Below are positions 1 through 64,000 of a DNA stretch of 64,000 bases, piece after piece; the first letter of the stretch is position 1; every line of letters begins with the position of its first letter. Under the pieces are notes generated by a model. The model worked only from the letters and a program-made list of their open reading frames with translations, was not told where the DNA came from and ran no database searches. The DNA comes from an uncultured Alphaproteobacteria bacterium. GTDB taxonomy: Bacteria > Pseudomonadota > Alphaproteobacteria > HIMB59. Position numbers and translations under genes: made by a program. The stretch lies in assembly GCA_902613845.1 (NCBI GenBank), contig CACMIW010000004.1, positions 1 to 64,000 of the forward strand. Direction: 5' to 3'.

Positions 1-350
1 AGAAGAGCGAAATTTTGAAATACCATTCCCATCTTTTCTCTTCTTAGTTCGATTAATTGCTTATTATTCATTAAGCAAATATCCTCACCATCAATTAAAA
101 TTTTACCAGAAGTTGCGTCTGTTAATCTAGATATACACCTTAGTAATGTTGATTTTCCTGATCCGGAGAGACCCATAACTACAAGCATTTCTCCCTGATT
201 TACATCAAAAGAAGCATTGTTAACGCCAACTATGCACCCTGCTTGTTGAAATTTTTTGGCGTCTACATTCCCTCCACTTTCAGATAAAAGTGTCTGAGCG
301 TTATTGCCAAAAATTTTATAGACAGATGAACAGCTAATAGTTGGTGACAT
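1..350 (-). CDS. proV: Glycine betaine/proline ABC transporter ATP-binding protein (partial)
   Basis: This is the N-terminal part of an ABC ATPase; the rest lies beyond base 1. Translating the minus strand from the ATG at 350 gives a Walker A motif GLSGSGKST near residue 60 and a Q-loop VFQNFAL near residue 112. A leader of about 55 residues before Walker A fits the ProV/OpuAA subfamily, which energises uptake of glycine betaine or related osmolytes. It lies downstream of the substrate-binding protein gene on the same strand, with a stem-loop between them. The Walker B, signature and any CBS domains are not visible, so the exact substrate is inferred from the neighbour. Confidence 0.9.
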   Translation of the reverse strand, partial: MSPTISCSSVYKIFGNNAQTLLSESGGNVDAKKFQQAGCIVGVNNASFDVNQGEMLVVMGLSGSGKSTLLRCISRLTDATSGKILIDGEDICLMNNKQLIELRREKMGMVFQNFAL

Positions 351-376
351 AAATTAATCTTTCCTAAAATAAAATT

Positions 377-405
377 AATTCCCCCCTCAAAAAGAGGGAG
401 GAATT
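377..405 (-). terminator. Stem-loop between proX and proV (attenuating terminator)
   Basis: An inverted repeat with 12-base arms (377-388 and 394-405) and a 5-base loop lies 13 bases past the proX stop. Read as minus-strand RNA the single mismatch becomes a G-U pair, and the stem is followed by a U-rich stretch. Because proV continues on the same strand, it probably acts as a partial terminator or mRNA-stabilising hairpin that lets proX be expressed above proV. That role is inferred; the stem is seen directly. Confidence 0.65.
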
Positions 406-418
406 CAAATTAGAAATA

Positions 419-1360
419 TTACTTCATAAATAGATCTATTTGATCTCTATTATTTGCAATATATGCAGTTGCAGCTTCAGCATGAGTCATGCCTTCGTTG
501 TCAACGTAGTTTGCCATTTCACCAATGTTAGGTGCTGTAAATTCCATTTTTGTATAGAACTTATATGCAGATGTATGAGTGATTGGGAACTTAATGTGAG
601 CAGCTTTTTTAAGCCAACCTTTTGGAGAACCACAACCAGTAGTCTCTAAAGAACCACCTTGTTCTAGTCTACATCCCTCGAAGTATGGAGGAAATTCAAT
701 GAAAGTAAAACCAGCTGCATCTGTAAAGTTTGGAGACCAGTTAAAGATAATTGTGCCTCTTCCCTCTTTTTTAGCTGCTTCTAATTCAGCCCATAATGCA
801 TCTGCAGTACCTGCAAATTTTACCATCCATAAATCATCTATACCAAGACCTTTAAGTCTGTTAGGCATAACTTCTGTGTGCCACTCATAAGGACCTTCTA
901 ACCATCTACCTTTACCTTCAGAGTCTGGTGTTGCAAAGTTTGCTGCACACTCTGGAGATTTAAGTGCTTCCCAGCTTGGAAGACCAGGACATAATCCATC
1001 TTCGATTACCCAGTTAGGAACACCCATTTCTTCAAAAGTAATAAGGTCGTGACTTCCAGCATCAATTAATCCACCTTTATCCATAGCTTCATAAAAAGGC
1101 AGAGCCATTGTTGACTCCCAAGTTTCGTGAGCAACGTGAAGTTCACCTACTCTGACAGCTTCATATCTTGTTGCTGACTCAGCAGGGACTAATTCAACAT
1201 CATAACCAAGCTCTTCAAAAGCTTGTGCCATAACGTTAGCCATAACGATTTGGCTTGACCAGTTTAAAACTGGGATTCTAATCGGGTCTGCTGCTTTTGC
1301 TACAGTTGTAAAACCAGCAAACAGGACTAGAGCGTAAAATAATGAAATAAATTTTTTCAT
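419..1360 (-). CDS. proX: Glycine betaine/proline ABC transporter substrate-binding protein
   Basis: A 313-residue periplasmic binding protein. Residues 1-23 form a signal peptide (MKKF, a hydrophobic core, then AKA before ADP). The body matches the ProX/OpuAC family of quaternary-amine binders: an early VLNWSSQ segment, several tryptophans that could build an aromatic cage, and two Cys pairs. It would capture glycine betaine or proline betaine and hand it to the ProW permease and ProV ATPase. The start has an excellent Shine-Dalgarno (AGGAGGAG) a few bases upstream. It is the first gene of its operon, followed by a stem-loop and proV. Ligand choice within the betaine group is not decided by the sequence. 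Confidence 0.9.
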   Translation of the reverse strand: MKKFISLFYALVLFAGFTTVAKAADPIRIPVLNWSSQIVMANVMAQAFEELGYDVELVPAESATRYEAVRVGELHVAHETWESTMALPFYEAMDKGGLIDAGSHDLITFEEMGVPNWVIEDGLCPGLPSWEALKSPECAANFATPDSEGKGRWLEGPYEWHTEVMPNRLKGLGIDDLWMVKFAGTADALWAELEAAKKEGRGTIIFNWSPNFTDAAGFTFIEFPPYFEGCRLEQGGSLETTGCGSPKGWLKKAAHIKFPITHTSAYKFYTKMEFTAPNIGEMANYVDNEGMTHAEAATAYIANNRDQIDLFMK

Positions 1361-1394
1361 TTACTCCTCCTATATCTATTATAATAGTAGAAGT

Positions 1395-1423
1395 AATATA
1401 GGGCATAAGACAACAAGGTTGAA
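1395..1423 (-). promoter_or_regulatory. Possible proX promoter
   Basis: On the minus strand TTCAAC (1418-1423) and TATATT (1395-1400) are separated by 17 bases and sit about 35 bases upstream of the proX ATG. The -35 match is weak, so this is only the best candidate in the 80-base divergent gap with alr. Confidence 0.3.
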
Positions 1424-1440
1424 GCCTAAAAATCCATAAT

Positions 1441-2529
1441 ATGAAACAACTAGTCTTTAAAAAAAACCAAAAAATCAATAAAAAAATGATTTTTGTGAGT
1501 AAAGAAAATCTGTCGCATAATTACAGGCAAATCGATAAGTTTTCAGGTAGTTCAAAGGTTATAAGCGTAATTAAAGGTGATGGCTATGGGCACGGCCTTT
1601 TGGAATGTTGTAAGATATTAAAAACAAATAAATGTAAAGATTTTTATGTTGCTAGGTTAGATGATGCTATCAAGCTAAGAGAAAATTTTAAAAATATAAA
1701 TATTTACCTTTTATCAGGTGTGATTTCAAACAATGATTTAAAAGAAATAAAAAAAAATAAAATAATACCTATTATTAATAACGTCGATCAATTATCTTTA
1801 TTAAAAACTTCACAAAAACTTAAGTACGTTTTGCATATTGATACTGGAATGAATCGTCTTGGATTTCAAGCAAGTGAACTTGATAAATATTCAAATTTAA
1901 TCGATAAAAAAAATATTTTTTTTTTAATGTCTCACCTATCTTCTGCGGATGATTTAAAAAAAAATGAGTCTAGTAAACAATTAAATAAACTTATTGACCT
2001 AAATAAAAATTTTAACTTACCTTTAAGTATTGCTAATTCATCTGGGATTTTTTTAGGAAAGCAGTATCATTTAAATTATGTAAGACCTGGAAAAAGTTTA
2101 TACGGAATTAATCCTTTCTATAAAAAAAGATTTAACTTAAGACAGGTTATGAGTATTTACTCACCTATATTACAAATTCAAAATGTCAGAAAAGGAAATT
2201 CAATTGGCTACAGCCAGACTTATAAACTTAAAAAAGACTTAAAAGTTGCAACCATAGATTTTGGTTACTCTGATGGATTTCTTAGAAGCGGAAGTAATAA
2301 AGCATTTGTTTATATAGATAAATTTCAATGTAGAATTTTAGGAAGAGTTTCAATGGACTTGATCACGATTGATGTGTCTAAAGTTCCCAATAACAAATTG
2401 TATCTGGGCAAACCTGTCGAAATAATTGGAAGTAATCAACGATATGAGAGAATTGCATACGAAACTGGGACTAATGAACACGAGATTTTAATTTCTTTAG
2501 GCAGGAACTTAAGAAAAGTATATATATAA
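1441..2529 (+). CDS. alr: Alanine racemase
   Basis: A PLP enzyme of up to 362 residues that interconverts L- and D-alanine for peptidoglycan. The PLP lysine is K45 in VIKGDGYGHG, a variant of the usual KADAYGHG. The second catalytic Tyr region reads SIGYSQTY, followed by YSDGF, GRVSMD and a C-terminal EILISLGRN, so both the barrel and the C-terminal beta domain are complete. The N-terminus is uncertain: an in-frame ATG at 1486 would remove 15 Lys/Asn-rich residues. Three bases separate it from the next gene, so the two are probably co-transcribed, although their functions are unrelated. Confidence 0.9.
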   Translation: MKQLVFKKNQKINKKMIFVSKENLSHNYRQIDKFSGSSKVISVIKGDGYGHGLLECCKILKTNKCKDFYVARLDDAIKLRENFKNINIYLLSGVISNNDLKEIKKNKIIPIINNVDQLSLLKTSQKLKYVLHIDTGMNRLGFQASELDKYSNLIDKKNIFFLMSHLSSADDLKKNESSKQLNKLIDLNKNFNLPLSIANSSGIFLGKQYHLNYVRPGKSLYGINPFYKKRFNLRQVMSIYSPILQIQNVRKGNSIGYSQTYKLKKDLKVATIDFGYSDGFLRSGSNKAFVYIDKFQCRILGRVSMDLITIDVSKVPNNKLYLGKPVEIIGSNQRYERIAYETGTNEHEILISLGRNLRKVYI

Positions 2530-2532
2530 GTC

Positions 2533-4296
2533 ATGTACGAAGCTCCAATTAAAGATTTAAATTTTGTAATTAAAAATCTAATAGATTTAGGCAAACTAAA
2601 TAAAGTTAGTGATTACTCTGAATTTTCTGATGATTTAGTTGAAGCTGTTCTTGAAGAGGCAGGAAAAATAGCTTCTGAAGTGCTAGACCCTTGTAACCTT
2701 TCAGGAGACCATGAGGGCTCAAAAAGACTCGATACTGGTGAAGTCGTAACTCCTAAAGGCTACAAAGAGGCTTATGAGAGTTTAAGAGATGGTGGGTGGT
2801 TTGGCTTAGAGGCCAAAGAAAAATTTGGTGGTCAACAGATACCAGTAACTTTATCTGCCGCTGTTAATGAGATTTGGCATAGTTCTAATATGTCATTAGC
2901 GCTTTGCCACCTATTAACACAAGGTTTGATATATGCTTTACAAAAATCAGCATCAGAAGATCAAAAAAGCTTTTATATACCAAAATTAGCATCAGGTCAT
3001 TGGACAGGAACAATGAATTTAACTGAACCACAATCCGGAACAGACCTATCTACGATTAAAACTAAAGCGATAAAAGAAAATGGTCATTATAAAATTTATG
3101 GACAAAAAATTTATATTACCTATGGAGAACATGATTTATCTGAGAATATTATTCATTTGGTTTTAGCCAGAACACCTGAAGCGCCAGAGGGTAATAAAGG
3201 TATTTCTGTTTTTCTTGTTCCTAAATTTATTCCAAATGATGACGGCAGTATTGGCAAAAAAAATGATGTAACCTGTTTGTCTATTGAAAAAAAACTTGGT
3301 GTTAAAGGTTCTCCTACTGCAGTTTTACAGTTTGGTGAAAAGGATGGAGCAATTGGTTATTTAGTTGGAGAAGAAAATCAGGGTTTAAATATTATGTTTG
3401 AAATGATGAACCATGCAAGGTTCTCAGTTGGAGTACAAGGACTTGCTGTTTCTGAAAGAGCTTACCAGCAATCTAAAATGTATGCCTTTGATAGAGTTCA
3501 AGGAGTTCCAATTGATGGTCAGAAAGGCGATCCTATTATTCATCACCCAGATGTGCTTCGATTGTCCTCGACTATGAAGTCAGAAATCGAAGCTATGAGA
3601 GCTCTTGCAATTTATGGAGCTTTTGCTTTGGATATGACTAAGTCAGATGAGAGTGAATATTGGGAAACAAAATCATCTTTAATGATACCTATTATTAAAG
3701 GGTGGTTGACTGAAAGGTCACTTGAGATTACATCAAATGCTATTCAAATTCATGGTGGAATGGGTTTTATTGAAGAAACAGGAATCGCACAACATTATAG
3801 AGATGCTAGAATTCTCCCTATATACGAGGGCACCACTGCAATTCAAGCAAATGATTTAGTTTTTAGGAAGACGCTTCGAGACAATGGTAAAAGCATATTA
3901 GAATTAATTGATGAAATTAAAACTGATACAGAAGCATCTGCGAGTTTAGATCGATTAAAAGAGTTATGTAAAAAAATGGATAGTTCAATTGACACTGCAA
4001 AAAAAGTTGTTGAGCACATTGTTTCTTCATCTAATAATAAAAAAAGACCTGCTGTATCGAGTGTAAATTATTTAATGATGTTAGGTTATATTTTTGGAGG
4101 TTGGATGATGATTAAAACTGCTAAAAAATCACTTGAATTAAAAGATAAAGGTGAAATTGATAATGAATTTCTGGACGCAAAAATAGCTACATCAAGCATT
4201 TATGTATCAAGTATTTTGCCAAAAATTGATAGTTTAGCTTCCATAATTTTGCATGGTGATGAGGATGTTTTAGCTATGAAGCATCAATGGTTGTAA
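2533..4296 (+). CDS. dmdC: DmdC-type acyl-CoA dehydrogenase
   Basis: A 587-residue FAD acyl-CoA dehydrogenase, clearly longer than the roughly 380-residue short-chain enzymes. It has the N- and C-terminal extensions typical of DmdC (3-methylmercaptopropionyl-CoA dehydrogenase) and related FadE-like proteins. Visible landmarks are the flavin/substrate segment MNLTEPQSGTDLS, the IQIHGGMGF motif, and the catalytic base E432 in PIYEGTT. It oxidises an acyl-CoA to the enoyl-CoA and passes electrons to ETF, whose genes and quinone oxidoreductase follow on the opposite strand. I see no dmdA, dmdB or dmdD here, so the substrate could be another acyl-CoA; the symbol is a family assignment. Confidence 0.7.
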   Translation: MYEAPIKDLNFVIKNLIDLGKLNKVSDYSEFSDDLVEAVLEEAGKIASEVLDPCNLSGDHEGSKRLDTGEVVTPKGYKEAYESLRDGGWFGLEAKEKFGGQQIPVTLSAAVNEIWHSSNMSLALCHLLTQGLIYALQKSASEDQKSFYIPKLASGHWTGTMNLTEPQSGTDLSTIKTKAIKENGHYKIYGQKIYITYGEHDLSENIIHLVLARTPEAPEGNKGISVFLVPKFIPNDDGSIGKKNDVTCLSIEKKLGVKGSPTAVLQFGEKDGAIGYLVGEENQGLNIMFEMMNHARFSVGVQGLAVSERAYQQSKMYAFDRVQGVPIDGQKGDPIIHHPDVLRLSSTMKSEIEAMRALAIYGAFALDMTKSDESEYWETKSSLMIPIIKGWLTERSLEITSNAIQIHGGMGFIEETGIAQHYRDARILPIYEGTTAIQANDLVFRKTLRDNGKSILELIDEIKTDTEASASLDRLKELCKKMDSSIDTAKKVVEHIVSSSNNKKRPAVSSVNYLMMLGYIFGGWMMIKTAKKSLELKDKGEIDNEFLDAKIATSSIYVSSILPKIDSLASIILHGDEDVLAMKHQWL

Positions 4297-4297
4297 T

Positions 4298-4789
4298 TTG
4301 GAAAAATTTAAAAATAAATTAAGTAATTTTTTTAGTTGGCTATCAAAGGCAGAATTAGTTGAGTTAGACTCAGTGGATACTAGCGAAGATCCAATCAGAC
4401 CAGATATTGACAATGAATTTCGCACCTCGTATGGCCGCAAGATTTATGGATTAAAATCTAATGAAGATGTTGAAGGGTTCATTTGTCTAGCATTCTGTAA
4501 CGATGTACCACAAACAATGAAAGAATTAGATTTAATGAGCAAAAATGCCTTTCATGAAAAAAACGCAAACATTGCTGTAGCCTATACTGTTTGGTCAAGA
4601 AAAAGAGGAGCAGGTAAACAAACTATTTTTACAACAAAAAAGCTTGTTAAAGATGAAATGAAAAATATAGATCGCTTTATCACACTCTCTCCTTTGACAC
4701 CTATTGCAACACATTTTCATATAAAGCATGGTGCTAAATTAGTAAATATCAATGCAACTTCGCAAAACTTTGAATACGACTTTAATTAG
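4298..4789 (+). CDS. Small protein resembling the C-terminal GNAT-like part of malonyl-CoA decarboxylase
   Basis: A 163-residue protein starting at TTG, one base after the stop of the acyl-CoA dehydrogenase. No in-frame ATG occurs until around residue 75, so the TTG start or translational coupling is likely. I do not recognise it with certainty. The middle and end (VAYTVWSRKRGAGKQ, then FITLSPLTPIATHFHIKHGA) resemble malonyl-CoA decarboxylase, where an F-TLSP segment precedes an FH..NGA motif. The helical N-terminal domain of that enzyme is missing. Coupling to an acyl-CoA dehydrogenase suggests an acyl-CoA-related job. The last four bases overlap the end of the convergent ETF-QO gene. Confidence 0.65.
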   Translation: MEKFKNKLSNFFSWLSKAELVELDSVDTSEDPIRPDIDNEFRTSYGRKIYGLKSNEDVEGFICLAFCNDVPQTMKELDLMSKNAFHEKNANIAVAYTVWSRKRGAGKQTIFTTKKLVKDEMKNIDRFITLSPLTPIATHFHIKHGAKLVNINATSQNFEYDFN

Positions 4790-6423
4790 GTCCCAGAGTA
4801 AATAGGTCCACCCCCACCCTCAGGAGTTACCCACTCAATATTTTGAGAAGGTTCTTTAATATCGCATGTCTTACAATGAATACAATTTTGAGAATTAATT
4901 TTTAAAATTTTTTTCTGGAGGTCATTATCAAATTCAACTTCATACACACCTGCGGGGCAATACCTTTGGGCAGGTTCGTCGTATTCTTCAATAGTAAAAT
5001 TAGTTGACAGATCTTTATCATTAAGTAACAAATGGTTAGGTTGATCATCTGCGTGGTTAGTTCCTGATAGATAAACTGAGCTGGGTTTATCAAAAGTAAT
5101 AACACCATCATATTTAGGATAGGTAATTTTTTTTGCTTTTTTAGCTGGGATCAAAGATTCATGATCAGCGTGCTTATGTTGAAGGGTAAAGGGAAGTTTA
5201 CCTCCAAATATTTTTTGATCTAATCCAGTAAAAATCATTGCAGGTATCAGGCCCCATTGAAAACTGGGCTTTACATTTCTTGCTTTGTATAATTCTTCAA
5301 ATACCCATGAGTTTTTAAATTTTGACTCATACTCTGACAGTTCTTTATTGCTATTTATGTGATCATTGATGACTTCTGCAGCAATTATTCCACTTTTCAT
5401 TGCGGTATGTGATCCTTTAATTTTTGGCATATTTAGAGTGCCTGCATCACATCCTATCAATAATGCTCCTGGCATATGCATTTGTGGAAGGCTCTGCAAT
5501 CCTCCCTCTATTAGAGCTCTTGCTCCATAAGAAATTCTTTTACCACCATCTAATAATTTTTTGATATCAGGGTGTGTTTTAAACTGTTGAAATTCATCAT
5601 AAGGAGAAAGGTATGGGTTCTTATAATCCAAACCGATTACGTAACCTAGGTATATTTGATTATTTTCAGCATGATAACAAAAACTACCTCCATATGTATC
5701 ACTTTCAAGAGGCCATCCCACACTATGTGAAACTTTACCAATTTGATGATTTTCAGAATGGATCTCCCAAATTTCTTTAAAGCCTATACCGTATTGTTGA
5801 GGAGATTTATTGTTGGAGTCTAAATTAAATTTTTTAAGGACCTCTTTTCCCAGGTGACCTCTACAACCCTCTGATAAAACTGTAACTTTACCTTTAATAT
5901 TAATCCCAGGTTCATAATTATCTTTAGGTTTAAAATTTTTGTCTAAACCCATATCACCTGTTTGAACACCAATTACCTTTTGATCGTTATCATAAAGTAA
6001 TTTACTAGCTGCAAATCCTGGAAAGATCTCCACTCCTAAGTTTTCGGCAAATTCACCTAACCATTTACAAAGATTAGATAAGCTAATTATGTAGTTTCCA
6101 TGATTTTTTAAAACATTTGGTAAAAAAAAGTTTGGCACCTTCATACTTTTAGTTTTTGTATAAAATAAAAAATCTTCTGATGTTACTGATGTATTGATTG
6201 GACTATTAAGTTCTTTCCAATTTGGAATGAGTTCATCTAAAGCCTTAGTTTCAAAAACATTACCACTTAAAATATGAGCTCCGACTTCAGATGCTTTTTC
6301 TAGTACACAAATAGACAAATTCGTATCGAGTTGTTTTAGTTTAATTGCTGTTGATAAACCAGCTGGACCAGCTCCAACTATTACTACATCGTAATTTAAT
6401 TCTTCTCTCTGCACTTCGCTCAT
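4786..6423 (-). CDS. etfD: Electron transfer flavoprotein-ubiquinone oxidoreductase
   Basis: A 545-residue membrane-associated flavo-iron-sulfur protein that moves electrons from reduced ETF to ubiquinone. Residues 10-26 carry the FAD Rossmann motif (VVIVGAGPAGLS). The C-terminus holds the 4Fe-4S ligands: RYCPAGVYEV plus CIHCKTCDIKEP, followed by a conserved W-TPEGGGGP ending. Length matches the family. It is the last gene of an etfB-etfA-etfD set on the minus strand. Likely electron donors in this window are the DmdC-like dehydrogenase and the dimethylglycine/sarcosine dehydrogenase. Confidence 0.95.
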   Translation of the reverse strand: MSEVQREELNYDVVIVGAGPAGLSTAIKLKQLDTNLSICVLEKASEVGAHILSGNVFETKALDELIPNWKELNSPINTSVTSEDFLFYTKTKSMKVPNFFLPNVLKNHGNYIISLSNLCKWLGEFAENLGVEIFPGFAASKLLYDNDQKVIGVQTGDMGLDKNFKPKDNYEPGINIKGKVTVLSEGCRGHLGKEVLKKFNLDSNNKSPQQYGIGFKEIWEIHSENHQIGKVSHSVGWPLESDTYGGSFCYHAENNQIYLGYVIGLDYKNPYLSPYDEFQQFKTHPDIKKLLDGGKRISYGARALIEGGLQSLPQMHMPGALLIGCDAGTLNMPKIKGSHTAMKSGIIAAEVINDHINSNKELSEYESKFKNSWVFEELYKARNVKPSFQWGLIPAMIFTGLDQKIFGGKLPFTLQHKHADHESLIPAKKAKKITYPKYDGVITFDKPSSVYLSGTNHADDQPNHLLLNDKDLSTNFTIEEYDEPAQRYCPAGVYEVEFDNDLQKKILKINSQNCIHCKTCDIKEPSQNIEWVTPEGGGGPIYSGT

Positions 6424-6445
6424 AATGTTGATTATATATTAAATA

Positions 6446-7399
6446 TTACGATTCTATCTGATTAAGTAGATCTAACTCTTTAATAATTTCAGGTATTGCT
6501 TGAAATAAATCAGAAGAAAGTCCGTAGTCAGCTATATTAAATATCGGTGCCTCTAAATCCTTATTAATAGCGACTATGACTTTACTTTCTTTCATACCCG
6601 CTAAATGCTGTATTGCACCGGATATACCTACGGCAATATAAAGCTCAGGAGCAACCATTTTACCAGTTTGACCAACTTGATATTCATTGCCAATGTATCC
6701 TGAGTCAACAGCAGCCCTCGAAGCTCCAACAGCAGCATTAAGTTTATCAGCTAAATCATATAATAATTTAAAATTATCAGAGTTTTCTAGTCCTCTGCCA
6801 CCAGATACAACTACCCGAGCATTACCCAATTCAGGTCTGTCACTCTTTGATACTTCTCTACTTACAAATGTTGTTTTAACCTCTGAGTCGATGAAAGAAA
6901 TATTTTCTACAGCAGCATCACCCCCTGTTTCTTCACATTTTTCAAAAGAAGTGGGTCTGACAGTCATTAAATTAATTTTTTGATCAGTCTGAACATAAGA
7001 AATAGCGTTTCCCGCATAAATAGGTCTGATAAAAGTATCTTGGGACTCTATACCTATGATATCGCTTATTTGTGTGACATCTAACAGAGCAGATACTCTA
7101 GGTAGCAGATTTTTTCCAAATGTACTAGAAGGTGCTAAAATGTGTGAATAGTTTTCAGCTAAATTAGAAATTATAGGAGATGATAATTCTGGTATTTGAT
7201 TTTCTAATTTCTCATGATCACAAATAATTACTTTTTTAACTAATTGTATTGATTTTGAACTTTTAGCAAGATCTTCAATTTTATTACCTAAAATTAAAAG
7301 ATGAATATCTTCGCTTAATTTTTCGGCAGCACTAATAGTATTAAGAGTTGATGATTTTAAATTTTTGTTATCATGTTCCGCTACTACAAGTACAGACAT
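6446..7399 (-). CDS. etfA: Electron transfer flavoprotein alpha subunit
   Basis: A 317-residue FAD-binding alpha subunit. The C-terminal domain has the family signature around residues 200-300: [11 protein letters not shown], then [37 protein letters not shown] and AINKD. With EtfB it accepts electrons from soluble flavin dehydrogenases. Its ATG directly follows the etfB stop with no gap, so the two subunits are translationally coupled for balanced assembly. etfD follows 22 bases downstream. Confidence 0.95.
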
Positions 7400-8149
7400 T
7401 TAAATTACTTTTGCCTCGTATTTTAGTTTTTGAACCAATTCTTTAACATCATTGACCATAATACCTGCTTTTCTTTTTGGAGGCTCAATTACTTTTAAAG
7501 TTTTAATTTTTGATGATGTATCAATTCCAAGAGTGTTAATATCAATTGTCTCAAGAGGTTTTTTTTTAGCCTTCATTATATTTGGAAGAGAGGCAAACCT
7601 TGGTGTGTTTAATCTTAAATCACATGTTAAAACAGCTGGAAGTGAAGTTTCTAGGTTTTCAATACCTTCATCTATCTCCCTTGATATAAAAACTTTATTA
7701 TTTTCAATTTTTAAATTTGAAATAAAACATCCTTGTGGCCAATTTAATAATGCAGATAAAATCTGACCTGTTTGATTTGAATCATCATCGATAGCTTGTT
7801 TACCCATTAAAACGAGATCTGGTTTTTCTTTATCAATTATTATTTTTAGTGTTTTAGCAACTGCTAATGGCTCTAATGTGTTTTGACTTTTGACCAATAT
7901 AGACCTATCAATTCCCATAGCCATGGATGTTCTTAAAACATCTTGAGATTTATCATCTCCAATAGATACAGATATTATCTCATTTGCAAGACCCTGTTCC
8001 TTAAGCTTTACTGCCTCTTCAATGGCATTTTCATCTGGTGGATTAACAGACATTTTAACATTTTGTGTTTCTACTCCACTATTGTCGCTTTTTACTCTAA
8101 TCTGCACTTTGTAATCAACAACCCTTTTGACAGCAACTAAAACTTTCAT
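7400..8149 (-). CDS. etfB: Electron transfer flavoprotein beta subunit
   Basis: The AMP-binding beta subunit, about 249 residues. Family landmarks include the start MKVLVAVKRVVDY, the central MGKQAIDDDSNQTGQILSA and a late LPAVLTCDLRLNTPR. I chose the ATG at 8149 because every EtfB I know begins with this MKVLVxVK motif; an in-frame ATG at 8182 would add 11 unconserved residues. It opens the etfB-etfA-etfD operon. A 52-base divergent gap separates it from the Nudix gene. Confidence 0.93.
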   Translation of the reverse strand: MKVLVAVKRVVDYKVQIRVKSDNSGVETQNVKMSVNPPDENAIEEAVKLKEQGLANEIISVSIGDDKSQDVLRTSMAMGIDRSILVKSQNTLEPLAVAKTLKIIIDKEKPDLVLMGKQAIDDDSNQTGQILSALLNWPQGCFISNLKIENNKVFISREIDEGIENLETSLPAVLTCDLRLNTPRFASLPNIMKAKKKPLETIDINTLGIDTSSKIKTLKVIEPPKRKAGIMVNDVKELVQKLKYEAKVI

Positions 8150-8201
8150 TTGAATTTCAATAAAATAAACTAAGTTAAACAACTTACAAGATCCAAAAAC
8201 T

Positions 8202-8747
8202 ATGACAAATATTAAGAAGAGGAAGATCTATAAAAATATTTATGAATTATTTATTAAATATACCAATAAACTTGATTTTAAGGAGATAAGAGAAAACTAC
8301 ATTTATAATGGAAATAGTGTCTCAGCTATTTGTTTTAACAAACAAGATCAAGTTTTTTATTTCATAAGACAGATGAGACCAAATTATTTTTTTAATAAAT
8401 TTTCATCCTACCCTCTAGAAATAGTAGCAGGTGGGATTAAAAATAAAGAATCAAGTAGACAAGCTATTATTAGAGAAATCAAAGAGGAACTTGGAGTCAA
8501 ACCTATTTCGGTAAAAAAGTTGGAGTCACTCATTATTGCTCCAGATATTTTAGAAGAAATTACTGATATATATCTTGCATACGTACCTAGAATTACAAAC
8601 TTTAAAATTATAAATCCTAATGAGGGAGAATATATAAAGATAATCCCGATGAAAAAAAAACAAATTTTAGAAATTTTAAAAACAAATAAAACACAAAATA
8701 TTGTTACAAAATACGCTTTTTTAAAAATAAAAGAGCTTAAGATTTAA
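8202..8747 (+). CDS. Nudix hydrolase, ADP-ribose pyrophosphatase-like
   Basis: A 181-residue Nudix protein. The box GX5EX7REUXEEXGU is perfect at residues 77-99 (AGGIKNKE...REIKEELGV). The preceding FIRQMRP and PLEIVAGG segments are typical of NudF/ADP-ribose pyrophosphatases, which clear free ADP-ribose and related nucleotide diphosphates. Substrate is not proven by sequence. It is a single gene divergent from etfB, and its 3' end overlaps the convergent dehydrogenase gene by 11 bases. Confidence 0.85.
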   Translation: MTNIKKRKIYKNIYELFIKYTNKLDFKEIRENYIYNGNSVSAICFNKQDQVFYFIRQMRPNYFFNKFSSYPLEIVAGGIKNKESSRQAIIREIKEELGVKPISVKKLESLIIAPDILEEITDIYLAYVPRITNFKIINPNEGEYIKIIPMKKKQILEILKTNKTQNIVTKYAFLKIKELKI

Positions 8748-11169
8748 TCTTAATCATCTCTTTATCATAGATAGGATAAAGATGCACATTGCAGGGAACT
8801 TTTTTAGTAGCTATCTCTAATTCGTAATTACCATTTTCTACAAAGTTTTGATCAATAACATCTTTACTTCTTATGTACCCATAACCAATAGATTTGCCTA
8901 TGGTGTATCCGTAACCCCCGCTTGATAACCAACCTACTTGTTTACCATCTCTAAATATAGTTTCTCTTCCTAAAAGTATTTGATTTGGATCATCACACGT
9001 AAAACCTGCAAAAATCTTTTTCAAACCTTTTGATTTTTGATTTAAAAGTGCTTTTTTTCCAATGAAATCTTTGTCAGAGTTAATTTTAGTTGCCCATCCT
9101 AATCCAGCCTCAAGAGGGGTATGGTCCGGCCCGATATCTGAACCCCAAGCTCTGTAGCCCTTTTCTAAACGACAACTCTCTATACATCGATATCCAGCAT
9201 TAACTAGTCCAAATTGATTTCCATATTCCATTATCTTGGAATAAATTTCTGAGGAAAAATCTATTGGGAAATGAAGCTCCCAACCTAACTCACCCATGTA
9301 GGTTATTCTAATTGCATAAACATCTTTTGATGCAATTTTGATTTTTTTACATGTAGCAAATGGAAAATTATCATTTGATAAATCTGTATTTGTTAGCCCT
9401 TGAAGGATCTTTCTAGAATTTGGTCCCATTAATGAAAAAACTGAATTATCAAATGTTATATTTTTAACTTCTACTTCTAAATTATTTGGAATATTTGAAA
9501 TTATCCAATCATAGTCATGGGTCATAAAACCTGTTCCAGTTATAATATAAAAGGTATTTTTATCTATAACTGTTATTGTTAAATCACATTCAATTCCACC
9601 ATCGTCATTCAACATTTGGGTATAGATGGTCGAACCGATTGGTCTATCAATTTTATTTGCACATAAATACTCTAAAGCTTGTAGTGAGTCTTTACCTGAT
9701 ACAATAAACTTAGCGAAAGATGTTTGATCAATCAGAACAGCACTCTCTCTTGCGGCCTTTACTTCATTTCCAACAAATTCAAACCAATTTTGTTTGTCAA
9801 AGGAATAAATATCCCGAGGCTCACTTCCTTTTGGTGCAAACCAATTAGGTCTCTCCCAACCCATTTTTTCACCAAAGCATGCATTTGAGTTTTTAAGTTT
9901 TTCATAAATTGGAGATTTTTTAAAATCTCTCACTGAGGAGTTTTCCTCAAAAGGCCATGCCATAGTGTAATGTTTAGCATAAGCCTCATAAGTTCTTTTT
10001 CTTACCCACTCCAAATCTTGATGAGGTTTTCCAAATCTTCTTATATCAACTGGCCATAAATCGTAAGGTGGTCTTCCATTAGCTACCCATTCTGCAAGTG
10101 CCATACCCGCTCCACCTCCAGCAGCTATCCCATATGCGTTGAAACCTGCGCCAACATAAAAGTTTTTCAATTCAGGACTCTCTCCTAAAATAAAGTTTCC
10201 ATCTGGAGTAAAACTCTCAGGTCCATTTATTAATTCTTTGACCCCAGCAGTTTCAAGACTAGGGACTCTTCCAAGAGCATTATTCATTATTTGTTCAAAA
10301 TGATCGTAATTTGAGTCTAAAAGTGAAAAATGAAAATCCTCTGGGACTGATTTTTCAGCCCATGATAAAGGGTTTGGTTCATACCCTCCCATTGCAAGGC
10401 CCCCAACTTCCTCTTTAAAATAAATTAACCTGTCAGGATCTCTTAAAGTAGGAAGGTCTGATTTAACACCCTCTATTTTTTCAGTAACCAAATATTGATG
10501 TTGAAAAGATACTAAAGGGACATTAACTCCAACATCTTGTGCAAACTGTCTGGTCCACTGACCACAACAACAAACAATTTTTTCACACTTTACTTTACCT
10601 TTAGATGTTTCAATACCTTCAATTACACCATTATTTATAATTACCTTTGATACTCTAGTTTCCTCAAATATTTTTGCTCCTTTGTTTCTAGCTCCTTTAG
10701 CCAATGCTTGTGAAATATCTGTCGGATTTGCTTGTCCATCTGTAGGAAGGAAGGCTGCTCCATAAACATCATCTATATTCATGATTGGCCATAAATCTTG
10801 AGCCTCTTTTGGAGTAAGTAGTTCCATCTCCAAACCAAATGAGTGAGCTGTAGTAGTTTGTCTTAAAACCTCCTGCCATCTCTCTTTATTACAAGCTAGT
10901 CTTAATCCACCATTCATCTTCCATCCTGTTCCTAATCCTGTTTCTTTTTCAAGCTTGTCATAAAGATCAACAGAATATCCTAATAATTGAGTAATATTTG
11001 CATTTGTTCTTAATTGGCCAACTAGTCCAGCAGCATGCCATGTACTACCAGATGTTAATTTACCACTTTCAATAAGTACAACTTCATGTCCTAAATCAGC
11101 TAAGTGATATGCAGTAGAGCAACCCACTATACCACCCCCAATTACTACAATTTTTGAACTATCTATCAT
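8737..11169 (-). CDS. Dimethylglycine/sarcosine dehydrogenase-like FAD oxidoreductase fused to GcvT domain
   Basis: An 810-residue two-part enzyme. The N-terminal half is a DAO-type FAD oxidoreductase with the dinucleotide motif GGGIVG at 11-16 and STWHAAGL at 42-49. H45 there matches the histidine that binds FAD covalently in mitochondrial dimethylglycine dehydrogenase. The second half, from about residue 420, is a folate-binding GcvT/aminomethyltransferase domain (TSFAKFIVSG, GYRCIESCRLEKGYRAWG). The family demethylates dimethylglycine or sarcosine, moves the one-carbon unit to THF and passes electrons to ETF, encoded nearby. The start overlaps the previous stop as TAATG. Dimethylglycine is the likeliest substrate because BHMT, which produces it, is 1 kb away. 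Confidence 0.85.
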   Translation of the reverse strand: MIDSSKIVVIGGGIVGCSTAYHLADLGHEVVLIESGKLTSGSTWHAAGLVGQLRTNANITQLLGYSVDLYDKLEKETGLGTGWKMNGGLRLACNKERWQEVLRQTTTAHSFGLEMELLTPKEAQDLWPIMNIDDVYGAAFLPTDGQANPTDISQALAKGARNKGAKIFEETRVSKVIINNGVIEGIETSKGKVKCEKIVCCCGQWTRQFAQDVGVNVPLVSFQHQYLVTEKIEGVKSDLPTLRDPDRLIYFKEEVGGLAMGGYEPNPLSWAEKSVPEDFHFSLLDSNYDHFEQIMNNALGRVPSLETAGVKELINGPESFTPDGNFILGESPELKNFYVGAGFNAYGIAAGGGAGMALAEWVANGRPPYDLWPVDIRRFGKPHQDLEWVRKRTYEAYAKHYTMAWPFEENSSVRDFKKSPIYEKLKNSNACFGEKMGWERPNWFAPKGSEPRDIYSFDKQNWFEFVGNEVKAARESAVLIDQTSFAKFIVSGKDSLQALEYLCANKIDRPIGSTIYTQMLNDDGGIECDLTITVIDKNTFYIITGTGFMTHDYDWIISNIPNNLEVEVKNITFDNSVFSLMGPNSRKILQGLTNTDLSNDNFPFATCKKIKIASKDVYAIRITYMGELGWELHFPIDFSSEIYSKIMEYGNQFGLVNAGYRCIESCRLEKGYRAWGSDIGPDHTPLEAGLGWATKINSDKDFIGKKALLNQKSKGLKKIFAGFTCDDPNQILLGRETIFRDGKQVGWLSSGGYGYTIGKSIGYGYIRSKDVIDQNFVENGNYELEIATKKVPCNVHLYPIYDKEMIKIKS

Positions 11170-12026
11170 TATAGTTTATCAAATGATTCCTCAAATTTTT
11201 TGAGATTATCTGAAGTATACTCAGCATAATTAAATTCTATCTTAGAAGTGATCTCAGAGACCATACTCCACATTGTCTCTCTTAATAAACTAGCAGTTTT
11301 CATTGCGTTATATTTAATTATTAAATCTTTTGATGGTTTTTCTTTAAAATACATTTCTAAAACTTCATTTTCTAGATTTTCATCTAAATCATTATTAGAA
11401 GATAAACCTCCTATATCAAACAAAGGATCATTAAAACCACCATATTCCCAATCTACTACCCATATTTTTGAACCATCATCAAGAAAATTTGCAGCCAATA
11501 AATCATTATGACCAAATACAATTTCTCTTGGAGAGGAGAGTTTTTCTAACTTTTCTGCTTTTTTTAACAAACTTGGAATTAATGAAATGTGAGAGCTATT
11601 ATTATTTAATAAGTAATTTGAGTAGTACTTTATGACATAAAAAACCCAGAAAATTTGAGGCTGACCTGATAACTTGTTAGGTATTTCATCATGAATTTTT
11701 CTTATGATCGGAACAATTTTATTTAAATTTTCTCTTACAGTTTTTGGTTCAAGAGTTTTACTTTCAATGAATTCTAAGACCAATACTCCAGGTTCATTAT
11801 AAATTAATTTTGGAGACACCCCTATTTGATAAGCTGCTTCACTAACAATAATTTCGTTTGATCGATAAACTAGATGTTCTGGTATATCTGAACCTAGTCT
11901 AACAACTGATTTAGAACCAGAGTCTGATACTAGGAAATTAAGATTTGTAATTCCTCCCGCTAAAGGTTCAATATTTTCAAGATTTTTCCATATTGGAAGA
12001 CTCTTGATTTTATTTTCAAATCCCAT
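11169..12026 (-). CDS. Choline/ethanolamine kinase-like phosphotransferase (APH fold)
   Basis: A 285-residue member of the aminoglycoside-phosphotransferase/choline kinase superfamily. The catalytic loop reads VFGHNDLLAANFL (HxDxxxxN type) and the metal-binding segment is VVDWEYGG, both as in LicA-type choline kinases. N-terminal GGITNLNFLV resembles the nucleotide loop. It forms an operon with the dehydrogenase-GcvT gene through a TAATG overlap and is divergent from BHMT, so a choline or methylamine substrate is plausible. Thiamine kinase or a related small-molecule kinase cannot be excluded. Confidence 0.7.
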   Translation of the reverse strand: MGFENKIKSLPIWKNLENIEPLAGGITNLNFLVSDSGSKSVVRLGSDIPEHLVYRSNEIIVSEAAYQIGVSPKLIYNEPGVLVLEFIESKTLEPKTVRENLNKIVPIIRKIHDEIPNKLSGQPQIFWVFYVIKYYSNYLLNNNSSHISLIPSLLKKAEKLEKLSSPREIVFGHNDLLAANFLDDGSKIWVVDWEYGGFNDPLFDIGGLSSNNDLDENLENEVLEMYFKEKPSKDLIIKYNAMKTASLLRETMWSMVSEITSKIEFNYAEYTSDNLKKFEESFDKL

Positions 12027-12092
12027 TTGATTAAAACATACTGATCTTTGAATTATTTTCTACGGATAAAATCCAAAAACATTGTGAAATTT

Positions 12093-12121
12093 TTTATAGA
12101 ATTTTTTTTAAAAGCTATAAT
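12093..12121 (+). promoter_or_regulatory. Candidate promoter for the BHMT gene
   Basis: A perfect TATAAT (12116-12121) lies 17 bases after TTTATA (12093-12098). It sits 27 bases upstream of the BHMT ATG, within the 122-base divergent gap, and is followed by an AGGAGGT ribosome-binding site. The -35 matches consensus at four of six positions. Confidence 0.45.
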
Positions 12122-12148
12122 AATCTAGATATTTATTTAGGAGGTAGT

Positions 12149-13186
12149 ATGGATCTAATACAGAGACTCAATGAAAGACCTATTTTGTGTGCAGAAGGCT
12201 ATCTTTTTGCAATGGAGAGAAGAGGATATTTACAGGCAGGAACTTACGTTCCTGAGGTTGTTCTTGATAATCCTGAAGTAGTAACTCAACTTCATAGAGA
12301 GTTTATTAGAGCTGGTAGTGATGTTGTTCAAGCATTTACTTATTACGGTCACAGAGAAAAGTTGCGTTTGATTGGAAAGGAAGAATTATTAGAACCTCTT
12401 CAAAAAAACGCATTAGAAATTGCAAAAAATGCTGCAGCTGAGTTTCCCCAGTTAGATTTAATGATAGCTGGTAATGTAGCTAATACTAATATTTATGACC
12501 CTGATGACAAACAATCTCACATTGATTGTCAAAAAATGTTTGAAGAACAAATAGCTTGGGCAAAAGAAGCTAATGTTGATTTTGTTATTGCTGAAACAAT
12601 TAATTGGACTGAAGAAGCTAAATTAGCATTAAAGGAAATTAAAAATGCAGGTTTAATAGCTGTCGTAAATCTTGCTATACCTAAAGGTGACAAAACAAGA
12701 GAAGGCCATAGTGCTGCAGAGGCCTGTAAAATTTTGGAAGACCATGGTGCTGATGTAGTTGGCCTTAACTGTTATCGTGGTCCTGAAATGACAATGAAAC
12801 TGCTGCCAAGCATTAGAGAAAAAGTCTCATGCCATGTGGCTGCATTACCTGTTCCATATAGAACAACTGAAGAATTCCCAACACACATGTATATAGAGGA
12901 TCCAAATTGTAATTGTTTAGATGGTAATGTTTCTCACATTGCTCTTGATGGATTAACATGTAACAGGTTTGAAATGGCTGAATTCACCAAACAATGTATG
13001 GACATCAATGTAAATTTTATTGGTATTTGTTGCGGTGCCGACCCTCATCATGTAAGAGAAATGGCAGTTGCTATGGGTAGAAAACCAATTTCTTATAAAT
13101 ATTACCCTGATATGAGCAAACATTTTTCTCATGGCACAGAAAGCAGTCTTAAGAACATTAACAAAACTAACGAATGGCTTAAATAG
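12149..13186 (+). CDS. bhmT: Betaine-homocysteine S-methyltransferase
   Basis: A 345-residue zinc methyltransferase that moves a methyl group from glycine betaine to homocysteine, giving methionine and dimethylglycine. The three zinc cysteines are visible: C208 in GLNCYRG and C294-C295 in GICCGADP, the spacing known for BHMT. It has no cobalamin or folate domain. A strong AGGAGGT site precedes the ATG. The product dimethylglycine is the probable substrate of the divergent dehydrogenase-GcvT protein, and betaine would enter by ProXWV. A related homocysteine methyltransferase using another donor (S-methylmethionine, DMSP) is the main alternative. Confidence 0.9.
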   Translation: MDLIQRLNERPILCAEGYLFAMERRGYLQAGTYVPEVVLDNPEVVTQLHREFIRAGSDVVQAFTYYGHREKLRLIGKEELLEPLQKNALEIAKNAAAEFPQLDLMIAGNVANTNIYDPDDKQSHIDCQKMFEEQIAWAKEANVDFVIAETINWTEEAKLALKEIKNAGLIAVVNLAIPKGDKTREGHSAAEACKILEDHGADVVGLNCYRGPEMTMKLLPSIREKVSCHVAALPVPYRTTEEFPTHMYIEDPNCNCLDGNVSHIALDGLTCNRFEMAEFTKQCMDINVNFIGICCGADPHHVREMAVAMGRKPISYKYYPDMSKHFSHGTESSLKNINKTNEWLK

Positions 13187-13216
13187 TTAATAAGACTTAT
13201 AAAAAATAAATTTTAG

Positions 13217-13948
13217 ATGAGTATATGGGGAAAACTTTTAGCTGGGACTTTTGGTTTTGCTCTTGGGGGGCCAATCGGAGCTATGTTAGGTGTAATAGCG
13301 GGTCACAGTGTAGATCGTATTCGAAACCAAAAATCTGACTCTAATATAGCCTCTAATTCACCACAAGAAATTATAACGATAGGTATAATTATTTTAGCAG
13401 CTAAACTGGCTAAAGCAGATGGTCAGGTTACAACTGATGAAATAAGCGCCTTTAAAGAAAAATTTAAAATACCTCCTGATTTTCAAAGCGATGTTAGCAA
13501 AATATTTAATGAAGCTAAAAAAAACTCTGATGATTATCATCAATATGCTCAACAAATAGGAATGTTATTTCGTGGACAGCCTCAAGTTTTGGAGCAAATT
13601 TTAAACTTACTTTTTTATATCGCAGAGGCTGATGGTGAAATCAGCGACTCAGAGATAGTATTTATTCAAAATTGTTCTGATTATTTTGGACTAAATAAAG
13701 CTCAATATGAAAGCATAAAAACTATGTGGCTGGATAAACAAATTGATCCATACAAAATTTTAGGAGTTGAGAAAAGTTTTTCTGATGGTGAAATTAGAAA
13801 GAGATGGATACAGCTAAGCAAAGAGTTACACCCTGACCAATTAAGGGCACAGGGTGTTCCTCAAGAATTAATCATTAAATCTGAAGACAGACTATCCAAG
13901 ATAAATCAAGCCTACGATAAAATAAAAAGTATTCGCAAAATCAATTAA
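13217..13948 (+). CDS. djlA: DjlA-like co-chaperone (TerB domain plus DnaJ domain)
   Basis: A 243-residue protein with three parts. Residues 1-35 are a glycine-rich membrane-anchoring segment ([18 protein letters not shown]). A TerB-like helical domain spans about 50-170. A C-terminal J domain begins at PYKILGV and carries the HPD motif in ELHPDQL, which stimulates DnaK. This is the architecture of DjlA, a type III J protein at the inner membrane. It lies 30 bases after the BHMT stop and ends in a 4-base overlap with the convergent csp gene. Confidence 0.85.
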
Positions 13949-14148
13949 ACTTTTTTTAACTGATCTGCTTTGGATTTGCCTTTGTCTTCAACAACTTCAA
14001 ATTCGACTTTGTCGCCTTCATCGAGGCGGTCTAAACCTGCTTGTTGAACAGCTGTGATGTGGACAAAGATATCTTTATCTTCTCCATCAGGGGCAATAAA
14101 CCCATATCCTTTTTTTGGGTTAAACCATTTCACTGTTCCTGTAGCCAT
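13945..14148 (-). CDS. cspA: Cold-shock domain protein
   Basis: A 67-residue single cold-shock domain. RNP1 (KGYGFI) and RNP2 (DIFVH) are both intact, and the start [10 protein letters not shown] is typical. It binds single-stranded RNA/DNA and melts mRNA structure. An AAGGA site precedes the ATG, and a leader of up to about 140 bases (14149-14292) upstream may hold a long 5' UTR, as is common for csp genes. I could not identify a defined thermosensor fold there. Confidence 0.93.
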
Positions 14149-14290
14149 TTATAGTCCTTTCTTAATCTTAAGTAGTAAATATTTAGCGTATCCAAACATA
14201 GTTAAAAATTTTATGAGATTTTTTTAATTAGTATTCAAATAGTAAGCCTAAATATTGTTAAACTTTTTATAGCAATTTTTCTAAATTTAA

Positions 14291-14326
14291 AGTTAAAAAT
14301 GGTAAACCGGGCCGCTACCTTTACCA
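14291..14326 (-). terminator. Candidate intrinsic terminator overlapping the end of thiD
   Basis: The minus strand has a 7-base-pair stem (14320-14326 with 14300-14306) with a GC-rich loop, followed at once by TTTTT (14295-14299). The stem lies inside the last codons of thiD, so coding and termination signals would overlap. The T-run includes the stop region. It would end the thiVMED transcript. Confidence 0.45.
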
Positions 14327-15084
14327 ATTTTATACAAACTTCCTTTAATTATGGCTCTTTTTATATAATTTCTTGATTTTTTGACAGAATTTAAAATATC
14401 TTCACCTAAAGCTAAATTCGAAGCAATTGCTGACGATAAAGTACACCCAGTTCCATGTGTGTTTTTACTTTTAATGATACTAGACTCAAAAAAATGAATT
14501 TTTTTATTTTTTTTAATAAATAGACAGTCGAATATTTTTCCATTTTTGATTAGACCTTTGATCAGTATATTCTTAGCACCAATTTTTTCTAAAATTTGAA
14601 TTGCATTAATCATATCATCTTTACTATTAATCTTGGTATTTGTAAGAATTTCTGCCTCCTTCAAATTAGGAGTAATTATCATAGATTTTGTTATAAGGTT
14701 TTTAGTTAAACTTGATATAGCGCTTTTCTTTAAGAGTAAATAACCAGATGTTGAAACCATAACAGGGTCTAAAACAACTTTAGATATTTTATAGTTGTCA
14801 ATAAATTTTGAAATTTCTTGAATAATTTTTTTATCACTTAACATACCAATCTTTATTGAGTCTGGTTTAATATCACTACACGTCGTATTAAGTTGTTCTC
14901 TTATAAACTTTGGGGTTGTATTAAAAATACTTTTTACCTCTTGAGTATTTTGTGCAGTTAAAGCAGTAATTACAGACATCGCATAACATTTAAAGTATGT
15001 TATAGTTTTAATATCAGCTTGGATACCTGCCCCTCCTGATGAGTCAGAACCTGCAATTGTTAATACAGTTTTATATCTTTTCAT
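14293..15084 (-). CDS. thiD: Hydroxymethylpyrimidine/phosphomethylpyrimidine kinase
   Basis: A 263-residue ribokinase-fold enzyme that phosphorylates HMP and HMP-P to HMP-PP for thiamine synthesis. Family motifs are TIAGSDSSGGAGIQADIKT at the start, VLDPVMVSTSG in the middle and the anion-hole region NTHGTGCTLSSAIA near residue 210. It is the last gene of the riboswitch-controlled thiV-M-E-D operon, overlapping thiE by 14 bases. Confidence 0.95.
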   Translation of the reverse strand: MKRYKTVLTIAGSDSSGGAGIQADIKTITYFKCYAMSVITALTAQNTQEVKSIFNTTPKFIREQLNTTCSDIKPDSIKIGMLSDKKIIQEISKFIDNYKISKVVLDPVMVSTSGYLLLKKSAISSLTKNLITKSMIITPNLKEAEILTNTKINSKDDMINAIQILEKIGAKNILIKGLIKNGKIFDCLFIKKNKKIHFFESSIIKSKNTHGTGCTLSSAIASNLALGEDILNSVKKSRNYIKRAIIKGSLYKIGKGSGPVYHF

Positions 15085-15694
15085 AACTTGAAATAATTTT
15101 ACTTACATCCATACAATTCTTCTTAATATTACCTTTTAATAAAGAGGATATCATAGCAACTCCATGGATTTTTAGTTTTAGTATACTATTTACATCACTA
15201 ATATTGATTCCTCCTATTGCTATTAAAGGAATTTTTGTAGCTTTAGCACAAATTTTAAGCCCGCTTAAACCAAAATAATTTTTCATTTCTTTTTTTGTAT
15301 TTGACGAGAAGGCTGAAACACCTATGTAGTCAACTCCCTTTAACTTTTTTACCTTTATGAATTCATTTTTATTACTTGCTGAAACTCCTATTATAGCTTT
15401 TCTTCCCAATAATTTTCTAGCTTGATTATAGGGTAAATCATCCATACCAACATGTGCACCATGAGCATTTATAGATTTTGCAATATCCACACGATCATTG
15501 ACAATGAGGGTTTTTTTAAATTTAACACAATCTTTTTTTAAATCTTTTCCTAAGTTGTATAAATCAATTGTTTTTAAATTTTTAAACCTTAATTGAATAC
15601 AATCGACCTTACTCTCAAATATTATTTTCAAATAATTATCCAACTTACTTAATGGTGTAAGTTTATCGTCAGTAACAAAACAAAATTTAAACAC
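15071..15694 (-). CDS. thiE: Thiamine phosphate synthase
   Basis: A 207-residue TIM-barrel enzyme that couples HMP-PP with thiazole phosphate to give thiamine phosphate. Recognisable segments are CIQLRFKN, LIVNDRVDIA, GAHVGMDDLP, IIGVSASN, DYIGVSAFSSNTK and IPLIAIGGIN. The THZ-P binding and pyrophosphate-binding loops are complete. It overlaps thiM by 8 bases and thiD by 14, so the three enzymes are tightly coupled. Confidence 0.95.
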   Translation of the reverse strand: MFKFCFVTDDKLTPLSKLDNYLKIIFESKVDCIQLRFKNLKTIDLYNLGKDLKKDCVKFKKTLIVNDRVDIAKSINAHGAHVGMDDLPYNQARKLLGRKAIIGVSASNKNEFIKVKKLKGVDYIGVSAFSSNTKKEMKNYFGLSGLKICAKATKIPLIAIGGINISDVNSILKLKIHGVAMISSLLKGNIKKNCMDVSKIISSYEKI

Positions 15695-16484
15695 TAGTAA
15701 TTTTTAAATTATCTAAAATTTCTTTTTCTGTAATATCATTTAATTTGTTCAAGAAATTTACTTGAAAATCTCCTGGCCCCTCTGATTTTGATGCTGCGAG
15801 TTCTCCTGCGATTGAAAAAATAGCCGCTGAGCTTATCGCAGATTTGTATAAACTTTCACCTACAGCAGCAAATGCTCCTACTATGCACGATAAAGAGCAA
15901 CCGATAGCTGTAACCTTCGTCATTACACTTGATCCATTTGAAATTTTAGTGACATTATCTTCATAAATAATGAAGTCATCTCTACCGCTTATAAATACAA
16001 CACAATTATTCTCGTTAGATAAAATTTTTCCAGACTCAATAGCTGCGTGACTTTCAATTGATGAGTCAACTCCCTTTGAAGATATTTTATTTTGATCTAC
16101 TAATGATTGAATTTCAGATGCGTTTCCTCTAATAATTAATTTTTTAGAGCTTTTAATAATGTCAAGAGAAGTTTGAGTTCTTAACTTACTCGCACCTGAA
16201 CCCACAGGGTCTAATATGATTGGTTTTTCTTGTTGAACATAATATTTAGAAGCCTCTAAAAAGCTAGGCCTCCAATTATCGTCTAACGTTCCAATATTAT
16301 TAACAAGACAAGACGATATAGCAGCTATTTCTTTAAGTTCATTTGTTGCATGAGACATCAAAGGAGATGCTCCGATAGAGAGAAGAATATTAGCGTTTAT
16401 GTTCATTGCCACGTAATTTGTAATACAATGTACAAGCGCTCCTTTATCTCTTAAGTTTTTTAAATCATTATAAATATGTTCCAT
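15687..16484 (-). CDS. thiM: Hydroxyethylthiazole kinase
   Basis: A 265-residue ribokinase-like enzyme that phosphorylates the thiazole moiety (THZ). Landmarks are ALVHCITNYVAMN at the start, IILDPVGSGASKLR near residue 95 and VTAIGCSLSCIVGAF near the catalytic Cys at about 197. Its presence with thiD and thiE and the absence of thiC/thiG here point to salvage of both thiamine halves. Its ATG overlaps the thiV stop by one base (TAATG). Confidence 0.93.
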   Translation of the reverse strand: MEHIYNDLKNLRDKGALVHCITNYVAMNINANILLSIGASPLMSHATNELKEIAAISSCLVNNIGTLDDNWRPSFLEASKYYVQQEKPIILDPVGSGASKLRTQTSLDIIKSSKKLIIRGNASEIQSLVDQNKISSKGVDSSIESHAAIESGKILSNENNCVVFISGRDDFIIYEDNVTKISNGSSVMTKVTAIGCSLSCIVGAFAAVGESLYKSAISSAAIFSIAGELAASKSEGPGDFQVNFLNKLNDITEKEILDNLKITSV

Positions 16485-17869
16485 TATATACCTTTCCTTT
16501 TCATCAAAAGTGTCAATATTGTTGAAAATAGAATTGGCACTAAAAATGATGAGAATAATTTATAGTTATTAATAAATGTGAAATTAATATTTAGAAAATC
16601 GCTCATTATATTTTTGCTGAATGAGGGATCAGGAAATATTAATACTCCCAGTAGTAAGCTCAAAAAAGAGATTATATATATTTGTTTTGTAGAGATATTA
16701 AAACCAAATAATCCCAACAGAAAAGGTAAAACTAAGCAACAACAAATTAAATCAGCAATTAAGAAGACGTACAAAACATTGTAACCTTGCGAGGATAGTA
16801 TGAAAACTGCCACCAAGAAAACAATAATAAAGTATAAGTTTGAAGAGGATTTTAAGGAGTAACTTGTGCTTAGGGTGACAATCTGAGAATTTATAGCATT
16901 TATTAATGTATCAATACTACTCAATACAAGAGAAGCAGCTAATATTACAAAAATGTATTTTATAAATGAAGTCTCGAGTAAACCGAAAAGTTTCACAAAT
17001 GTTAAATCAGGATCATCCATTGCGTAAAGTGAGATTGAAACTAGTCCAGAGTATCCAATGAAATAAACAATTATAAATATAATTAAAGCAGATATAACTA
17101 AGCCAATACTAAGCGTTTTATTATCTTTAGCAGCATAAATTCTTTGCCAATTACCATGGTGAAAAAGATTTGTAAATGTAACTGCTACTAAAAAAGTCAA
17201 TCCTGTTATCCATAGGAATTGATTATTAAAATCAAATAAATGTGCATTTTCGATCATAAATGAAGAGTTATCTGAAAAGTCTTGGAATGGAATTTTAAAA
17301 ACTAAAAACAAACAAATTCCTATAATGAATATGAATTGAATTAAATCGGTGAATATTGTTGCCGACAATCCCCCAATTAGAACGTACGATAAAGCAATTA
17401 ATATAATTATCATTGAAGAAATCCAATAAGGTGTATCATTTAAAAAATTAAAGAACTTTGAGATAGCTGTAATTTCAGCTATTAAGAAAACTGTCATATA
17501 AACTAACGAAACTATTATAACAAAGTGGGATAAGTTCTTACCAAACCGATTTTCGATACAATCGTGAAATCCTGTTGAGTTTGGAAAAACCTTTCTTACA
17601 TATTTTCCTATAAAGATGAATAAAACTAAAGGCATCGCAGCTCCAAGAGCATAACCAATCACATTACCCATTCCACCCCAAGTAGCTGCTGCAGCAGGCG
17701 AAAATATTATCCAAAAACCCAATGCAGAAGATACAAAAGAAGATATTGAAAAAAATAAATTATATTTATTTTTAATAACGAATTTATCATCTGATAATTC
17801 ATTTTTTTTCAAAAAAAAGAATGATGCAGTAAAAATTAATCCAAATAAAATTAAAAAAATAATTTCCAT
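16484..17869 (-). CDS. thiV: Sodium:solute symporter, ThiV-type thiamine-precursor transporter
   Basis: A 461-residue integral membrane protein with about 12-13 hydrophobic segments and features of the SSS family. Examples are FWIIFSPAAAATWGGMGNVIGYALGAAMPL near residue 52 and YVLIGGLSATIFTDLIQF near residue 160. It is the first gene after a TPP riboswitch and is fused into the thiM-E-D operon. ThiV is the name used in SAR11 for the riboswitch-linked symporter proposed to import the pyrimidine precursor HMP. The substrate is inferred from context; no biochemical signature shows it. Confidence 0.85.
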   Translation of the reverse strand: MEIIFLILFGLIFTASFFFLKKNELSDDKFVIKNKYNLFFSISSFVSSALGFWIIFSPAAAATWGGMGNVIGYALGAAMPLVLFIFIGKYVRKVFPNSTGFHDCIENRFGKNLSHFVIIVSLVYMTVFLIAEITAISKFFNFLNDTPYWISSMIIILIALSYVLIGGLSATIFTDLIQFIFIIGICLFLVFKIPFQDFSDNSSFMIENAHLFDFNNQFLWITGLTFLVAVTFTNLFHHGNWQRIYAAKDNKTLSIGLVISALIIFIIVYFIGYSGLVSISLYAMDDPDLTFVKLFGLLETSFIKYIFVILAASLVLSSIDTLINAINSQIVTLSTSYSLKSSSNLYFIIVFLVAVFILSSQGYNVLYVFLIADLICCCLVLPFLLGLFGFNISTKQIYIISFLSLLLGVLIFPDPSFSKNIMSDFLNINFTFINNYKLFSSFLVPILFSTILTLLMKRKGI

Positions 17870-17895
17870 CTAATTTGCTCTTATTTTAAAAGTAT

Positions 17896-17980
17896 TTAAG
17901 GGAAACTTCCTACGCCAGAATTACCTGGATCAGGTTCGAGGGTTAAGTATTACCTTTCTCAGCCTTTCAGCACCCCTTAA
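17896..17980 (-). promoter_or_regulatory. TPP riboswitch (THI element) upstream of thiV
   Basis: The minus strand carries the THI-box core in order: GGGGTGC, GGCTGAGA, AACCCTCGAACCTGATC, CAGGTAATTCTGGCGTAGG. The closing P1 stem is perfect (TTAAGGG at 17980-17974 with CCCTTAA at 17902-17896). The P1 end lies 26 bases before the thiV ATG, with no clear terminator hairpin between, which favours translational control of ribosome binding. It should shut off thiV-M-E-D when TPP is plentiful. Confidence 0.96.
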
Positions 17981-18055
17981 AAGTTAATACTATCAAACTA
18001 ACTAAAATAAATCAATTATCTTTACTAAAAACAAATTTAATATTAAAAACATCAC

Positions 18056-19546
18056 ATGAAAATAATTGAAAACTTCTCTGACTCTAAAGCAATATCTAGT
18101 AATTCTGAAGACTTCATAAAATTATATAAACCTAGTACGGGTGAGGAATATGCGCATGTTCCAAAAACAACAAGAGATGAGTTTGAAAAAATTATCAATA
18201 AAATGAAATTAGCACAACCTTTATGGGCTAATACACCCATTACGAAAAGAAGTGAAATTTTATTTAAATTTAAAAATTTAATTGAAAAAAATTTTGATTT
18301 AATAGCAAAAATAATATCTGAAGAACATGGTAAGGTTTTTTCTGATGCTAAAGGATCTTTGCAGAGAGGTCTTGAAGTAGTTGACTTTGCATGCGGTATT
18401 CCTCATTTATTGAAAGGAAATCACTCAATTAACGTTGGAACAAACGTAGATTTGTTTGATATTAAGCAGCCTTTGGGAATTTGTGCTGGTATTACACCAT
18501 TTAATTTCCCAGCTATGGTTCCAATGTGGATGTTTCCATTATCTATAGCATGTGGAAATGCCTTTATGCTAAAACCTTCTGAGAAAGTTCCTCAATGCTC
18601 TTTAAAACTTGCAGAGTTAATGAGTGAAGCTGGTCTACCTGATAACGTCCTCACGGTTGTAAATGGCGATAAAAATATTGTAGATCTAATACTTCAGTGT
18701 GAAGATATTTCTTCAGTAAGTTTTGTTGGCTCAACACCTGTTGCAAAGTACATTTACACCGAATGTTCAAAAACAAATAAAAGAGTTCAAGCTCTTGGTG
18801 GTGCTAAAAACCATATGCTTATAATGGAAGACGCGAATTTAGAGGATGCAGTAAATGGACTAATTGGAGCAGCTTTTGGATCTGCTGGTGAACGTTGTAT
18901 GGCAACATCAGTTGCTATGCCTGTTGGAAATATTCAAAAACCATTTATGGATTTGCTAAAGGAGAAGGCAAGTAAAATCAAAGTTGGGGAGTCTTTAGAC
19001 CCACTAAGCGAAATGGGACCTCTCATTACAAAGGAACACAAACTAAAAGTTCTATCATATATTGAAAAAGGTGTTCAAGAGGGTGCGAAATTAGAGTTAG
19101 ATGGAAGAGAAATTAGTCTTCAAGGTTATGAAGATGGTAATTTTGTTGGTCCCACTATATTTAATAATGTTACTGATGGTATGACTATATACAAAGAAGA
19201 GATTTTCGGCCCTGTTTTATCTGTCCTTAATATGAATAATTTTGAAGAGGCTATAAAACTGATTAATAAACATCAGTTTGGCAATGGCACTTCTATTTAT
19301 ACATCAAGTGGTTCATTAGCGAGAAATTTTATGAAAAATGTCCAAATAGGAATGGTTGGTATAAACATTCCTATTCCAGTTCCAATGTCTTTTTATACTT
19401 TTGGTGGCTGGAAAGGCTCAATATTTGGTGGTCATGGAATGCATGGAGAAGAAGGGATTAATTTTTATACCAAACGTAAGACAATAACATCGAGATGGCC
19501 AGATGATGTCGCAGGGGCTTCACTCAACATGCCAACTATGAAATAA
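18056..19546 (+). CDS. mmsA: Methylmalonate-semialdehyde dehydrogenase (CoA-acylating)
   Basis: A 496-residue aldehyde dehydrogenase that turns methylmalonate semialdehyde or malonate semialdehyde into propionyl-CoA or acetyl-CoA. The catalytic Cys is C281 in GSAGERCMATS, and MmsA-specific segments are VGSTPVAKYIY, GGAKNHMLIMEDA and the C-terminal FGGWKGSIFGG. This group uses CoA rather than water and lacks the usual general-base Glu. It serves valine, beta-alanine or inositol breakdown. Divergent from thiV across 186 bases; the next gene follows after 6 bases. Confidence 0.93.
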   Translation: MKIIENFSDSKAISSNSEDFIKLYKPSTGEEYAHVPKTTRDEFEKIINKMKLAQPLWANTPITKRSEILFKFKNLIEKNFDLIAKIISEEHGKVFSDAKGSLQRGLEVVDFACGIPHLLKGNHSINVGTNVDLFDIKQPLGICAGITPFNFPAMVPMWMFPLSIACGNAFMLKPSEKVPQCSLKLAELMSEAGLPDNVLTVVNGDKNIVDLILQCEDISSVSFVGSTPVAKYIYTECSKTNKRVQALGGAKNHMLIMEDANLEDAVNGLIGAAFGSAGERCMATSVAMPVGNIQKPFMDLLKEKASKIKVGESLDPLSEMGPLITKEHKLKVLSYIEKGVQEGAKLELDGREISLQGYEDGNFVGPTIFNNVTDGMTIYKEEIFGPVLSVLNMNNFEEAIKLINKHQFGNGTSIYTSSGSLARNFMKNVQIGMVGINIPIPVPMSFYTFGGWKGSIFGGHGMHGEEGINFYTKRKTITSRWPDDVAGASLNMPTMK

Positions 19547-19552
19547 TGAACT

Positions 19553-19834
19553 ATGGACAAATTTAAAGACAGACAAAAAGCCTTTGAAGCAGAGCAAAGC
19601 CAAAAAGAGCAAACAGAATTTGAAAAAAGAAATTCAAGAAACAAAATCTTTGCTCAATACATTTTAGATGATATTGGACAATCCGATAATTCAGAATTAC
19701 TGAGAGAAATAATATTATCTGATCTTGAGGAACCAGGAGATGAGGACATAATACGTAAAGCCTTAGATGTATTAGCTCAAAATAATGGTAGTCTGACTAG
19801 AGAAGATCTAGTAAAAAAACTCTCAGAAATATAA
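19553..19834 (+). CDS. ATP synthase inhibitor subunit zeta (DUF1476)
   Basis: A 93-residue acidic, helical protein. The N-terminal DRQKAFEAE and the later DLEEPGDEDIIRKAL match the alphaproteobacterial DUF1476 family. The Paracoccus member is the zeta subunit that blocks reverse rotation of F1-ATPase by inserting its N-terminus into the catalytic interface. It lies 6 bases after mmsA and far from any atp gene, as is usual for this family. It is a useful lineage marker for Alphaproteobacteria. Inhibitory function is inferred from the family. Confidence 0.85.
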   Translation: MDKFKDRQKAFEAEQSQKEQTEFEKRNSRNKIFAQYILDDIGQSDNSELLREIILSDLEEPGDEDIIRKALDVLAQNNGSLTREDLVKKLSEI

Positions 19835-19835
19835 T

Positions 19836-20276
19836 CTACCAAGACCCATTATTTTGCATACTGGCCCAAGGCTCTTTTATTTCAAGGCTCTCACCTTTTT
19901 GAAGTAACTCTATTGATATGCCGTCTGGTGACTTTATGAATGCCATATATCCATCTCTAGGAGGTCTGTTTATCACAACATCCTTTTTAATCAGATTTTC
20001 ACAAACTTGATAAATATTATCTACTCTAAAAGCTAGATGACCAAAATTTCTGCCACCTTTGTATTCCTCTTTGTCCCAATTGTAAGTTAATTCTAAAAGA
20101 GGTTTCTTTTTACTATCAGCAGTATCTTTATCATCAGGAGCACAAAGAAAAATTAGAGTAAATCGACCCTTTTCACTCTCTTTTCTCGAGTATTCAATTA
20201 GTCCTAATTTATTACAATAAAAGTCAAGTGATTGCTCAATATCACTTACTCGAACCATTGTGTGCAAATATTCCAT
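19836..20276 (-). CDS. gloA: Lactoylglutathione lyase (glyoxalase I)
   Basis: A 146-residue VOC-fold metalloenzyme that converts the methylglyoxal-glutathione hemithioacetal to S-lactoylglutathione. Metal ligands appear as H5 in YLHTMVRV, E in LLELTYN, H in FGHLAFRV and E in SIELLQKG, the pattern of GloA. The DFYCNKLGL substrate segment is also present. It ends one base away from the convergent zeta gene and is followed upstream by the EamA transporter on the same strand. Confidence 0.93.
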   Translation of the reverse strand: MEYLHTMVRVSDIEQSLDFYCNKLGLIEYSRKESEKGRFTLIFLCAPDDKDTADSKKKPLLELTYNWDKEEYKGGRNFGHLAFRVDNIYQVCENLIKKDVVINRPPRDGYMAFIKSPDGISIELLQKGESLEIKEPWASMQNNGSW

Positions 20277-20318
20277 TAAGATTAAATATCAAAAAATTTT
20301 AAATATGTCTAAAAATTT

Positions 20319-21191
20319 CTAAAATTGCTTATTGCTTCCAAGGACTATTTTTTTTCGTAGGACAGTTTCACGATAAAAAATATATCCGACTGAAAGTAAA
20401 ATTAATGGACCTCCTAGTAGCAACTCTTTCGAGAGAAACTCACCAAAAAAAATATAACCGATGACAAATGCCCAAACAACAGAAGTGAAGTCTAAAGGAG
20501 CAAGAACAGAGGCTTCTGCTAATTGAAAAGATTTTGTAAGACAAAATTGAGCAGTAAACCCTAAAAAACCAGAAGCAATTAGAAAAACTAAGTCTAAATT
20601 ATTTGGCCATATCCAATCATCACTATAGAAAAATAAACTTGAAACTGTTCCAAATAAAGTAAAGGCCCATACCGTTAAAATATTATTATTAGTTATTAAT
20701 ATTTTTTTTAGAATTATCACTGCCATTGACAAAAATATACTAGCTAAAAGTGGTAAAACAGAATAGTTGTTTAATAAATTCACGTCCGGTTTCAAAATAA
20801 TTACTACTCCTATAAAACCAATAATAATTGCAATTACCCTCCTATATCCAATTTTTTCACCCAGAAAAAAAATTGATAATATAGATATAAAAAAAACAGA
20901 TGAAAAACTGATTGTTTGCATTTCGATCAGCGGAACATATCTAAGAGATATGAAGAAAAGACTCATTGCTGATATTCCTACTAAACCTCTAAAAAAATGA
21001 AGTTTATAATTGTTAATAGAGGATATTTTTAGATTTAAATAATAAATGACAACTATCAATGGAATAAGAGCAAATAGATTTCTGAAAAAAACTACCTCAA
21101 ATAATGGTAAGTTGTCGCCTGTTGCTTTTATACATACACTCATTAAAACAAAAAAAAGGACGGACAAAGACTTGTAGATAAATGCTGACAT
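20319..21191 (-). CDS. DMT-superfamily (EamA) transporter
   Basis: A 290-residue inner-membrane protein with ten hydrophobic helices in two repeated EamA halves. The first half has VVFFRNLFALIPL and the second LAPLDFTSVVWAFVIGYIFFGE. The family exports or imports amino acids, nucleobases or other small metabolites; the substrate cannot be told from sequence. It starts only 28 bases from the divergent glutamine amidotransferase gene, so their promoters must overlap. Confidence 0.85.
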   Translation of the reverse strand: MSAFIYKSLSVLFFVLMSVCIKATGDNLPLFEVVFFRNLFALIPLIVVIYYLNLKISSINNYKLHFFRGLVGISAMSLFFISLRYVPLIEMQTISFSSVFFISILSIFFLGEKIGYRRVIAIIIGFIGVVIILKPDVNLLNNYSVLPLLASIFLSMAVIILKKILITNNNILTVWAFTLFGTVSSLFFYSDDWIWPNNLDLVFLIASGFLGFTAQFCLTKSFQLAEASVLAPLDFTSVVWAFVIGYIFFGEFLSKELLLGGPLILLSVGYIFYRETVLRKKIVLGSNKQF

Positions 21192-21219
21192 GTGGTTAAT
21201 CTAAATATATTAAATATGA

Positions 21220-22005
21220 ATGAATTTACTAATAGTTAATGGATATGACAAAAATGGATGGAGTAAACTGGCTAGATATGGATTACAACCAATATGTGAG
21301 TTTTATAGAGACCAACTAAAAATAATTAATTCAAAAATAAAAACTACATTCATTTATCCTTCTATGAACTTAGATGAAAATTATGATGAAAGTTTCATCA
21401 AATCATTTACTGGCATTGTATGGACAGGTTCAAGTCTTAATATTTATGATAATACAAGAGAAATTAAAAACCAAATTTCTTTCATGAAAAAGTTATCAAA
21501 GTTAAAGGTAAATATGTTTGGTAGTTGTTGGGGTATGCAACTTTTTACTGTTGCAAATGGTGGCACAGTTAAAAAAAATCCTAAAGGTAGAGAAATTGGT
21601 ATAGCCTATAATATAAGTATTAATAAATATGGTGCGCATCATCCAATGTACAAAGATAAGCCCTTGATATTTGATGCTTTTGCTTCTCATATTGACCATA
21701 TATCCCAAAAGCCAAATAGCTCTCATGTTCTTTCAGACAATCATTACTCAATTCAGTCTCTTGTAAGCAATAAATTTTGGGGTACCCAATATCATCCTGA
21801 ATTTAATTTTAAATACACAGGACAAATTTTAAATGCAAGAAAAAATATTTTACTCAAAGAAAAACTATTTAGTAAAAATCAAATACAAAGCTTAATTAAA
21901 GACTTTAAAAGACCTAATATAAAGAGCTATAGTCAATCTTTGTTAAAAGATACGTTAAGACACAAAGAATTAAAAAATTGGCTAAGTTATTTAAGAAAAA
22001 ATTAA
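21220..22005 (+). CDS. Class I glutamine amidotransferase-like protein
   Basis: A 261-residue stand-alone GATase1 domain. The nucleophile elbow is GSCWGMQ with C103, and the catalytic dyad partner is QYHPEF with H192 and E194, so the triad is complete. It resembles the GMP-synthase-like group of orphan amidotransferases rather than a known biosynthetic subunit. A C-terminal extension of about 60 residues (after IPEF-type strand) is Lys-rich and helical. No synthetase partner lies next to it. It overlaps the convergent LOG gene by 4 bases. Confidence 0.8.
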   Translation: MNLLIVNGYDKNGWSKLARYGLQPICEFYRDQLKIINSKIKTTFIYPSMNLDENYDESFIKSFTGIVWTGSSLNIYDNTREIKNQISFMKKLSKLKVNMFGSCWGMQLFTVANGGTVKKNPKGREIGIAYNISINKYGAHHPMYKDKPLIFDAFASHIDHISQKPNSSHVLSDNHYSIQSLVSNKFWGTQYHPEFNFKYTGQILNARKNILLKEKLFSKNQIQSLIKDFKRPNIKSYSQSLLKDTLRHKELKNWLSYLRKN

Positions 22006-22553
22006 TATAATTCTTTAAATTCTTTTAGATTATTACAAACTGAAAATAAATCTTTGAAGTTCTTATAAGCAAATTTGGAGTTCATTACTTTCTTATATTG
22101 ATTAATTATATCAGACCAATAATTATTATAATTAAACAAAATACATTTTTTACCTTTTATAACACCCAATTGAAGAGAGCTGATTACTAAACTAATTTCT
22201 TCTATTGTGCCCCCGCCTCCGGGTAAAGCGACAAAACTATCTGACAATTGTAGAAACTTTTTTTTTCTTTGCTCCATTGTTTTCGTAACATGAATTTTAT
22301 TAATTTTTGTATGAATTTTCTCACGCTTATCTAGAAAAGATGGGATAATACCAGTTACATGGGCGTTGTATTTTAATGCTGTCTTAGCAACAACACCCAT
22401 TAACCCATTTTCTCCCCCTCCATAAACAATGTCATAATCATTTTGTGCTAGATATTTTGTAACTGTTATAGCTAAATCTTTAAAATTTTTGTTTGATCCA
22501 AACATAGATCCACAAAATACGGCAACTTTATGTTTAGAATTTTTTAATTTCAT
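22002..22553 (-). CDS. LOG-family protein (nucleoside 5'-monophosphate phosphoribohydrolase)
   Basis: A 183-residue Rossmann-fold protein with the LOG signature PGGGGTIEE near residue 111 and an upstream GGGENGLMG. VAVFCGSMFGS at the start is typical. Family members hydrolyse cytokinin ribotides or AMP to free base and ribose 5-phosphate, and in most bacteria the physiological substrate is unknown. It is flanked by a convergent amidotransferase gene and, across 31 bases, a divergent chorismate mutase gene. Confidence 0.87.
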   Translation of the reverse strand: MKLKNSKHKVAVFCGSMFGSNKNFKDLAITVTKYLAQNDYDIVYGGGENGLMGVVAKTALKYNAHVTGIIPSFLDKREKIHTKINKIHVTKTMEQRKKKFLQLSDSFVALPGGGGTIEEISLVISSLQLGVIKGKKCILFNYNNYWSDIINQYKKVMNSKFAYKNFKDLFSVCNNLKEFKELY

Positions 22554-22584
22554 ATAAATTTACTGTACAGCAATATTGAAAAAA

Positions 22585-22875
22585 ATGACTAAAAAAAATA
22601 ACATTGAAGAGCTTAAAAAAGTAAGAAAGAAAATTGATAATATTGATAACAAGATTATTGAGCTGATTGGTGATAGATTTAAAGAAATACACAAAGTCAC
22701 TAAATTAAAAGAAAATAGAGAAGAAATAATTGATCACGAAAGAATTACTCATATTTTAAAGTCTGTTCAATCAAAAGCAAAAAAAAATAAAATTGACGCT
22801 GAAATAATTGTTAGAATTTGGCAAATTTTTATCCAAGAAGCTATTAAACTAGAGTCTGCAAAAATAAAAAAATAA
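22585..22875 (+). CDS. Chorismate mutase, AroQ class
   Basis: A small all-helical AroQ-type mutase of 96 residues that would convert chorismate to prephenate. The N-terminal helix LKKVRKKIDNIDNKIIELI holds the family Arg, and later K/R residues (KVTKLKENR, HERITHIL) fit the active site shared by two subunits. I chose ATG 22585; a TTG at 22576 would add only three residues. It is a free-standing enzyme, not fused to prephenate dehydratase. An isochorismate pyruvate-lyase-like role cannot be ruled out. Its stop abuts the convergent antiporter gene with no spacer. Confidence 0.8.
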   Translation: MTKKNNIEELKKVRKKIDNIDNKIIELIGDRFKEIHKVTKLKENREEIIDHERITHILKSVQSKAKKNKIDAEIIVRIWQIFIQEAIKLESAKIKK

Positions 22876-24558
22876 TCACACCAAAACGATTACTAACATT
22901 ATAAATAAAATTGATATTAGAATTGTGCCTGCAAAACTAGGTGTTGTAACTTTAATGTAGGATAAATTACTAAATTTATAAGATTTACTTAATACTTGTT
23001 TAAAAGATAAACCTAAATTTTTATATAAACTATCTATTAATAAACCTATTTTATTAAATAAAGGTTTACCAATACCAGGTAACATTTTTCTGTAAAACCA
23101 ATCAGAATTTAAAACAGTTGATCTTATCTCGGAGGGATAAAGTTTAAATTTAACTAAAAATAAAAATGCAATAATTGCAAAAACTAAAAGTTGTAGCTGA
23201 CTTATTACATGGTCTAAAGTATAGGGCTGATAGTCTACTGTGTATGGAAGTATTTGATACAAATATTTTGGGAATACACCTATAGCAATACATAAAAAAG
23301 CAGCGATACCCATTGCAATGAGCATATTAATTGGAGCCTCTTTAACTTTATTTTTCCTCTCGTGTGCAAAAAAAGCAAAGTAAGGTATCTTTATCCCTGA
23401 GTGCTCCAAAACACCTGCGGAAGCAAAGAATAAAATAAAGTAAATTAAAACCATTCCCATACCTCCAAGCGAGGACATTATTAAAGATTTAGCGACAAAT
23501 CCGCTGAACAACGGAAATGCAGAAATAGACATGGCCCCTATAATGCAAAATATTGTTGTGAATGGCATGTATTTGTAAAGGCCACCTAATTCAGAAGCTT
23601 TTGTTGTTCCAGCTCTGTATAAAACAGCACCCATACTCATAAACAAAAGAGCTTTATAAATTATATGAACGAACGCATGTGCTACCGTTCCATTAAGAGA
23701 AAGTTCTGTCCCAATACCAATACCAACAACCATAAAGCCTAATTGGTTATTAAGACTAAACGACAAAACTCTTCTTAAATCATTTTCTATGACTGCAAAA
23801 AATACAGGAAAAGCTGTCATTATTGCACCTATCCAAATCAGTGAGTCAGTGCCTGGAAAAGTTCTAGCTAAAGCATAAATTGCCAATTTTGTTGTAAAAG
23901 CAGAAAGTGCCACTGTGCCAGTAACTGAAGACTCAGGGTAAGAGTCTTGTAGCCAACCATTTAAAAGAGGAAATGCAGCCTTAATTCCAAAAGCAATAAA
24001 TATAAAGATTCCAAAATTTGTTTTTAAATCTAGAACAGCTAAATTATGGTTTCCTGTTTGATATAGCATTAAACATGCGCCAATTAAAAGTAATACACCT
24101 GAAGAAACTTGAATGATCAAATATCTCATAGCTGCATCTTTTGCTGCTTTTGTATTTCCAGCAAAAACTATAAAGACTGAAGTAAGAGCTGTTGCTTCCC
24201 ACCAAATAAATAAACTAAAAAAATCTCCTGCGTGGAGAGCACCAATAGCAGAGCCTGCATAAGCTAGTGTCGCCATGTGCTCCATTAAATTTTTTCTGTG
24301 CCAGCTAAAAATTATTACAAGTATAGCTGCAATATGAAAAATAATAGCAAATGGAAGAGTTAAACTATCTGATTGATATAATATTAAATTTAAACCAAGT
24401 ATGTCCCACTCTAAAAAAGTTCCATAACCATTAAATAAAGATAAAGCTGATAAACCCACCGATAATAACATCGCAGGATGTCTAAAGTATTGAGGAATGG
24501 TTGGCAATAAGAATGAAGTAATTATCATTATTAAACCGGGAATAAAATTACTGATCAT
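22876..24558 (-). CDS. Mrp-type antiporter membrane subunit (MrpD/NuoM-like), distal copy
   Basis: A 560-residue polytopic protein of the proton-antiporter family shared by NuoL/M/N and MrpA/D. Conserved features include FFSLFIWWEATALTSV with the key Glu, FGIKAAFPLLNGWLQDSYPE with the channel Lys, and HAFVHIIYKALLFMSMG. It has a longer C-terminus than ordinary MrpD. It is the last gene of a ten-gene cluster and the third ND-like subunit in it. It overlaps the preceding small membrane protein gene by 11 bases. Confidence 0.8.
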   Translation of the reverse strand: MISNFIPGLIMIITSFLLPTIPQYFRHPAMLLSVGLSALSLFNGYGTFLEWDILGLNLILYQSDSLTLPFAIIFHIAAILVIIFSWHRKNLMEHMATLAYAGSAIGALHAGDFFSLFIWWEATALTSVFIVFAGNTKAAKDAAMRYLIIQVSSGVLLLIGACLMLYQTGNHNLAVLDLKTNFGIFIFIAFGIKAAFPLLNGWLQDSYPESSVTGTVALSAFTTKLAIYALARTFPGTDSLIWIGAIMTAFPVFFAVIENDLRRVLSFSLNNQLGFMVVGIGIGTELSLNGTVAHAFVHIIYKALLFMSMGAVLYRAGTTKASELGGLYKYMPFTTIFCIIGAMSISAFPLFSGFVAKSLIMSSLGGMGMVLIYFILFFASAGVLEHSGIKIPYFAFFAHERKNKVKEAPINMLIAMGIAAFLCIAIGVFPKYLYQILPYTVDYQPYTLDHVISQLQLLVFAIIAFLFLVKFKLYPSEIRSTVLNSDWFYRKMLPGIGKPLFNKIGLLIDSLYKNLGLSFKQVLSKSYKFSNLSYIKVTTPSFAGTILISILFIMLVIVLV

Positions 24559-24781
24559 AATAATCCTCCTTCCTCATTAAGAATTTCCTCAGCCACTTTC
24601 CTAACATGACTATAAAAACAAAACTTACAAAACCGAAAAATGCTGGGAAGCCATATATCTCGGCAAAGGAAAAGTATTCATGTCTGTGAAAAGTAAAGTC
24701 TAAAAGAATTAAAAGTGCTCCGATTATAAGAATGTACTTTGTAAAGCTTTTACCCATGCTCTTTAAATCATTATTTTTCAT
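24548..24781 (-). CDS. Small two-helix membrane protein in the Mrp cluster
   Basis: A 77-residue protein I do not recognise. It has two clear transmembrane segments (YILIIGALLILLDFTF and FPAFFGFVSFVFIVMLG) and a basic C-terminus. It sits between two ND-like antiporter subunits, directly after one stop and overlapping the next gene by 11 bases. That placement makes it a probable accessory subunit or assembly factor of the antiporter. The function is inferred from position only. Confidence 0.7.
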   Translation of the reverse strand: MKNNDLKSMGKSFTKYILIIGALLILLDFTFHRHEYFSFAEIYGFPAFFGFVSFVFIVMLGKWLRKFLMRKEDYYDQ

Positions 24782-26233
24782 TTAATTCACTATTACTCCA
24801 CTAATATTATTCAAAAAATAGTTTGCATAAAAAAAGAAAACTAAACAGCCTAAACCTGTAATTAATGGTGGCCAAACAGTTAAAGGGGCTTTAATTAATT
24901 TTATTTCTTTCTTAGAGTTTTGGGTGAAGCCTATTACTACAGGCTGTAATAGATAATAAATATTTAGCAATGAGGAAATACCTAAGATTATTGCAACGAT
25001 TATAAATTCTCTCTCAATAGAGCCCATGATTAAATAAAATTTACTCCAAGAACCAATAAAGGGAGGAACCCCAATGATAGATAGAGCCCCTAAAGTGTAA
25101 GCAAAAAATATTAAAGGTAATTTGTAGCCCATACCTTTTAGATCACTTACCTTTTTAATATGGGCAGTTACATAAATAGCACCTGCACAGAAGAATAGAG
25201 TTATCTTACCTAAAGCATGAGTTATAATATGAAAAGATGCTCCTTTTATAGCTAAAGATGAAGCCAAAGCTGCTCCCAAAATAATATAGGAAAGTTGACT
25301 AATGGTAGAATAAGCTAGCCTCGCTTTTAAGTCATCTTTTGTTATCGCTATGATACTAGAAGCCATTATAGTGAAACATGCTAACCAGACTAACCAGTCA
25401 GAGCTTTTTGTTTGAAGTAAAAAGTCTGGACCAACGATATAAATAATAACCACGAGAAAGCTAAATACACCAGCTTTTACAACAGCAACGGCGTGGAGTA
25501 ATGCAGAAACTGGAGTTGGCGCTACCATTGCAGCAGGCAACCAACGATGAATAGGCATAATTGCTGCTTTACCTATACCAAACACAAGCATAGCTATTAG
25601 AAAAGATAAGTTCTCTGCTGGGAATTTATTTATAAGTATTCCCCCATCTTGAAAATCTAAAGTTCCTGTTTCAAGCCAAATCCAAAATATAGCTGGTAAG
25701 AAAAATATTAAAGAGGTACCCACTAAAATCGACAAGTAGAGCCTTCCTGCAGATTGCGACTCAGCGTTTTGCTTATGTCCAACTAAAGGGAAAGTTGAAA
25801 AAGTTAATATTTCATAAAAAATAAATAAGACTAGAAGATTTCCGGACCAAGCTATTGCCAATGCAGCATGGATTGCGATTGAATAAAAAATTACAAATCT
25901 TGTTTGATTTTTTTCACCAGCACCCCTCATATAACCAATAGTGTAGATAGATGCCAATATCCATAAAGAAGATGCCACTAAACTAAAAATAGATCCAAGA
26001 GTTGATACTTTAAAAGCAAAATCTACCCCATCAAAAAGTGTAAAAAAAGTTATTTGAAATACCTCATTATTTTGTATTCCATGAAAAATTTTTAAACTGA
26101 TTACAAAGGTTATGAGACCTCCAATAATGCCAAAAGAGTCTCTTAGGTTATTATTATATCTACAGACATAAGAAAATAATGCTGCAAAAAGTGGCGTGAT
26201 AATACCCAGTATGATTAAAAACGAATTACTCAA
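24782..26233 (-). CDS. Mrp-type antiporter membrane subunit (MrpA N-terminal/NuoL-like)
   Basis: A 483-residue polytopic protein of the proton-antiporter family. The segment MVAPTPVSALLHAVAVVKAGVF, with the conserved His and Lys, resembles NuoL and the N-terminal part of MrpA more than MrpD does. LVLFIFYEILTFSTFPLVG supplies the channel Glu. It could stand in for the missing N-terminal half of MrpA, whose C-terminal part is a separate gene at 28516-29079. Overlaps the preceding mrpD by 4 bases. Confidence 0.8.
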   Translation of the reverse strand: MSNSFLIILGIITPLFAALFSYVCRYNNNLRDSFGIIGGLITFVISLKIFHGIQNNEVFQITFFTLFDGVDFAFKVSTLGSIFSLVASSLWILASIYTIGYMRGAGEKNQTRFVIFYSIAIHAALAIAWSGNLLVLFIFYEILTFSTFPLVGHKQNAESQSAGRLYLSILVGTSLIFFLPAIFWIWLETGTLDFQDGGILINKFPAENLSFLIAMLVFGIGKAAIMPIHRWLPAAMVAPTPVSALLHAVAVVKAGVFSFLVVIIYIVGPDFLLQTKSSDWLVWLACFTIMASSIIAITKDDLKARLAYSTISQLSYIILGAALASSLAIKGASFHIITHALGKITLFFCAGAIYVTAHIKKVSDLKGMGYKLPLIFFAYTLGALSIIGVPPFIGSWSKFYLIMGSIEREFIIVAIILGISSLLNIYYLLQPVVIGFTQNSKKEIKLIKAPLTVWPPLITGLGCLVFFFYANYFLNNISGVIVN

Positions 26234-27726
26234 TTTTGATAACCTGATATTAAATAGTCTGCAGACAAGTTAGAAAATTCAATTATTGGTGTTGAATATA
26301 AGCCAAAAACAATTATTGAAATTGTAATTATCCATATTGGTAAATAAATATAAGCATCTTCTTTTTCAGATTTAAATTTAATTTCTGAAAACCACATCTG
26401 TTCCACTATTTTCCAAAAATATACAACAGCTAATGCGGAGCTTACCGCAACTAAAGCGATTGAAAAATACATCTGATTTGTATAAAGAGCTTGAAATAAA
26501 TATAATTTTGAAATGAAACCATTTGTCAGAGGCAATCCAATTAAAGATAATCCGCAAATTAATAAAGCAAATGAAGTTATGGGATATTTATAGCCAAAAC
26601 CTTTTAAACTGTTTAGGGTTACTCTATCCTTATAAAGAATAGCAAAGTAACCAACAGCCATAAATAATCCTCCTTTGATTAAAGCATGATTAAATATATG
26701 TACAAAGCCCGAAGCTACTCCACTGTGGTCTTTAAGGCTAAAAGCTAGTGTGATGTAGCCAATTTGCGCAATTGAGGAAAATGCCAAAAGTTTTTTGATA
26801 TCATCTTGATAAATGGCTATTACAGTCCCAACGAATATAGCGAGTAAAGATAGAGGATATAAAACAAAATCTAAAAACAAACTTAAATAGCTCGGATAAA
26901 TTATGAATACTTCGTATAAAAGCCTCACAAAAAAATAAAGAATTGTTTTTGTCGCTAAAGCAGCCAAAAGAGTTGAGACAGCTGATGGAGCATAACTATA
27001 TGCAGGTGGTAACCAAATATGGACAGGAAAAATTGCAGCCTTTACCATAAGACCTATGAGCATGAATGACATACCTGCGAAGATTGCTAACTGACCATCG
27101 GAATATTGGGCCAGTTGAATTACAAGATCATTCATGTTCAACGTACCTGTCATAGCATAGGCAAAGCCAACCCCAATTACATAAAATGTAGCTCCGATCG
27201 CCCCGATAATTAGGTAATTAAAAGCTGCGAGTAAAGCTTTTCTATTTTGTCCTGCACCTAAGGCAATTAAAGAAATAGAAGCTAATGCAGATATTTCTAA
27301 AAAAACAAATAAATTAAAAATATCATTAGTTAAAATAATTCCGTTCAAGCTTCCAACTGCCAATAACCACAAAGAGTAGGCCTTTCCAGAGTCCCTATAG
27401 TCAATTTCATTCAAGAAGATTTTTCTTGAGTAGAATGTTGATACCAAAACAAAAATTGAAAATAATAATTGAAGTCCAATATTCACCCCATCGATTTTAA
27501 AAGAGATACCCCATGGTGGTTCCCAATTTCCAAACTCATATATAATTAAACCAGAAACAGAAATTTCTTTAAGAAGATGTAAAGATAAAAATAAATGTAA
27601 TAACAAAGTGATGATTGAAATTATCCAAGGCCATATTTTTGATGGCATAAATGCAATAATTGCAGAAATAAGAAGAGGCAAAACTACTACCAATGCGGGA
27701 GCATCGTCTAAAAATATATCAAACAT
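26230..27726 (-). CDS. mrpD: Mrp-type antiporter subunit D
   Basis: A 498-residue ND-like antiporter subunit. IFNLFVFLEISALASISLIALG carries the conserved Glu and MVKAAIFPVHIWLPPAYSYAPSAVSTLLAALATKT the Lys region typical of MrpD. It follows mrpC with no gap. With MrpC it should form the NuoK-N-like proton pathway of the complex. Of the three ND-like subunits here, this one best matches canonical MrpD by position (after mrpC) and motif. Confidence 0.87.
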   Translation of the reverse strand: MFDIFLDDAPALVVVLPLLISAIIAFMPSKIWPWIISIITLLLHLFLSLHLLKEISVSGLIIYEFGNWEPPWGISFKIDGVNIGLQLLFSIFVLVSTFYSRKIFLNEIDYRDSGKAYSLWLLAVGSLNGIILTNDIFNLFVFLEISALASISLIALGAGQNRKALLAAFNYLIIGAIGATFYVIGVGFAYAMTGTLNMNDLVIQLAQYSDGQLAIFAGMSFMLIGLMVKAAIFPVHIWLPPAYSYAPSAVSTLLAALATKTILYFFVRLLYEVFIIYPSYLSLFLDFVLYPLSLLAIFVGTVIAIYQDDIKKLLAFSSIAQIGYITLAFSLKDHSGVASGFVHIFNHALIKGGLFMAVGYFAILYKDRVTLNSLKGFGYKYPITSFALLICGLSLIGLPLTNGFISKLYLFQALYTNQMYFSIALVAVSSALAVVYFWKIVEQMWFSEIKFKSEKEDAYIYLPIWIITISIIVFGLYSTPIIEFSNLSADYLISGYQN

Positions 27727-28089
27727 TTATTTATCTGACTTTAGCTCCAAGGACTCTATTTCTTTTTCTTCAATTGTTTCGTAGTTCTTGTAAATTTGTA
27801 ATACTAAAGCCAATCCAAGCGCTGAAGTAGCCACTCCAACGACAATAGCGGTCAGTATTAAGACGTGTGGCAATGGATTTGAATAGGCATTTGCCATTTT
27901 TGTTAATATAGGGGCGGTTCCATCTAAAACTTTTGCGAGTGATACAAAAAATACAAAAACTGCAGTTTGAAAAATTGCTAAGCCAACTACTTTTTTTAAA
28001 TAGTTTTGACTTGTGATGATTATAAATAATCCACCAACCATAAGTAAAATAAAGGCAAAATGGTTCCAAAAATAAATAAAATTACTCAT
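27727..28089 (-). CDS. mrpC: Mrp-type antiporter subunit C (NuoK-like)
   Basis: A three-helix subunit related to NuoK. Landmarks are GGLFIIITSQNYLKKVVGLAIFQTAVFVFF and the conserved DPLPHVLILTAIVVG-type segment, here NPLPHVLILTAIVVGVATSALGLAL. I placed the start at the ATG at 28089, which overlaps the mrpB stop by 8 bases; an upstream in-frame ATG at 28128 would add 13 residues and lengthen the overlap. About 120 residues, ending in a charged Glu/Lys-rich tail. Confidence 0.88.
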   Translation of the reverse strand: MSNFIYFWNHFAFILLMVGGLFIIITSQNYLKKVVGLAIFQTAVFVFFVSLAKVLDGTAPILTKMANAYSNPLPHVLILTAIVVGVATSALGLALVLQIYKNYETIEEKEIESLELKSDK

Positions 28090-28519
28090 TAATTTCCCCA
28101 AAGGAAGCAAAGGAGTGATACAAAGCAATCATTACAGTTGCAACTGTGATGCCTACTCCTAACTCAACTAATATAATACCAATATGTTGACCAGTTGATG
28201 GGTCTGATGACAAAACATTGTAATCTAAATACATCCCATCAAGAAATATTGAAACTATTCCGACACCTGCATATAACAAAACACCTACGCACATTAAATA
28301 TCGATTGATCATTATTGGAACTAAAGTTTCTCCTTTTGAAAGCCCAAATATCATTGAATACAATATAAATGCCGCCGCTACTATTACCCCAGCCTGAAAT
28401 CCACCTCCTGGACCATAGTCACCATGAAATTGAACGTAAAGCCCAAATATAATAATCGGTGCAAAAAGAATTTTACTTACAACGCTTAATACAGGACTTG
28501 ATGAAATTTTATCTCTCAT
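28082..28519 (-). CDS. mrpB: Mrp-type antiporter subunit B
   Basis: A 145-residue, four-helix protein of the MnhB/MrpB family. The signature GLYVQFHGDYGPGGGFQAGVIVAAAFIL is near the N-terminus, matching the HGHxSPGGGFQGG-type motif of the family, and LVELGVGITVATVMIALY is near the end. It starts within the end of the preceding gene (4-base overlap), supporting a single polycistron. Confidence 0.9.
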   Translation of the reverse strand: MRDKISSSPVLSVVSKILFAPIIIFGLYVQFHGDYGPGGGFQAGVIVAAAFILYSMIFGLSKGETLVPIMINRYLMCVGVLLYAGVGIVSIFLDGMYLDYNVLSSDPSTGQHIGIILVELGVGITVATVMIALYHSFASFGEINE

Positions 28520-29079
28520 TTTTTTTTATTTTTTTTAAAATTAGTTTTACGATTAAGAGTGTTGCTAGTTAATAAAGCAATGACACCTAAGCCTGCAGTA
28601 AATATTACTATTGTTTCTCCCAAAGTATCAAAACCCCTATAACTTGCTAAAATATTAGTAACAACATTAGGTATATGAAAAAAATCTTTACTTTCCTTTA
28701 AGTACTCTGGAACTACATGAAGATGTATTGGTGCATTAGGATCTCCTAACAAAGGGAGATTGGCAATTATAATAATCAATATTAGTGATATCGCTACTGC
28801 TAGAATAATACTTGGAAATAAATTTATTAATTTGTTTTTTTTTCCTTCTGGTAATTTTGCAGCAGCCATAACCATTAAAATTGTTGATATACCAGATCCA
28901 ACGGCAGCTTCAGTAAATGCTACATCAACCGCATCTAAATTCACATATATAGCTGAGCATAACAAAGTAAAAGCCCCTGTGAGTGCAACAACACTTATAA
29001 GTGACGTGGTTTTAAAAATAAAAAAGGTTGTCACCAATAAAAGGGAAATTAAGAAAAAATTAATTAATAAAAAATTCAT
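28516..29079 (-). CDS. Stand-alone MrpA C-terminal domain (MbhD/MbhE-like, DUF4040)
   Basis: A 187-residue membrane protein that matches only the C-terminal part of MrpA. The first half (LTGAFTLLCSAIYVNLDAVDVAFTEAAVGSG) is the DUF4040/MbhD domain with the conserved Asp/Glu pattern, and the second half (NVVTNILASYRGFDTLGET) is MbhE-like. In canonical Mrp these are fused to a large NuoL-like region; here that region is missing. It therefore corresponds to the split MbhD+MbhE of archaeal membrane-bound hydrogenases. Confidence 0.82.
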   Translation of the reverse strand: MNFLLINFFLISLLLVTTFFIFKTTSLISVVALTGAFTLLCSAIYVNLDAVDVAFTEAAVGSGISTILMVMAAAKLPEGKKNKLINLFPSIILAVAISLILIIIIANLPLLGDPNAPIHLHVVPEYLKESKDFFHIPNVVTNILASYRGFDTLGETIVIFTAGLGVIALLTSNTLNRKTNFKKNKKK

Positions 29080-29390
29080 TTCTTATTTTTTCCCCTTGGT
29101 TTATACCCTGACTCATGAGCAAATAGAGCTATTGCATGACCAGTTACAGGGCTAGTGAATATTAAAAATAATGGTATTAATAAAAGTTTAAGGCTTAATA
29201 AACTGAAACCTGAATAAATTATTAAAGCTAGGACTATAAAACCCGATCCTAGTGTATCAATTAGACCAGCAGCATGAATTCGACTAAATACATCGGGTAA
29301 CTTTATTAAGCCCAGACTCCCAGATAAAATGAAGAAGCAGCCAATTGCTAATAAGACTAGAGAAATCAACTCAATATAATTATACGACAT
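29076..29390 (-). CDS. mrpG: Mrp-type antiporter subunit G
   Basis: A 104-residue, three-helix subunit. The family motif GSLGLIKLPDVFSRIHAAGLIDTLGSGFI is intact, as is the following conserved FTSPVTGHAIALFAHESG segment. Its start overlaps the end of mrpF by 11 bases. Confidence 0.93.
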   Translation of the reverse strand: MSYNYIELISLVLLAIGCFFILSGSLGLIKLPDVFSRIHAAGLIDTLGSGFIVLALIIYSGFSLLSLKLLLIPLFLIFTSPVTGHAIALFAHESGYKPRGKNKK

Positions 29391-29649
29391 TGCTTTTTTT
29401 TCTTTTTATTTTGTAATACCTAAGTATTGCTATGGTGCCTAAAAAATTCAAAAGGATGTACATCAAAGAAATATCTACAAAATCAGGTCTATCGAATGCA
29501 AAACCATGAACACTGATACCTATGGCTATAATAGTCCCAATACTTGATATAGATAATATTCTGTCAAAAGGGGTTGGTCCTTTGATTGCTCGGACTAAAC
29601 ATAATGCTACAGAGACCCCCAGAACAATTAATGTTGCAAAAAAAATCAT
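29380..29649 (-). CDS. mrpF: Mrp-type antiporter subunit F
   Basis: An 89-residue, three-helix subunit with the conserved stretch LVRAIKGPTPFDRILSISSIGT followed by DFVDISLMYILLNFLGTIA, as in MrpF/MnhF. Overlaps mrpE by 4 bases and mrpG by 11. Confidence 0.93.
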   Translation of the reverse strand: MIFFATLIVLGVSVALCLVRAIKGPTPFDRILSISSIGTIIAIGISVHGFAFDRPDFVDISLMYILLNFLGTIAILRYYKIKRKKSNVV

Positions 29650-30140
29650 TTATCTAAATCCGTAATTACTTTGTTCATATCATCTGTTTGCAAGTCTTCG
29701 GATAGCTTCTTACTTAATGCGTGAACCAGAAATGTTTTTTTATCTATTTCTATTGTTACTGTACCCGGTGTAAGAGTTATAGCGTTTGCATAGTTTGCGA
29801 TACCTGTTCTATTATTCTGGGATGCTTTGACACTTATAAGTTGAGGAGAGTATTTACCATTCCAAATTAAAGCTGTTGTTGTTACTCCAGATTTAAAAAT
29901 TTCTTTAAATAACCAAATCCAGTAAAATGGTAATCTAAGAATAATTTTTAAAGGAAGAGAGTCTTCCTCGAGAGCTTTAGCTCTATAAGACATCCAAAAA
30001 ACAAAAAGAACACTGACTAGTCCAAAAAAAAGTAAAAGCGATTTAAGGTAACCAGATAAAATAAACCAAAATACAAAAAGTATTACGAAATAAGTTATAA
30101 ACGATAAGGTCTTAAGTGAATCTTTATTAAGTTTAGCCAC
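29646..30140 (-). CDS. mrpE: Mrp-type antiporter subunit E
   Basis: A 164-residue protein with two or three N-terminal membrane helices and a cytoplasmic domain. Diagnostic features are a WLFKEIFKSG motif and NAITLTPGTVTIEID near residue 120, typical of MrpE. It is the first gene of the antiporter operon, so the order is E-F-G-A(C)-B-C-D and then two more ND-like subunits. Nine bases separate it from the upstream formyl-THF-related gene, so the cluster may be co-transcribed with that operon. Confidence 0.92.
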   Translation of the reverse strand: MAKLNKDSLKTLSFITYFVILFVFWFILSGYLKSLLLFFGLVSVLFVFWMSYRAKALEEDSLPLKIILRLPFYWIWLFKEIFKSGVTTTALIWNGKYSPQLISVKASQNNRTGIANYANAITLTPGTVTIEIDKKTFLVHALSKKLSEDLQTDDMNKVITDLDK

Positions 30141-30149
30141 TAAAAGCTA

Positions 30150-31067
30150 TTATGAGAATAAATCACCCTCTGTAAATACTGCAGTATTCATGTCTTTGAC
30201 AAATAATTTACCTTGGTCTGATTTAAATCTTGATACCTCAATAAATCCGCCTTTAACTGCGATTCTGACGTTTTCAGCATTAATTGATATGATTTGACCT
30301 GGAAAATGCTCAGCACTTTGCTCATCAATGAACTTAGTGTCATAAAAGACATATTCATCCCCCATGAATTCAGCCCATGCACCAGGCTGAGGGTTACAAC
30401 CTCTTATTAAGTTATAAATTTCGTTTCCAGGTTTTTTCCAATCAATTCTTGCATCACTTTTTTTACACCAAGACTCATATGTTGCTTTAGAGTCATCTTG
30501 AGGTGTCTTTGGTGCATTACCAGACTCAATTAAATTTGCAGCTTCAACACAAGCTTCGAGACCTAATGGAAATATCTTTTTAAAATAAACATCTCCTAAA
30601 GTATCATCAGGACCAATATCAACTTCTTTTTGAAGTAATATTTCACCCTCATCCAGCCCATCATTTGGATAAAAAATTGAAAGACCTGTTTTTGTGGAGC
30701 CACCAATTATAGGCCAGTTTATTGAACTTGGTCCTCTATGGAGTGGAAGTAGTGAGGGGTGAAAACAAATAGATCCATGAGTAGGGATATCTCTTGCTCC
30801 TTCAGGCACAAAAATTATTACATAAGCCATGACACATAAATCTGCACCATGAGACTTAATTTGGTCTAGTACCTCTTGGTCTTTGAAATTTGAGGGTTGG
30901 TAAACAGGCAAATTTACACTTTGAGCGTATTCTTTAACAGGATCGACTGGTTTACCCTCTTTGTCAGGTGCACAATATACCGCTACTACTTCATGGTCTG
31001 TTTCTGTATGAAATTTTTCTAAAGCACTTTTTCCAAATGCCTGTTGCCCCATTAAAATTATTTTCAT
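30150..31067 (-). CDS. 10-formyltetrahydrofolate hydrolase-like formyltransferase, stand-alone
   Basis: A 305-residue formyltransferase-fold protein. The core HPSLLPLHRGPSSINW (His as catalytic base) and the DGLDEGEILLQKEVDIGPDD segment with the catalytic Asp match the hydrolase domain of 10-formyl-THF dehydrogenase (ALDH1L1) better than Fmt; the usual Asn of the N-H-D triad is Phe. The C-terminal domain (from about 205) is Fmt_C-like, and there is no fused aldehyde dehydrogenase. It is the last enzyme gene of a cluster with a formyl-CoA transferase and a ThDP lyase, so it may move a formyl group between folate and another acceptor, or release formate. Confidence 0.75.
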   Translation of the reverse strand: MKIILMGQQAFGKSALEKFHTETDHEVVAVYCAPDKEGKPVDPVKEYAQSVNLPVYQPSNFKDQEVLDQIKSHGADLCVMAYVIIFVPEGARDIPTHGSICFHPSLLPLHRGPSSINWPIIGGSTKTGLSIFYPNDGLDEGEILLQKEVDIGPDDTLGDVYFKKIFPLGLEACVEAANLIESGNAPKTPQDDSKATYESWCKKSDARIDWKKPGNEIYNLIRGCNPQPGAWAEFMGDEYVFYDTKFIDEQSAEHFPGQIISINAENVRIAVKGGFIEVSRFKSDQGKLFVKDMNTAVFTEGDLFS

Positions 31068-31093
31068 TATTGCTCCTTAAATTAAAATATATC

Positions 31094-32341
31094 TTATACT
31101 GCTCCGGCCTCTCTTACAGCTTTAATTTCATCGTCACTCATCTGACAAAATTCTTTTAATATCTCATCAGTATGCTCTCCGAGAAGTGGAGATCTTTCAA
31201 CTTTTGCTGGGGAGTCAGATAACTTTATTGGATTACCAACAGTCAAATATTTCCCTCGTTCAGGGTGATCGACTTCGACTATAGTATTAGTGTCTCTCAG
31301 GCCTTGATCTTCAGCTAATTCTTTTAGTGATAATATTGGACCAACTGGTATATCTAAAGGGTTACATATATCCATAACCTCAAATTTAGTCTTGGTCATT
31401 GTCCATGACTCAATTGTATCAAATATTTCGTTTAACCTTGGTAGTCTTTTAGCAGGAGTTGAGTAATTTTCATCCTCTTTCCATTCGGGTTTACCAATAA
31501 CATCACATACTTTTTCCCAAACAGCCGCCTGGGTAATAAAATATGTATATGCATTAGGATCCTTTTCCCAACCTTTACATTTTAGAATTCTTCCTGGCTG
31601 ACCACCACCTGAGTCGTTACCTGCGCGAGGAGTAGAGTCACCAAAAGGAATGTCTTCTCCAAATTGAGAGTATTCTTTTAAAGGCCCTCTTGAAAGTCTC
31701 TGTTGGTCACGAAGTTTAACTCTGCAAAGATTTAAAACTCCATCTTGCATTGCGGCAGATACTCTTTGTCCCTTTCCTGACTTTTCTCTATGGAATAAAG
31801 CAGTAACTATACCCAATGCTAAGTGTAGTCCTGTTCCACTATCTCCTATTTGTGCACCGGTGACTAAAGGAACTTCTCCAAGCATACCTGTAGTTGAAGC
31901 AGATCCACCTGCGCACTGAGCAACATTCTCATAAACTTTACAATCTTCATATTTGCCAGGACCAAAACCTTTAACAGACGCATAAATCATTCTTGGATTT
32001 ATTTCTTGAATTTTTTCCCATGAAAAGCCCATTCTATCTAAAGCACCAGGAGCAAAATTTTCTACCATGACATCACACTCTTGGATTAACTTAGTAAATA
32101 TTTTTGAACCCTCTGGTTTCTTTGGGTTTAATGTTATGCTTCTTTTATTTGAGTTTAGCATTGTAAAGTACAAACTGTCTGCATCAGGAACGTCTCTTAG
32201 CTGACCTCTTGTAGCATCACCCACTCCTGGTCTTTCAACTTTTACAACATCTGCACCAAACCAAGCTAGTAATTGTGTGCAAGTTGGTCCGGACTGGACG
32301 TGTGTCATATCTAATATTTTGACACCTTTTAAAGCTTCCAT
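31094..32341 (-). CDS. frc: Formyl-CoA:oxalate CoA-transferase-like (YfdW/Frc family)
   Basis: A 415-residue class III CoA-transferase. Similarity to E. coli YfdW and Oxalobacter Frc is obvious throughout: THVQSGP with Q16, [25 protein letters not shown], the catalytic Asp D167 in [10 protein letters not shown], and [19 protein letters not shown]. Position 47 is Gln, as in YfdW, where Oxalobacter Frc has Trp48. The active-site glycine loop reads SGGGQ instead of GGGGQ. The family moves CoA from formyl-CoA to oxalate. A strong GGAGGAAA site precedes the ATG. A related carboxylate (such as a 2-hydroxy acid) is an alternative acceptor. Confidence 0.85.
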
Positions 32342-32357
32342 AGTTTCCTCCTAAAGT

Positions 32358-34034
32358 TTATTTGTACATAGTCTGGTTTTTTGTACCAGGAGCAAATTCT
32401 TCTTTATCCACCCAAATATTTACGATTGCAGGTATACCTGACTTTACGGCTTCTCTAGCTCTTTGAAGGGCAGGTTGGATTTCTTTTGCTTCTCTAACAG
32501 CTTCGCCATGACCACCAAAGATTTTTGCAAACTCATCAAAGTTAACATCACCCAAGATGTTTCCAACATTTCCTTTATCTTCACCATACTTCATAATTTG
32601 ACCAAATCTGATCTGGTTTTGAGCAGAGTTATTACCAATAACTGTTAAAACAGGTGCTTTGTGTCTGACAAAAGCCTCGAAGTCCATTCCGGTCATAGAA
32701 AAAGCACCATCACCACAATATAAAAGAATTTCTTTTTCAGGTGCAGCTAATTTGGCTGCAAGTGCGTAGGGTACTCCGACACCTAAAGTTCCAAGGGGCC
32801 CTGGGTCCATCCAAGCACCAGGCATTCTAGGTTGAACTGCTTGAGCACTAATGGTTACAACGTCTCCACCATCACCTATGTATATAGTATCATCATTTAA
32901 AAACTGGTTGAGTTCCCATGCTACTCTATAAGGACTAATAGGAGATTTATCTGTTGTAAATGTAGGCATCAATTTTTCTAAAGCTGCCTCTTCTCCAGAT
33001 CGAAGTTCATTAAACCAATCTGATCGATCTTTTTTTGTTCCTGCTTCAGAGATAGCCTTTAGAGTTGTTCCTATATGTCCAACTAAACCAAGTGATATAT
33101 CTCTATTTTTTCCAACAGTTCTATAGTCCATATCAATTTGAATAACAGTTGCGTTAGGATTTAATCTTTTACCGTAACCCATTCTAAAATCAAAAGGTGT
33201 TCCAACAATTATAATACAATCTGACTTGGTAAAAGCATTTCTTCTTGTTCTGTGAAAGTGATGTGGGTCTCCAGGAGGCATTGAACCTCTTGCAGCACCA
33301 TTTAAATAAGCAGGGATATTCATATTTTTAACAAAGTCGATTGCATCTTTCGTAGATTGGCAAGTCCAAACCTGTTGACCTAAAAGTATGCATGGTCTCT
33401 CTGCATTTGAAATTATGTCTGCAGCTTTTTGTACATCTACTGGGTCTGCTAATGTTTTTGATGAAGCACTATATTTTCCAGCTTCTGGTAAGACGGCTTT
33501 GCTCATTGGAATTGAAGAGTCAAGTATGTCTCTTGGAATTTCTAAAAATGATGGACCAAAAGATCCATTTCTAGTTTCCCTAAAAGCCATTGATACCATG
33601 TCTGCACATCTCTCGGTTGACATTACAGTTGCTGCAAATTTTGTAATTGGTTGCATCATGTCTACGTGAGGTAAATCTTGTAAAGATCCCATTTTATGTT
33701 GTGTGAGTGAACTTTGTCCTCCTATTAAAAGCATTGGGATTTCAGCTCTAAAAGCATTTGCTACTCCTGTTAATGCATGTGTCGTGCCTGGTCCAGCAGT
33801 AACAACTGCACACCCAGGTTTACCTGTCATTCTTGCATAACCATCAGCTGCATGAGAGGCAACTTCTTCATGACGTACGTCAATAATTTTAATTCCTTCG
33901 TTTAGACATCCATTGTAAATATCAATAATGTGTCCCCCACATAAAGTGTAAATAACCTCAACTCCCTCTGCTTTAAGGGCTTTAGCAACCAGCTCCCCGC
34001 CAGTTATCATTTGTTCGTTAGATCCTGTAGACAT
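32358..34034 (-). CDS. ThDP-dependent lyase/decarboxylase (2-hydroxyacyl-CoA lyase or oxalyl-CoA decarboxylase type)
   Basis: A 558-residue three-domain ThDP enzyme. The catalytic Glu lies in RHEEVASHAADGYARMTGKPG, and the ThDP/Mg motif is GDGAFSMTGMDFEAF ... GNN near residues 445-470. The central segment FDFRMGYGKRL resembles the ILVBL/HACL2 branch, not oxalyl-CoA decarboxylases, whose equivalent is GARLNWL. No small regulatory subunit (ilvN-like) is nearby, arguing against acetolactate synthase. Placed upstream of a formyl-CoA transferase gene it probably cleaves a CoA thioester to formyl-CoA plus CO2 or an aldehyde. A palindromic operator overlaps its likely promoter. Confidence 0.75.
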   Translation of the reverse strand: MSTGSNEQMITGGELVAKALKAEGVEVIYTLCGGHIIDIYNGCLNEGIKIIDVRHEEVASHAADGYARMTGKPGCAVVTAGPGTTHALTGVANAFRAEIPMLLIGGQSSLTQHKMGSLQDLPHVDMMQPITKFAATVMSTERCADMVSMAFRETRNGSFGPSFLEIPRDILDSSIPMSKAVLPEAGKYSASSKTLADPVDVQKAADIISNAERPCILLGQQVWTCQSTKDAIDFVKNMNIPAYLNGAARGSMPPGDPHHFHRTRRNAFTKSDCIIIVGTPFDFRMGYGKRLNPNATVIQIDMDYRTVGKNRDISLGLVGHIGTTLKAISEAGTKKDRSDWFNELRSGEEAALEKLMPTFTTDKSPISPYRVAWELNQFLNDDTIYIGDGGDVVTISAQAVQPRMPGAWMDPGPLGTLGVGVPYALAAKLAAPEKEILLYCGDGAFSMTGMDFEAFVRHKAPVLTVIGNNSAQNQIRFGQIMKYGEDKGNVGNILGDVNFDEFAKIFGGHGEAVREAKEIQPALQRAREAVKSGIPAIVNIWVDKEEFAPGTKNQTMYK

Positions 34035-34051
34035 TTTTAACCTCTCCCTGG

Positions 34052-34068
34052 TGGTATAATGTATACCA
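34052..34068 (-). promoter_or_regulatory. Palindromic operator, probable GntR site, upstream of the ThDP enzyme gene
   Basis: A perfect 7-base inverted repeat, TGGTATA-ATG-TATACCA, lies 18 bases upstream of the ThDP enzyme ATG and 30 bases after the gntR stop. It has the GT...AC core typical of FadR/FCD-type GntR operators. On the minus strand a candidate -10 (TATACA) falls inside it, 15 bases after TTGCAA. A near-identical site lies upstream of tctC at 37984-38000. Confidence 0.7.
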
Positions 34069-34097
34069 GATTTAGAGGTCTTGCAAAGAATTTTGCC

Positions 34098-34757
34098 TTA
34101 TGAATTAATGCTTTCTTGTATCTTATCAACTAAAGTAAGTGCGTGATTTTTAAGAAGTTTTTCTGCTTTTGATCCCTGGCCTGCGACAAGAGATCTAACA
34201 ATGTCATTGTGTTCATCAATTGATTTCACAGCTCTATGTGACTCTATTACAAATTTTTTCCTCAAGTATTGTAAATGAATTAACTGTGACTCTAAAATTT
34301 CTCCCATTAATTTTACTTTAGTTAATTTCATAATTTGATTATGAAATTTAATATTATCATTTGAGTAGTTATCAAGTTCAGACAAAACGTTCTCTTTTGA
34401 GTAATGACAATACTTATTTAAACTTTCAATCTCATCTTTAGTTGAATTAGCAATAATTAAATGAGCTGCATAACCCTCTAGACCTGCCCATACAGTTACA
34501 ATATCAATCAATTCTTTTTTTGATTTTCTGTGCACAAATACGCCTCTTCTTGGAACTGTTTTAACAATTCCCTCTTGCTCTAATTTAGCAACAGCTTCTC
34601 GAATAGGTGTCCTACTAACTCCTAGCTTTTCAGATAATTGCCTCTCATCTAGATGAAAATCACTTTGTTTTAAATATATATTAAGTGACAAAATATATTT
34701 TTTTAGTGAATCGTATACCTTACCTTTTAGGTTTACCGGTCCTATTTTTTGGATCAT
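34098..34757 (-). CDS. GntR-family (FadR/FCD subfamily) transcriptional regulator
   Basis: A 219-residue regulator. The N-terminal winged helix-turn-helix includes DERQLSEKLGVSRTPIREAVAKLEQEGIV and PRRGVFV. The C-terminal all-helical FCD domain (about 90-215) contains His/Asp residues that usually bind a metal and a carboxylate ligand. It starts directly after the tctA stop, so it is co-transcribed with the transporter, and it precedes the frc/ThDP genes. It most likely represses both units through the two palindromes and is released by the transported acid or its metabolite. Confidence 0.88.
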   Translation of the reverse strand: MIQKIGPVNLKGKVYDSLKKYILSLNIYLKQSDFHLDERQLSEKLGVSRTPIREAVAKLEQEGIVKTVPRRGVFVHRKSKKELIDIVTVWAGLEGYAAHLIIANSTKDEIESLNKYCHYSKENVLSELDNYSNDNIKFHNQIMKLTKVKLMGEILESQLIHLQYLRKKFVIESHRAVKSIDEHNDIVRSLVAGQGSKAEKLLKNHALTLVDKIQESINS

Positions 34758-36281
34758 TTATGTAGTCTGTGCTTTTTTAAAAAATTTTCTGTAGAGAGGG
34801 CCAAATGCTGGCATAATTAAAAGCACAATTGCAATATACATTATGATTGCAGCAATAGGTTTTTCTGCCATATCAAAAAATATTCCCATACTACCATCAG
34901 ATAAAATTAGAGACTGTCTTAAAGCTTTTTCAGCTAATGGACCAAGAACAATAGATAAAACAGCTGGTGCCACAGGGTAATCTAATTTTCTCAAAATATA
35001 TCCGGCAAAACCGAATAGCAACATTAACCATACGTCGTGAAGGCTTTGTGTAGGTGCATAGCCGCCTGTTACACAAAGAACGAAAATAACCGGAGCCAAG
35101 ATGGCGAATGGTATCCGTAATACCATTAAAAAAGCTGGAATTAACGCAATATTTAAAACCAGTGTAAAGAAGTTAGCAATGTAAAGACTACCAATTAAGC
35201 CCCAAACAAACTCGGGTTCTTGAGTGAATAAAAGAGGACCTGGTGTAAGTCCCCATAAAATCATGCCACCAAGTAAAATAGCAGTCGTAGGTGATCCTGG
35301 AATACCTAATGTTAACATAGGGAGCATACTTCCTGTACTAGCAGAATTATTTGCACATTCCGGAGCAACAACTCCAGCAGGAACGCCTGAACCAAATTCT
35401 TTTGAATTTTTTGATAATTGTTTTGTAATTCCATATGACATAAGTGATGCCGGTGTGGCACCTGCCGCAGGGAGAATTCCTACAAAGAAACCTAGAAAAG
35501 AACCAATGTTCATTGCCATTATAGTTTTTTTAAGAGCGCCAAATGCTCTTCCAACTTCCTTCATGTTGACTGATAATTTTGACATTTGAACTTTACCTTT
35601 TGTTTCTTCAAGGGTCCAAAGCATTTCGCCAATTCCGTAAATTCCGATAGCAAGTACAAGGAAATTAATTCCATGAAGAAATCCAGGGATATTAAAGAAA
35701 ATTAATCTTGGCTTTCCTGTAATTAAATCTAAACCTATAGTTGATAAAGCTAATCCAATTAATATAGAAAAAATAGTTTTTGGAACGTCATCTCCACCTA
35801 AGCCTACAAATGTTGCAAATGCCATTACCATTAATGCAAAGGTTTCAGGTGCATTAAATCTTAGTGCTACCTCAGCCAGAGGTGGTGCAAATAGAGTAAA
35901 TAAAATAACAGATACAGTACCACCAACGAAAGAACCGACTGCTGCTGCAGTTAAAGCTGTCATAGCTTCTCCCTTAACAGCTAAAGGTCTTCCATCAAAA
36001 ACTGTAGCTACTGCAGTAGAAGCTCCAGGTATGCCTAACATAACGGAACTTATGGCACCTCCATACATAGCGCCATAATAGACAGCTGCTAAAAATATTA
36101 TTGCTGCAGTGGGTGGTATAATAAATGTAATTGGAATAAGTATTGCAACACCATTAACTGAACCAAGACCAGGCATTGCACCCACAAATAAACCAATTAG
36201 ACAGCCAAATATTAAAAGACCAAGGTTTAAGGGTTGAAAGGATACAAAAATTCCCTCTAAAAGAAGTATAAATACATCCAT
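34758..36281 (-). CDS. tctA: Tripartite tricarboxylate transporter large membrane subunit
   Basis: A 507-residue protein with about 12 hydrophobic segments and the TctA family motifs. PGLGSVNGVAILIPITF is near residue 40, followed by AVYYGAMYGGAISSVMLGIPGA, and a second PGSPTTAILLGGMI motif near residue 330 shows the inverted repeat structure. It forms the transport channel of a TTT system together with TctB and the binding protein TctC, all adjacent. The substrate is some carboxylate; the neighbouring enzymes suggest oxalate or a small hydroxy acid. Confidence 0.9.
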   Translation of the reverse strand: MDVFILLLEGIFVSFQPLNLGLLIFGCLIGLFVGAMPGLGSVNGVAILIPITFIIPPTAAIIFLAAVYYGAMYGGAISSVMLGIPGASTAVATVFDGRPLAVKGEAMTALTAAAVGSFVGGTVSVILFTLFAPPLAEVALRFNAPETFALMVMAFATFVGLGGDDVPKTIFSILIGLALSTIGLDLITGKPRLIFFNIPGFLHGINFLVLAIGIYGIGEMLWTLEETKGKVQMSKLSVNMKEVGRAFGALKKTIMAMNIGSFLGFFVGILPAAGATPASLMSYGITKQLSKNSKEFGSGVPAGVVAPECANNSASTGSMLPMLTLGIPGSPTTAILLGGMILWGLTPGPLLFTQEPEFVWGLIGSLYIANFFTLVLNIALIPAFLMVLRIPFAILAPVIFVLCVTGGYAPTQSLHDVWLMLLFGFAGYILRKLDYPVAPAVLSIVLGPLAEKALRQSLILSDGSMGIFFDMAEKPIAAIIMYIAIVLLIMPAFGPLYRKFFKKAQTT

Positions 36282-36309
36282 CTTTTATGCCTTTACTTTA
36301 CCAATCTCA

Positions 36310-36834
36310 TTATGAATACATAAAATCGTATACTGGATAAAATAAGGGCTCTGAAATACCTTGAGGTAAAGGTATTTTTAAAAGCCATTCAAAAAATAAA
36401 AAGGTTAAAACTGGTGTGATTAAAGAGAATACAGATATAAATAGGATACTTTTAGAACTAAAATATCTAAGATAAAAAGCTAAAAAAAAGATAAGTGAAA
36501 AGTAAATTCCTAAATAGCCTATTGCTAAAACTAAAATAACTAATGAAATAATTGTTACTGCAATATATTTGAATGCTTCAGCATCAATAAAAGGTGAGTC
36601 ATCTTTAGATTGTGGTGACCTTTTTAGAACAAATTTTATTATGGTAAGGACAGTACAAATAAACATGCCAAGAGAAAGGTAGAAAGGAAGAAATCCCGCA
36701 CCCATGTTTTCTTCTGCGTTCCATGTAATTCTATTCTCAGCACTTTTAATCATCAGAGCGATTGAGCATAACGCTAAAATAACCGCCACTACAATTTCTG
36801 CTCTTTTGACAGTTATTTTGTTTGTTATGCTCAT
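36310..36834 (-). CDS. tctB: Tripartite tricarboxylate transporter small membrane subunit
   Basis: A 174-residue protein with four or five hydrophobic helices and the TctB-like GAGFLPFYLSLGMFICT segment. The sequence is poorly conserved in this family, so position between tctC and tctA is the main support. Contains a charged hydrophilic loop (KRSPQSKDDSPFID) between helices two and three. Confidence 0.85.
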   Translation of the reverse strand: MSITNKITVKRAEIVVAVILALCSIALMIKSAENRITWNAEENMGAGFLPFYLSLGMFICTVLTIIKFVLKRSPQSKDDSPFIDAEAFKYIAVTIISLVILVLAIGYLGIYFSLIFFLAFYLRYFSSKSILFISVFSLITPVLTFLFFEWLLKIPLPQGISEPLFYPVYDFMYS

Positions 36835-36853
36835 ATCACTCTTAATTTAAATA

Positions 36854-37831
36854 TTAGTTAAAGTTTTTAATGATCTCACCGTGCTTAGCATATTCAATTG
36901 CTAAGAAATCTTTAAGACCAAAACCCTCTAACCAGCTCATTAACTTTCCATCGTCGATATTGAAAGTTTGGAACTCGTCATCATGATAAACAGTGTGAAG
37001 AAGTCCTGTGTAGTACTTCTCTACCTCTGCATCAATACCAGCTGGAGCCATAAATGCTCTCATCATGTAGTATTCAAGATCAGGATAACCTAATTCATAT
37101 GAAGATGGTACTTCAGGGAATGCAGGATTTCTCTCAGGAGTCATCATAACTAATGCTTTTGAATCACCTGATTGATAGAAACCCATTTGCTCTGAAGGGT
37201 TGTTTAATGTGAAGTCAGACTCGCCACCAACAAGTCCCTTTGCAACAGCACCACCGCCGCTGTATGGAACATACTTAGCGTCAAATCCAAATTGACCTCT
37301 CATCATACCAAGAAGTAATTCGTCCTCAGACATACTTCCTGTACCACCCATCACTAGACCATTTCCTCTTGCGAGGTCGATGAAATCATCAAAAGTTTCA
37401 ACACCAGCAGTGTTCTTACCCTCTGTTGCAATCCAAACTAAGAATGTATCAGTGATAAGTCTTGCTAAAGGTGTGAAATCATTGAAAAAGTCGATACCTA
37501 ATTCTGGTTGGTTAACTGGTGTTGTAAGAACGTTGTTAAGAGTGATGATTAGTGTGTGCTCATCACCAGCTTTTTTCTTAACATAAGTCATAGCCTCACC
37601 ACCTGATCCACCAGCTTTGTTAATTGGAATCACAGGCTTAGACGCATAGTCATTCTTTTCAATAACACCTTGAACTAATCTAGCAATTTCGTCAGCTCCA
37701 CCACCTTGACCAGCTGGGATAATAAGTTCTACTGGCTTCTTTGGACTAAAAGGCTTCGCAGAAGACACTGAACTAACAGCGACAAGTGAAAGTGAAACAA
37801 TAACTAATGCTAATTTTTTGATTATTGACAT
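36854..37831 (-). CDS. tctC: Tripartite tricarboxylate transporter substrate-binding protein
   Basis: A 325-residue periplasmic protein of the Bug/TctC family. A signal peptide covers about residues 1-25 (ending SSVSSA-KPF). PVELIIPAGQGGGADEIARL near residue 40 is the family motif for carboxylate binding, and GGSGGEAMTYVKKKAGD and PYSGGGAVAKGLVGGE follow. Base composition is more GC-rich than its neighbours, usual for highly expressed binding proteins. AGGAGGAAAC precedes the ATG. It opens the tctC-B-A-gntR operon, controlled by the palindrome at 37984-38000. Confidence 0.9.
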   Translation of the reverse strand: MSIIKKLALVIVSLSLVAVSSVSSAKPFSPKKPVELIIPAGQGGGADEIARLVQGVIEKNDYASKPVIPINKAGGSGGEAMTYVKKKAGDEHTLIITLNNVLTTPVNQPELGIDFFNDFTPLARLITDTFLVWIATEGKNTAGVETFDDFIDLARGNGLVMGGTGSMSEDELLLGMMRGQFGFDAKYVPYSGGGAVAKGLVGGESDFTLNNPSEQMGFYQSGDSKALVMMTPERNPAFPEVPSSYELGYPDLEYYMMRAFMAPAGIDAEVEKYYTGLLHTVYHDDEFQTFNIDDGKLMSWLEGFGLKDFLAIEYAKHGEIIKNFN

Positions 37832-37983
37832 ATTGTTTCCTCCTATAGGTTAAGCAGTACAATAAACTATTTAATAGAATATTAAAAATATATTCTTAAT
37901 TTAGGATTTAGTTTAAAATTAGAAAAAAACCTTGTTTTAGTATTGATTTTCTTGACATTTACAACAGTGATTGTGTTATTTAA

Positions 37984-38000
37984 TTGTATAATGTATACAA
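37984..38000 (-). promoter_or_regulatory. Palindromic operator, probable GntR site, upstream of tctC
   Basis: A perfect inverted repeat, TTGTATA-ATG-TATACAA, in the tctC/quinone-oxidoreductase divergent gap. It shares 13 central bases with the site at 34052-34068, including the same asymmetric ATG spacer, and again contains a candidate minus-strand -10 (TATACA) 15 bases after a TTAACT hexamer. The tctC ATG is 153 bases away, giving a long leader. It could also affect the plus-strand gene. Confidence 0.7.
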
Positions 38001-38019
38001 AATACCACAGGCAGTTAAA

Positions 38020-38994
38020 TTGAAGTTTATAAATTATAAAGATGGAAGTTTGTATCTAGACGAAAAAGAGATCGCTGACCCTCTTGATGAACAAATCCAA
38101 ATTGAAATTCATTTCGCTGGAATAAACAGAGCAGATATTCTCCAAAAAAACGGACATTACCCACCTCCCTCAGGTGAGAGTGAAATTATTGGATTAGAGT
38201 GTTCCGGAATAGTTACCAAATTAGGAAAGTCTGTAAAAAACTTTAGTTCAGGAGACCAAGTTTGTGCAATTCTTGGAGGCGGTGGATATGCTGAGTACGT
38301 AAACGTTAATGAAAAACAAGTAATGCCATTACCAAAAAATTTAAATTTACATCAGGCTGGCTGCTTACCAGAAACCACACTCACTGTTTTTGAGAATATT
38401 TTCAATGTATCTAAATTTCAAAGAGGTGAGGCGATTTTGATACATGGTGGAAGCAGTGGTATCGGCACAACTGCTATTTCAATTCTTAAAAATTATACAA
38501 AAAATATTTTTGTAACCGCTGGTACGAGTGGGAAATGTAAGAGTTGTATCGAATTAGGAGCCACTGATGCTATTAACTACAAAGATACAGATTTTGAAGA
38601 ATATTTTAATGAGAAAAAATTAAAGGTTGATGTAATATTAGATATGGTTGGAGGAGATTACTTAAAAAAAAATTTAAAAATATTAAATTTTAAAGGAAGA
38701 CTTACTTATATTGCTGCCCTCGGTGGGATTAAAGCAGAAACTAATCTTTTACACATAATGAATAAACAATTAAAAATATCTGGATCAACATTAAGATCAA
38801 GATCTCCATCTGAAAAAGGAAATATTGTTGATCAGGTTGTCAAAGAAATATGGCCTTTGATAGAGAATGATAAATATAAACCAACGATTTTTGAAACTTT
38901 TAATATGAGTGATGTAAATAAAGCACATGAGGTTATGGAAAAATCTGACCACATAGGAAAAATAGTTTTGAGCATAAAAGGAGAAAAAAAATGA
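38020..38994 (+). CDS. NAD(P)H:quinone oxidoreductase, zinc-free MDR family (PIG3-like)
   Basis: A medium-chain dehydrogenase/reductase without zinc ligands, about 324 residues. [21 protein letters not shown] is the PIG3-type quinone oxidoreductase signature, and the Rossmann motif is [13 protein letters not shown] near residue 145. I placed the start at TTG 38020 (then [10 protein letters not shown], with an AGG-rich site upstream). An in-frame TTG at 37984 would start inside the palindromic operator. Its stop overlaps the sucC ATG as ATGA, so it leads an operon with sucCD. Confidence 0.82.
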
Positions 38995-40178
38995 ATCTGC
39001 ACGAATACCAAGCAAAAATATTATTAAAAAATAATAACGTTAGAGTTTTAAATGGCTACCCAGTATTAGATGATAGCGATATAGAAACTGCTGTAGACTC
39101 TATCCAAACGCCCGTTATGGTTGTGAAGTCTCAAATTCATGCAGGTGGAAGAGGCGCGGGAAAATTTACAGATAGTGGTGATGACAAGGGTGGTGTTAGA
39201 GTTTGCTTCTCAAAAGATGAAGCCAAAGACAATGCAAAAAAAATGTTTGGTAAAACTTTAGTTACAAAACAAACTGGTCCAAGTGGAAAACAGGTAAATA
39301 GACTTTATATTGAGGAAGGATGTGATATCAAAAAAGAGTACTATCTAAGTATGCTCGTGGATAGAGCCTCATCTTCAATTTCAATTATAGCCTCTACTGA
39401 GGGTGGTATGGAAATTGAGGAGGTAGCAGAAAAGCAACCTGAAAAAATTATTACTGTTAATGTCCCTGGGGACAGTATTATTGACCAAAATAGTTTAAAT
39501 AAATTAACTGAAGGTCTAAAGATAGATCAAAACCTATCAAATGATTTTTGTGATCAAATTCAAAAAATTTACAATAGCTTTTTGTCTTCAGATGCCTCTT
39601 TGGTAGAAGTTAATCCTTTTGTATTAACTGGTGAGGGTAATTTTTTGGCTTTAGATGCGAAGGTATCGATAGATGATAATGCGCTTTATAAACATAAAGA
39701 TGTAGCTTCAATGAGAGATGAAACTGAAGAGGACCCTGCAGAAATTGAGGCTTCAAAACATGAACTTAACTATGTCAAATTAGATGGTCAAATTGGATGC
39801 ATGGTAAATGGAGCTGGTCTTGCAATGGGTACAATGGATATAATAAAATTACATGGTGGCAGTCCTGCAAATTTTCTAGACGTAGGAGGGGGAGCTACAA
39901 AAGAGAGAGTGGCAAAAGCTTTCTCTATAATTCTGCAAGATCCAAATGTAAAAGCTATTTTGGTAAATATTTTTGGTGGCATTATGAAATGTGACATTAT
40001 CGCTGAGGGAGTGGTAGCTGCAGCTAAAGAGCTATCTATTCAAGTTCCATTGGTAGTAAGATTAGAAGGAACCAATGTTGACCTTGGAAAAGAAATTTTA
40101 AACAAATCTGGGCTGTCAATTATTTCGGCAGATAATTTAGAAGATGCAGCTCAAAAGGCAGTTAAGGCTTTAAACTAA
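38991..40178 (+). CDS. sucC: Succinyl-CoA synthetase (ADP-forming) beta subunit
   Basis: A 395-residue ATP-grasp subunit of the TCA-cycle enzyme that makes ATP from succinyl-CoA. [12 protein letters not shown] at the start, [16 protein letters not shown] in the ATP-grasp region, [10 protein letters not shown] and the C-terminal [16 protein letters not shown] are all family landmarks. It is translationally coupled to the upstream quinone oxidoreductase gene through a 4-base overlap and followed by sucD after 10 bases with an AGGAGAAA site. Confidence 0.96.
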
Positions 40179-40188
40179 AGGAGAAATT

Positions 40189-41061
40189 ATGTCAGTATTA
40201 ATTAATAAAAACACAAAAGTTATTTGTCAGGGTTTTACTGGTTCTCAAGGCACATTTCACTCTGAACAAGCTATAAAATATGGAACTCAAATGGTTGGTG
40301 GGGTGACACCAAAGAAAGGTGGCCAAGAGCATTTAGGACTTCCTGTGTTTAATAGTGTTAAAGAGGCAAAAGACAACACAGATGCAAATGCAACTGTAAT
40401 ATACGTTCCACCACCTTTTGCAGCTAGTGCTATAATTGAAGCGATTGATGCAGACATGGAACTAATTGTTTGTATAACTGAAGGAGTTCCAGTTCTTGAT
40501 ATGATGCAAGTAAAAAGAAAATTAGAAAAATCAAAATCGCGTTTAATTGGACCCAACTGCCCTGGAATAATTACACCTGATGAATGCAAAATAGGCATTA
40601 TGCCAGGTCATATTCACCAAAAAGGAAAAATAGGAGTTGTTAGTAGATCTGGCACACTAACATATGAAGCAGTAGCACAAACTTCTGCTGTAGGTCTGGG
40701 TCAATCGACTTGTATTGGTATTGGGGGTGATCCTATTAATGGAACAAACTTTATAGATTGCCTTGATCTTTTTTTAAAAGACCCCGAAACTGAAGGTATC
40801 ATAATGATTGGAGAGATTGGTGGAACTGCTGAAGAGGAAGCTGCAGAATTTATTAAAAAATCTGAAATAAAAAAACCAGTTGCTTCTTTTATAGCTGGTG
40901 CCAGTGCTCCTGCAGGAAAAAGAATGGGTCATGCAGGTGCTATTATTTCTGGTGGAAAAGGCACAGCAGAGTCAAAGTTTAGTGCTTTAGAAGAAGCTGG
41001 AGTTCACATATCCAAATCACCAGCAAAGCTAGGTGAGACAATCAAAGAAGCTTTAAACTAA
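40189..41061 (+). CDS. sucD: Succinyl-CoA synthetase alpha subunit
   Basis: A 290-residue CoA-binding alpha subunit. [19 protein letters not shown] begins the CoA-binding Rossmann domain, [10 protein letters not shown] is in the middle, and the phosphorylated His is in [11 protein letters not shown] near residue 247. With sucC it forms the whole enzyme. Its stop overlaps the convergent reductase gene by 4 bases. Confidence 0.97.
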
Positions 41062-42035
41062 TATAATTTAGCTTCTTTAGCTCTCAGTTTGGTTAAAGCA
41101 AGAACTGTATCAATTGTAGGTGTAGGAACATTTGTAATTTTTCCAAGCTCTTGAACAGAGGTGATTAAAGCATCAATCTCCATAGGTCTATCGCGTTCTA
41201 AATCTTGGAGCATAGATGTTTTATGTTCGCCAACTGCTTTAGCTGCATCAATTCTTCTCTCAACATCGAAAGGCTTATCTATTCCTAAATTTTGAGAAAT
41301 TGCATGAGCTTCATTCATCATATTTTTTATGACGGCTCTGACTTCGTCGTTACTACAAATTTTGACTAGTGTAGATGTTGTAAGTGCACTAATAGGATTA
41401 AGAGAAAGATTACCAAAAAGTTTTAACCAGATATCACCTTTTATATTAGGTCTAATAGGTGCTTGAAAGCCTGCTTTCTCTAAAGTTTCAGAAAGATTTT
41501 TAATTCTATCTGTTTCCTCTCCATTTATTTCTCCTAGTTGAAACTTATCTCCCTCTAAGTGCTGAATAACGCCTGGTTTGATAACTTCTGATGCGGGATT
41601 AACTATACAGCCGATGATTTTTTCAGGGCCAATTCGATCCCATTGACTTCCATCTGGATCAACTGAAGTAACTTTTTTATCTTTGAAATCAGGATTAGTG
41701 TGATTGTAGAAATACCACCATGGGATACCATTCACACCCCAAACAAATGAAGTATCATCTTTCATAAGAACTTCAAATGCATCAAGACAACCCGGAACTG
41801 AATGAGCTTTTAGAGTCACAAAAATATAATCTTGCTTTCCAGCTTTTTCCGCTGTGTCTACACACTTTGGATATACAACTAGTTCTTTGCCATCTTTTCT
41901 TAATCTCAGTCCATCTTGTTTGATAGCCTGATAATGAGGTCCTCTAGCAATCAAAGTTACATCTGCACCTATCTCAGTAAGTTTTGCTCCCAGATAACCA
42001 CCAATAGCTCCTGCACCGTAAATACAAATTTTCAT
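41058..42035 (-). CDS. Ketopantoate reductase-like (PanE/ApbA family) oxidoreductase
   Basis: A 325-residue NADPH-binding protein. [23 protein letters not shown] is the PanE/ApbA dinucleotide motif, and a catalytic Lys is expected in the [21 protein letters not shown] segment, where the family consensus places it. Its ATG follows the aminotransferase stop with no gap, so the pair works together. That context (rather than panB/panC) suggests reduction of a 2-oxo acid made by the transaminase; true pantothenate synthesis is the alternative. Confidence 0.8.
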
Positions 42036-43196
42036 TTAAGCTTTTAAATGTTTGATGGCAGCAGCAACTCCACTTCCAAGTTCAAATTTTATTCCCACAT
42101 CGTACATGGCTAATTCTGCAGTAGAGATTGCACCTAAAATCATAGTGCTATTTAAATCTCCAAGATGGCCTATTCTAAACAATTTTCCAGCTACTTTATT
42201 AAGCCCTCCTCCAAATGAGGTGTTATACTTGTTGTATGCTGTTTTAACTACATCAGTAGAGTCAATTCCCTCTGGCACCATTATTGCTGTAACAGTATTT
42301 GAATAAAGCAAGGGATCCTTTGCACAAAGTTTAAGACCCCATGCACTAGATGCTTTTTGAACAGCTTGTGCAAAAAATTTATGACGTGAATAAATATTAT
42401 CAATTCCCTCTTCCATCATCATATTAAGCGCCTCTCTAAGTCCTCTTAGAAGTGGCATTGGATTAGTATAAGGCCAATAGCCTGTATCATTTATTTTAAG
42501 CATATCATGATAATCATAGTAAGCTCTGGGTAAGTTAGATGTTTTTGCAATTTCTAAAGCCTTTTGGCTTACACAAGATATAGCTAAACCAGCAGGTAAC
42601 ATAAATCCTTTTTGAGAGCCTGAAACTGCAACATCAACCCCCCATGCATCCATTTCAAATTTGATTGAACCTATTGAGCTTACGCCATCAACAAATAGTA
42701 AGGCAGGATGATTAAGATTATTTAAAAGGTCTCTTGTTGCTTTAACATCATTTGTAACCCCTGTGGAGGTTTCATTGTGAGTTACAAGAACTGCTTTAAT
42801 ATTATGATCTTTATCCTCTGATAATATTTTTTCAAATTCGTCATGAGGCGTCCCGGAACCCCACTCTAAATCAACTTCCTCAACTTCAATGTGTAGTTTT
42901 TTACACATTTCTATCCAAAGGTGTGAAAAATGTCCAAATCTAGCTGATAAAACTTTATCTCCCTTACTTAATAAATTTGTAAGTGCTGCTTCCCATCCAC
43001 TTGAACCTGTACCAGGGAATATAATTGGTTGTGCAGATGTTGTCTCAAAAACTTTTTTTAAATCGTTTATTAGTGGGTGCCAAAATTTATCCATACCGGG
43101 TGCACGATGGTCTTCGTTTGAAATATCCATCGCCTGTCTTACCCTATCTGGCATGTTTGTAGGTCCTGGTACGAAAAGTGAAATTTTACCTGGCAT
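42036..43196 (-). CDS. Class V aminotransferase, serine/alanine-glyoxylate type
   Basis: A 386-residue PLP enzyme. FVDGVSSIGSIKFEMDAWGVDVAVSGSQKGFMLPAGLA holds the PLP Asp, the specificity strand and the Schiff-base Lys, as in serine-glyoxylate aminotransferase. FVPGPTNMPDRVRQAM at the start is typical. It would link serine and glyoxylate to glycine and hydroxypyruvate, next to GlyA in metabolism. Neighbouring PanE-like reductase could act on the oxo-acid product. Alanine- or aspartate-glyoxylate use cannot be separated by eye. Confidence 0.85.
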   Translation of the reverse strand: MPGKISLFVPGPTNMPDRVRQAMDISNEDHRAPGMDKFWHPLINDLKKVFETTSAQPIIFPGTGSSGWEAALTNLLSKGDKVLSARFGHFSHLWIEMCKKLHIEVEEVDLEWGSGTPHDEFEKILSEDKDHNIKAVLVTHNETSTGVTNDVKATRDLLNNLNHPALLFVDGVSSIGSIKFEMDAWGVDVAVSGSQKGFMLPAGLAISCVSQKALEIAKTSNLPRAYYDYHDMLKINDTGYWPYTNPMPLLRGLREALNMMMEEGIDNIYSRHKFFAQAVQKASSAWGLKLCAKDPLLYSNTVTAIMVPEGIDSTDVVKTAYNKYNTSFGGGLNKVAGKLFRIGHLGDLNSTMILGAISTAELAMYDVGIKFELGSGVAAAIKHLKA

Positions 43197-43264
43197 AATT
43201 TACTCTATATCCTTTCTATACAAATAATGACCTTATGGATTGCTTTAATACAATACTTATTAAA

Positions 43265-43281
43265 ATTTCACAAAGTGAAAT
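43265..43281 (-). terminator. Hairpin terminator candidate after tRNA-Glu
   Basis: A perfect 7-base-pair stem (ATTTCAC/GTGAAAT) with a 3-base loop lies 16 bases after the tRNA 3' end on the minus strand, followed by TTTTAATAA. The stem is AT-rich and so weak, but its position fits the end of the recJ-tRNA transcript. Confidence 0.4.
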
Positions 43282-43297
43282 AAAAAAGTCAATATTT

Positions 43298-43372
43298 TGG
43301 CATCTCCTACGGGAATCGAACCCGTGTCTTCACCGTGAAAGGGTGATGTCCTAACCGCTAGACGAAGGAGAC
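43298..43372 (-). tRNA. tRNA-Glu(TTC)
   Basis: A complete 75-base cloverleaf. The acceptor pairs GTCTCCT with AGGAGAT (the terminal pair is G-T), the T-loop reads GGGTTCGATTCCC, and the anticodon loop is CTTTCAC, giving anticodon TTC. The 3' CCA is encoded (43298-43300). The gene follows recJ on the same strand with 47 bases between. Confidence 0.96.
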
Positions 43373-43419
43373 ATCGGTGTTTAAAACAAACAAAATAGCT
43401 AGATTTACTGAAAAATCAA

Positions 43420-45141
43420 TCAATGAATATCTTCAAGATGAATTATAGTTTTTTCACTATAAGTATCTTTTTTTACCTTAAAATAGCAATTAAACTCAGA
43501 TTTGTTTGATAAATAATTTTTTAATTCTTTCGAGGAAATATCGAAGAACATGCCCTCACATGAAAAGCCAAGATTATCAGATACTTTTAATTTGGCATGC
43601 TTATCTTTAAAAATTTGTAATATTTCAATTTTAGCATTTTCAATTTTAAATATTGGCTCAGCATTTTGTTGGCCAAAAGGACTTAAACACTCAAGGTCAC
43701 TTAAAAGATTATTATTGATAACATTAACATCAATTAAAGAGTCATAAGACTTTTCATTTAAAATTTCAAGGTTATTCGTCTCTTCAATTAAAAATTTTTT
43801 AAAGTCATTAACATTTTCTTTTTTTAAAGTAAAACCACAGGCTTTATGGTGACCGCCACCTTTAATCAAAATACCTTTTTCTGAAGCTTGCATCATCAAT
43901 AATCCAATATTTTTTTCACCCTGCGATCTACCTGATCCAACAACCAAATCGTTTGATTGAGTCATTACAAAAGATGGACGATTATTAATACGCATTAATC
44001 TTCCAGCTATAATTCCTACAACGCCAATATGCCATTTTTCATCATAGAAAAAATTTATATTTAAATTGTTGTTGATGTTGATATCTATTTCTTTAACAAT
44101 TTTCGATTGAATTTTTTGTCTGTTTTGATTGTGTAGCTCAATAATTTGTGCAAACTGAACAGCTTGGTGCATATTTTCTGAAGATAAAAGATTATAAGCA
44201 AGTAAAGACTCTCCCATTCTTCCTCCAGCATTAATTCTAGGGCCTATAATATATCCGAGATGATATTCTGATATTTTTTGTTTTATCTTCGAAAAATTAA
44301 TAAGAGTTTGTATACCTTTATTGCTATTATCAGAATTAATTAGTCTCAGTCCTTGTTTTACAAGTGTTCGATTTATATTGTTTAAAGGAACTAAATCACA
44401 AATAGTAGCAAGAGAAACAAGATCTAAATATTGTAATACATCTTTTTTTTCAAATATTTCCTCATTATTTAAAAAAACGATAACTAAAAATGATAGAGCT
44501 GTTGCACATAAATCATCAAGATTAGATTTATCCTCCGGTGTTTTAGGATTTATAACAATCGATTTATTAAAATAATGATCACATTCATGATGATCAATTA
44601 CAAGAAGTTCTGCACCTTGGCTGTTAATATACTTCTGTTCATCAAAATTATTGCTACCACAATCTAAAACCAAAATATTCGAGCTAAATTCTAGTAATTT
44701 GTTACAGGCGGGTGTGCTTAATCCATACCCTTCATTTAATCTATTTGGAATATAAACAAAAACCTCAATGTCAAATTGAGTGAGATATTTTTTGAAAATT
44801 GATGCAGCACAGGCTCCATCTACATCATAATCTGAGAATATAGAAATTTTTTTATCATTTTTTATTTTTTTAAAAAATGAAGTTATTTTTTTTAAATTAT
44901 TTAATTTTAAAATTTCATTAAATGATATGTTATCTTTTAATTTCGAATTTAAAAAATTTGGTATTTTACTAACTTTACGATTTATTAATAATTTTGAAAG
45001 ATTAATAGATATATTATTCTTTTGAGCGACTTCAAAAATTAATTCATCATTTAAATCTGAATTTAATGGTCTCCAAATAGTACCGTTAAAACTCTTATTA
45101 GTAGTCAAGTTGTTTGATGTCAAAGTTGTGTTTTCCATCAA
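43420..45141 (-). CDS. recJ: Single-stranded-DNA-specific exonuclease RecJ
   Basis: A 573-residue DHH-family 5'-3' exonuclease for recombination and mismatch repair. Motifs: SDYDVDGACAASIF (motif I), ILVLDCGSNN and VIDHHECD (DHH), then RINAGGRMGES and the DHHA1 segment VVGSGRSQGEKNIGL and GGGHHKACGFTL. The ATG shown overlaps glpX by 44 bases; an in-frame TTG at 45108 would reduce this to 11 bases and still leave the WRPL motif expected near the RecJ N-terminus, so the true start is uncertain. Confidence 0.92.
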   Translation of the reverse strand: MMENTTLTSNNLTTNKSFNGTIWRPLNSDLNDELIFEVAQKNNISINLSKLLINRKVSKIPNFLNSKLKDNISFNEILKLNNLKKITSFFKKIKNDKKISIFSDYDVDGACAASIFKKYLTQFDIEVFVYIPNRLNEGYGLSTPACNKLLEFSSNILVLDCGSNNFDEQKYINSQGAELLVIDHHECDHYFNKSIVINPKTPEDKSNLDDLCATALSFLVIVFLNNEEIFEKKDVLQYLDLVSLATICDLVPLNNINRTLVKQGLRLINSDNSNKGIQTLINFSKIKQKISEYHLGYIIGPRINAGGRMGESLLAYNLLSSENMHQAVQFAQIIELHNQNRQKIQSKIVKEIDININNNLNINFFYDEKWHIGVVGIIAGRLMRINNRPSFVMTQSNDLVVGSGRSQGEKNIGLLMMQASEKGILIKGGGHHKACGFTLKKENVNDFKKFLIEETNNLEILNEKSYDSLIDVNVINNNLLSDLECLSPFGQQNAEPIFKIENAKIEILQIFKDKHAKLKVSDNLGFSCEGMFFDISSKELKNYLSNKSEFNCYFKVKKDTYSEKTIIHLEDIH

Positions 45142-46051
45142 TCTCTCTAATAGTTCCTGTTTTTGAGCGCATCACAATAGAGTGTGTTGTAGCAAAATTC
45201 TTGTTTATGTTAATTCCACGAAGCATTGTACCATCAGTTACACCTGTAGCTGAAAACATAATATCTCCTGCAGCTAGATCGTTTAGCTTATAAATTTTAT
45301 CTAAATTTGTTATGCCAGTTTTTTTTGCTCTATCAGTTTCTTGGTCATTATAAAAAATAAGCTGTCCCTCTAAATATCCTCCAACACATTGTAAAGCGGC
45401 GGCAGCTAGCACACCCTCTGGAGCGCCACCGATACCGTAATACATATCAATGTTACTACTATCTATGACAGAGGAAATGACAGCACTGACATCTCCATCT
45501 CCAATAATTTTTATTCTAGCACCTGCAGATCTTATTATTTCAATATCTTCTTGGTGTCTTTGTCGATCTAAAACACATATTACTAAATCTTCAGTATTAA
45601 TTTTTTTATATTCAGCAAGTGCTTTAATATTTGATCTAAGATCTTGGCTGAGAGATACAACATTTTCATTTTCAACCTTAGCTGAAATTTTTCTCATATA
45701 GACATCTGGTGCATTTAAAAAACCACCCTCTTGAGCCAACGCAATAACAGCCATAGCGTTCTCTCCACCTTTTGCAGTTATTGTAGTGCCCTCTAAAGGA
45801 TCAAGAGCTATATCCACATTAGGGCCACCCTGACCAACTCTCTCACCTATGTAGAGCATGGGTGCTTCATCTCTCTCACCCTCACCTATAACTACTGTCC
45901 CAGATATTGTAAGAGAATTTAGACATTTTCTCATTGCGTCAACTGCAGCCTGATCAGCTGCCTTTTCATCTCCTCTTCCAATATGTTTAGAAGCAGCTAA
46001 TGCCGCAAATTCAGAAACTCGAACTAACTCAATAGCAAGATTTCTATCCAA
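45098..46051 (-). CDS. glpX: Fructose-1,6-bisphosphatase class II
   Basis: A 317-residue GlpX-type phosphatase of gluconeogenesis. Metal-binding and catalytic motifs are GEGERDEAPMLYIGE, DIALDPLEGTT and GGAPEGVLAAAAL. The N-terminal AALAASKHIGRGDEKAADQAAVDAM is characteristic of the class. Overlaps hom by 8 bases and recJ at its end. Confidence 0.95.
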   Translation of the reverse strand: MDRNLAIELVRVSEFAALAASKHIGRGDEKAADQAAVDAMRKCLNSLTISGTVVIGEGERDEAPMLYIGERVGQGGPNVDIALDPLEGTTITAKGGENAMAVIALAQEGGFLNAPDVYMRKISAKVENENVVSLSQDLRSNIKALAEYKKINTEDLVICVLDRQRHQEDIEIIRSAGARIKIIGDGDVSAVISSVIDSSNIDMYYGIGGAPEGVLAAAALQCVGGYLEGQLIFYNDQETDRAKKTGITNLDKIYKLNDLAAGDIMFSATGVTDGTMLRGININKNFATTHSIVMRSKTGTIREIDGKHNFDIKQLDY

Positions 46052-47330
46052 TATTTTCCTCTATCCTGATAACTGATATCTCGTTTTTAATAAAACTTGT
46101 CTTCTTTAAATTATTTACAACTTGAGTGATATTTTTAATTCCAACAGCATCAGATATAATAATTATAGGAACAACTTTTTCATTATTAGTATTCAATTGA
46201 ATTATAGATTTTATGGAAATTGATTTTTGAGAAAATAATTGGGCGATCGATTTAAGAACACCAACTTTATTGAGCACAGACATTCTTAAGTAATATGGTC
46301 TAATTCTTTGAGATTGATTGACAAACTTTGCATTCAACATTTGTGAGTATTTTTTTATAAAAATACCTTTAATAGAAGAATAATTAATAAATCTCTTTAT
46401 ATCTGAGATAATAGAAGTAGCTGTTGGGTAACCTCCTGCTCCTTTGCCAACTAAGCTAGTTTTTAAAAAATTCTCACCTTCTAAAGTAATAACGTTTTCT
46501 TCAAAATTAGTTTTTGCAATCAAACTTGACTCTGGCACAAAACAAGGTGCTACAGATGAAAAAAACTTATCTTTATATCTCTCTGTTAAAGAGACAAGTT
46601 TTAATTTATAACCAAGGTTAAGACCTTGTTCTAAATCTATTAGCTTAATATTTTCAATTCCATCGTAGTGCATATCAGAAAATTTAAACTTTTTTCCAAA
46701 AGATATATTTGAGAGTAAAACAAGTTTGTGCATAGCATCTTTTCCAGATAAATCAGCACTAGAGTCTTGTTCAGCAAATCCATTTTTAATAGCTTGATCT
46801 AATGTTTCTTTGAAACTGATCTTGTTTTTATACATTTTTGAAATGATATAGTTAGTTGTACCATTAAAAATTCCATAAATTGAATTAACCTTTGAGGGGT
46901 GAATACTATTCTCTAAAGTTCTTATTACTGGCACAGCGCCCAATACAGCAGCCTCAAAACCTAAAAATAAATTCGACTTATCAAAGCCCTCAAAAAACAA
47001 ATTAGACTTTTCTGCTAATTGAGCCTTATTAGCAGTAATAAGAGATATTTTATTTTTTAAACAAAATTTATATAGATCATTTATGTACTTCCCTGTACCT
47101 CCAATAGTTTCAATTATTAAGTCAGGTTTAAATTCGATTAAGCTCTTATAATCGCCTACCCATTTGTATTTACTAATATTGATTATTCTTTTCTTTTTCT
47201 TATTTTTTGCGCCAATAGCTACTATTTCACATTTAGTATCATCTAAAATATATGAATTTTTTTCTAATAGCTTTACAACATGAGAGCCTACGACCCCTAA
47301 ACCTAAAACTGCTATTTTAATCTTGTTCAT
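46044..47330 (-). CDS. hom: Homoserine dehydrogenase
   Basis: A 428-residue NAD(P)-dependent enzyme that reduces aspartate semialdehyde to homoserine, leading to threonine and methionine. The Rossmann motif is AVLGLGVVGSHV, followed by GIFNGTTNYI and the catalytic region GFAEQDSSADLSGKDAMHK. A C-terminal ACT domain (LRMSVLNKVGVLKSIAQLFS) would give feedback control. It connects to BHMT, since homocysteine derives from homoserine. Overlaps the upstream small ORF by 14 bases. Confidence 0.94.
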   Translation of the reverse strand: MNKIKIAVLGLGVVGSHVVKLLEKNSYILDDTKCEIVAIGAKNKKKKRIINISKYKWVGDYKSLIEFKPDLIIETIGGTGKYINDLYKFCLKNKISLITANKAQLAEKSNLFFEGFDKSNLFLGFEAAVLGAVPVIRTLENSIHPSKVNSIYGIFNGTTNYIISKMYKNKISFKETLDQAIKNGFAEQDSSADLSGKDAMHKLVLLSNISFGKKFKFSDMHYDGIENIKLIDLEQGLNLGYKLKLVSLTERYKDKFFSSVAPCFVPESSLIAKTNFEENVITLEGENFLKTSLVGKGAGGYPTATSIISDIKRFINYSSIKGIFIKKYSQMLNAKFVNQSQRIRPYYLRMSVLNKVGVLKSIAQLFSQKSISIKSIIQLNTNNEKVVPIIIISDAVGIKNITQVVNNLKKTSFIKNEISVIRIEENIG

Positions 47331-47538
47331 TTTGAGATTTTAAAATTTGTTCTTTTCTAATACTACTCTTTTCGTTGAATTCCTCTAATTCTTTTTTCTT
47401 TTCCATCAAATTTTTATCAAAATTTTGGAATGATCTTTCGCAAGAAATTGTAATTATTGATAGTGAAATGACAGAAAAAATAAATAAAAAATTATCTTTT
47501 AGAGAACTGAAAACTTCGTCTAGCTTTTTGCCTACCAT
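47317..47538 (-). CDS. Small single-pass membrane or lipoprotein-like protein
   Basis: A 73-residue protein I do not recognise. A basic N-terminus is followed by one hydrophobic helix ([17 protein letters not shown]) ending at a Cys (TISC), which could be a lipobox, and then a charged coiled-coil-prone tail ([14 protein letters not shown]). It overlaps rpsI by 47 bases and hom by 14, consistent with being translated within that operon. The long overlap with rpsI makes the exact start doubtful. Confidence 0.5.
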
Positions 47539-47881
47539 ACTTTTTTCGTTCTACTGTTCTAGAGTCTCTTGTTAAAAACCCATTTTTCTTTAAAACATCT
47601 TTGGTGTTTGGATCTATTTTTGTTAAAGCTCTGCTAAGTCCATGTTTGATAGCTCCAGCTTGACCAGATAAACCTCCACCTAATACTGTAATTTTAAGAT
47701 CCACAGAGTCTGATTTTTTTGCAACCTCTAATGGTTGGTTAATTATCATTCTTAGTGCTTTGTCAGGAAAATAATCATCAATATTTTTTTTATTAATTGT
47801 TATATTTCCTGTTCCATTAGAAACCCAAACTCTTGCAATAGACTCTTTACGTCTTCCGGTACTATAGACTTGATCAGGCAT
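47492..47881 (-). CDS. rpsI: 30S ribosomal protein S9
   Basis: A 129-residue S9/uS9. The start [14 protein letters not shown], the central [19 protein letters not shown] and the tail ending in [11 protein letters not shown] are standard, with the terminal Arg that contacts P-site tRNA. Follows rplM with an 8-base overlap. Confidence 0.97.
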
Positions 47882-48341
47882 TTACTATATTCTTCCTATT
47901 AATAGACTTAAAATTTAGGTTTTTTGGATTTTGAGACTCATGTGGATGATTAGCATCTCTATAAAGTTTTATATTATTTTTCATAAGGTCTCTAAATAAA
48001 GGAGAGTTTGGAAGCATTCCTTTTATTGCTTTTTTAATAATATCATCAGATTTATTATTTTCTTTTAATTTGTCAGGTGTAGTTTCTTTAATCCCACCAG
48101 GGTGACCAGTGTGTTTGTAATATTTTTTGTCAGTGTTTTTATTACCTGAAAATTTTACTTTATCTGTGTTAATAATAATCACACCATCTCCGACTGGTAA
48201 GTTAGGGGAATATTGTGGTTTGTTTTTACCTTTAAGAATTAAACTTACCCTTGAAGCAAGCCTTCCAACAGAGATATCGGTGGCATCTAGCAAATGCCAT
48301 GCTTTTTGAAATTCAGATTTTTTTAAAGTAGTAGTTTTCAC
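47874..48341 (-). CDS. rplM: 50S ribosomal protein L13
   Basis: A 155-residue L13/uL13 with [16 protein letters not shown] near the start and the [15 protein letters not shown] and [11 protein letters not shown] segments. Length is close to the family norm. First gene of the rplM-rpsI pair; 105 bases separate it from tRNA-Pro upstream and should contain its promoter. Confidence 0.96.
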
Positions 48342-48446
48342 GATAGAGGGAATATAAGTAAAATCGTTAAAAAAGCAAGGATTATAGATAAAATTTTCCT
48401 CATAAATTGATAATAAACATAATTTTTAACATTATTCTCATTTTTT

Positions 48447-48523
48447 TGGTCGGGGGTACTGGACTTGAACCAGCGACCTCGCGCCCCCCAGACGCGCACT
48501 CTACCAGACTGAGCTAACCCCCG
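48447..48523 (-). tRNA. tRNA-Pro(GGG)
   Basis: A complete 77-base cloverleaf. Acceptor CGGGGGT pairs with ACCCCCG, the anticodon stem CGCGT/GCGCG encloses loop CTGGGGG (anticodon GGG), and the T-arm reads GCTGGTTCAAGTCCAGT. A73 and CCA are encoded. Its 5' end lies one base after the merR stop codon, so it is probably cut from the merR transcript. Confidence 0.95.
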
Positions 48524-48524
48524 A

Positions 48525-48833
48525 TTACCTTGACTTTTTTAATAGTCCCAATAAATCCTTTAAGTCTGAGAGGATTTTATCATCTAACGATTTCATTTTA
48601 AGCTTTGATTTTGATAAATAATCGTTGACCCCATCAAGTGTCAATTTTTGAACATCAAGTAAGTATTTTATTTTTTTTAGGAGAAGCAAATTTTCATAAT
48701 CATATAATCTATGTCCAGATTGAGTTCTGATAACTTTAAGTTTTTTTATTCTACTCTCCCAAAATCTAATTGTATGTTTCTGTTCTCCCACTAAATGAGA
48801 TACATCGTCAATATTGTAAAAATTTTTGTTCAT
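48525..48833 (-). CDS. MerR-family DNA-binding protein
   Basis: A 102-residue protein with an N-terminal MerR-type winged helix (YNIDDVSHLVGEQKHTIRFWESRI, then QSGHRLYDYENLLLLKKIKYLL) and a short tail. In Alphaproteobacteria a MerR gene like this follows ihfA. There are no Cys residues, so it is not a metal sensor of the classic kind. Overlaps ihfA by 4 bases. Confidence 0.88.
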   Translation of the reverse strand: MNKNFYNIDDVSHLVGEQKHTIRFWESRIKKLKVIRTQSGHRLYDYENLLLLKKIKYLLDVQKLTLDGVNDYLSKSKLKMKSLDDKILSDLKDLLGLLKKSR

Positions 48834-49105
48834 AAGACTAATTTATTTGATTTTTTAAAACTTATAACTTTTCTTGATTTTATTAAATACTCCTCTTTAG
48901 TTTTTGGATTTCTACCTATTCTCTCATTTTTTTTTTTTATTTTAAATGAACCAATATTACTTATTGATGAATCAGAAATAATCATCTCATTGCTCCAAAT
49001 TTCAAGAATTTTATCAATTTTTTTGTAAACCGTGGAATATGCTATTCCAAATTCAATAGATATTTGTTTAGCAATACTCTCTCTGGTTACTTTATCTTGA
49101 GACAT
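48830..49105 (-). CDS. ihfA: Integration host factor alpha subunit (HU/IHF family)
   Basis: A DNA-bending protein of about 91 residues. The arm region NIGSFKIKKKNERIGRNPKTKE shows the GRNP motif, whose Pro inserts between base pairs. I chose the ATG at 49105 (MSQDKVTRE), which overlaps plsX by 14 bases; an ATG at 49120 would add five residues. Position between plsX and merR supports IhfA over HU. Confidence 0.87.
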   Translation of the reverse strand: MSQDKVTRESIAKQISIEFGIAYSTVYKKIDKILEIWSNEMIISDSSISNIGSFKIKKKNERIGRNPKTKEEYLIKSRKVISFKKSNKLVL

Positions 49106-50096
49106 TTTTCTTAATCTCATTTAATAAATCATTGTCAATACATTTTACACCAAACTCTATAGCATTCGCGAATGCATGGGAGTCAGCATTCCCGTGACTT
49201 TTAATTACAATACCATTTACACCTATAAACATACCACCATTGTAATTTCTAGGATCAATTAAATTTTTAAAGTCTTTGAAATTTTTTTTTAAGAGTAAAG
49301 ATAGTATTTTTGAGAAAGAGGTTGAGGTTAGACTTTTTTTTAAAGAGTCAGTTATGAATTTAGATACACCCTCGGCCGTTTTCAACGCAATATTTCCAGA
49401 AAATCCATCTGTGACAATAACATGATTATTTGTTGAGGTAATCTCATCAGCTTCTACAAATCCTTGATAATTTATTCTTTTATCACTCTTCATTAATTCA
49501 TGTGTCTCTTGAATCAAATTATTGCCTTTGAGCTCTTCTGATCCAATATTTAAAAGTGCCACTTTGGTATTAATTTGTGGATAGAGAACTTTGTAATAAG
49601 TACTTCCCATAACAGCAAAATCTAAAAGATTTTCTGAGTTACACTCAGCATTTGCACCTAAATCTAAAAAACATACCGGATGTTTCTCTGAAGGAAAAAA
49701 TGAGGCAATTGCAGGTCTTGTAATATTTTCAATGGTCCTGAGATATACAGTTGAGTAAGCCATCATTGCGCCAGTGTTTCCTGCAGAAATAGTTATTTGA
49801 TTTTTATTTTCTTTTAAATTTAAAATGGCATTTGACATAGAACTATTTCGATTATCCTTTTTTAAAGCATCGCTTGGTTTCATATCTGGAGAAATAAAAT
49901 TTTCAGATTGTGTCCATTTAGAGTTATTAAATAGCTTTGAAAATGAAGATTCAAATTTCTCAAAAATATGTCTATCGGAATGTAAATTGAATTTAATAGA
50001 TGAATTTTTTGTTTGGGCTATTAATGCCCCTTCTAGAACTGATTGTGGGGCAAAGTCTCCTCCGTGTAAGTCAAGATTAATTATATATCTACTCAT
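49092..50096 (-). CDS. plsX: Phosphate acyltransferase PlsX
   Basis: A 334-residue enzyme that makes acyl-phosphate from acyl-ACP for phospholipid synthesis. The start INLDLHGGDFAPQSVLEGAL (usual: DAMGGDxxP), the SAGNTGAMMA motif and FLDLGANAEC plus GFSGNIALKTAEGV are all diagnostic. Note LHGGD in place of AMGGD. fabH, which commonly lies next in this gene order, is absent here. Divergent from bamE across 49 bases. Confidence 0.92.
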   Translation of the reverse strand: MSRYIINLDLHGGDFAPQSVLEGALIAQTKNSSIKFNLHSDRHIFEKFESSFSKLFNNSKWTQSENFISPDMKPSDALKKDNRNSSMSNAILNLKENKNQITISAGNTGAMMAYSTVYLRTIENITRPAIASFFPSEKHPVCFLDLGANAECNSENLLDFAVMGSTYYKVLYPQINTKVALLNIGSEELKGNNLIQETHELMKSDKRINYQGFVEADEITSTNNHVIVTDGFSGNIALKTAEGVSKFITDSLKKSLTSTSFSKILSLLLKKNFKDFKNLIDPRNYNGGMFIGVNGIVIKSHGNADSHAFANAIEFGVKCIDNDLLNEIKKNVSR

Positions 50097-50145
50097 TAAT
50101 GTTTATTATTGCTTTAAGGAAACTTATACCTTATTTGTTTTTATT

Positions 50146-50478
50146 GTGAATATTTTAAAAATACCTCTTATTTTTATGGCCTTATTAAGCTCAATAATTT
50201 TATTTTCCTGTTCTAAAGACACATATTTTTCTGGTATTTCAGAAGCTAGTTTTAATGAAATTAAAGAAAATTATCAAAATATTAATTACTCAAAAGAAGA
50301 TTTGATAGCAATCATTGGACCTCCTTTAATAAAAGAAAAATCAAATAATTTGTGGATTTATAGAACAGATAAAAAAACAGGAATTGCTGCTTTTAAAAAA
50401 ACGGTCTACAACAAGACCTTAAAATTTAAATTTGAAGATAATATTTTAAGGTCTGTTGAAGAAATCAACTTAAATTAA
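50146..50478 (+). CDS. bamE: Outer-membrane assembly lipoprotein BamE (SmpA/OmlA)
   Basis: A lipoprotein of about 110 residues. From the GTG at 50146 a basic N-terminus leads to a hydrophobic stretch ending in the lipobox LFSC. The BamE fold follows: [13 protein letters not shown] with the conserved G-PP turn, then a tail of beta strands. I rejected the ATG at 50176 because it leaves no charged n-region, and longer upstream extensions because they run through plsX. BamE next to plsX is a known alphaproteobacterial arrangement. Overlaps convergent hppA by 4 bases. Confidence 0.82.
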
Positions 50479-52598
50479 ATAATATTTAAATGCACAACTA
50501 TTGATAGTAAGAGTATAGAAACTATATTTGTAATTTTTATCATTGGGTTAACAGCCGGACCAGCTGTATCCTTATAAGGGTCGCCAACAGTATCTCCTGT
50601 AACAGAGGCTTTATGAGTTTCACTGCCTTTCCCTCCTAAATTACCATCTTCAATATATTTTTTTGCATTATCCCATGCACCACCACCTGCAGTCATCGAG
50701 ATAGCTACAAAGAAACCAGTGATTATAACTCCTATTAAAAGAGCTCCAAGTGCTTGAAAGGCGGTATTGACACTACCTGTAAGGGAATAAACGCCGAAGA
50801 AAATAATAACTGGTGAAAGTACTGGCAATAAAGAAGGAATGATCATCTCTTTAATGGCTGCTTTTGTAAGTATATCAACACACTTGCCATAGTCAGGTTT
50901 TTCTTTTCCAGACATTATGCCTTTTTTTTCTTTAAACTGTTGTCTGACCTCTAAAACAACTGAACCTGCTGCTCTTCCTACTGCAGTCATGCTTAAAGCG
51001 CTAAATAAAAAAGGTAATAATCCCCCTAAAAGTAAACCAATTATCACATAAGGTTCTGATAAATCAAAAGATACATTGAAAGCATTGTTACCTGTCTCTT
51101 GATTAAAGAATTTTAGGTCTTCAGTGTAAGCAGCAAATAAAACTAATGCACCCAATCCAGCCGATCCAATAGCGTAGCCTTTGGTAACAGCTTTTGTAGT
51201 ATTTCCTACTGCATCTAAAGCATCTGTTCTTTCTCTTACTCTCTTATTCAGACCTGACATCTCTGCAATACCGCCTGCATTATCTGTAACGGGTCCGTAT
51301 GCGTCTAAAGCAACTACCATTCCGGCAAGGGCCAACATAGAAGTCACTGCGATTGCGATACCAAAGAGTCCAGCAGTTGAAAAAGTTAGACCTATTCCAG
51401 CACAGATAATTAGAACAGGTATAGCTGTGGATTCCATCCCCATGGCAAGTCCTTGAATGATATTAGTAGCGTGACCAGTTTGGGATGCTTCAGCAACACT
51501 TTTTACTGGTCTATACTCGGTGCTTGTGTAATATTCTGTGATAAAAACAAGTGCCAAAGTAATTACTAATCCGTAAACAGCACAAAGGAATAAATCCATT
51601 CCGTTGTACCATTTGTTTCCTAATTGGAAAAATTGATCAAAGCCAATTGAATATTGAGTTATGAGTGCAAATAAAATTACTGAAATAAATAAAGTCATGA
51701 AAAACCCTTTGTACAATGCTCCCATAATTGAAGATTTAGGTGTAGAGATTGATACAAACTTTGAACCAATAATAGATGCTAATATACTAGAGCCCGCGAT
51801 TAATAATGGATAAATGGTTAGTTCGCTAACAGTTCCTTGAAAGATAATAGCTAAAACCATTGTTGCTACAATTGAAACAACATAAGTTTCAAATAAGTCT
51901 GCAGCCATACCTGCACAATCCCCAACATTATCTCCTACGTTATCTGCTATCACAGCTGGATTTCTTGGGTCATCCTCAGGAATATTTTTTTCTACTTTCC
52001 CAACTAAATCAGCTCCAACGTCTGCACCTTTTGTAAAAATTCCTCCACCAAGTCTTGCAAATATGGAAATTAATGAAGATCCAAAACCAAGAGCGACTAA
52101 AGGTTCTATAAGCTCTCTTCCTGTTCTTTCAAATCCAAAATATAGAATCATAAAATACCCTGCAATACCTGCTAAAGCCAGACCAACAACCAACAATCCT
52201 GTGACTGCTCCAGCGTTGAAAGCAACATAAAGACCTTTTTTTAAAGAGGAACTTGCAGCTTGAGCTGTTATTACATTTGCTCTTACTGAGACGTTCATAC
52301 CGATATATCCAGCAAGGCCTGATAAAACTGCGCCAATCAGAAAACCTACAGGAACATCATAGATATGTTTGAATGGTATTAAAAAGAATGCAAAGAATAT
52401 TACAATACCAACAATTGCTATGGTTGTGTATTGACGGTTAAGGTAAGCTTTAGCTCCCTCTTGAATAGCATTAGAAATTGTTACCATTCTTTTAGTGCCT
52501 TTAGGTAAACTTAGAATTTTATTAGTTGTAAATATTCCGAAAGCAATAGCTGCTATTGCAGCAAATATTACTATTTGCAAGAACTGTATTTGAGACAT
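50475..52598 (-). CDS. hppA: Membrane-bound proton-translocating pyrophosphatase (K+-independent)
   Basis: A 707-residue polytopic enzyme of about 16 helices that pumps protons by hydrolysing pyrophosphate. The active-site stretches [20 protein letters not shown] and [13 protein letters not shown] are intact. K469 in [14 protein letters not shown], with T472, is the signature of the potassium-independent class. The C-terminal [20 protein letters not shown] region is also typical. It conserves energy from the pyrophosphate released by biosynthesis, an advantage in oligotrophs. Confidence 0.96.
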
Positions 52599-52629
52599 GG
52601 TAAGTTGTTAATCTATTTTAATTTTATTT

Positions 52630-53016
52630 TCAAGGTGCTTTTTTAGAGGCATCATCTAACAAATAATTGAAGTATTTTACCTCTTCTTGGGTGAGAAAAT
52701 CCTTAGAAAGCTTGATATATTCGCTCATTAATATCTTTTTTTTCTTTTTATTTAAAAGATACTCAGAGCAAAAGGCGTAAAGAAGGAAAACTGTTATTTT
52801 GTTAGTTTTTTCAATAATTTTAGAATCTATTAATCCTTTAATTTTTTCTAAATTAGAATTAAAGCTCTCATTTAATGACAGTAATTTTTTTTTGTTAAAA
52901 GGCCTTTTTTTTATGTTTTGTTTTATAAATTCATCTAACTCAAAGTCAGTTGAATAATTTCTTTGAAATATAAACTGAAAGAAAAATAATCTCGTGTTTT
53001 TATTTAAATTAAGCAT
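52630..53016 (-). CDS. nusB: Transcription antitermination factor NusB
   Basis: A 128-residue all-helical protein. RLFFFQFIFQRNY near the N-terminus and SEYIKLSKDFLTQEEVKYFNYLLD near the C-terminus are typical of NusB, although the sequence has drifted. It directly follows ribH (13-base overlap), the usual arrangement. It works with NusE on rRNA antitermination. Confidence 0.8.
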   Translation of the reverse strand: MLNLNKNTRLFFFQFIFQRNYSTDFELDEFIKQNIKKRPFNKKKLLSLNESFNSNLEKIKGLIDSKIIEKTNKITVFLLYAFCSEYLLNKKKKKILMSEYIKLSKDFLTQEEVKYFNYLLDDASKKAP

Positions 53017-53420
53017 TCAATCATTTTAACCATAGCATTAGCAGCCTCTGTCCCTTTATTTTTTGATTTAGACCTTTTTATTGCTTGGGATTTGCTATAG
53101 GCATTTATTATACCATTAGATATGAGTGTATTTTTATTTTGACTTACGATATCTAAAAGTGCTTTTCCGACAGAGTCAGATATAACTTCAAAATGATATG
53201 TTTCACCCTTTATAACACAACCTAGAGCAATAAATAAATTGTAATTGTTTGGTTTAATTTTCCATTTTATCATTTGAGGAATCTCATAAACACCAGGAAC
53301 AGTTAAAATTTCATATTTAAGTTTACGCTGTTCTAAAGTCTCAATACAGGATTGTATTAATGGATTAGTTATTTCTTTGTAATAATTAGCAACTACTATT
53401 TTAATTTTTAATTTTTTCAT
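53004..53420 (-). CDS. ribH: 6,7-dimethyl-8-ribityllumazine synthase
   Basis: A 138-residue subunit of the lumazine synthase shell. VPGVYEIPQMIKWK, ALGCVIKGETYHFEVISDSVGKALLD and the AANAMVKMIE ending are diagnostic; the active-site His lies in ETYHFE. Catalyses the penultimate step of riboflavin synthesis. Overlaps ribBA by 4 bases. Confidence 0.95.
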   Translation of the reverse strand: MKKLKIKIVVANYYKEITNPLIQSCIETLEQRKLKYEILTVPGVYEIPQMIKWKIKPNNYNLFIALGCVIKGETYHFEVISDSVGKALLDIVSQNKNTLISNGIINAYSKSQAIKRSKSKNKGTEAANAMVKMIECLI

Positions 53421-54490
53421 AGACTCTCTATTTTGTTTACTCTTAATCCATAAATACCAAGGTTTAAATCCTCACCTAGTGAATTAGATAATACAGAAAT
53501 ATTATTTATAGAGAAATTTTTTAGAATTTGGGCTCCAAGGCCATAATATTTTACCTTTTCATCATTTGATAACTTTCCTAGATCACCTAATATAGGATTA
53601 TTAATTAGAACTATAATTCCAGATCCATGAGATTTTATTTTTTCAATTGAGGCATGTAAGTCTTTTGTTTTAGGATTATTAAAATTCATAATTATGTCAT
53701 CGAAACCTTGAACTGGATGGACTCTTGTCATTACGCTATCTTGCTTGGATAAATCTCCTAAGTGTAATGTTGCGTGATGTAATCCATCAATAGTGTTCTC
53801 AAAAACATTAAATTCAAAAATATCTGAATAAATATTTTTAATCTGGTGTTGCTTTTCAGGAATTTTTTTTATGAGTAAATCGTTTTTAATTCTATATGCG
53901 ATAAGATCTTGAATTGTCCCTATATTAATAGAATGTTTTTTTGCGTAGGGTATCAGGTCTGGAACCCTAGCCATGGTACCGTCATCATTCATAATTTCAC
54001 AAATTACTGCAGAGTCATTTAATCCAGCTAATCTTGAAATATCCACTGCCGCCTCAGTATGCCCTGCTCTTGTTAAAACCCCACCATCCCAGGCAATTAA
54101 AGGAAATACATGACCGGGGCTAACAATATCACCCGATTTAAAATTTGGATTTATAGCAGCTTTTACTGTTTCTGCCCTATCAAATGCAGAAATACCTGTG
54201 GTTATATTAGTGCTCGACTCTATTGAGACAGTAAATGCCGTGGTCTTTTTTTTCCAGTTATCAGGATTCATCAATGGAAGCTTTAATTCTTTTGCTCTCG
54301 TCTCAGAGATAGATAAACAAATTAAACCTCTTCCATAAGTAGCCATAAAATTTATGTGTTCTGGCTTACAAAGAGATGCAGGTATTATTAAATCACCCTC
54401 ATTCTCTCTATCCTCGCTATCAACTAGAATATACATTTTACCATTACGAGCATCACTAATTATATTTTCAATATTTGTAAAATCTGACAT
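53417..54490 (-). CDS. ribB: 3,4-dihydroxy-2-butanone 4-phosphate synthase with degenerate RibA-like domain
   Basis: A 357-residue protein in two parts. Residues 1-205 are a complete RibB domain (VDSEDRENEGDLI, GHTEAAVDISRLAG, EIMNDDGTMARVPDL). The C-terminal part aligns with GTP cyclohydrolase II but lacks the three zinc cysteines: where RibA has HSECLTGDVFGSLRCDCG this protein has no Cys at all. It therefore probably performs only the RibB step (the RibBX type); GTP cyclohydrolase II must be encoded elsewhere. Confidence 0.9.
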   Translation of the reverse strand: MSDFTNIENIISDARNGKMYILVDSEDRENEGDLIIPASLCKPEHINFMATYGRGLICLSISETRAKELKLPLMNPDNWKKKTTAFTVSIESSTNITTGISAFDRAETVKAAINPNFKSGDIVSPGHVFPLIAWDGGVLTRAGHTEAAVDISRLAGLNDSAVICEIMNDDGTMARVPDLIPYAKKHSINIGTIQDLIAYRIKNDLLIKKIPEKQHQIKNIYSDIFEFNVFENTIDGLHHATLHLGDLSKQDSVMTRVHPVQGFDDIIMNFNNPKTKDLHASIEKIKSHGSGIIVLINNPILGDLGKLSNDEKVKYYGLGAQILKNFSINNISVLSNSLGEDLNLGIYGLRVNKIESL

Positions 54491-54502
54491 TAGTTTAATA
54501 AC

Positions 54503-55081
54503 CTATGATTTTGAGGAGTGAGCGTATCTTGCTAGCATATCGACTTCAAGGTTTAAAATTTCATTTTTCTTATATGTATGAATATCAGTATATTTGTATG
54601 TATGAGGTATGATCATACAATGACATTTATTTGACTTAACTTCATTTATTGTAAGTGAAATACCATTTAGAGAAATAGAACCTTTTTGGACAATAAATTT
54701 TTTAAGATTTTTTGGGAACTTAAAAGATAAAAACCAACTACTTCCAACTTTATATAATTCTTCAACAGAACAAGTGGTATCAATGTGACCAAAAACAAAA
54801 TGACCAGAGATCTCATCACCAACTTTTAAAGATTTTTCTAAGTTTATTTTTTTTCCAACTTTCCAATATTTAGCATTTGTTTTATTCATAGTTTCATATG
54901 AAATATCAGCTTTAAAGGTATTTTTATTTTTTGATGTAACTGTTAAACAAATACCAGAACAACATATTGAAGAACCTAACTTATATCCATTTAAAGAGGA
55001 ATGAATTTCAACTACCAAAGATTTTTCTTCTCTGGATAGTTTTTTAATTTTACCTTGAGATTGAATTATTCCACTAAACAT
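54503..55081 (-). CDS. ribE: Riboflavin synthase
   Basis: A 192-residue protein made of two lumazine-binding barrels, which dismutates ribityllumazine to riboflavin. MFSGIIQSQGKI starts the first, CCSGICLTVTSK and GHFVFGHIDTTC mark it, and GSISLNGISLTINEV marks the second. It overlaps ribD by one base. Confidence 0.95.
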   Translation of the reverse strand: MFSGIIQSQGKIKKLSREEKSLVVEIHSSLNGYKLGSSICCSGICLTVTSKNKNTFKADISYETMNKTNAKYWKVGKKINLEKSLKVGDEISGHFVFGHIDTTCSVEELYKVGSSWFLSFKFPKNLKKFIVQKGSISLNGISLTINEVKSNKCHCMIIPHTYKYTDIHTYKKNEILNLEVDMLARYAHSSKS

Positions 55082-56070
55082 TAATTTACAAATTTATAAA
55101 TTGTATCCTGTCCATATTGATAAGAGGATTTTAATTTAAGATTATTTTTAAATGATTTCATTGATAAAAAATATTTTTTACTAGAATTTTTTATAATCAT
55201 ATTTGATTGGCAGACTATAATCTCATCAAACAAATTACAATTAAGAAAATATTTAAAAGTGCTAATTCCGCCTTCGATTAGAATAGATTGAACTTGTATA
55301 TTTTTAAATAAAGAAAAATCCTCATTTAATAATTTTTTGTAATCAACATTAAGTGACAAGTGTTTTTTAATTTTATTTTTTTTATTTGAGAAAATGATTT
55401 TTTGTATGTTTTTTTCAACCCCCTGTAATCTACAAGTTAATTTTGGTTTATCATCCAAAAATGTATTCATGCCTACTGCTATAGCATCGTGTGATAATCT
55501 CATCCTATGCATAAAATATTGAGTTTGTTCAGAGGTAATATTCTTAATTGTTGGGCTTTTACTAAAACCGTTTTTGGAGATAGCAATTTTGAGAGTAATA
55601 AAAGGCCTATTTAATGTTTGGTGAGTGTAAAAAAATTTATTAATTTTTGGAAATTTATCTAAAGATTTTGATGAATGAATTACTTTGATATTTTGCTGCT
55701 TTAAAAATTTGATCCCCTTTCCTTTTATATTTGGGTTTGGATCTAATGAACTTATAAAAACTTTTTTTATTCCAGCATTGGCAATTGCTTTTGCGCAACA
55801 GCTATTATTTTTAAAACAAGGTTCTAAACTTATATACATAACGGTTTTATTATTTATTTTATTTTGAGATAATTTATTTAAGGCGTTAATTTCTGCATGA
55901 GGTCTTCCATTTTTTGATGTTAAACCATAACTTAGAACAATTCCTTTTGGAGATTTAGAGTAGTCAACAATCAGACATGCTACTGAAGGGTTTTTTCCAG
56001 TTAATCCAATATTTTTAATTGATAAATTATTTACACTTTGTAAATAATTTTGATGAATTGCACTTAACAA
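55081..56070 (-). CDS. ribD: Riboflavin biosynthesis deaminase/reductase RibD
   Basis: A 329-residue bifunctional enzyme. The zinc deaminase half has the HAE motif in GRPHAEINAL and PCxxxxxCx in EPCFKNNSCCAKAI. The reductase half begins near residue 150 with PFITLKIAISKNG and includes the VGMNTFLDDKP segment and ILIEGGISTFKYF. No FMN riboswitch is visible upstream; only 3 bases separate it from nrdR. Confidence 0.93.
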   Translation of the reverse strand: MLSAIHQNYLQSVNNLSIKNIGLTGKNPSVACLIVDYSKSPKGIVLSYGLTSKNGRPHAEINALNKLSQNKINNKTVMYISLEPCFKNNSCCAKAIANAGIKKVFISSLDPNPNIKGKGIKFLKQQNIKVIHSSKSLDKFPKINKFFYTHQTLNRPFITLKIAISKNGFSKSPTIKNITSEQTQYFMHRMRLSHDAIAVGMNTFLDDKPKLTCRLQGVEKNIQKIIFSNKKNKIKKHLSLNVDYKKLLNEDFSLFKNIQVQSILIEGGISTFKYFLNCNLFDEIIVCQSNMIIKNSSKKYFLSMKSFKNNLKLKSSYQYGQDTIYKFVN

Positions 56071-56073
56071 ATC

Positions 56074-56529
56074 TTATTTTTTATCTATTTTTTCTAAGAA
56101 TTGCTCAAAATCTTTAGTTTCTCTAAAATCTCTATAAACGGAAGCAAATCTGACATAGCCAACTTTATCTAATGAATATAAACCTTGCATAACCATTTCG
56201 CCAATTGTGTTAGTGCTGACTTCATTTTCACCCATACCTTCAAGGTCTCTGACTATCTTTGAAATTAATTTTTCTTTGGTATCAATATCTACAGGTCTTT
56301 TTCTTAATGCCAATTCAACAGATTTGGCAATTTTATCTCTATCAAATATGGATTTTTCTCCATTTTTTTTGACTACTAAGAATTCTCTAAATTGTACTCT
56401 TTCAAATGTAGTGAACCTCTCTTTTCTCTCACATCCACAAAGACGTCTTCTTCTAATAACACCACCATCTTCTGTAGGTCTAGAGTCTAAGACAGATGTT
56501 TCCTTCTCCTTACAAAAGGGGCACTTCAT
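56074..56529 (-). CDS. nrdR: Transcriptional repressor NrdR with atypical zinc ribbon
   Basis: A 151-residue regulator of ribonucleotide reductase genes with an ATP-cone ([28 protein letters not shown]) that senses dATP/ATP. The zinc ribbon starts normally with C3 and C6. The second knuckle is C31-G-C33, two residues longer before RFTTFE, instead of the usual CxxC: the text reads [14 protein letters not shown]. The reading frame is intact, so this is a real variant. It sits between glyA and ribD as in many Alphaproteobacteria. Confidence 0.92.
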
Positions 56530-56531
56530 AT

Positions 56532-57809
56532 TTATTTATAGATTGGAAAATTAGAGCAGAGCTCGGAAACATCTTTGAGAATAGAGCTTTCGGTCATCGA
56601 GATATCTGCATTAGATGAAGATAGTGCATTTATGATTGTTGATATTTTTTCACCGATAAATTTAAACTCTTCCTCTTTGAAACCCCTTGTGGTAGCAGCT
56701 GGTGATCCTAATCTTATACCTGAAGTAATTGTTGGGGGGTTTGGATCATTTGCAACACCATTTTTATTACAAGTCATTCCAGCTCTCTCTAAACTCTCTT
56801 CAGCATCTTTGCCTGTTACATTTTTTGATCTTAAATCTACTAAAACCATATGAGAGTCTGTTCCACCGGTGACAATATCTATTCCGTTTGACATGAGAAC
56901 TTCTCCAAGAATTGATGCATTCTTTTTTACTTGTTGAATGTATGTTTTAAACTCTGGTTGAAGGGCTTCACCAAAAGCAACAGCTTTAGCAGCAATCACA
57001 TGCATAAGAGGTCCACCTTGCAAACCAGGAAAAACAGAACTATTAAATTTCTTTCCAAGGTCTAAATCATTTGAAAGTATCATACCCCCTCTTGGACCTC
57101 TAATAGTCTTGTGAGTTGTAGATGTAACCACATGTGCGTGTGGCAATGGATCTGGGTATTCTTTGGCAGCAACTAAACCTGAATAGTGTGCCATATCGAC
57201 TAGTAAATAAGCCTCGATCTTATCTGCTATCTCTCTAAATTTTTTAAAATCAATATTTCTTGGATAAGCTGAACCACCAGCAATAATCAAGGTCGGTTTA
57301 TGTTCAATAGCTAATCTTTCAACTTCGTCATAATCTATTAATGAAGTTTCTGGATTTATGCCATACTGAACAGCGTTAAAATATTTTCCAGATTGATTTG
57401 GTCTCGAACCATGTGTTAAGTGACCACCAGCATCTAAAGACATTCCTAAAATAGTGTCACCTGGTTTAATGAGTGCTAAAAATACAGCTTGATTAGCTTG
57501 TGCGCCTGAGTGAGGTTGAACATTAGCATAACTGCATCCATACAATTGTTTCAAACGGTCAATTGCTAAATTTTCAGCTATATCTACGAATTCACAACCA
57601 CCATAGTATCTTTTAGCACTATAACCCTCAGCATATTTATTAGTCATAATGGAGCCTTGTGCTTCAAGCACAGCTTTAGAGACGATATTTTCAGAAGCAA
57701 TTAATTCGATTTGATTCTGTTGCCTTGAAAGTTCTTGTGAAATACTTTGATATAAATCTTTATCTGCATGTTCTAGATTACTAGAAAAAAAATTCTCACT
57801 AAGTGTCAT
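56532..57809 (-). CDS. glyA: Serine hydroxymethyltransferase
   Basis: A 425-residue PLP enzyme that interconverts serine and glycine with THF, the main source of methylene-THF. The Schiff-base Lys is in [16 protein letters not shown], and [26 protein letters not shown] and VDMAHYSG are the other hallmarks. It is central to the C1 theme of this window. Its start overlaps the rpiB stop by 4 bases. Confidence 0.97.
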
Positions 57810-58246
57810 AGTTGCGATATTCTCCTTAAATGTCTGCCTTTGTCAAATTCTGTTTTAAAATAGGCGTTGAGCATAGCAAAAATATTTTTTTTTACAAAAG
57901 GTCTTCCTTTTAAGCATATAACATTGCTATTGTTGTGTTTTCTGGTCATTTTTGCAGTTTGTGCGTTATGACAAAGCGATGCCCTTATGTGCTTATGTCT
58001 ATTAGCACTAATACTTACTCCTATACCCGATCCACAGATCAAGATACCCATGCTGTATTTATTGATATTTTTACATAATTTTTTTGCAAATTTTGGATAA
58101 TCTACAGATTTATCTGAATTAGTGCCTAAATCGAAGAAATTAAATTTTTTTTTGGCCAAATATTCCTCAATAATAAAGGATTTTAATCTAAAACCTGCAT
58201 GATCAGAGGCTATATAAATAGTTTTATATTTTCCTGGTAATTTCAT
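57806..58246 (-). CDS. rpiB: Ribose 5-phosphate isomerase B
   Basis: A 146-residue RpiB/LacAB-family isomerase. [13 protein letters not shown] at the start, [23 protein letters not shown] with the catalytic Cys, and the later [12 protein letters not shown] are diagnostic. Overlaps recO by 23 bases. Confidence 0.94.
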
Positions 58247-58856
58247 CTCTAGAAAAAGGTAAATTAATATTCAAATTAATCAATACTCTGTTAACTATTC
58301 TGCTCATAAAATCAAAAAAAACCAACTGATGATCTTTATTATCTTTCAAATGTTCATAAATAAGCTCATAAGTTTTCAAATTACTTTTTTCATGGAAATT
58401 GAAAATTTTTTTTAAAACACTCTCATTTAAATCAGGTTGATAACCTGAGGCTTTTAAAATTTCAAGCTCTAGTAATAATAGCTCTGGTAGGTAATTAGAT
58501 CTTTCATTCAATTTAGAAATCAATAATAAATAATAACTTACAACATTAGAATTTTGGTCAGTTAAAAATAATAATTTATTTATCAAAAAACAAAAATAAT
58601 CAATTGTCTTTAACTCATATTTTGAAAACAAAAACCATTTAAATTTATTTATAGATGTTGAGGAAAGGCAAACATTATTATTGTCAAATTCAATATTATT
58701 AAGTGATCCCTTAACATATGTAGAATTTTTTTTTTTTGATTTTCCTCCAAAAACTACTAGAGATTTTTGTCCATACTCAGAAGAGTAAACTGAAATACTT
58801 AAATGATTTTCTTTAAAATTTTCTACTTTCGTTATTATGGCCTCAGTTTTGTACAA
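58224..58856 (-). CDS. recO: DNA repair protein RecO
   Basis: A 210-residue protein matching RecO, somewhat shorter than the usual 230-250. The N-terminal OB-fold (EAIITKVENFKENHLSISVYSSEYGQKSLVVFGGKSKKK) is clear; the C-terminal helical domain is more drifted and lacks the Cys zinc site of some RecO proteins. It lies in the rnc-recO string typical of Alphaproteobacteria, but era, often between them, is not here. Confidence 0.8.
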   Translation of the reverse strand: MYKTEAIITKVENFKENHLSISVYSSEYGQKSLVVFGGKSKKKNSTYVKGSLNNIEFDNNNVCLSSTSINKFKWFLFSKYELKTIDYFCFLINKLLFLTDQNSNVVSYYLLLISKLNERSNYLPELLLLELEILKASGYQPDLNESVLKKIFNFHEKSNLKTYELIYEHLKDNKDHQLVFFDFMSRIVNRVLINLNINLPFSRDEITRKI

Positions 58857-58860
58857 TAGA

Positions 58861-59514
58861 TTATTTACTAAATTTATTGATGATCTTAATCATTTTTTTT
58901 GCTGCTAAAATTTCGGCTTTTTGTTTTGAAACTCCCTCTGCTTCTACTTCATTATCCTTAATTTTCAATGATACTAAAAATTTAGGTTTATGTTTCGTAC
59001 CAGCTTCCTCAATTAATTTGTAATGAGGAATTGTCTTATATTTCTTTTGACAATATTCTTGTATAAACGTTTTAGGATCTTTTTGTGGAAGTATGTCTAA
59101 TTCATTTTGCCATAATTCCATTATTAATTTTTTTGAAAATATTAAACCTTTTCTTGTATAAACAAATCCGATGAGAGACTCTAATGCATCAGCGTATATA
59201 GAATTTTTACTTGAGTTGGGATCAAGTTGATGTTTAAAAATATCACCTAAATTATTTTTTCTGAATATTTTGGCTAAGGTGTTTGTATTAACAAGATGAA
59301 TAAACCTTCTTGAGATCTCATCTAAAGTATTGTGTGAAAAAGTGGTTATCAAATATTCTGAAATTACTAAACCCAAAACTCTATCTCCTAGAAATTCATA
59401 TTTTTGAAAGGGTTTATCGGTATTTTTTTTTGATTTTTCAAAACTATCGTGTTCTATACTTTTATTAAAACCCTCAAGGCTTTTTATTGTTTTGAAAATT
59501 TGTGTCTTATTCAA
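58861..59514 (-). CDS. rnc: Ribonuclease III
   Basis: A 217-residue dsRNA endonuclease. The catalytic domain has YEFLGDRVLGLVISEYL and a second acidic motif ADALESLIGFVY; a C-terminal dsRBD (FIQEYCQKKYKTIPHYKLIEEAG ... EGVSKQKAEILAAKKMI) follows. Processes rRNA and mRNA. Sits between lepB and recO. Confidence 0.93.
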   Translation of the reverse strand: MNKTQIFKTIKSLEGFNKSIEHDSFEKSKKNTDKPFQKYEFLGDRVLGLVISEYLITTFSHNTLDEISRRFIHLVNTNTLAKIFRKNNLGDIFKHQLDPNSSKNSIYADALESLIGFVYTRKGLIFSKKLIMELWQNELDILPQKDPKTFIQEYCQKKYKTIPHYKLIEEAGTKHKPKFLVSLKIKDNEVEAEGVSKQKAEILAAKKMIKIINKFSK

Positions 59515-59519
59515 AATAT

Positions 59520-60251
59520 TTATTTGATAATGCTAAAGAGCCTATCATATCTAATATGAAAGGGTAAATTCCAAAATTTTGATATAGAGAAATCTGTATC
59601 AACTGAGAACCAAATAAACCAAACTTTGCCAACTATATTAACTTTTGGCACAAATCCAACTCCACTTAAAATTCTACTATCCGATGAGTTATCTCTGTTA
59701 TCACCCATGAAAAAGAATTTATCTTTTGGTATTTCGTACTCAGGAGTGTAATCAAGTGGTCCATCATTCGTGATATTTAATATCCTATATTCATTTTCAA
59801 TTAACTGTTGAATTTCCTTACCGTATTGATCATCATAAAAAAATCCATCTTCTATCTGATCTAGCACTTCAAAATCAGTTGAATTTTCTGTCTTTAAATA
59901 GATTTTGCCATTTACAACTTTTATTGTTTCTCCTGGTAGCCCAACCAATCTTTTCACATAATTGATATTTTCTTGTCCTGGGAGTTTAAAAACAATTATA
60001 TCGCCTCTCTCAGGCGTACTTTCAAAGATTTTTCCTTTGAACGGAGGAAGTCCAAAAGGAAATGAGTATCTTGAGTATCCATAATCCCACTTAGAAACAA
60101 ATAGAAAGTCCCCAACCAATAAGTTGGGCTTCATTGATCCAGAAGGAATTTTAAATGGCTCGATAGCAAAAGTTCTAATTACCCCTGCAATGATTAAAGC
60201 CCAAAAAAGCGCTTTAAAATTATTAATTAAAGATGATTTAACTTTGCTCAA
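59520..60251 (-). CDS. lepB: Signal peptidase I
   Basis: A 243-residue membrane peptidase. One N-terminal helix is followed by the catalytic Ser39 in PSGSMKPNLLVGD and the Lys100 in YVKRLVGLPGE; GDNRDNSSDSR is the C-terminal motif. Cleaves signal peptides such as those on ProX and TctC. Overlaps acpS by 14 bases. Confidence 0.96.
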   Translation of the reverse strand: MSKVKSSLINNFKALFWALIIAGVIRTFAIEPFKIPSGSMKPNLLVGDFLFVSKWDYGYSRYSFPFGLPPFKGKIFESTPERGDIIVFKLPGQENINYVKRLVGLPGETIKVVNGKIYLKTENSTDFEVLDQIEDGFFYDDQYGKEIQQLIENEYRILNITNDGPLDYTPEYEIPKDKFFFMGDNRDNSSDSRILSGVGFVPKVNIVGKVWFIWFSVDTDFSISKFWNLPFHIRYDRLFSIIK

Positions 60252-60606
60252 TAATTACCGACGCAATCGAATATAATTTTGTGTCTGTTAGGCTAACATG
60301 AATAACATATTTCCCAAAAGTATCATTTAAATAACTTTCAAGTTTATTTTTAAGAGAAATGATTGGTTTTCCTAATTCATCACGACTAACCACAATATTA
60401 TTTGGGTAACAAGGAGATCTAAAACCCATACCTATACTTTTGGAAAAAGCCTCTTTGATTGCAAAATTATTTGCTAATAAGTTTTTATTAATTGATTTAA
60501 ATTGATCATTCAAAAAGTATTTGGATATGAAATTTTTCTTATATTTAGCATAGATATTATTTACTCTATCTATCTCAACTAAATCTATACCATGACCAAT
60601 TATCAT
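60238..60606 (-). CDS. acpS: Holo-[acyl-carrier-protein] synthase
   Basis: A 122-residue phosphopantetheinyl transferase. GHGIDLVEIDRV at the start and FAIKEAFSKSIGMG, with the metal Asp and Glu, are diagnostic. Activates ACP for fatty-acid synthesis. Overlaps pdxJ by 4 bases. Confidence 0.93.
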   Translation of the reverse strand: MIIGHGIDLVEIDRVNNIYAKYKKNFISKYFLNDQFKSINKNLLANNFAIKEAFSKSIGMGFRSPCYPNNIVVSRDELGKPIISLKNKLESYLNDTFGKYVIHVSLTDTKLYSIASVIIEQS

Positions 60607-61310
60607 TTTTTTATTAAATTTCTAAAAATATCTATAGTCTTGGTTAGTGAAATAAATATTGCTTCAGATATTATAAAATGACCAACGTGAACAGTATCAA
60701 CATATTTTCTTTTTTTTATAAACTTAATATTTTTAAAATTTAAACCATGCCCTACATTTACAATTAATTTTTTAGAGTAAGCATACTCAATCATTTCATT
60801 TATTTGATTTATTGTGGATTTTCTAATAATTTTTTTATCTAAATTACCTGTGTGTAGCTCTACTGTATCAAAACCTAAATTTTTAGCTAAATTAATCATT
60901 TTTTTTGTTGGGTTTATAAAGGCACTTAATTGTATATTTTTTTTTCTAGATATTTTTAATAATTTTTTTAATTTTGCTTGTGATATTTTGTTTAAATTAA
61001 GACCACCCTCTGTTGTAATTTCATTTCTTTTTTCGGGAACAATACAAATAAATTTTGGATTGATCTTACTTGCTATTTTTATCATCTCTTCCGTAAGCGC
61101 CATTTCAAGATTAATAGGAATTTTAGAATATTTTTTTAATTCAAAGAGATCTTTGTCTTTTATGTGCCTCCTATCTTCTCTTAAATGAACAGTTAGTGTA
61201 TCAATTTTTGCTTTTTGACAAACTTTCAATGCTCTAATTAAACTTGGATTATCCTGACCCCTAGCATTACGAAGAGTCGCTATATGATCTATATTAACGC
61301 CTAGTTTCAT
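60603..61310 (-). CDS. pdxJ: Pyridoxine 5'-phosphate synthase
   Basis: A 235-residue TIM-barrel enzyme of the DXP-dependent vitamin B6 pathway. LGVNIDHIATLRNARG, TVHLREDRRHIKD, CIVPEKRNEITTEGGL, VELHTG and VNVGHGLNF are its standard motifs. Overlaps rsh by one base. Confidence 0.96.
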   Translation of the reverse strand: MKLGVNIDHIATLRNARGQDNPSLIRALKVCQKAKIDTLTVHLREDRRHIKDKDLFELKKYSKIPINLEMALTEEMIKIASKINPKFICIVPEKRNEITTEGGLNLNKISQAKLKKLLKISRKKNIQLSAFINPTKKMINLAKNLGFDTVELHTGNLDKKIIRKSTINQINEMIEYAYSKKLIVNVGHGLNFKNIKFIKKRKYVDTVHVGHFIISEAIFISLTKTIDIFRNLIKK

Positions 61311-63451
61311 TAATAATTAATTGATTGTCTTTTAACTTTATCAACTTGGCTTAAAGTTTTCATTTCGGCAAGAACAAATTTTAGTTTATCTGAACTTTCA
61401 ATACTTATATCTATAATAAATGTGTAAACTTTTTTAGTTCTATTAGCGATACGAATATTTTCGATGTTAATTTCATGCTTATCAAAGATTGATGTAATAC
61501 TAAATAAAGCTCCTGGTTGGTTTTTAATAACTATCTCTATCCTTGAGTTAAATTCAGATTGACTTTCTCCTTCCCCCCATTCAGATTTATAAAAATTATC
61601 TTTATGATAATAACCTAAACTGTCACATATTGTATTGTGTACTACTAGACCTCGACCATATGACATTATTGAGATAATGCTATCGCCCTTTATAGGAGAA
61701 CAACAAGTTGCATAATTAATAGCAATACCATTTTCATATTTTAATACATCTACTCTTTCTTCGTCATCATTAGATTGAAAAATTTTTTTTACAATATTAT
61801 CTTCCATTTCCTTAAATAATTTATTTAGTTCAGCTCTAGATAAAAAACCTCTTCCAACATTTTCAAAAAGTTTATTTTTATATTTAAAATCAGTTTTGGT
61901 TAAAATTTTGTTAAAAGTATTTTCATCGGCAGCAATGTTTTTAGACTTTGCGATATAGTTTAAAATATCTTTACCAAGTATTTCAAACTCTCTTCTTCTT
62001 TTTGACCTAAAAAAATACCTTATTTTTTCTTTTACTTTTTCTTTTTTTACAAATCTAATCCACAAGGGAGAAATCGTTGTACTTTCATTAAGAATAATCT
62101 CAACTTGATCTCCATTATTGAGTTTTGTGCTTAATGGTGACTCTTGTCCATTAACTATTGCTCCAGCACACCTATCACCAATATCTGTGTGAATGGTATA
62201 TGCATAGTCAACTGGGGTGGAGTCAAGTGGAAGTGTAAATAATTCTCCTTTAGGTGAGAAAACATAAATTTGTTCATCAAAAAATTGTTGTGAAGTTTTG
62301 TTAAGGATGAGATGTTGTTCATCTTTTTCCTCAACATAATTTACAGCATCTCTTAACCAAGCATATACACCCTCACTTTGACTATCTTTGTTTAAATATT
62401 TGTATCTCCAATGTGCAGCAATACCATTTTCAGCTATCATATGCATAGCCCTTGATCTTATTTGTACTTCAAATATTTTTTTTTGAAAAATAAGATCAGA
62501 ATGTATCGATCTATATCCATTAGGTTTTGGACTAGATATATAATCTTTTGTTCTTCCAACTTTTGCAGAAAAATTTCTGTGAATAATACCCAGAACTCTG
62601 TAACAATCTCTTGTTGATTTAGTAATGATCCTGACAGCTGCTATATCAGATATAGAATTTAAATCTGTATTTTTCTTATTAATTTTTTTCCAAATAGAGT
62701 AAGGATTTTTTTTTCGGTAGTGTATTTCAGCATCAATATCGGACTTGGAAAGTTGCTCTTTCATTAAATTCTCAAGATCGATAAAAGAGCTCTCTAAGTT
62801 TTTGAAGGTATTATCTATTTTGTCATTAATCCTGTTAAAAATATCTGGGTGTAAATTTTTGAAAGATATATTTTCTAAAATTGATTTCCAATTTTCAAAG
62901 CCTAATCTTTGAGCAAGCGGGGCATAAATTAATAAAGTTTCGTTGCTTACTCTTTTTCTTTTTTCAACATCTTTAAAATAATGAATAGTTTTTATATTAT
63001 GAAGTCTGTCCGCTAATTTTATAATTAAAACTCTTATATCTTTGGCAGTAGAAATTAAAAGTTTTCTAAAATTTTCAGCCTCCTTTTCTGATCTTGTTGT
63101 TTTTTTTTCTTCCAAAAAATCAATTTTAGTCAAACCATCAACAAGGCTAGATATTGCATCACCAAAATTTTTTTTTAATTCATCTTTAGAAAATTCGGTA
63201 TCTTCAATAACATCATGAAGCAAACCAGTAATTACAGTTTCAGTGTCTAATTTTAATTCAATTAGTGATTTACATACTTCATATGGATGAATTATGTATG
63301 GATCTCCAGAGGCACGAAATTGATCCTTATGAGAATTTTCAGCAACCTCAATAGCTTTTACAAATAGATCCTCTCTAAAATTTTTGTCATATGATTCTAA
63401 TGCGGACTTAAAATCGCTGTAACTCTTGTTGAAGTAGCTGGTTTGAAACAT
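61310..63451 (-). CDS. rsh: Bifunctional (p)ppGpp synthetase/hydrolase (RelA/SpoT homologue)
   Basis: A 713-residue Rsh protein. The HD hydrolase domain is intact (GDPYIIHPYEVC with H55 and GLLHDVIEDT with H79-D80), and the synthetase domain has GRTKDYISSPKPNGYRSIHSD, so both activities are likely. TGS (YVFSPKGELFTLPLDSTPVDYAY) and a C-terminal ACT domain (KNQPGALFSITSIFDKHEINIENI) follow. Apparently the only such gene in this stretch, as in many streamlined Alphaproteobacteria. Confidence 0.95.
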   Translation of the reverse strand: MFQTSYFNKSYSDFKSALESYDKNFREDLFVKAIEVAENSHKDQFRASGDPYIIHPYEVCKSLIELKLDTETVITGLLHDVIEDTEFSKDELKKNFGDAISSLVDGLTKIDFLEEKKTTRSEKEAENFRKLLISTAKDIRVLIIKLADRLHNIKTIHYFKDVEKRKRVSNETLLIYAPLAQRLGFENWKSILENISFKNLHPDIFNRINDKIDNTFKNLESSFIDLENLMKEQLSKSDIDAEIHYRKKNPYSIWKKINKKNTDLNSISDIAAVRIITKSTRDCYRVLGIIHRNFSAKVGRTKDYISSPKPNGYRSIHSDLIFQKKIFEVQIRSRAMHMIAENGIAAHWRYKYLNKDSQSEGVYAWLRDAVNYVEEKDEQHLILNKTSQQFFDEQIYVFSPKGELFTLPLDSTPVDYAYTIHTDIGDRCAGAIVNGQESPLSTKLNNGDQVEIILNESTTISPLWIRFVKKEKVKEKIRYFFRSKRRREFEILGKDILNYIAKSKNIAADENTFNKILTKTDFKYKNKLFENVGRGFLSRAELNKLFKEMEDNIVKKIFQSNDDEERVDVLKYENGIAINYATCCSPIKGDSIISIMSYGRGLVVHNTICDSLGYYHKDNFYKSEWGEGESQSEFNSRIEIVIKNQPGALFSITSIFDKHEINIENIRIANRTKKVYTFIIDISIESSDKLKFVLAEMKTLSQVDKVKRQSINY

Positions 63452-63480
63452 CAGCTAAAATAATAAACTAAATATAACTT

Positions 63481-63747
63481 TTAATCTTCAAGAAGATGAT
63501 CTTCGTTTTCTTCTTCTTTCTCTTGAACTAATTGATAACTCTTAATAATGTCTTCTTTGACATCTCCGACACTAATTTTTTCATCAGCAATTTCTCTAAG
63601 AGCTATGACCGTGCTTTTATCATTATCTAGTGGAACCTGGGCAGCATTACCTGCGTTAAGAACCTTTGCTCTGTGAGACGCCAGTAAAACTAAATCAAAA
63701 AGACTATCAACGTTTTTAGTGCAATCTTCTACTGTAACTCTTGCCAT
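63481..63747 (-). CDS. rpoZ: RNA polymerase omega subunit
   Basis: An 88-residue omega subunit. [25 protein letters not shown]-type segment (here [15 protein letters not shown]) and [14 protein letters not shown] are the family features. Lies 29 bases upstream of rsh, the conserved order. Confidence 0.94.
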
Positions 63748-63790
63748 GTGAGGTTTATATGAAAAAGTAAGTAAAATTACAAGAAAATTA

Positions 63791-64000
63791 TTATTTTTTT
63801 AAAATTCTTTGTCTTTTACGATCCCACTCTCTTTGCTTAATTGTCTCCCTTTTATCAAATTTCTTTTTACCAATGCCAACTCCGAATTTTACTTTTGCTA
63901 AACCTTTTTCATTAAAGAAAATTTCCATAGGAACTGCTGTAAAACCTTTTGTGGTCAACATTCCTAAAATCTTCTTTATCTCTCTTTTATTGAGTAAAAG
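63791..64000 (-). CDS. smpB: SsrA-binding protein (partial)
   Basis: The C-terminal 69 residues of SmpB run off the window end. Translation gives [15 protein letters not shown], then [22 protein letters not shown] and [21 protein letters not shown], the SmpB core and its basic C-terminal tail that enters the ribosome decoding site. Upstream of rpoZ on the same strand, the expected order. Confidence 0.92.

Follow-up and report, generated by a model that had tools for sequence, protein, structure and literature searches.

The genes oxc and frc are the usual markers of CoA-type oxalate use. Among the residues of oxalyl-CoA decarboxylase (Oxc) named in PMC8760513—Y120, E121, Y483, and S553—Tyr120/Glu121 and Tyr483 contact the oxalyl group. 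A priming role is attributed to E. coli YfdE in PMC3720670, and, according to PMC6802093 and PMC8748788, the N-domain of 10-formyl-THF dehydrogenase (FDH) hands its formyl group to the 4'-phosphopantetheine thiol, while HypX is proposed to hand it to CoA. On plasmid pLA6_002 of Paracoccaceae bacterium La 6 (CP031587) the gene order is oxc-frc-fmt-fhs-usp-tctCBA, which cluster lies near ppc, glyA, a class V aminotransferase-like gene, hprA, folD, and formate dehydrogenase.

The window, by which we mean the entire 64-kb stretch of DNA analyzed here, carries seven ORFs at 30150-37831, all on the minus strand, in the same-strand arrangement that a previous sequence-only reading had claimed, whose order of transcription is TctC, TctB, TctA, GntR/FCD, ThDP enzyme, Frc, and FMT. 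The DNA belongs to a marine alphaproteobacterium that is probably HIMB59-like. With TctA, TctB, and TctC all present, the tripartite tricarboxylate transporter set is complete by Pfam. We consider it likely that these genes constitute an oxalate-use module in which a ThDP enzyme of the HACL/IlvG branch has displaced Oxc. The features are as follows:

30150..31067, minus strand: FMT, stand-alone formyltransferase of the 10-formyl-THF dehydrogenase N-domain type, 305 aa; proposed formyl-CoA/THF formyltransferase (Pfam, PDB relatives, triad, model)
31094..32341, minus strand: Frc, predicted formyl-CoA:oxalate CoA-transferase, 415 aa (TIGR03253, PDB match, active-site columns)
32358..34034, minus strand: ThDP enzyme, HACL/IlvG branch, 558 aa; proposed oxalyl-CoA decarboxylase by displacement (NCBIfam/PDB comparison, alignment)
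34054..34066, no strand: operator-like palindrome GTATAATGTATAC, upstream of the ThDP gene (motif count, conservation)
34098..34757, minus strand: GntR/FCD transcriptional regulator, 219 aa (Pfam GntR and FCD)
34758..36281, minus strand: TctA, large membrane subunit of a tripartite tricarboxylate-type transporter (PF01970, 480 bits)
36310..36834, minus strand: TctB, small membrane subunit (PF07331)
36854..37831, minus strand: TctC, periplasmic receptor (PF03401)
37986..37998, no strand: second palindrome copy, between tctC and the divergent PIG3-type gene (motif count, conservation)
37984..38994, plus strand: PIG3-type quinone oxidoreductase, divergent (TIGR02824)
38991..40178, plus strand: sucC-type ligase subunit beta
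40189..41061, plus strand: sucD-type ligase subunit alpha
41058..42035, minus strand: ApbA/PanE-family reductase (NF005089, 453 bits, cut-off 223)
42036..43196, minus strand: BhcA-like class V aminotransferase (NF045640, 568 bits, below the BhcA cut-off of 650)

By sequence, Frc is an oxalate-type member of the formyl-CoA:oxalate CoA-transferase family, with that activity predicted: the protein scored 694 bits against a TIGR03253 cut-off of 504, E. coli YfdW was its best PDB match, and the positions that we took to be the key ones—Asp169, Gln17, Gln48, Tyr139, and the glycine loop, all then checked against YfdW—were retained in 33/33 aligned rows. Three of the 21 columns tested differ from YfdW (15, Gly to His; 104, His to Arg; 246, Gly to Ser), and alike in both operon types, while column 72 is variable across the 33 rows. 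When the 25 window-type rows were aligned with the 8 Oxc-type rows, 203 columns were invariant and none separated the two types.

The sequence-only reading had proposed co-conservation across related loci as a check, which the genes passed, FMT adjoining Frc in 30/30 distant and 40/40 close loci. The ThDP slot was readable in 26 of the 30 distant loci and was occupied in 18 by the window type and in 8 by an Oxc-like gene, three of which were scanned and all three found above TIGR03254; the type of slot changes twice on the Frc tree and three times on the FMT tree, with the starred branches forcing one and two changes, respectively. Across 385 sampled alphaproteobacterial genomes—the figures ignore relatedness, and a second copy in a genome could be missed because only the best 3-4 candidates in each were scored—Frc was found in 35, the window-type ThDP enzyme in 16, and Oxc in 19. 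Frc coincided with the window type in 15 genomes, with Oxc in 18, and with neither in 2; no genome of the 385 contained both, and exactly one of the two was present in 33/35 Frc genomes. The window-type and Oxc genomes had no family in common (11 against 10), and Oxc over the cut-off was found in 0/52 genomes of the genus. Kiloniellaceae/Rhodobacteraceae have window-type ThDP relatives at 61-68%, while Limibaculum sediminis FT325 and Thermohalobaculum xanthum M0105 possess the operon in its Oxc form. Given an oxalate-type Frc without a separating column, and given that the window's ThDP enzyme and Oxc substitute for one another, oxalate is by a clear margin the preferred prediction for the substrate. 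The replacement being mutually exclusive, a survey relying on Oxc would overlook 15 of the 35 genomes in the sample that carry Frc, among which is an abundant marine clade.

The ThDP enzyme itself exceeded the cut-off of none of the NCBIfam models among the 25 of 51 matches listed, scoring 248 bits with the Oxc model TIGR03254 (cut-off 739), 352 with the model NF058623 of the actinobacterial 2-hydroxyacyl-CoA lyase (AcHACL) type (cut-off 600), and 487 with the IlvG-type NF004516 (PRK05858 'acetolactate synthase'; cut-off 587), which was the best match among those listed. That it should be an IlvG-type acetolactate synthase (ALS) with no link to CoA thioesters, as this best match would have it, is very improbable, and we rejected that assignment because the NF004516 cut-off was missed and a separate ThDP gene (a 590-aa open frame) exists elsewhere in the genome, which gene would fit the biosynthetic ALS; the position of the window's gene beside frc is, moreover, fixed. 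The mycobacterial protein P66947 is presumably an IlvG. The same P66947 is listed as a putative HACL in PMC13327070, a point that likewise speaks against the ALS.

Against the oxalate module itself stand, apart from the distance to the Oxc model, the replacement of Oxc Y120, E121, and Y483 by L118, Q119, and I475 in 23/23 ThDP sequences (S553 falls in a C-terminal stretch without confident alignment) and the circumstance that the nearest solved relatives are lyases, the best PDB matches being AcHACL. In the Glu56 column, one of the eight Oxc rows has Gly. In the structure model, residues 471-478 and 548-558, at the active site, are under pLDDT 50. If, alternatively, the enzyme were a 2-hydroxyacyl-CoA lyase, with Frc activating glycolate, lactate, or another hydroxyacid and with an aldehyde plus formyl-CoA as products, those PDB matches would be accounted for, as would the Gln (Q119) found in 23/23 sequences at the position of AcHACL Gln128, which Gln is weak evidence because it is also common to ALS. 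The position of the AcHACL acid/base Glu (E493), however, is Ile (I475), and the +3 position (E557 in HACL2) is G478, in 23/23 sequences as mapped through the AcHACL alignment, leaving no acid at either; Cys stands in place of Gln41; Oxc takes the enzyme's place without any Frc column setting the two types apart; and an aldehyde dehydrogenase is absent from the seven genes, one lying 11 kb away at 18056-19546. Human HACL2, itself a lyase, also carries Ile at the position of E493, and the HACLs are said in PMC13327070 to be without one common mechanism. The HACL2-like, 2-hydroxyacid assignment of the sequence-only reading is thus weakened by the missing acids and partly sheltered by HACL2 itself; we regard it as quite improbable and retain the displaced oxalyl-CoA decarboxylase.

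As to FMT, Pfam finds Formyl_trans_N and Formyl_trans_C only, the best PDB sequence relatives are the hydrolase domains of 10-formyl-THF dehydrogenase, and the FDH-type His-Ser-Asp triad (H103/S105/D139) is invariant in 22/22 sequences; in a Foldseek search with the structure model (pLDDT 89.6) the first five hits by E-value were FDH hydrolase domains, several chains of methionyl-tRNA formyltransferase (Fmt) having higher TM-scores. That FMT is simply the genome's Fmt we rejected as a sole account because it scored 159 bits against the TIGR00460 cut-off of 201.5 and another formyltransferase-like copy, 28% identical, exists. Because the triad is shared with a domain that naturally hands formyl to a phosphopantetheine thiol, we read FMT as a formyl exchanger between CoA and THF, an assignment that, given an oxalate module with a displaced decarboxylase, seems somewhat better than even. 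We favour such an exchange over the hydrolysis of 10-formyl-THF, so that of the stand-alone 10-formyl-THF hydrolase originally suggested the formyl-folate enzyme of FDH N-domain type persists and the hydrolysis recedes. A plain hydrolase, releasing formate and THF, would suit the FDH hydrolase domain as closest relative, this genome, where no PurU over the cut-off was found, and the window's own group, where formate-THF ligase (fhs) is beside FMT in 0/40 close loci; fhs adjoins FMT in 28/30 distant loci, however, with which ligase a hydrolase would form a futile ATP-burning pair, and the natural acceptor of the parent domain is a thiol (PMC6802093 and PMC8748788), hence we judge it unlikely.

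FMT is an optional part of Frc-bearing genomes, which optionality, together with the 0/40 for fhs, also counts against the oxalate module: FMT was absent from 7/35 Frc genomes, while Frc was present in 28/34 FMT genomes and absent from 6/34. In 10 more genomes the two were apart (on different contigs in nine, 58 kb apart in one). The analyses also gave no sign of a CoA site on FMT, which likewise counts against the module. Ten neighbours from 6 of 14 unlinked FMT loci had no common function; three such loci (L122, L123, and L126) are of one family and common layout. Contrary to the earlier statement that no oxalate operon with a formyl-folate enzyme was known, FMT also occurs in Oxc-containing operons, where its usual neighbour is formate-THF ligase, an arrangement that is not that of the window's own group.

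The transfer of formyl onto a thioester should be uphill, and we consider it rather unlikely that the same exchanger works mainly in one net direction as a primer, in which formate, ATP, and THF would yield 10-formyl-THF and CoA transfer would then yield the first formyl-CoA for Frc. Such a role would parallel that of YfdE in E. coli (PMC3720670) and agree with fhs adjoining in 28/30 distant loci, with YfdE over the cut-off in 0/35 Frc genomes, and with the HypX precedent, which goes from THF to CoA; yet in seven Frc genomes both FMT and an over-cut-off YfdE are missing, a sub-cut-off YfdE relative occurring in three of the seven. Nor is FMT cleanly a simple stand-in for YfdE: loci L136 and L137 have a second class III CoA-transferase in the same cluster (31-32% to Frc), and sub-cut-off YfdE relatives, which may still prime, occur in 16/35 Frc genomes.

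The shared operators proposed from the sequence were confirmed in that GTATANNNTATAC has exactly two copies in the 64 kb, one ahead of the ThDP gene (34054-34066) and one ahead of tctC (37986-37998), against 0.10 expected and with no shuffle reaching two, both sites being retained in 6/6 close loci tested. Of the more distant loci, 0/17 showed the complete palindrome ahead of the ThDP/Oxc gene and 0/4 ahead of tctC, although GTATAC is present ahead of tctC in 4/4. The listed TTG start of the PIG3-type gene overlaps the operator; its true start is probably further in.

Among the neighbouring genes, the ApbA/PanE-family reductase is a candidate oxalyl-CoA reductase, a relative of which (48-49%) lies inside the frc-FMT-fhs cluster of 2/30 distant loci (L061 and L065); on two annotated plasmids frc is not beside the ApbA relatives, and a third, unannotated record searched with the window proteins gave ApbA only. 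The La 6 'ketopantoate reductase' was rejected as this type (30% over 87 aa). The class V aminotransferase, a BhcA-like candidate glyoxylate aminotransferase, is 56% identical to LA6_005553 of pLA6_002, which we label sgaA against its record annotation as soluble hydrogenase 42 kDa subunit. Formate dehydrogenase and formate-THF ligase are encoded elsewhere in this genome; a full serine cycle was considered, but no PEP carboxylase match was found in the genome and thus only parts of the cycle lie near the operon.

In the proposed scheme, oxalate would be imported through TctCBA; Frc would transfer CoA from formyl-CoA to oxalate, with oxalyl-CoA and formate as products; instead of the canonical Oxc, the ThDP enzyme would cleave oxalyl-CoA into formyl-CoA and CO2; and FMT would equilibrate formyl-CoA plus THF with 10-formyl-THF plus CoA. 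In one direction oxalate carbon would enter the folate pool with no ATP spent on formate, and in the other, together with formate-THF ligase, FMT would provide Frc with the formyl-CoA required at the outset; formate dehydrogenase may oxidize the formate, or formate-THF ligase may re-activate it. The chain of carboxylate import, CoA transfer, ThDP cleavage to formyl-CoA, and formyl-folate chemistry that had been suggested is thereby kept as a conserved unit that has a regulator and operators of its own, and its likely substrate is narrowed to oxalate. The whole proposal—a second oxalyl-CoA decarboxylase replacing Oxc one-for-one across Alphaproteobacteria, together with a dedicated formyl-CoA/10-formyl-THF formyltransferase, with oxalate as a one-carbon source for a streamlined ocean clade—is tentative, its chances being a little short of even; in the literature searched we found in print neither an oxalyl-CoA decarboxylase outside the Oxc branch nor such a formyltransferase. 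If true, the latter would be a direct bridge between the thioester and folate one-carbon carriers, of interest to synthetic one-carbon pathways making formyl-CoA, and would correct the mis-annotation of a gene called methionyl-tRNA formyltransferase in CP031587.

Compared with the frc/oxc operons of E. coli (yfdXWUVE), the window likewise has an Frc from that family, its main catalytic residues kept, and a ThDP enzyme adjacent to it, but differs in the HACL/IlvG-branch enzyme for Oxc, in the extra FMT and the TctCBA importer, and in the absence of a second CoA-transferase gene from its seven genes. With the oxalate/serine-cycle-like island of pLA6_002 it shares the clustering of gntR, frc, FMT, and tctCBA, along with nearby sucCD and a gene resembling class V aminotransferases; the island, in contrast, contains oxc, has fhs in the operon, and includes ppc, hprA, folD, and formate dehydrogenase, whereas in the window's genome PEP carboxylase has no match and fhs and fdh are elsewhere. 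FMT resembles the N-domains of ALDH1L1/FDH and of HypX in the formyltransferase fold and the catalytic His/Asp, the Ser being also found in FDH, but stands alone, Pfam detecting neither the fused carrier and aldehyde dehydrogenase domains of FDH nor the C-terminal enoyl-CoA hydratase domain of HypX. The ThDP enzyme, finally, has in common with AcHACL and human HACL2 the fold, the Q128-type glutamine, formyl-CoA as the predicted product, and a helix after the NN motif that is modelled at low confidence in the window's enzyme, and with HACL2 the Ile at the E493 position; it differs in lacking E493 and the +3 acid, in having Cys for Gln41, and in sitting with an oxalate-type Frc.

The seven-gene module running from a carboxylate to a formyl group, which the sequence-only reading had placed on one strand with shared operators, was confirmed as an observation, its identities being supported by Pfam and NCBIfam:

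30150-37831, minus strand: tctC-tctB-tctA-gntR-ThDP-frc-FMT, seven genes in order of transcription

The domains detected are TctC, TctB and TctA, GntR plus FCD, a three-domain ThDP enzyme, the CoA-transferase Frc, and a two-domain formyltransferase (FMT). As to the operators, a 13-base palindrome occurs in exactly two copies in the window, upstream of tctC and upstream of the ThDP gene, and is present at both places in 6/6 close loci checked; the full palindrome was found in none of the more distant loci checked (0/17 and 0/4). Frc is a class III CoA-transferase scoring 694 bits against the oxalate-Frc cut-off of 504. The ThDP enzyme fell under the cut-off of every one of 25 NCBIfam models among the matches listed, with 487 of the 587 bits needed for IlvG-type PRK05858, 352 of 600 for actinobacterial 2-hydroxyacyl-CoA lyase (HACL) and 248 of 739 for the canonical oxalyl-CoA decarboxylase (Oxc). 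By sequence, FMT is closest to the hydrolase domains of 10-formyl-THF dehydrogenase (FDH), which domains also gave the best E-values in the fold search, several Fmt chains having higher TM-scores. Beyond FMT, antiporter-type genes occupy 22876-30140, and the two scanned—MNHE at 29646-30140 and Proton_antipo_M at 22876-24558—are of the Mrp/Mnh Na+/H+ kind; since the first begins 9 bases past the FMT stop on the same strand, co-transcription with the operon may occur. A membrane pyrophosphatase gene lies at 50475-52598.

The gene set was to be sought in other genomes, and the core of it recurred. The scan of named genomes for FMT, which favours close relatives because its peptide patterns were taken from the window protein, yielded 70 loci: 40 close ones (FMT 81-100% identical to the window's), assigned to the window's group by identity, not by taxonomy, with records naming uncultured Alphaproteobacteria, Pelagibacteraceae and one alpha proteobacterium HIMB59 (L043, FMT identity 89%); and 30 distant ones (48-65%) from Kiloniellaceae, Rhodobacteraceae/Paracoccaceae, Hyphomicrobiales and unplaced sources. 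Frc adjoins FMT in 40/40 and 30/30 of these, respectively, the intervening gap not exceeding 407 bases except for one of 671 (L045, where the Frc match is fragmented). The formate-THF ligase gene (fhs) follows FMT in 28/30 distant loci (exceptions L067 and L082) and in 0/40 close loci, the ligase being located elsewhere in 42/52 genomes of the window's genus. TctA was found in 19/30 distant loci, several of the loci being truncated, and in eight (L054, L056, L060, L061, L065, L067, L069, L083) a gene resembling the universal stress family is located 3' of FMT/fhs. In an order-wide search (E<=1e-80), the window-type ThDP enzyme occurred in 41/162 genomes, all 41 within the window's genus (52 genomes), including all 10 of at least 90% completeness.

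The ThDP position is occupied by different enzymes: in the 30 distant loci we found 18 of the window type (61-68% identical to the window's), 8 Oxc-like genes merely 25-27% identical to it, and 4 loci with none in reach; the three Oxc-like genes scanned all exceeded the Oxc cut-off (964-1015 bits). On trees of 37 rows each, 2 changes of type are needed for Frc and 3 for FMT; well-supported branches force at least 1 and at least 2, respectively, so that the FMT tree supports at least two exchanges, while the Frc tree is compatible with a single one. For a genome-scale count we took 385 genomes of the class, drawn evenly from a larger group and used for all four genes, and scored the 3-4 best candidates per genome. 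Frc exceeded its cut-off in 35, Oxc in 19, and the window type (E<=1e-150) was present in 16; Frc accompanied the window type in 15/16 (exception G231) and Oxc in 18/19 (exception G287), two genomes having Frc with neither (G398, and G470, 79% complete). Among these candidates no genome held both types, nor did any family, the window type being found in 11 and Oxc in 10. Under random assignment of the types to the 35 Frc genomes, zero overlap would have a probability of 4e-8, kinship ignored; the comparison by family is the fairer measure of exclusion. In 14/15 genomes frc and the window-type gene are no more than 0.2 kb apart, the distance in G387 being 5 kb, and Oxc exceeded its cut-off in 0/52 genomes of the window's genus. 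When 25 Frc sequences of window-type operons were compared with 8 of Oxc operons, no column had disjoint residues; 203 columns were invariant, including 20 of the 21 picked at or near the active site (column 72 varies), which conservation is as would be expected if Frc makes oxalyl-CoA in both operon types.

The residues of the ThDP enzyme are less telling. In AcHACL the acid/base is reported to be Glu493, held by Gln41, and in human HACL2 Glu557 stands one turn further on; Oxc is described as having no such residue and as binding the oxalyl group through Tyr120, Tyr483 and Ser553, with Glu121 (PMC8760513, PMC13327070). Upon alignment with AcHACL, all 23 window-type sequences (7 being near-copies of the window's) have Ile475 at the E493 position, Gly478 at +3 and Cys32 at the Gln41 position; none has an acidic residue at 470-479, nor has any of 18 rows at 470-483, and the Oxc 120/121 pair is Leu-Gln. 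Both the AcHACL-type and the Oxc-type signatures are therefore missing. Ile475 is not decisive, however, because human HACL2, a lyase, has Ile there too. The C-terminal motif APGTKxQTMY, kept in 23/23 except at x (L135, in the separate 18-row set, has Gln for Lys), may form a lid. For the function of this enzyme we weighed the swap evidence above that of the residues.

FMT was positive (E<=1e-60) in 34 of the 385 genomes, with Frc present in 28, and was absent from 7/35 Frc genomes. It adjoins Frc in 18/34 (in G337 the partner is a fragment at a contig end), is apart from it in 10 (on separate contigs in 9, some of them close to a contig end, and 58 kb away in G280) and lacks it in 6. In the FMT tree (58 rows) the window's copy falls in a 38-row clade (support 100/99) whose every row is linked to frc or fhs, with 14 unlinked and 5 linked copies outside. 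From co-occurrence, adjacency and this placement, FMT is an accessory of Frc rather than its obligatory partner. In L139 (8994-11078 and 6664-7893) one unlinked relative lies between acyl-CoA dehydrogenase-like and caprolactamase/acetophenone-carboxylase-like genes.

The catalytic triad of FMT (His103, Ser105, Asp139) is invariant in 22/22. CoA and the FDH carrier share the phosphopantetheine thiol. The FDH domain is reported to move formyl from 10-formyl-THF to its 4'-phosphopantetheine carrier via a His106/Ser108/Asp142 triad (PMC6802093; carrier step also PMC8748788), and for HypX transfer to CoA was proposed, direct proof lacking according to its authors (PMC6802093). Because a lone FDH-type domain adjoins two formyl-CoA-handling enzymes, and CoA offers the same thiol, FMT is best read, by analogy, as a putative formyl-CoA/THF formyltransferase. 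Running toward THF, the reaction would spare the ATP needed to activate formate; running toward CoA, it would supply Frc with the formyl-CoA required to start, a priming step reportedly performed by YfdE in E. coli (PMC3720670). YfdE exceeded its cut-off in 0/35 Frc genomes, a weaker relative occurring in 16/35. We favour less that FMT performs hydrolysis alone, which would work against the ligase adjoining it in distant loci, although in the window's own group the ligase is not adjacent.

As to the metabolic setting, the window's own genome (92% complete, absences thus being soft) encodes formate-THF ligase and, above cut-off, the alpha subunit of a formate dehydrogenase; no PurU over cut-off and no PEP carboxylase match were found in it. 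Near the operon lie:

38991-41061, divergent from the operon: sucCD
41058-43196, both on the same strand: an ApbA/PanE-type reductase and a BhcA-like aminotransferase, side by side

SucC-like genes of several subfamilies (30-63% identity with that of the window) were found in the vicinity of the operon in 8/30 distant loci, divergent in 7; of the two scanned, that of L058 was under the succinyl-CoA ligase cut-off, and may therefore act on another acid. In Methylobacterium, panE2 is a member of the PanE family. Since panE2 is reported to encode oxalyl-CoA reductase (PMC12686821), the window's ApbA is a candidate second outlet, and with the aminotransferase a candidate branch from oxalyl-CoA through glyoxylate to glycine. 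A relative of this ApbA lies inside the frc-FMT-fhs cluster of two of the 30 distant loci (L061, L065).

Oxalate degradation by frc/oxc is textbook knowledge. A 2026 survey names decarboxylation and the reduction of oxalyl-CoA as oxalate routes, and a search of it for tetrahydrofolate found nothing (PMC12927642). In the open PMC literature on formyl-CoA with folate and oxalate, and among the matches listed for HIMB59 or AEGEAN-169 with oxalate, judged mostly from titles and abstracts, we found neither FMT in an oxalate operon nor a HACL-type replacement of Oxc. A related gene set is carried by a marine Paracoccaceae isolate on its plasmid pLA6_002:

CP031587, 50000-99900: pLA6_002 island (locus L096)

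This island carries an oxc-frc-fmt-fhs-usp-tctCBA cluster—its FMT annotated as methionyl-tRNA formyltransferase and its TctC-like gene as argininosuccinate lyase—together with ppc, sucCD, glyA, a class V aminotransferase-like gene, hprA, folD and formate dehydrogenase, which content looks like oxalate assimilation via the serine cycle. The window's system would be of a known kind, the oxalate operon, with two candidate new enzyme roles.
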